Assembly: GCA_031263435.1 (NCBI GenBank)
Contig: JAISFT010000210.1
Location: forward strand, 1-14,155
Length of the DNA: 14,155 nt
From: Treponema sp.
GTDB taxonomy: Bacteria; Spirochaetota; Spirochaetia; Treponematales; Breznakiellaceae
Direction of reading: 5' to 3'
The notes beneath the pieces are model-generated. The model was not told the origin of the DNA. It saw only the letters and a program-made list of their open reading frames with translations, and made no database searches. The position numbers and the translations under genes are program-made. This document shows, one piece after another, positions 1-14,155 of the stretch; the first letter of the stretch is position 1, and each line of letters opens with the position of its first letter.

Positions 1-36
1 GTGCTTTCTCCGCCGATACTTGTAAAGAGGTGGTAT

Positions 37-525
37 ATGTACCAAGTCTGTTCCCGGATTCTTGATCGGGAAAACGAGCTTCTTAGGGGCGTTGAGGCGG
101 CTCAGGCGCAGGTCCGGGATACGGTGGTCAGGCGGGAATGGGCCGGTTTTGAGGGGCTGCTGGCTGCGATAAACCGGATTGGGGCGGAACTTGAGGGGCT
201 GGAGGGGGAACGGAGTGCCCTTTTTGGTAAAATTTTCCCTTTGGCCCCCGAAACTGATGGTGAAACCGGTTTCTACCGCCTTATTGCGGGGCTTCCGCCG
301 GGGGAACGGCGGGAACTGGGCGGCAAATACCGGGAACTTAAGATGGCGGGCCTTCGGGTACGGATCAACAACGACAATCTTCTGGCCTATATTGCGGGGA
401 TCAAGGTTGCGGTTTCCGCGTTTATTGAATCCGCCTTTCCCGGCCGCGGTGGACGGGTGTATTCCCCCAGCGGTATGGTGATGTCCCAGGATATGCGCTG
501 CATGGTGCTGAACCACCGCCTTTAG
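37..525 (+). CDS. flgN: FlgN-family flagellar export chaperone
   Basis: Small, helical, cytoplasmic protein expected to bind FlgK and FlgL and hand them to the flagellar type III export gate. The middle part is the amphipathic FlgN-like helix region, with the pattern VRRxWxGFxxLLxxINRIxxELxxLExER typical of the family. The gene sits directly before its two expected clients, flgK and flgL. The reading frame is open from base 1 (a GTG), but ATG at 37 is preferred because AAGAGGTGG lies just upstream of it; this gives 162 aa. The stop TAG at 523-525 is part of the flgK Shine-Dalgarno (TAGGAG), so the two genes are probably translationally coupled. FlgN proteins diverge strongly, so the call rests on helix pattern, size and context. 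If the window cuts the gene, the GTG start could be the true one. Confidence 0.8.
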   Translation: MYQVCSRILDRENELLRGVEAAQAQVRDTVVRREWAGFEGLLAAINRIGAELEGLEGERSALFGKIFPLAPETDGETGFYRLIAGLPPGERRELGGKYRELKMAGLRVRINNDNLLAYIAGIKVAVSAFIESAFPGRGGRVYSPSGMVMSQDMRCMVLNHRL

Positions 526-534
526 GAGACGATT

Positions 535-2421
535 ATGACTTCCACGTTTATGGGTATCGAAATTGGGAAGCGGGGGGTGCATGCCCATCAGCAGGCCCTG
601 AATGTTACGGGCCACAACCTGACCAATGCCTCGACGGAGGGCTACTCCCGGCAGCGGATCGAGATGTCCGCCTTCGAGCCCATATACATGCCGGGGCTTA
701 ACCGGGAGGAAACTCCGGGGCAGATAGGCCAGGGCACGATGGTGGAGCGGATTCAGCGGGTCCGGGACCAACTGCTGGACAAGCAGATTGTGGCCCAGTC
801 TTCCGCGGAGGGCTACTGGCAGGCCCGGGACCCCTATATCAGGATGATAGACCGGATTTACCTGGAACCGGGCGAAAAATCGATTCGCAGCAAGATGGAT
901 GAATTCTGGGACGGCTGGGAGGAACTGGCCACGTACCCTGCGGATGCCGCTCCACGGACTGCGGTGCTGGAGCGGGGGAAGACTCTTATCGACGGGATTC
1001 ACCGCCGCTACCAGAGTCTGAAGGGTTTTCAGACTATGGCCGATGAGGATATTCAGCTTACGGTAAGCAGGGTGAACGAGCTTTCCCGGGAGATTGCCGC
1101 GCTGAACGGGGATATTACCAGGGTGAAGGCCCAGGGGGACAGCCCCAACGATCTTATGGACCGGCGGGACCTGCTGGTGGATCAACTGTCGTCCATTGTT
1201 GATGTAACCGTGGACAACCGGGACCCAGATGAATTTATGGTCCATACCGCGGGGTTTGTGCTGGTCCAGGGGAAGATTGGCCGGCAGTTCGGCCTGGAGC
1301 GGAACGCTGATACCGAAGGTTACTCCCGGATTGTCTGGCAGGAAACCGGGGAGGAGATCCGCTTCCGGGGGGGGAGTCTGGCGGCCCTGGTGGAGCTGCG
1401 GGATGTTACGATTGAAGACGAGATTCAGACCCTGGACAACATGACCATGAATTTTGTGGACCTGGTGAACGAGGTTCACCGGGCGGCTTACGGCATCAAC
1501 GGCACCACGGGGAACAATTTCTTTTCCGAATACCCCTTTGTTACCAACGTAAACGGCAACTACGACCGGGACGGGGACGGGGTCTACGATACCAGCTACA
1601 TCTACCGTATCAACGGGACCAATGTGCTGGAGGGCCGGGCCCAGGTTGGGCTTGAGGGGGAGCTTAGCCTGTCCGGTCCCGAGGGCGGGAATGTACGGGT
1701 CCCCTATTACGCTACCGACACGGTGCAGGACATTATTACCCGGATCAACAATTCCGGCGCGGAGGTGGTGGCCCGGCTTAACCGGGACGGGGTCCTTTCC
1801 CTTAAAGCCACCACCGCTTCGATGGTGGAGGGGCTGGAACGGCAGAATCCCGATTTTGTGATCCGCCATATCGAAGATTCGGGGCACTTTTTGGGCGGCT
1901 ACGCGGGGATCTTCGCGGGTCCCGGGGGGGCCTACGACTTGGCCCGGGCCGATGCGGTGGACGTTGTGCAGGGGGGCGCGGAGAACTACGCCCTGGCCCC
2001 CATTGCCCACCCTTCCGGCTGGATCGAGGTAAACCCCGCACTGCTGCGGGACCCCGGTTCGGTGGCCTCCGGCTTCGGCTTTAACGGCCACGACGCCAAT
2101 CCGGGGAACGGGGACGCGGCCGCGGCTATTGCGGCGATTCGCAATACCCCGGTGATGGTGGGGCAGTTGAGGACCTTTGACGATTACTTTGCCGATGCCG
2201 CGGGGCGGATCGGTATGCTGGGGGAGCAGACCGGCCGGGCCCTAGAAACGGAAAATTTGCTTATGAAGCAGTTACGGGATATGCGGGATTCAATTTCCGG
2301 GGTGAATATCGACGAGGAACTTTCCAATATGATCAAGTACCAGCATGGTTATGCCGCGGCGGCCCGGTTTATCACCACGGTGAATACCATGCTGGATACG
2401 CTGATCCGGATGGGGGTGTAA
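535..2421 (+). CDS. flgK: Flagellar hook-associated protein 1 (FlgK)
   Basis: First hook-filament junction protein; exported through the flagellar type III system to form the ring between hook and filament, which in spirochaetes is periplasmic. The N-terminus has the rod/hook-family signature (GIEIGKRGVHAHQQALNVTG followed by HNLTNASTEGYSRQR). The C-terminus ends in the matching helical D0 segment (VNIDEELSNMIKYQHGYAAAARF, residues about 589-611). At 628 aa the length suits the family. The variable middle holds a DxDxDG loop at residues 344-352 (DRDGDGVYD) that looks like a calcium-binding loop. The ATG has TAGGAG 6 nt upstream. It is followed by flgL after 3 bases. Product confidence is high; the metal site is inference. 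Confidence 0.97.
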   Translation: MTSTFMGIEIGKRGVHAHQQALNVTGHNLTNASTEGYSRQRIEMSAFEPIYMPGLNREETPGQIGQGTMVERIQRVRDQLLDKQIVAQSSAEGYWQARDPYIRMIDRIYLEPGEKSIRSKMDEFWDGWEELATYPADAAPRTAVLERGKTLIDGIHRRYQSLKGFQTMADEDIQLTVSRVNELSREIAALNGDITRVKAQGDSPNDLMDRRDLLVDQLSSIVDVTVDNRDPDEFMVHTAGFVLVQGKIGRQFGLERNADTEGYSRIVWQETGEEIRFRGGSLAALVELRDVTIEDEIQTLDNMTMNFVDLVNEVHRAAYGINGTTGNNFFSEYPFVTNVNGNYDRDGDGVYDTSYIYRINGTNVLEGRAQVGLEGELSLSGPEGGNVRVPYYATDTVQDIITRINNSGAEVVARLNRDGVLSLKATTASMVEGLERQNPDFVIRHIEDSGHFLGGYAGIFAGPGGAYDLARADAVDVVQGGAENYALAPIAHPSGWIEVNPALLRDPGSVASGFGFNGHDANPGNGDAAAAIAAIRNTPVMVGQLRTFDDYFADAAGRIGMLGEQTGRALETENLLMKQLRDMRDSISGVNIDEELSNMIKYQHGYAAAARFITTVNTMLDTLIRMGV

Positions 2422-2424
2422 TAG

Positions 2425-3684
2425 ATGAGACGGGTTTCCACGGACATGTCGAATAACGACATGCAGTACTACCTGCGCCGGCAGGAAGAGGGGCTGAACA
2501 ACATCCAGACGAAGATTGCCAACCAGTCCCGGATTCGGGAACTGCGGGACGATCCCCTGGCTGTAAGCCATGCGGTGCGCTATCAGTCCTACCTGGCCCG
2601 GCTGGAACGGTTCGAGAAAAACACCTACTTTGCCCGGGAGCATTACGACAACACCTACGCCTATATGAACGAGGCCAACTCCATACTCCAGCGGGTGCGG
2701 GATCTGGCGGTTCAGGGGTCCCACGGGACCTACGCGCCGGATGATCTTAAGATCATGGCGGGGGAGATAAACGAACTGCTCAAGGCCCTGGCCGACATCG
2801 CTAACGCCCAGGGTCCCGACGGCAAGCAGATTTTCGCCGGGGACCGGGCCCTTTCCGAACCTTTCCGCATGGTGGAGGGTACGGTGGAAGGGGGAGGGGA
2901 GAACATGGTGGTCCGGGTGGAGTACCGGGGGGCCGGCGCTTCCCGGCGTACCGAAATAAGCGACGGGGCCTATACGGACCTGGATATTGGCGGCGGCGAG
3001 GCTTTTTGGGCGGAGAAGATGCAGATCATCTCCGGTGTGGACGCCAGCGAGTACCGGGTTACCGCCGATACCAGCATCTTTGTTGACGGTGTGGAGATAC
3101 CGCTGAGTGTGGGGGATACGGTGCAGGCCATTATCGCCAAGCTCAACGATTCTCCCGCCCCGGTAAAGGCCTATCTGGATCCCCAGAGCCGGGGCCTTGC
3201 CCTGGAGGGGACGAACGCCCACCTTATCCGTCTGGAAGACCGGCAGGGCCCTCCGGAGGGTTCCCAGGTTCTCCGGGACCTGGGGATTATCCGGGGAAAC
3301 CCCGAGGGGGGCGCCCCCAACTGGAGCGACGAGGCCCGGGTGGCGGGGGGCTCGATCTTTGATATGGTGATCCGCCTGCGGGACGCCCTGTACCGGGGGG
3401 ACCAGGAATTTGCGGGCAGCCTGGGGATTGGGGGCATCGATCTGGCCTTGGGAAACCTTGACGCCCGGATTGCCGAGATAGGGAGCCGGCAGGAGCGGGT
3501 AGAAATGACCTGGCAGCGCCTGAACCAGGAGATCCCCGATGTAACCGCCCAACTGGACCGGGAGATAGGGATAAACCTTGTGGATGCCGCCACGGAACTG
3601 GGGATGCTGGACCTTGCCCACCGGGCGGCCCTGCAGACCGCGGCAAAGGTACTTCCCCAGACCCTGCTGGATTTTTTACGGTAG
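2425..3684 (+). CDS. flgL: Flagellar hook-associated protein 3 (FlgL)
   Basis: Second hook-filament junction protein, between FlgK and flagellin. The N-terminus (MRRVSTDMSNNDMQYYLRRQ) and the flagellin-like stretch at residues about 20-50 (EEGLNNIQTKIANQSRIREL then RDDPLAV) are diagnostic of FlgL. The C-terminal helix region (VDAATELGMLDLAHRAALQT) is the flagellin-type D0 domain. At 419 aa it is a usual spirochaete length. ATG is 3 bases after the flgK stop, with GGGGGTG upstream inside the flgK end, so coupling to flgK translation is likely. The stop codon lies in a 14-bp tandem duplication that runs into the fliW leader. Confidence 0.95.
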   Translation: MRRVSTDMSNNDMQYYLRRQEEGLNNIQTKIANQSRIRELRDDPLAVSHAVRYQSYLARLERFEKNTYFAREHYDNTYAYMNEANSILQRVRDLAVQGSHGTYAPDDLKIMAGEINELLKALADIANAQGPDGKQIFAGDRALSEPFRMVEGTVEGGGENMVVRVEYRGAGASRRTEISDGAYTDLDIGGGEAFWAEKMQIISGVDASEYRVTADTSIFVDGVEIPLSVGDTVQAIIAKLNDSPAPVKAYLDPQSRGLALEGTNAHLIRLEDRQGPPEGSQVLRDLGIIRGNPEGGAPNWSDEARVAGGSIFDMVIRLRDALYRGDQEFAGSLGIGGIDLALGNLDARIAEIGSRQERVEMTWQRLNQEIPDVTAQLDREIGINLVDAATELGMLDLAHRAALQTAAKVLPQTLLDFLR

Positions 3685-3697
3685 ATTTTTTACGTTA
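3670..3697 (+). repeat. 14-bp tandem duplication spanning the flgL stop
   Basis: Two adjacent copies of GATTTTTTACGGTA (3670-3683) and GATTTTTTACGTTA (3684-3697), 13 of 14 bases identical. The first copy encodes the last residues of FlgL and the second lies in the fliW leader. The second copy supplies the TTACG arm of the fliW SD hairpin; the first carries an alternative arm. Seen directly; any function is inference. Confidence 0.85.
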
Positions 3698-3710
3698 ATC
3701 AGGAGCGTAA
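3690..3710 (+). promoter_or_regulatory. Hairpin presenting the fliW Shine-Dalgarno (possible CsrA site)
   Basis: TTACG (3690-3694) and CGTAA (3706-3710) form a 5-bp stem whose 11-base loop contains CAGGAG, the Shine-Dalgarno of fliW. A GGA in a hairpin loop overlapping an SD is the classical form of a CsrA target. The stem is short, and inner pairs (U-G, U-A) could close part of the loop and bury the A of GGA, so this is weaker than the flaB and flaG sites. It would allow CsrA to control its own antagonist. Confidence 0.35.
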
Positions 3711-3711
3711 G

Positions 3712-4167
3712 GTGAGAGTGCAGACCAAGGCCTATGGGTCTATCGAAGTGGATGAGAAGCAGAAAATTGTATTTCCCCAGGGGCTTTTCGGCTTTGAGGA
3801 AATCCGGGACTATGTGCTTTTGGACGCGGAACGGCAGCCCTTCTACTGGCTCCAGTCGATTGAAAAGGAGCAGGTGGCCTTTGTTGTGATAAACCCCTTC
3901 CTGATTCGTCCCGATTATGAGCTGAATATCGGCAACGAGGAGCTGGCGGATATCGGCATCGACACCCCGGACAAGGCCCTTGTTTTTACGATTGTTACGA
4001 TCCCCGCGGACGACAGTCCCATGACCGTCAACTTTCAGGGGCCCCTGGCGATTAACCGGGAAACCCGGGAGGGGAAGCAGGCCATCCTTAACGATCCCCG
4101 CTGGAAGACCAGGCACGACATCATGGCGGAAATGGCCGCCGGCCCGGCCCGGCCGCCGCTGAGGTAA
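3712..4167 (+). CDS. fliW: Flagellar assembly factor FliW (CsrA antagonist)
   Basis: Small cytoplasmic protein that binds either flagellin or CsrA. When flagellin is exported, free FliW sequesters CsrA and flagellin translation rises (established in Bacillus subtilis). The sequence shows the family pattern: [19 protein letters not shown] near residues 21-39, PFYWLQS at about 43-49, and the end GPLAIN followed by [10 protein letters not shown]. It has 151 aa, a normal length. The start is GTG at 3712, supported by AGGAG at 3701-3705, 6 nt upstream. It is followed after 4 bases by csrA, the standard pairing. The SD lies in the loop of a predicted hairpin. Confidence 0.96.
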
Positions 4168-4171
4168 GTCC

Positions 4172-4411
4172 ATGCTCATACTATCCAGAAAAACCAACGA
4201 AAAAATTATGATTGGGGATGATATTTCCGTCTCGATCATCGAGGTACGGGGCGATCAGGTCCGCCTGGGGGTGGAGGCTCCCCGGTCGGTCAAGGTATTC
4301 CGGCAGGAAGTGTTTGACGCCATCAAGGCGGAAAACAGGGCCGCCGCAGAGTCCCGGCCCCGGCTCCCCGACATCGGCATCGGGGGGGAAAGGAAAAATC
4401 CCCTGGCGTAA
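4172..4411 (+). CDS. csrA: Carbon storage regulator / translational repressor CsrA
   Basis: Dimeric RNA-binding protein that blocks ribosome access by binding GGA in hairpin loops, especially in flagellin leaders. The N-terminus [15 protein letters not shown] is canonical. Two RNA-contact residues are present: L4 in strand 1 and R44 in VFRQEVF of strand 5. At 79 aa it is longer than the 61-aa E. coli protein; the extra C-terminal tail (helix [10 protein letters not shown], then a Pro/Gly-rich end) fits the CsrA class that is antagonised by FliW through this extension. ATG at 4172 follows GAGGTAAG, which overlaps the fliW stop. The stop codon lies in the loop of a terminator serving the opposite strand. 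Candidate targets in this window are the leaders of both flaB genes and flaG. Confidence 0.97.
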
Positions 4412-4420
4412 CGGCAGGGG
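4394..4420 (-). terminator. Intrinsic terminator of the minus-strand cluster, overlapping csrA end
   Basis: CCCCTG (4400-4405) and CAGGGG (4415-4420) form a 6-bp GC-rich stem around a 9-base centre that is itself nearly palindromic (CGT-A-ACG). On the minus strand the hairpin is followed by ATTTTT (complement of 4394-4399), immediately after the HD-GYP stop at 4421-4423. On the plus strand it is followed by CTAATC, so it should act mainly on minus transcripts. It overlaps the last codons and stop of csrA. Confidence 0.75.
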
Positions 4421-5551
4421 CTAATCGTTGTCCCGGTTGATCTCGAAAATTTTGTCGAATTCATCGGCGATGATGCGGAAGACCTCGATAAGGAAGGGGT
4501 CGAAATGGGTTCCCCGTTCCGCCATCATCTTCGATACCGATACTTCGTGGCTTAGGGCGGGCTTGTAGCTCCGCTGCATCCTCAGGGCGTCATAAACATC
4601 GGCAATGGAGACGATCCGGGCCGCCAGGGGGATCATCTCCCCCTCAAGCTGGAAGGGATAACCGCCGCCGTCCCAGCGTTCATGGTGGGAAAGGGCAATT
4701 TCCTTTGCCATGGGGTTGGGATAGGTGGAAAGGATAAAGGCGCCGTTCTTGGTATGCTCCCGCATGACCGTCCACTCCCAGTCCGAAAGGGGGCCTTCCT
4801 TGTTCAGAATATCGTCGGGGGTGCCGATTTTGCCCACGTCGTGCATGCTGGCAAGAAAGCCGATGTTGTCGATAAAGTCCGCGTCGATGTTGGGGTACTG
4901 GGGCCCCAGGCTGTAAAACAGTTCTTCCGCCAGGCGCTTGGAGTAATAGTTTACCCGGGTGATATGCTTTCCCGTGTCGTTATCCTTGAGTTTGGAAGCT
5001 TCCAGCAGGCTCAGGAAGACGGCCCGCAGCAACTGTTTGTTTTCCTCCGTTACATCATCGAACATGATGACAAACTGGCCGGGGTTTTTGACGATCTCCG
5101 CGGCGAATAAGTACACCCTGGTCTGGACCGTGGCCATATCGTGGGATTTGATCTTGGTTTCCCCTTTCCAGGAGTAGCCGTTCTTTCCCCCCACGATGGT
5201 TTCCCTGATCTTGCGGATGTCCTCTACCTGAAAAAATTTGCCGAAAATGTCGAAGAAGTAATTTTGCTGCATCCGGGGGAACCCGATGAAGAGATTGTCG
5301 CAGGCCTGATTGGTGGCGATGATCTTGAGCTGCCGATCCACAAAAAGAATGGGGAACATGCTGGTCATGAACGGGTTAAGGGCCGCCGGAATCGAGAACT
5401 CTGTAAGCGAATCTTCGGCCCTGCCCAGGCCGATAGCCTTTCCCAGAAGCCCGATATGGGAGGAGTAATCTTCCCCCGCTTCTTCAACCAGCTCTTCGAC
5501 CGGTTCCAGGGTCTCCAGCTCTTCCAGGGTGGCTAGTTCATCATCAAGCAT
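4421..5551 (-). CDS. PAS-HD-GYP domain protein, predicted c-di-GMP phosphodiesterase
   Basis: Predicted cytoplasmic enzyme or sensor that hydrolyses cyclic di-GMP. Residues 1-30 are very acidic. A PAS-like domain (about 60-170) is recognisable by FPILFVDRQLKIIATNQACD and the end VIMFDDVTEENK. The HD-GYP domain (about 180-370) carries its hallmark residues: H196, H237-D238 with GK at 240-241, H289-H290-E291, D294, the GYP motif GGGYP at 295-299, and DVYDALRMQRSYKPALS at about 318-334. Full-length motifs suggest an active enzyme; activity is inference. There is no transmembrane segment. The ATG has only a weak purine-rich SD (AAAGAAAAG). It is last in the minus-strand cluster and is followed by a terminator. 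Role in motility is inferred from context. Confidence 0.93.
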   Translation of the reverse strand: MLDDELATLEELETLEPVEELVEEAGEDYSSHIGLLGKAIGLGRAEDSLTEFSIPAALNPFMTSMFPILFVDRQLKIIATNQACDNLFIGFPRMQQNYFFDIFGKFFQVEDIRKIRETIVGGKNGYSWKGETKIKSHDMATVQTRVYLFAAEIVKNPGQFVIMFDDVTEENKQLLRAVFLSLLEASKLKDNDTGKHITRVNYYSKRLAEELFYSLGPQYPNIDADFIDNIGFLASMHDVGKIGTPDDILNKEGPLSDWEWTVMREHTKNGAFILSTYPNPMAKEIALSHHERWDGGGYPFQLEGEMIPLAARIVSIADVYDALRMQRSYKPALSHEVSVSKMMAERGTHFDPFLIEVFRIIADEFDKIFEINRDND

Positions 5552-5566
5552 ATACTTTTCTTTTTA

Positions 5567-5595
5567 TATTCCAAATTTTGACACTCTATTCCAAA
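5567..5595. repeat. Pair of 9-bp direct repeats upstream of the HD-GYP gene
   Basis: TATTCCAAA occurs at 5567-5575 and again at 5587-5595, 20 bp apart, in an AT-rich patch that contrasts with the GC-rich surroundings. The patch lies between the tsaB stop and the HD-GYP start. Two turns of helix between copies fits an operator for a dimeric regulator, but this is a short match in AT-rich DNA and may be chance. No clear promoter could be placed. Confidence 0.35.
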
Positions 5596-5596
5596 A

Positions 5597-6325
5597 TCAA
5601 TGCTCCGCGTCGCTTTTGCGTAGATACTGGGGACCGGAATACACATCACCCTTCCCATTATTCATAATAGCGCTTTCTTTTGCAAGCACCGCCAGTTCCA
5701 AACCACGGCCTTTCCGGTACAGGGGGTCCATGCGTATCCGGCCCGGAAGTTCCGCCGCAACGCCCCCTGCCGCTTCCAGCCGGGAAAGGAACAAGGGGGC
5801 ATCCGGCCCGGTCAGGACGATGGGGTCCCCGGCAGAAGGCGGGGAAGATAAGAAGGGCGGGGAAGGCAAGGAAGGCGGGGAAAGCAGGATTTCCCCTATG
5901 GCGCCGGCTTCGGCATCCATTTCCTCCGAAATTCGCCTTCCGCCACGGTACAGGGCGGTAAAGAACCGCCCCTTCCTGGCATCTATGACGGGAATCACCA
6001 GACCCGGCCAGACCGACCAGGGGTAGGCCATGCAGTCCAGGGTAGGGCAGGCGATAAGGGGAATATCCAGGGCCAGGGCCATTCCCTTGGCCGCGGAAAA
6101 ACCGATTCGGAGCCCCGTAAAAGAACCGGGACCCTTCATACAGGCCACCGCATCCAGGTCCCCGGCGGAAAAACCCGCTTCTTTAAGAAGGGAATCGGCC
6201 AGCTCCATCAGGAGTTCCGAGTGGCCGAGGCCCGCGTCTATCTCCCGGTACCAGTACCGGCCCTCCGACACCAGGGCGGCGGAGAGGATCGCCGTGGCCG
6301 TATCCAGGGCCAGGATCGGTCCCAC
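5597..6325 (-). CDS. tsaB: tRNA threonylcarbamoyladenosine biosynthesis protein TsaB
   Basis: Non-catalytic partner of TsaD in the complex that transfers threonylcarbamoyl to A37 of tRNAs reading ANN codons. The N-terminus ILALDTATAILSAAL is the ASKHA-fold strand pair, and GPGSFTGLRIG at residues 65-75 is the TsaB hallmark. At 242 aa it is within the family range. The start is GTG at 6325-6323, 3 bases after the tsaE stop, with a modest GGGG upstream; it fits the family N-terminus. A serine/proline-rich, low-complexity insertion at about residues 153-170 is encoded by an imperfect tandem repeat (5835-5887). It belongs with tsaE in one unit. Confidence 0.93.
   Translation of the reverse strand: MGPILALDTATAILSAALVSEGRYWYREIDAGLGHSELLMELADSLLKEAGFSAGDLDAVACMKGPGSFTGLRIGFSAAKGMALALDIPLIACPTLDCMAYPWSVWPGLVIPVIDARKGRFFTALYRGGRRISEEMDAEAGAIGEILLSPPSLPSPPFLSSPPSAGDPIVLTGPDAPLFLSRLEAAGGVAAELPGRIRMDPLYRKGRGLELAVLAKESAIMNNGKGDVYSGPQYLRKSDAEH
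5835..5887. repeat. Imperfect tandem repeat inside tsaB
   Basis: Three purine-rich units of the form GAAGG(G)CGGGGAA followed by a few variable bases start at 5835, 5852 and 5871. On the coding strand they give a Ser/Pro-rich linker (about residues 153-170 of TsaB). Probably a slippage-prone expansion tolerated in a surface loop. Confidence 0.7.
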
Positions 6326-6328
6326 GGC

Positions 6329-6814
6329 TTAATCCCCGCCGGAAGATCCGGCGGCAACGCGAATTATCCTGCAGTTTTCCCCGCAGATCTCGATATCCAC
6401 AAAGATCGTACCGGGGGGCAGGACCGCCTGGATACGCTCGCTCCACTCAACCAGGCAAATACCCCTGCCGTAGAGCAGATCCCGGCCCCCCAGGGCCTCA
6501 AAATCGTCCTCCCCGGACAGCCGGTAGGCGTCGATATGGTAGAGGGGCAGGGGAGGCCCCCCGGCGCAGCATGACCGGCCCTCGTATTCGGAAACGATGG
6601 TATAGGTAGGGCTGGTCAGTTCTTCTTCCACCCCCAGCTCCCGGGCAATCCCCTTGGCAAGGCAGGTTTTTCCCGCCCCCAGCCCCCCCCGCAGGGCAAG
6701 GACCTGTCCGGCCTTCAGGCCCCGGGCAATGCGCCGCCCCAGGGCCCGGGTTTTCCCCGGAGAATCTGAACGGTATTCAGTCAGGGAGCCCTCCGGAAGA
6801 ATCCAGAGTGTCAA
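6329..6814 (-). CDS. tsaE: tRNA threonylcarbamoyladenosine biosynthesis ATPase TsaE
   Basis: P-loop ATPase that resets the TsaBD complex in t6A synthesis. Seen: Walker A GGLGAGKT at residues 43-50 (TTG-start numbering), the family motif TSPTYTIVSEY at 67-77, HIDAYRL at 93-99 and VEWSERI at 122-128. Length fits the family. The start is uncertain. The frame has no ATG or GTG before the P-loop; it begins with TTG at 6814, which has no SD. A CTG at 6784-6782, ten codons in, is preceded by GGAGGG at a spacing of 4 nt. Either start lies inside or beside the end of the 87-aa gene upstream (its stop is 6779-6777), so translational coupling is likely. The last codon is 3 bases from tsaB. Confidence 0.92.
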   Translation of the reverse strand: MTLWILPEGSLTEYRSDSPGKTRALGRRIARGLKAGQVLALRGGLGAGKTCLAKGIARELGVEEELTSPTYTIVSEYEGRSCCAGGPPLPLYHIDAYRLSGEDDFEALGGRDLLYGRGICLVEWSERIQAVLPPGTIFVDIEICGENCRIIRVAAGSSGGD

Positions 6815-7040
6815 TGGCGTTTTTTAACGCGGCCCTCAGGGGCGCCAGAGGATAATCGACTTTATCTATAAGCGTAATAAGAATCTCCTTATGGCCGGTG
6901 GGCTTGTGTTCGATGGAAAAGTCCATCTGAACATTCTGGGATTTGTTGATAAGTTCTACAACTGCCCTGCCGCTGTAGAGTCTCCGGTAATAGATGGGGA
7001 CATCTTTCCGGACAACGTCCTTTATTTCAAGGATCTTCAT
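6777..7040 (-). CDS. Conserved-looking 87-aa protein of unknown function
   Basis: I do not recognise the family. The protein is 87 aa, without signal peptide or membrane segment, and its pattern suggests several beta strands (VPIYYRRLY, AVVELINK, QMDFSIEHKP, EILITLIDKVDYP) followed by one helix (LAPLRAALKNAIDTL). Its codon use matches its neighbours. It starts at ATG 7040-7038 with AGGCGG upstream, lies between the PilZ gene and tsaE, and overlaps the possible TTG start of tsaE. The single-strand layout and tight packing suggest it is real and co-transcribed. A role with the PilZ protein or with TsaE cannot be judged from sequence. Confidence 0.75.
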   Translation of the reverse strand: MKILEIKDVVRKDVPIYYRRLYSGRAVVELINKSQNVQMDFSIEHKPTGHKEILITLIDKVDYPLAPLRAALKNAIDTLDSSGGLPD

Positions 7041-7082
7041 GGTTAGACCGCCTGCTTCCTTTAAGTTAACGTACCAATTATT

Positions 7083-8174
7083 CTAGATATCAATATATTC
7101 AAACACAAGGGCGTTGATTAGATTTAAGGATTTCCGGGGTACTTTTAGAAATTTAATGTGCATCACCGTGCCCGTCCGGTTCCGGTTGGTCCGCAGAACC
7201 TCTCCCAGGGCCGCGACACGCTGATTACCGGCGCTAAAATCTATCCGAAGCCGGATTCCGGCGGATACGGCGCCGGATATCTGGACGGAGCAGCCCCCGA
7301 CGGAAATATCCAGGACCCGGCCCACTATCTTTCGTTTGTCGACAACCATCTTCTGCTCATGCCTGCGGGTTCCGCTTTCCAGGTGGACCAGGCTGAATTC
7401 GGCGGGAATCATTATTTGCCGCCGGCGGAAGCGGCGCTGGGAGAGCCGTCTTATCGCGTTGGAATGGATAATCTGCAGAACCTGGCCTTCCCCCGGGGCC
7501 TTGGTGGTCCCGTAGACCGTGGAATTTACGGAAAAGCCGTTACTGGATTTGGTGAAAAAGGACAGGGTAATCTGTTTGTTCCGGCCGATGGGAATCAGAT
7601 CCCCCAGGGCGGTAACCGGGTTTTCTACCAGAAGATAGGCCCCCCGGGAGGATATGACGCGGATGGGGTAGTTGTCCTTGTCGATGATGAGGACCGCCGG
7701 GGTATTTTCCGGGATTACCCGGGTAGAATTGACCCCCACCCCCCCGCCGGTGGTGGATTCCAGGATGTTACGGGTGGAAAACAGCAGCGAAATTTTTTGC
7801 TGAATCTCCTCTTCGGGGCTGGTACTCCTGTCAATGGCGTTGTAGGCCTGCCTGAAGTACCGGTCCATCAGTGCCGGTGATTGGGTCATCCGTTCCGGGT
7901 CTGTGGCCCCGCCGCTCCTCAGGACGAAGGAAAGCATCTTGGACTGGGCGGAATCCAGGCCGATGGCATGGGAAAATCTACGGGCGGAGGAAGCGCCGCT
8001 GTGGCCTGGATGGGGCGCGCTGAAACTGGAATTGGAAATCCCCAGCCGTTTTTTTGAAAGGTTTATTATCACCAGAATGATGATGATGACCGCCAGTCCA
8101 ACGACAAAGTAGACCGCGTCCATAGGATTGGTCTCTTTGTAAAACCGCGGTAATTGCAATAAGTACGCGTGCAT
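7083..8174 (-). CDS. Membrane-anchored PilZ domain protein, predicted c-di-GMP receptor
   Basis: Single-pass membrane protein with a cytoplasmic C-terminal PilZ domain. With the start chosen here it has 363 aa: a transmembrane helix at about residues 19-39 (AVYFVVGLAVIIIILVIINL), a long linker region, then PilZ with both c-di-GMP motifs, the arginine cluster RRFRRR at about 247-252 and DISVGG at about 289-294. Possession of both motifs supports ligand binding. The frame is open for 34 more codons upstream, but ATG at 8174-8172 has a run of G (GGGGGGGGAA) directly before it and lies 10 bases after the preceding stop; a second ATG at 8123 is possible. Context with fliD and an HD-GYP gene suggests c-di-GMP control of the flagellar motor or cell envelope, by inference. 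Confidence 0.88.
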   Translation of the reverse strand: MHAYLLQLPRFYKETNPMDAVYFVVGLAVIIIILVIINLSKKRLGISNSSFSAPHPGHSGASSARRFSHAIGLDSAQSKMLSFVLRSGGATDPERMTQSPALMDRYFRQAYNAIDRSTSPEEEIQQKISLLFSTRNILESTTGGGVGVNSTRVIPENTPAVLIIDKDNYPIRVISSRGAYLLVENPVTALGDLIPIGRNKQITLSFFTKSSNGFSVNSTVYGTTKAPGEGQVLQIIHSNAIRRLSQRRFRRRQIMIPAEFSLVHLESGTRRHEQKMVVDKRKIVGRVLDISVGGCSVQISGAVSAGIRLRIDFSAGNQRVAALGEVLRTNRNRTGTVMHIKFLKVPRKSLNLINALVFEYIDI

Positions 8175-8184
8175 TTCCCCCCCG

Positions 8185-9006
8185 TTATGCCTTGATGGTG
8201 TCGTAAAATTGGAGCAGCCGGGGGGCCAGTTCGTATTCGGCCAAATCTCCCACAAGAACCGTATCCCGGTCTTCATAGGCCCGGATAAGGTCCTTAAGGG
8301 TAGAATCGAATTCCCCGATATAGTCCAATACCGGCATTCCCCCTACGGTTTTATTTTCGGGGAAAAAACCTTCGATTTTTAGCAAATTAAAGAGCCGGAT
8401 GAGCTTTTCCGTCAGTGTGGAGAAGAGTCCCATGGTTTCCGCTGCCCGGCGATCCTTGCCGGTTTGAATATCCAGCGGAAGGTCCTGGAGCCGCCGGACC
8501 AGGGCTTCCACCAGGGGCCCGGCGCCGCTCAGTTCCTGCCGGGGATTTTCCAGTTCCCGCAGCCGCTCTTCCAGCATACCCCGCAGTTCGCCGGGCGCGG
8601 GGCCTTCCCCCGCAAAGGCCCCCTCCGCCGCCGTCCATAGTTCCGGCATCTCGGATTTAAGGAACTGCGCCTCCGGCAGAACCGTCCATGCGGCCCGCAG
8701 GCCTTCCCGTTCAGCATAGGCCGATTCTTCCATCTCCCGGATCATGCCGTAAAGAGACACAATGGACTGGGCCGCATGTTCCGCCCAGGAAGCGGTTTCC
8801 AGATCCAGGGTTTCCACGCTTGAAAGATCCCGGCCAAAAAAACGATCCAGGGAAGCTTCGCCGATGGTTTCTCCGTTTACCCTGAGGCCGGAGAGCCGGT
8901 ATCCCGATCCGTGCAGCCAGTCTTCCAGGGCGGAAAGGACATCCCCCAGGGTCTTTTCGTGTTCAAGGGTAATATCCGTCTGTTTTCCGTTAATCGTGAT
9001 TTCCAT
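8185..9006 (-). CDS. 273-aa protein of unknown function downstream of fliD
   Basis: I do not recognise a named family. Residues 1-70 alternate short strands and a helix (MEITINGKQTDITLE, then TLGDVLSALEDWL, then LRVNGETIG, then VETLDLE), which looks like a beta-grasp (ubiquitin/ThiS-like) fold. The rest is helical, ending in an acidic conserved-looking motif DTVLVGDLAEYELAPRLL at about 248-265. No signal peptide or membrane segment, so cytoplasmic. It starts at ATG 9006-9004 with AGGAAA about 9 nt upstream and ends 10 bases before the PilZ start. It occupies the position where fliS (flagellin chaperone) often follows fliD, so a chaperone or assembly-factor role is possible but unproven. Confidence 0.82.
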   Translation of the reverse strand: MEITINGKQTDITLEHEKTLGDVLSALEDWLHGSGYRLSGLRVNGETIGEASLDRFFGRDLSSVETLDLETASWAEHAAQSIVSLYGMIREMEESAYAEREGLRAAWTVLPEAQFLKSEMPELWTAAEGAFAGEGPAPGELRGMLEERLRELENPRQELSGAGPLVEALVRRLQDLPLDIQTGKDRRAAETMGLFSTLTEKLIRLFNLLKIEGFFPENKTVGGMPVLDYIGEFDSTLKDLIRAYEDRDTVLVGDLAEYELAPRLLQFYDTIKA

Positions 9007-9065
9007 GGATCGTTTCCTGTTTAACCGCGGCAGCCAAAGAGCCGCGCCGAATTGATAGTTCCCGG

Positions 9066-11105
9066 CTACCTGTTGTTGTTGGTACTGTTTTGCCGGCTAA
9101 GATTATCCAGAGAGCTGGACATCTGCTCCATACGGCTGTAAGCCCCTTCCATCTGACCGTATTGCAGCTTAAGCTGCGCCTCCCGGGCGGCAAGCTGCCG
9201 GTCCATGGTCTCGATTCGCCGCCGATCCTGGCTGATTCGGGAATCAATGGTACCGGTTTTTAGGGTGATAAAGCCCCCGGATTCCACATAGGGCCGGGAA
9301 AGGTTTTCTATCGTATAGGCAAGTCCGGAATCGACAATCAAATCCCCGTCCGTATCGTAACCGAAAAGCTGTTGGATCATCGGCAGCCTGGTTTCCAGGG
9401 CAGCGTCCAGGACCTTCTCGTCGATCTCCAGATAACCCCGCAGCCGGGCGGGATCATAGCCCCCCCCCATGCCCGCCCGGCGGGCATCGGTGCTGATGCC
9501 GAACTGGGCCAGCAACGCGTAGTCCTGTTCCTCCCCGGAAACAGGGTAGGGTACGGTCGCGGCCCGCTGCAGGCTGTTCTTAAACTGGCTGAGAACGCTG
9601 TCCCCGGAAAAGACCCCCATCCGCGCCCGCAGGGCCTCCCGTTCATCGTTCGAAAGGTAGCTTAATTCGTCGATGATCCGGCTGTCGTTACGGGTAAGAA
9701 CGTTCATCTCTGCCATAAGCCGGTTGTAGTTTCCCACCAGGGTGATGATCGAGTCCTTGACTCCCTCCCGATCCGGTTCAACCCCCAGAGTCACGGGTCT
9801 TGTGGTAACTCCCCGGACATTCAGGGTAACTCCGGGGATAAGATCATCAATGGTATTGGTATCCCGCCGGATTTCGATTCCCTCCATCGTGATAATGGCA
9901 TCCTGGGCGGTGGAGATGGCGTTCCGGGGCCGGAAATCTCCCAGGACCTCCGGGTTAAAGAACTGTACATTGCGGATGGAAAGGTCCCGGTGGGTGTTTC
10001 TGTTGGTAATTTCCAGGGCAGTAACGGTCTTTCCCCTGCCGGCTTCTTCCAGGTTGTACTGGAAACTGGTAAAAGCCGCAGTATCGCTTACCGCGGGAAG
10101 CCTGACCTTGCTGCCGTCGGAGAAGACCAGACTGAGCATCGCCATATCGTCCACCCGCTGGGGCGGGGTGGGGGGAGTCCAGGGAGGCAGAGGGGTGGAA
10201 ACGGGATCGTTTTCAATCGTAATGCCCCCGTAATTGATATTTCCCGCGGGGGGTATCTGCGGCCCCGAAGGGGGCTGGGGATCCGCCCAGGATTCCTCCG
10301 GCAGAAGATCGGTCAGGGTTTCAAACTGAATGACCCAGGGACTGTCCGCGCGGACCCCCGGGTTTACCGGTATGGAAGCCGCCCCCCCTGCGTAAACCGA
10401 AAGGGTAGGGCTGTTAAGGTTGATGTACTGCCGGTCGGATAGATAGCCAAGGGTGTTTTCCGCAAAGGCAATTTCCCGGCGGGAATCGCTTATCCGTTCC
10501 GCCATACCGGTGCTGTAGGCCAGCCTTTCCGCATCCCCGCTGAAGCCAAGGCGGTTCTGCGCCCCGGTAACCTTGGATTCGATAAGCAGGGCCCGGCTTC
10601 CCCGTTCCACCGCGATAAGGCTGGAACCCAGCCTGCCCTGACCCCGGCGGTTAATCAGATCGGAAAAATCCTTCAGGGTCCCGCCCCGGAATTCAAAGGA
10701 AATTTCGTCCTGGCCAACGGAAAAGGTATAGGTCCCCGGCTCAACCCGGAAAGAATCTTCCAGGGGCCGGGAGAGGAAACGGTCCGCCTGGGCAACCTGC
10801 GCCACCGTAAAGCGGTAGTCCCGCTCGACCGCCTCGCGGGTAACGCTGGCGGTGATGCTTTGTTCATCGGCGGAACGGGCAATCCGTTCGGTAAAAGGAT
10901 TTTGAAAGGAATAAAGAGAACGGGCGCCTTCCCGCAGGGTGGAGATCTTCCGGCCTATTTCCTGCCAGTACCCCTTCTGGGTCTCCATCTGTTCGATATT
11001 CCGCTCGGTCCGGTCCCTGGGAAGCCGTTCAACCGACATGAGTCCTTCGACCATCTCGTCGGTATTGAAGCGGCTCCTTATTCCCGGTACGTAAATATCG
11101 GACAT
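9066..11105 (-). CDS. fliD: Flagellar filament cap protein FliD (hook-associated protein 2)
   Basis: Forms the cap under which flagellin subunits fold at the filament tip. The N-terminus (MSDIYVPGIRSRFNTDEMVE, then EGLMSVERLPRDR) and its following helix match FliD domain D0. The C-terminus (about 625-679) is a long coiled coil, RISQDRRRIETMDRQLAARE onward. Two inserts stand out: a proline-rich stretch at about residues 269-318 (PQPPSGPQIPP ... PLPPWTPPTPPQ) and a DxDxD loop at 584-592 (DTDGDLIVD). At 679 aa it is long against many bacteria but, as I recall, near the spirochaete norm. ATG at 11105-11103 has only a weak AGGG upstream. It follows flaG by 39 bases, and the cluster continues without an obvious terminator. 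Confidence 0.96.
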   Translation of the reverse strand: MSDIYVPGIRSRFNTDEMVEGLMSVERLPRDRTERNIEQMETQKGYWQEIGRKISTLREGARSLYSFQNPFTERIARSADEQSITASVTREAVERDYRFTVAQVAQADRFLSRPLEDSFRVEPGTYTFSVGQDEISFEFRGGTLKDFSDLINRRGQGRLGSSLIAVERGSRALLIESKVTGAQNRLGFSGDAERLAYSTGMAERISDSRREIAFAENTLGYLSDRQYINLNSPTLSVYAGGAASIPVNPGVRADSPWVIQFETLTDLLPEESWADPQPPSGPQIPPAGNINYGGITIENDPVSTPLPPWTPPTPPQRVDDMAMLSLVFSDGSKVRLPAVSDTAAFTSFQYNLEEAGRGKTVTALEITNRNTHRDLSIRNVQFFNPEVLGDFRPRNAISTAQDAIITMEGIEIRRDTNTIDDLIPGVTLNVRGVTTRPVTLGVEPDREGVKDSIITLVGNYNRLMAEMNVLTRNDSRIIDELSYLSNDEREALRARMGVFSGDSVLSQFKNSLQRAATVPYPVSGEEQDYALLAQFGISTDARRAGMGGGYDPARLRGYLEIDEKVLDAALETRLPMIQQLFGYDTDGDLIVDSGLAYTIENLSRPYVESGGFITLKTGTIDSRISQDRRRIETMDRQLAAREAQLKLQYGQMEGAYSRMEQMSSSLDNLSRQNSTNNNR

Positions 11106-11144
11106 ATCAACCCTAATCCCCTATACGTGCAGCCGAGAGGAGCC

Positions 11145-11522
11145 CTATACAGTTTCGTCAAACAAAAAACCGATGGTCTCCTCTATTCTGGAGTGCAGCC
11201 GCTGAAGCTCCTCAGGCGGGAGCACCTTGATCACCTTATCGGTTGTCCTGTCGATGACCTTGATGCTGATTTCGTTGGATGTATGATCTACAACAAACTG
11301 GAGTCTGCGGTTAAATGAAAGGCCGACCTGCTCAAGACTCTTGGCAATGTCGTGCAGTTCCCTGGTTTGGCCGGCCGGCGGCTTTGCGGCGGCGGCATTT
11401 TCCACAGCCCGGGCAGATCCCCGGCCGCCAAAAATAGCCTGGGCGCGATTTCTGGAAGCATCGGAGACAGGATCTCCGGGCATACCATAAACTCTGCCCC
11501 CCGAATCGACAATACTTATCAT
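11145..11522 (-). CDS. flaG: FlaG-family flagellar protein
   Basis: FlaG proteins are small and commonly sit before fliD; in other bacteria loss changes filament length, but the mechanism is unclear. The C-terminal part is the diagnostic FlaG domain: LSFNRRLQFVVDHTSNEISI, then KVIDRTTDKVIKVLPPEELQ. The N-terminal half is low-complexity and probably disordered. The frame is open further up, but ATG at 11522-11520 is chosen because GGAGG (complement of 11528-11532) lies 5 nt before it; this gives 125 aa. The leader carries a 7-bp hairpin with an AUGGAU loop 24 nt from the SD, a candidate CsrA site, and a terminator further upstream separates it from flaB. Confidence 0.93.
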   Translation of the reverse strand: MISIVDSGGRVYGMPGDPVSDASRNRAQAIFGGRGSARAVENAAAAKPPAGQTRELHDIAKSLEQVGLSFNRRLQFVVDHTSNEISIKVIDRTTDKVIKVLPPEELQRLHSRIEETIGFLFDETV

Positions 11523-11527
11523 GGTAA

Positions 11528-11565
11528 CCTCCATGTATATTACCATTCTGTCATCCATGACAGAA
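11528..11565 (-). promoter_or_regulatory. Candidate two-site CsrA target in the flaG leader
   Basis: On the transcript, UUCUGUC (complement of 11559-11565) pairs perfectly with GACAGAA (11546-11552), leaving the six-base loop AUGGAU. The loop GGA (11554-11556) is 24 nt upstream of the GGA in the SD AUGGAGG (11528-11534). GGA in a hairpin loop plus GGA in the SD is the established CsrA repression geometry. CAUGGAUG differs from the published SELEX core CARGGAUG at one base. Control of flaG would also reach fliD if the two are translated from one transcript. Confidence 0.6.
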
Positions 11566-11572
11566 ATTCAAT

Positions 11573-11609
11573 ACAAAATAAGATAGGGAAGAGCGCGAAC
11601 TTCCCTATC
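11573..11609 (-). terminator. Intrinsic terminator between flaB and flaG
   Basis: GATAGGGAAG (11582-11591) and CTTCCCTATC (11600-11609) make a perfect 10-bp stem with an 8-base loop. On the minus strand it is followed by TTATTTTGT (complement of 11573-11581). It lies about 120 nt downstream of the flaB stop and separates highly expressed flagellin from flaG-fliD. No clear promoter is visible between it and flaG, so partial read-through may feed the downstream genes. Confidence 0.85.
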
Positions 11610-11728
11610 CCGGGGATTCAAAAGACAACGTCCAGAAGCCTCTTATAACCCCTTAATTACTCATCATTGCCCCAATCTTGAGGACAAGCGGTAAACCCCC
11701 TCCAGATGCCCGGTGGGTCTGTTCACCC

Positions 11729-12583
11729 CTAGCCTAAAAGCTGAAGCACCGACTGGGTCTGCACATTGGCCTGGGCCAGCATGGCAGTTCCCGCCTGGGA
11801 AAGGATAGAATCCCTGGAAAAATTGACCACCTCGGAAGCCATGTCTACGTCCCGGATCCGGGATTCGGCGGCCTGCAGGTTTTCGGCGGCAATCGCCACC
11901 CCCTGAGCTGCCATTTCGAACCGGTTCTGATAGGCCCCAAGATCAGCCCGCTGTTTGGATACATACCGCAGGGCATTATCCACCGTACCGATAGCCATGT
12001 TGGCATCTTCCGGCGAAGCAATGTTGATGAACCCTTCCTCTCCCTGAGCGTCCTGTAAGCCAAGCGCCGTGGCGGTCATGTTACCAATAAAGACCTGTTC
12101 GTTCTGGTCCATATTGGCCCCCACCTGCAGCAGCATGGTTCTGGTCCCTTCCTCACCCCTGGCGAAAGCCCCGGTCAGAAGATTCATTCCGTTAAATTGA
12201 GCGTGGCTCGCAATACGGTTAACTTCATCGACCAACTGGGACACTTCCACCTGGATCTGCAGCCGGTCCTCATCGGTATAAATTCCGTTGGCGGACTGAA
12301 CCGACAGTTCCCGGAGGCGGTGCAGGATATCCTGGGTCTCCTGAAGGTAGCCTTCAGTAGTCTGGATAAACGATACGCCGTTCTGGATATTGCGCTCTGC
12401 CTGATTAAGGCCCCGGATCTGGCTCCGCATTTTCTCGGATACCGCAAGTCCGGAGGCGTCATCTCCGGCGCGGTTGATCCGCAGACCGGATGAGAGCTTT
12501 TCAATTTCCTTGCTTACTGCGCCCTGGGTTACCCCAAGGCCGCGGTTGGCAAACATGGCGCTCATGTTGTGGTTTATAATCAT
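11729..12583 (-). CDS. flaB: Flagellin FlaB (second copy), filament core protein
   Basis: Core subunit of the periplasmic filament. Starts [17 protein letters not shown], the spirochaete FlaB signature, and contains the conserved D1/D0 parts ([35 protein letters not shown]) and the C-terminal helix [20 protein letters not shown] followed by VLQLLG. At 284 aa it lacks outer D2/D3 domains, as FlaB does. The first ~130 residues are nearly the same as in the upstream copy, while the middle (about 145-185) diverges. ATG at 12583-12581 has AAGGAGG 7 nt upstream. Its leader contains a 9-bp hairpin with loop AUGGAC. Which of FlaB1/2/3 it corresponds to cannot be decided here. Confidence 0.97.
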
Positions 12584-12590
12584 ATATTAC

Positions 12591-12633
12591 CCTCCTTGCA
12601 TCTTATTAACCCCAGGCTGTCCATAGCCCGGGG
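12591..12633 (-). promoter_or_regulatory. Candidate two-site CsrA target in the second flaB leader
   Basis: On the transcript, CCCCGGGCU (complement of 12625-12633) pairs with AGCCUGGGG (12610-12618): eight Watson-Crick pairs and one G-U. The six-base loop is AUGGAC. The loop GGA (12620-12622) is 27 nt upstream of the GGA in the SD CAAGGAGG (12591-12597). The G-U pair is favourable only in the minus-strand RNA (the plus strand would have A-C), which supports selection on this strand. Confidence 0.62.
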
Positions 12634-12704
12634 CCGCTCCGCACGAATGAACACGCAGGGGACAGCTTCGCGCCGCTCTCACCCCTTATGTCCCTACGGG
12701 GCGA

Positions 12705-12817
12705 AACATCTTTCTAGCCCTCCGGGCTTGTTATGCGTAAAGCGCATTCTATGCGCAGAGCGCAGCAAAGCCCCGCGGGGAGGGAACCCCGTTTTGCGGG
12801 CTCCGTAAAAAGATGTT
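12705..12817. repeat. Cluster of small hairpins bounded by an inverted repeat (REP/MITE-like)
   Basis: AACATCTTT (12705-12713) and AAAGATGTT (12809-12817) are exact inverted repeats 113 bp end to end. Between them are at least five small palindromes: AGCCC/GGGCT (12716-12728), ATGCG/CGCAT (12733-12747), TGCGC/GCGCA (12752-12764), CCCCGCGGGG (12771-12780) and CCCG/CGGG (12788-12800). No transposase. The arrangement suggests a dispersed structured repeat, but only one copy is in the window, so repetition in the genome is inference. Confidence 0.55.
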
Positions 12818-12832
12818 CCGCGCCGCCGTACC

Positions 12833-12860
12833 GTTTTAGGCGCAGGAAGGTGTTTGTCAA
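12833..12860 (-). promoter_or_regulatory. Sigma-70-like promoter candidate for the second flaB
   Basis: On the minus strand TTGACA (complement of 12855-12860) is a perfect -35 box, followed after 16 bp by TAAAAC (complement of 12833-12838), a 4/6 match to the -10 consensus. If used, it would give the second flaB a leader of about 240 nt containing the hairpin cluster and the CsrA-type hairpin. No sigma-28-like site was seen in this gap, unlike the first flaB. Confidence 0.4.
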
Positions 12861-12949
12861 AGATCCCTGGCGGCATCTGCCGGTAAAAGCCGGCGGATGT
12901 CCCGATCAGGCAGGGTCAGGACCCCGCCAAACCACCACAAGGAATCCCC

Positions 12950-12975
12950 AATTCCCGGCCCTTGGACCGGGAATT
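12950..12975 (-). terminator. Strong hairpin after the first flaB (weak or non-canonical terminator)
   Basis: AATTCCCGG (12950-12958) and CCGGGAATT (12967-12975) form a perfect 9-bp stem with an 8-base loop, 33 bases past the flaB stop. On the minus strand the U-run lies before rather than after the stem (it is followed by GGGGATT), so it is not a classical intrinsic terminator. It may stabilise the flaB mRNA 3' end or allow partial read-through. Confidence 0.45.
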
Positions 12976-13007
12976 AAAAGATCCCATTTCAGAATCAGTA
13001 TACTACG

Positions 13008-13868
13008 TTACTGGAGAAGCTGCAAGACGGAAGATGTCCGCTGGTTGGCCTGGGCCAGCATGGCAGTCCCCGCCTGGCTGAGGATCTGATCCCGGGTGTA
13101 CTGGACCATCATGTTGGCCATATTGGTGTCCCGGATCCGGGATTCGGAGGCCTGCAAGTTCTCCGCCCCAATATCCAGCCCTACAATGGCGTGTTCCATC
13201 CGGTTCTGATAGGCCCCCAGATCGGCCCGCTGCTTGCTTACCTGCTGGAGCGCGGCGTCCAGGGTACCGATGGCCCGGTTTGCGTCTTCGGGAGTACCCA
13301 GACTGAGCAGATTATCCTCCTGCGGGTCCCCAAGCCCCAGAGCCCTGCTGGTCATGGTGCCGATGAACACCTGTTCCCGCTGGTCCATATTTGCGCCGAT
13401 ATGGAACCACATGGAGGCGGTAACCACGTTTTCCCCCATCAGCCGGGCAAAACGGCCGGTAAGCAGGTTCATCCCGTTGAATTGGGCATGACTGGCTATC
13501 CGGTCAATTTCGTCGACCAGTTGGGAAACCTCCACCTGGATCATCATCCGGTCCTCGTTGGTGTAGATCCCGTTGGCGGACTGAACTGCCAGTTCCCGGA
13601 CCCGCTGAAGAATGTCCTGGGTCTCCTGAAGGTAGCCCTCGGTAGTCTGAATAAAGGAAATACCGTTGGCGGCGTTCGCTGAAGCCTGGTTAAGGCCCCG
13701 GATCTGACTCCTCATCTTTTCGGATACCGCCAGCCCCGAAGCATCGTCCCCCGCCCGGTTGATACGCAGGCCGGAAGAAAGCTTTTCCATCTCTTTGGTA
13801 AGGCTGTTCTGGGTAACTTTGAGGGATCGATCCGCAAACATGGCGGACAGATTGTGATTGATGATCAT
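13008..13868 (-). CDS. flaB: Flagellin FlaB (first copy), filament core protein
   Basis: Core subunit of the periplasmic filament, 286 aa. It shows the FlaB N-terminus [20 protein letters not shown], the block [20 protein letters not shown], the stretch [20 protein letters not shown] (the equivalent region carries O-glycans in T. denticola, as I recall) and the C-terminal helix [20 protein letters not shown] then LQLLQ. The middle differs from the second copy (for example [20 protein letters not shown]). ATG at 13868-13866 has AAGGAGG 5 nt upstream. It has its own sigma-28-like promoter and the best CsrA-type leader hairpins of the window, so it is probably strongly expressed and post-transcriptionally controlled. 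Confidence 0.97.
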
Positions 13869-13870
13869 GT

Positions 13871-13914
13871 CATCCTCCTTGGATGTTGTGTATTAAGGCA
13901 TCCTTGCCTTAATA
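13871..13914 (-). promoter_or_regulatory. Candidate two-site CsrA target in the first flaB leader
   Basis: Two hairpins lie in a row on the transcript. The upstream one has a perfect 9-bp stem, UAUUAAGGC/GCCUUAAUA (complement of 13906-13914 and 13891-13899), and the six-base loop AAGGAU; the run CAAGGAUG agrees with the published CsrA SELEX core CARGGAUG. The second is CAUCC-AAGGA-GGAUG (complement of 13871-13885), a 5-bp stem whose loop is part of the SD AAGGAGG. The two loop GGAs are 25 nt apart. This matches the upstream-site plus SD-site layout known for B. subtilis hag. Confidence 0.72.
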
Positions 13915-13970
13915 GAAGATCCCGGTACGGCGCCGCGGATACCGCTGCCGGGTCCACTTAAATCAAACCA

Positions 13971-13998
13971 TTTTCGGCGTTAAAACAGGAATACTTGA
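13971..13998 (-). promoter_or_regulatory. Sigma-28 (FliA)-like promoter of the first flaB
   Basis: On the minus strand TCAAGTAT (complement of 13991-13998) is followed after 12 bp by GCCGAAAA (complement of 13971-13978). Against the enterobacterial sigma-28 consensus TAAAGTTT-N11-GCCGATAA this is 6/8 and 7/8. The predicted start near 13964 would give a leader of about 95 nt that includes both CsrA-type hairpins. Upstream, three A-tracts (complement of 14001-14006, 14010-14014, 14016-14021) could act as an UP element or bend. Confidence 0.6.
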
Positions 13999-14028
13999 GA
14001 TTTTTTGGATTTTTCTTTTTTGGGCGCA

Positions 14029-14155
14029 TCCGGCTTGCAGCCGGACCGGGCTATCCGAAGCTATGATAAAAACATGCGGTTACCTGGTAGAGTGTAGGTG
14101 TTCGGAAGAACAGCTACCGGTTGTAATTGGAGCTGGGGCACTCATCTGACCCCGT
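14029..14155. other. Structured non-coding segment at the window end
   Basis: No gene is visible. TCCGGCT/AGCCGGA (14029-14045) is a 7-bp hairpin without a U-run on either strand. Further on, plus-strand TGTTC-GGAA-GAACA (a GNRA-type tetraloop) lies within CTGGTAG ... CTACCGG arms, at about 14084-14120. It could be part of an RNA or the edge of a neighbouring element beyond the window; I cannot name it. Confidence 0.3.

Follow-up and report, generated by a model that had tools for sequence, protein, structure and literature searches.

In Bacillus subtilis, the leader of the flagellin gene hag carries two CsrA sites, one of them over the Shine-Dalgarno sequence (SD), and FliW acts as the antagonist (Yakhnin 2007 and Mukherjee 2011, as cited in PMC7652899). 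The flaA leader of Campylobacter jejuni has ANGGA loops, a second site on the ribosome-binding site, a 21-nt spacing, and compensatory changes in other species, and the flaG, flaB, and flgI leaders are also bound by CsrA (PMC4894983). Among spirochaetes, CsrA is reported to bind the Borrelia flaB leader (Sze 2011, via PMC4894983 and PMC8668096) and binds the Leptospira flaB3 and flaB4 leaders; it represses flaB3 in L. biflexa, and csrA overexpression in L. interrogans raised the flaB1, flaB2, and flaB4 transcripts (PMC8668096). For Treponema denticola, CsrA sites near the SDs of flaB1 and flaB2 were stated in 2022 (PMC9481697). This kind of system is thus already known. The first-pass annotation of the DNA studied here had mentioned CsrA control of flagellin in Bacillus and Borrelia; its suggestion that a common two-site module over two flagellins and the FlaG-FliD unit in a treponeme may be undescribed is preceded by the T. 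denticola, Leptospira, Borrelia, and Campylobacter flaG reports.

We examined a window of 14,155 nt, the whole stretch of DNA analyzed, from Treponema sp. (GCA_031263435.1, contig JAISFT010000210.1, positions 1 to 14,155). It resembles hag in having two leader sites, one of them on the SD, with FliW as the presumed antagonist; it differs in that each flagellin paralogue (two here, a third in relatives) has its own platform with an unrelated stem. As in Borrelia and Leptospira, the leaders concerned are those of spirochaete flaB genes, but the Leptospira sites are described at the SD, and the available text of PMC8668096 describes no upstream hairpin module. With T. denticola, the window shares the flgK-flgL-fliW-csrA cluster and sites near the SD; the T. 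denticola statement is one discussion sentence, and the part of PMC9481697 at hand describes no structure, covariation, or binding.

Hairpin and SD modules in the window

The first-pass annotation had placed A-N-GGA hairpins in the flaB_b, flaB_a, and flaG leaders, and all three were found there on the minus strand (Table 1). Each has its GGA in a six-base A-N-GGA-N loop, and a second GGA lies on the SD 24 to 27 nt away. A recount on the sequence confirmed that the loop GGA lies 25 nt (flaB_b), 27 nt (flaB_a), and 24 nt (flaG) upstream of the first GGA in the SD; in flaB_b, the second GGA of GGAGGA is 28 nt away. The flaB_a stem has a core of 9 bp with one G-U and can extend to 11 bp, then with three G-U pairs; only the minus-strand RNA can therefore form it in full, which the annotation had noticed for one of the stems. 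Folding also predicted weak SD hairpins in the flaB_b and flaG leaders.

Table 1. Features of the window
Feature	Position	Strand	Basis or remark
fliW	3712..4167	+	Pfam FliW, E 4.9e-42; best solved relative 5dmb chain A
csrA	4172..4411	+	Pfam CsrA, E 5e-25; closest solved structure 5dmb chain D
flaG, start codon ATG at 11522	11145..11522	-	Pfam FlaG; start picked by its SD
flaG SD (AUGGAGG) and start codon	11520..11535	-	Sequence
flaG CsrA-type hairpin, 7 bp, loop AUGGAU	11546..11565	-	Folding, window scan
Terminator-like hairpin after flaB_a, loop UUCGCGCU at 11592-11599	11582..11609	-	Complementary to 12667-12674
Conserved flaB_a 3' UTR hairpin (AAGAGGC..CUGGACGU..GUCUUUU)	11620..11644	-	Relatives
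flaB_a, core flagellin, class B leader	11729..12583	-	ORF; Pfam Flagellin_N and Flagellin_C
flaB_a SD (GGAGGG) and start codon	12581..12597	-	Sequence
Termite-flg RNA (RF01729) match, flaB_a leader	12605..12711	-	38.7 bits, E 1.2e-4
flaB_a CsrA-type hairpin, loop AUGGAC (3' hairpin of Termite-flg)	12608..12635	-	Folding, window scan, relatives
Loop GGCGCGAA in Termite-flg 5' domain	12667..12674	-	Alignment of relatives
flaB_b, core flagellin, class A leader	13008..13868	-	ORF; Pfam Flagellin_N and Flagellin_C
flaB_b SD (GGAGGA) and start codon; second GGA site	13866..13881	-	Sequence
flaB_b CsrA-type hairpin, 9 bp, loop AAGGAU	13891..13914	-	Folding, window scan, relatives
Sigma-28-like promoter of flaB_b	13971..13999	-	Pattern match

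We estimated chance occurrence from 60 dinucleotide shuffles of the window. Four ungapped A-N-GGA-N hairpins scored 15 or more on both strands, against 0.22 per shuffled window. Three of the window's hairpins were followed by an SD-like GGAG or GAGG at the right distance, against 0.017 in shuffles; at a looser score of 12, the shuffled figure was 0.217. The folding energies of the 80-nt leaders were only mildly unusual (z of -1.75, -2.24, and -1.61, matched by 16, 4, and 13 of 200 shuffles), and we dropped bulk energy as proof. Comparison with shuffled controls, which the annotation had proposed as a check, upheld the modules but not bulk energy: the module's strength is its loop and position, not its bulk stability.

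Loop, stem, and spacing in the flagellin leaders of relatives

Next, we compared the leaders of flaB_b (class A) and flaB_a (class B) across related genomes; the first flagellin of L055 was left out, as its start is off the contig. A-N-GGA lay 21 to 31 nt before the SD in 78 of 87 class A leaders (5.8 when shuffled) and in 65 of 67 class B leaders (2.7 when shuffled). By folding, the GGA was in a hairpin loop in 86/87 class A and 67/67 class B leaders, compared with 21.1 and 18.6 when the flanks were shuffled. A pattern resembling the sigma-28 consensus matched 56 of 86 class A leaders, where 0.5 would be expected; it replaced CGATAW, an over-strict promoter mark present in 21 of 87.

For a loop test, we chose the best hairpin of each leader by its stem alone, leaving the sequence of the six-base loop unrestricted; 71 class A and 27 class B leaders reached the score. 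Positions 1, 3, 4, and 5 of this loop were A, G, G, and A in 70 of the 71 and in all 27, and position 2 was free (A 46, C 13, T 9, and G 3 in class A; T 16, A 5, C 3, and G 3 in class B). This result bears on two readings that need no CsrA. The hairpin might be a ribosome standby or decoy site whose AAGGA-like loop pairs with the anti-SD and helps or delays initiation without a protein. The commonest class A loop, AAGGAU (50/78), does resemble an SD, but anti-SD pairing would favor A at position 2 and would not need the A at position 1, and the presence of csrA tracks that of flagellin (see below); we regard this reading as very unlikely. Slightly less probable still is that the hairpin stabilizes or insulates the 5' end and that its loop GGA is incidental. 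In favor are the stability of the stems and the case of L041, whose hairpin comes close downstream of a sigma-28-like promoter; against this, hairpins chosen by stem carried the A-N-GGA loop almost without exception while stem sequence was free to change, and the distance to the SD was held in most leaders. A further statement, that loop positions 1, 3, 4, and 5 never change between sisters, was dropped because the anchor itself required A-N-GGA.

The stems covary. Among 35 class A leaders picked for pairing and spacing, 92.8% of stem cells were paired (61.9% shuffled) and the covariation score was 0.892 compared with 0.263, with none of 500 shuffles as high. Class A sisters showed 38 two-sided pair-keeping changes in 26 differing pairs; class B sister pairs were noisier, with 29 two-sided changes where permutation gave 19.8 on average and 31 at most. 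The class A loop was closed by C-G in 78/87 leaders, in line with the SELEX consensus that PMC7652899 quotes. The SELEX hairpins of that source mostly have four or fewer contiguous pairs, whereas the stems here mostly have 6 to 11.

The leader spacing of 21 to 28 nt fits the optimum of more than 18 nt in PMC7652899, where the second GGA lies 10 to 63 nt away, and agrees with C. jejuni flaA, whose sites are 21 nt apart (PMC4894983). Longer spacers mostly held an inserted helix, whereas in C. jejuni flaA, as described in PMC4894983, both sites are in adjacent hexaloops. The helix was unusual (at most 0.028 in shuffles) in seven of eight cases, the other being L273 at 0.141; removing it left 5 to 19 nt of unpaired spacer, a length that was not unusual in shuffles (0.52 to 0.86). 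We therefore softened the statement that effective spacing is tightly held, as the helix alone is unusual. In Borrelia-sized genomes, the spacer was unstructured and 21 to 33 nt long.

The first-pass annotation had proposed that selection keeps the structure and, with it, the loop GGA. This is well supported for both flagellin leaders, whose stems covary, but the loop GGA is not universal: the loop GGA was absent and the hairpin kept in 11 (L315 to L325) of 20 flaB_a homologues fetched from other genomes. Such a hairpin was not found in 13 of 57 leaders across the phylum. A genome-wide target list was abandoned: a class A covariance model (R1) found flaB_b in 7/7 genomes (E 9.5e-9 to 1.1e-3), and no other match was better than E 0.08. 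Each genome yielded 483 to 2202 candidates, of which 150 were scored, and the model barely reached flaB_a (16 bits in G051), so further targets may exist. Among 12 weaker loci, an A-N-GGA hairpin occurs in L194 and L190 with no SD after it, a small one takes in the SD itself in L192, L193, and L196, and seven have neither.

CsrA, FliW, and the flaG leader

We determined whether csrA and fliW occur together with flagellin. They do in the window, as in hag-type homeostasis, and among solved structures the two proteins are closest to the two chains of 5dmb, a FliW-CsrA complex. The window CsrA has L4, V42, and R44, in what we take to be the usual numbering, counted by eye. csrA was present in 58 of 62 flagellin-bearing genomes but in 1 of 16 genomes that had either no flagellin match or a single weak one; fliW was present in 59 of the 62. 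Because nearly all flagellated genomes carry csrA, a correlation of the module with csrA among them was uninformative, and only the contrast with flagellin-less genomes informs.

On these sequence comparisons, the flaB_b and flaB_a leaders, and in this lineage also the flaG leader, are very probably two-site CsrA binding platforms; binding, bridging, translational repression, and relief by FliW are what we infer for them. One half of a CsrA dimer would sit upstream, on the A-N-GGA hairpin loop, and the other half on the GGA within the SD, and a single dimer bridging both sites would keep the ribosome off. FliW, when free of flagellin, would remove CsrA, so that flagellin translation would track export and filament growth. 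For flaB_a, the platform would be the 3' hairpin of the Termite-flg RNA.

The flaG leader fits this scheme less well. We used 41 of 44 flaG matches, leaving out two with no start candidate and one with no SD; starts were set by an SD rule, and some of the 41 are doubtful. An upstream A-N-GGA hairpin was present in 14 of 41 leaders (0.1 expected), and the SD itself formed the loop of an A-N-GGA hairpin of at least 4 pairs in 17 (1.3 expected). The hairpin lay 22 to 32 nt from the SD in only 4/41 (the window, L001, L023, and L070), and the two-site layout is therefore not general in flaG. This last count favors a reading in which only the two flagellins are CsrA targets and the flaG hairpin is chance or transient, as does the C. 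jejuni case, where CsrA binding to flaG is weaker than to flaA and a csrA deletion leaves FlaG levels unchanged (PMC4894983). Since both kinds of flaG hairpin far exceed expectation and the C. jejuni flaG leader is bound at all, we consider that reading unlikely, though by no means negligible. The CsrA-FliW reading and the common module over two flagellins and the FlaG-FliD unit, both put forward in the first-pass annotation, are thus well supported for the flagellin leaders by loop, covariation, and csrA presence, but for flaG the fixed spacing falls short.

The Termite-flg RNA and a putative loop pairing in flaB_a

New here is that the flaB_a leader matches the orphan RNA family Termite-flg, whose 3' hairpin is the A-N-GGA CsrA-type hairpin of flaB_a. 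The match covers the full model (1 to 106 of 106) and ends 21 bases before the flaB_a start; its score is just under the Rfam gathering score of 40, which 9 of 15 related loci passed. PMC2864571 lists the RNA as "Termite hind gut only" and probably cis-regulatory, and the part of it available gives no function, whereas a search of 146 genomes from a treponeme order found it in 33, on flaB_a where compared. Its 5' domain was recognizable also in genomes with no match to the Rfam model. We propose a CsrA role as a likely job for this RNA.

The loop GGCGCGA in the 5' domain of Termite-flg and the loop of the terminator-like hairpin that follows the same gene are complementary, with one compensatory change. 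The flaB_a messenger might thus close on itself, the leader loop GGCGC(G)A kissing the loop U(C)GCGCC in the terminator-like hairpin about 1.1 kb downstream; alongside the CsrA clamp at the SD, this contact could couple translation or decay to read-through into flaG-fliD. We hold this idea tentatively, at somewhat less than even confidence. In the first 76 genes, loop-loop covariation was not above chance (permutation 0.31). In a separate table of the two loops, the L137, L317, and L319 rows are mis-picked. A second conserved, unnamed 3' UTR hairpin adjoins the terminator-like one, and Rfam gave no match at its position.

Spirochaete filaments are mixed polymers for which set ratios are needed. 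Our results suggest that in spirochaetes CsrA-FliW homeostasis acts on several flagellin paralogues at once, and the spacers with an inserted helix would be natural experiments on one CsrA dimer bridging two sites. An RNA family that since 2010 had no function in the literature searched is now placed in a taxon and on a gene and has a testable job. If the loop pairing is true, a bacterial flagellin mRNA would be ringed by RNA alone.

The hairpin module in flagellin leaders

The first-pass annotation had placed, in the minus-strand leaders of flaB_b, flaB_a and flaG, a hairpin with a six-base A-N-GGA-N loop upstream of a GGA in the Shine-Dalgarno sequence (SD), a module read as a two-site platform for CsrA. 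All three hairpins proved to be as it described, in their loops as well as in their spacing from the SD. Across both strands of the window, four A-N-GGA-N hairpins scored 15 or more, and three of these were the hairpins of flaB_b, flaB_a and flaG, each followed by an SD. The shuffle control agreed with the annotation, in that 60 dinucleotide shuffles gave an average of 0.017 hairpin-plus-SD modules, or 0.217 at a looser threshold, versus 3 in the window. Folding energy by itself would not have revealed the hairpins of the three leaders. The SDs of flaB_b and flaG sit in weak predicted hairpins, and on this folding the second site of both genes may also be looped.

Features of the window and their positions
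Feature	Position	Strand
flgK, flgL, fliW, csrA		plus
fliD, flaG, two core flagellin genes		minus
HD-domain protein	4421-5551	minus
PilZ-domain protein	7083-8276	minus
SD of flaG, in weak predicted hairpin	11520-11535	minus
Complementary loop of flaB_a, terminator-like hairpin	11592-11599	minus
3' UTR hairpin of flaB_a, loop CUGGACGU	11620-11644	minus
flaB_a, core flagellin	11729-12583	minus
Complementary loop of flaB_a, 5' leader	12667-12674	minus
flaB_b, core flagellin	13008-13868	minus
SD of flaB_b, in weak predicted hairpin	13866-13881	minus
Sigma-28-like pattern before flaB_b	13973-13998	

To 131 leaders from 80 loci and the window we added 79 new leaders from the same order, for a total of 210 flagellin leaders. 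Sorted by SD, 87 leaders were of the flaB_b type (class A), 67 of the flaB_a type (class B) and 55 of class C, most of these belonging to a third flagellin gene at a separate locus, with 1 unplaced. A-N-GGA preceded the SD by 21 to 31 nt in 78 of 87 class A leaders (5.8 in shuffled leaders) and 65 of 67 class B leaders (2.7 in shuffled leaders). When hairpins were chosen without loop bias, as the best per leader with any six-base loop, 71 class A and 27 class B leaders reached the score; the loop was A-N-GGA in 70 and 27 of these, respectively, with its position 2 free. By folding, the GGA fell in the loop of a hairpin with a stem of 4 bp or more in 86/87 class A and 67/67 class B leaders (21.1 and 18.6 expected with shuffled flanks). 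Strict hairpins around a six-base loop were fewer in class B (38/67), partly because 13 of the 67 fold with loops of 7 to 9 nt.

With leaders anchored on A-N-GGA, stem pairs 1 to 6 were formed in 94 to 99% of class A leaders versus 44 to 86% expected from the columns, and in 75 to 96% of class B leaders versus 52 to 93%. In 35 class A and 33 class B rows, which had been picked for pairing and so favor the result, the share of paired cells, the count of two-sided cells and the covariation score were higher than in any of 500 shuffles; the number of class A pairs with two-sided change was reached in 89/500 shuffles. Disjoint sister pairs on the gene tree provide a test less open to kinship. Among the 26 differing class A sister pairs, pairing was kept by 38 two-sided and 19 one-sided changes and broken by 17, and two-sided changes numbered 44 versus 23 for independently changing arms (maximum of 32 in 1000 permutations). 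The compensatory stem changes for which the annotation had proposed aligning relatives were found in class A, and those in class B were weaker (29 versus 19.8; maximum, 31).

At a looser threshold, an A-N-GGA hairpin was present in 44 and absent in 13 of 57 additional flagellin leaders from the wider phylum. In six Borrelia-size genomes it stood 30 to 42 nt away from the SD, and the AU-rich spacer was unstructured. Retention of the loop GGA among relatives held for nearly all class A and B leaders but not for 11 of 20 fetched flaB_a homologues (L315 to L325), a nonrandom sample picked from genomes in which no match to the Termite-flg RNA had been seen. These 11 kept the hairpin and stem with a loop of AUGA, AAGA or ACGA, and they retained the SD GGA; in 3 of them A-N-GGA lay 36 to 37 nt upstream, outside the hairpin loop.

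Spacing of the two sites and the flaG leaders

Among leaders with a clear hairpin, the loop GGA was 21 to 28 nt from the SD GGA in 68/78 class A and 36/38 class B leaders, which left a gap of 8 to 16 nt between hairpin and SD. Ten class A and two class B leaders had spacings of 40 to 57 nt, in which the extra bases fold as a hairpin and leave 5 to 14 nt unpaired; at most 9 of 200 shuffles folded as well in 9 of these 12, and 14 to 26 did so in L038, L061 and L077. In class C, 33/55 leaders had a hairpin at threshold, 39 to 85 nt before the SD, and an intervening helix leaves 10 to 12 nt unpaired in 22 of the 33. Eight long spacers were judged by eye to be separate (two in one locus, L074; L256 and L273 from the wider phylum). 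Against 1000 shuffles, seven of them rank among the very best folds (fraction of 0.028 or less) and one does not (0.141), and their unpaired remainder was by itself not unusual. For CsrA bridging, PMC7652899 gives an optimum of >18 nt between sites and a range of 10 to 63 nt. From the spacing pattern, we infer selection that keeps both sites within reach of a single CsrA dimer.

Two arrangements were also seen. Class C leaders including L029, L031 and L035 have a short A-N-GGA hairpin of the third flagellin and a large helix between it and the SD, and the flaB_b leader of a Breznakiella homolactica genome (L084) has tandem A-N-GGA hairpins 46 and 25 nt before the SD.

A common two-site module that includes flaG was not borne out. 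Hits to flaG were obtained at 44 loci, with 41 readable leaders, and 14 of the 41 had an upstream A-N-GGA hairpin (0.1 expected). The spacing of 22 to 32 nt occurred in only four, those of the window, L001, L023 and L070, and the other hairpin-bearing leaders had 53 to 101 nt, so the window layout is not general. In 17/41 leaders, an A-N-GGA hairpin with 4 bp or more has the SD itself as its loop (1.3 expected when the 5' flank is shuffled). By analogy, CsrA may plausibly control flaG, because binding of CsrA to the flaG leader has been shown in C. jejuni (PMC4894983).

Structured RNA at both ends of flaB_a

An Rfam scan of the window at gathering scores returned no match. With an E-value cutoff, the flaB_a leader matched the RNA family Termite-flg (RF01729) over its full length (38.7 bits; E, 1.2e-4; gathering score, 40), and 9/15 related loci passed the gathering score. 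The last hairpin of Termite-flg is the A-N-GGA hairpin. With fast filters, 33 of 146 genomes of the order had one match each, 26 above the cutoff, a count that misses at least one (L314, from a genome scored empty, later matched at 42 bits). In three compared genomes (G001, G051 and G106), Termite-flg lies between flaB_b and flaB_a. The 2010 paper gives the distribution of the RNA as "Termite hind gut only" and considers it probably cis-regulatory and probably not a riboswitch (PMC2864571); among the main texts searched, the term occurs in that paper alone. One relative (L008) has a cobalamin riboswitch close to its flagellin cluster (2095-2335, minus strand).

Directly before the terminator-like hairpin of flaB_a is a conserved hairpin, AAGAGRC-NN-CUGGACGU-Y-GUCUUUU. 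Its core TGGAC was present in 71/76 flaB_a tails, and the other five were recognizable by eye. With up to 2 mismatches, the pattern occurred in 67 of the 146 genomes, in single copy except for one genome with two, and the reversed pattern had zero matches in the same genomes. Among 94 distinct sequences, a few showed C-G/U-A and A-U/G-C exchanges at the closing pairs. With E values up to 10 allowed, Rfam gave nothing at this site.

The 5' domain of Termite-flg presents the loop GGCGCGA about 71 to 88 nt before the SD, and the terminator-like hairpin, whose stem differs between genomes, presents UCGCGCC; the two are complementary over 7 nt. Both loops occurred in 73/76 flaB_a genes and in 91/96 flagellin genes with the conserved 3' UTR hairpin, two of the other five lacking both. 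In 450,640 bases, loops on stems of at least 6 bp numbered 26 in the flaB_a 3' UTR and 0 elsewhere for the 3' type, and 22 in the flaB_a leader and 1 elsewhere for the 5' type; weak-stem loops numbered 5 and 21 (3' type) and 20 and 20 (5' type). For pairing between the two loops, the predicted energy is about -13 kcal/mol.

Covariation between the loops was not beyond chance in the 76 flaB_a genes (permutation, 0.31). A clade of 11 (ten read by script and L319 by eye) has GGCGCA with UGCGCC, in which A-U replaces G-C as the sixth pair, and two further rows have G-U there. In permutations of 41 distinct loop combinations, the observed value was reached in 5/20000 for the sixth pair, 24/20000 for pairs 1 to 7 together, 1809/20000 for pair 7, 5473/20000 for pair 1 and 16807/20000 for an outside control. 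We consider it possible, with the balance tilting slightly against it, that the leader loop pairs with the terminator-like hairpin loop of the same gene, because the A-U state had a single origin on the tree, the search pattern fixed pairs 3 and 4 and restricted pairs 2 and 5, and loops with a palindromic CGCG core are more likely to be complementary by chance.

Transcription, prior knowledge and the probable role of CsrA

A sigma-28-like pattern, based on the sigma-28 consensus, preceded 56/86 class A leaders (0.5 expected), the window included, 8/55 class C leaders (0.3 expected) and 0/67 class B leaders. This contrast fits different transcription of the flagellin paralogues. Differing transcription of T. 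denticola flagellins is reported in PMC9481697, which also states that CsrA sites lie near flaB1 and flaB2.

The suggestion that the module may be undescribed stands in part. CsrA control of flagellin is established, the T. denticola sites are in print, and the module is a variant of that control; yet a search of mostly open-access papers found no earlier structural work on the covarying module, on a connection to Termite-flg or on the 3' UTR features in spirochetes.

The nearest relatives of flaB_b are 88 to 90% identical and in Treponema sp. genomes, and the window may be of termite-gut origin. PilZ- and HD-domain proteins are encoded between csrA and fliD, which may place cyclic-di-GMP signaling beside flagellar control. 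For the window's CsrA and for its FliW, the CsrA antagonist in the proposed control, the best structural relative is in each case a chain of 5dmb, a solved FliW-CsrA complex. CsrA was found in 58/62 and FliW in 59/62 flagellin-bearing genomes, and CsrA was found in 1/16 genomes with none or one weak flagellin match, that one being the genome with the weak match. From this distribution, CsrA may serve flagella alone in this group.
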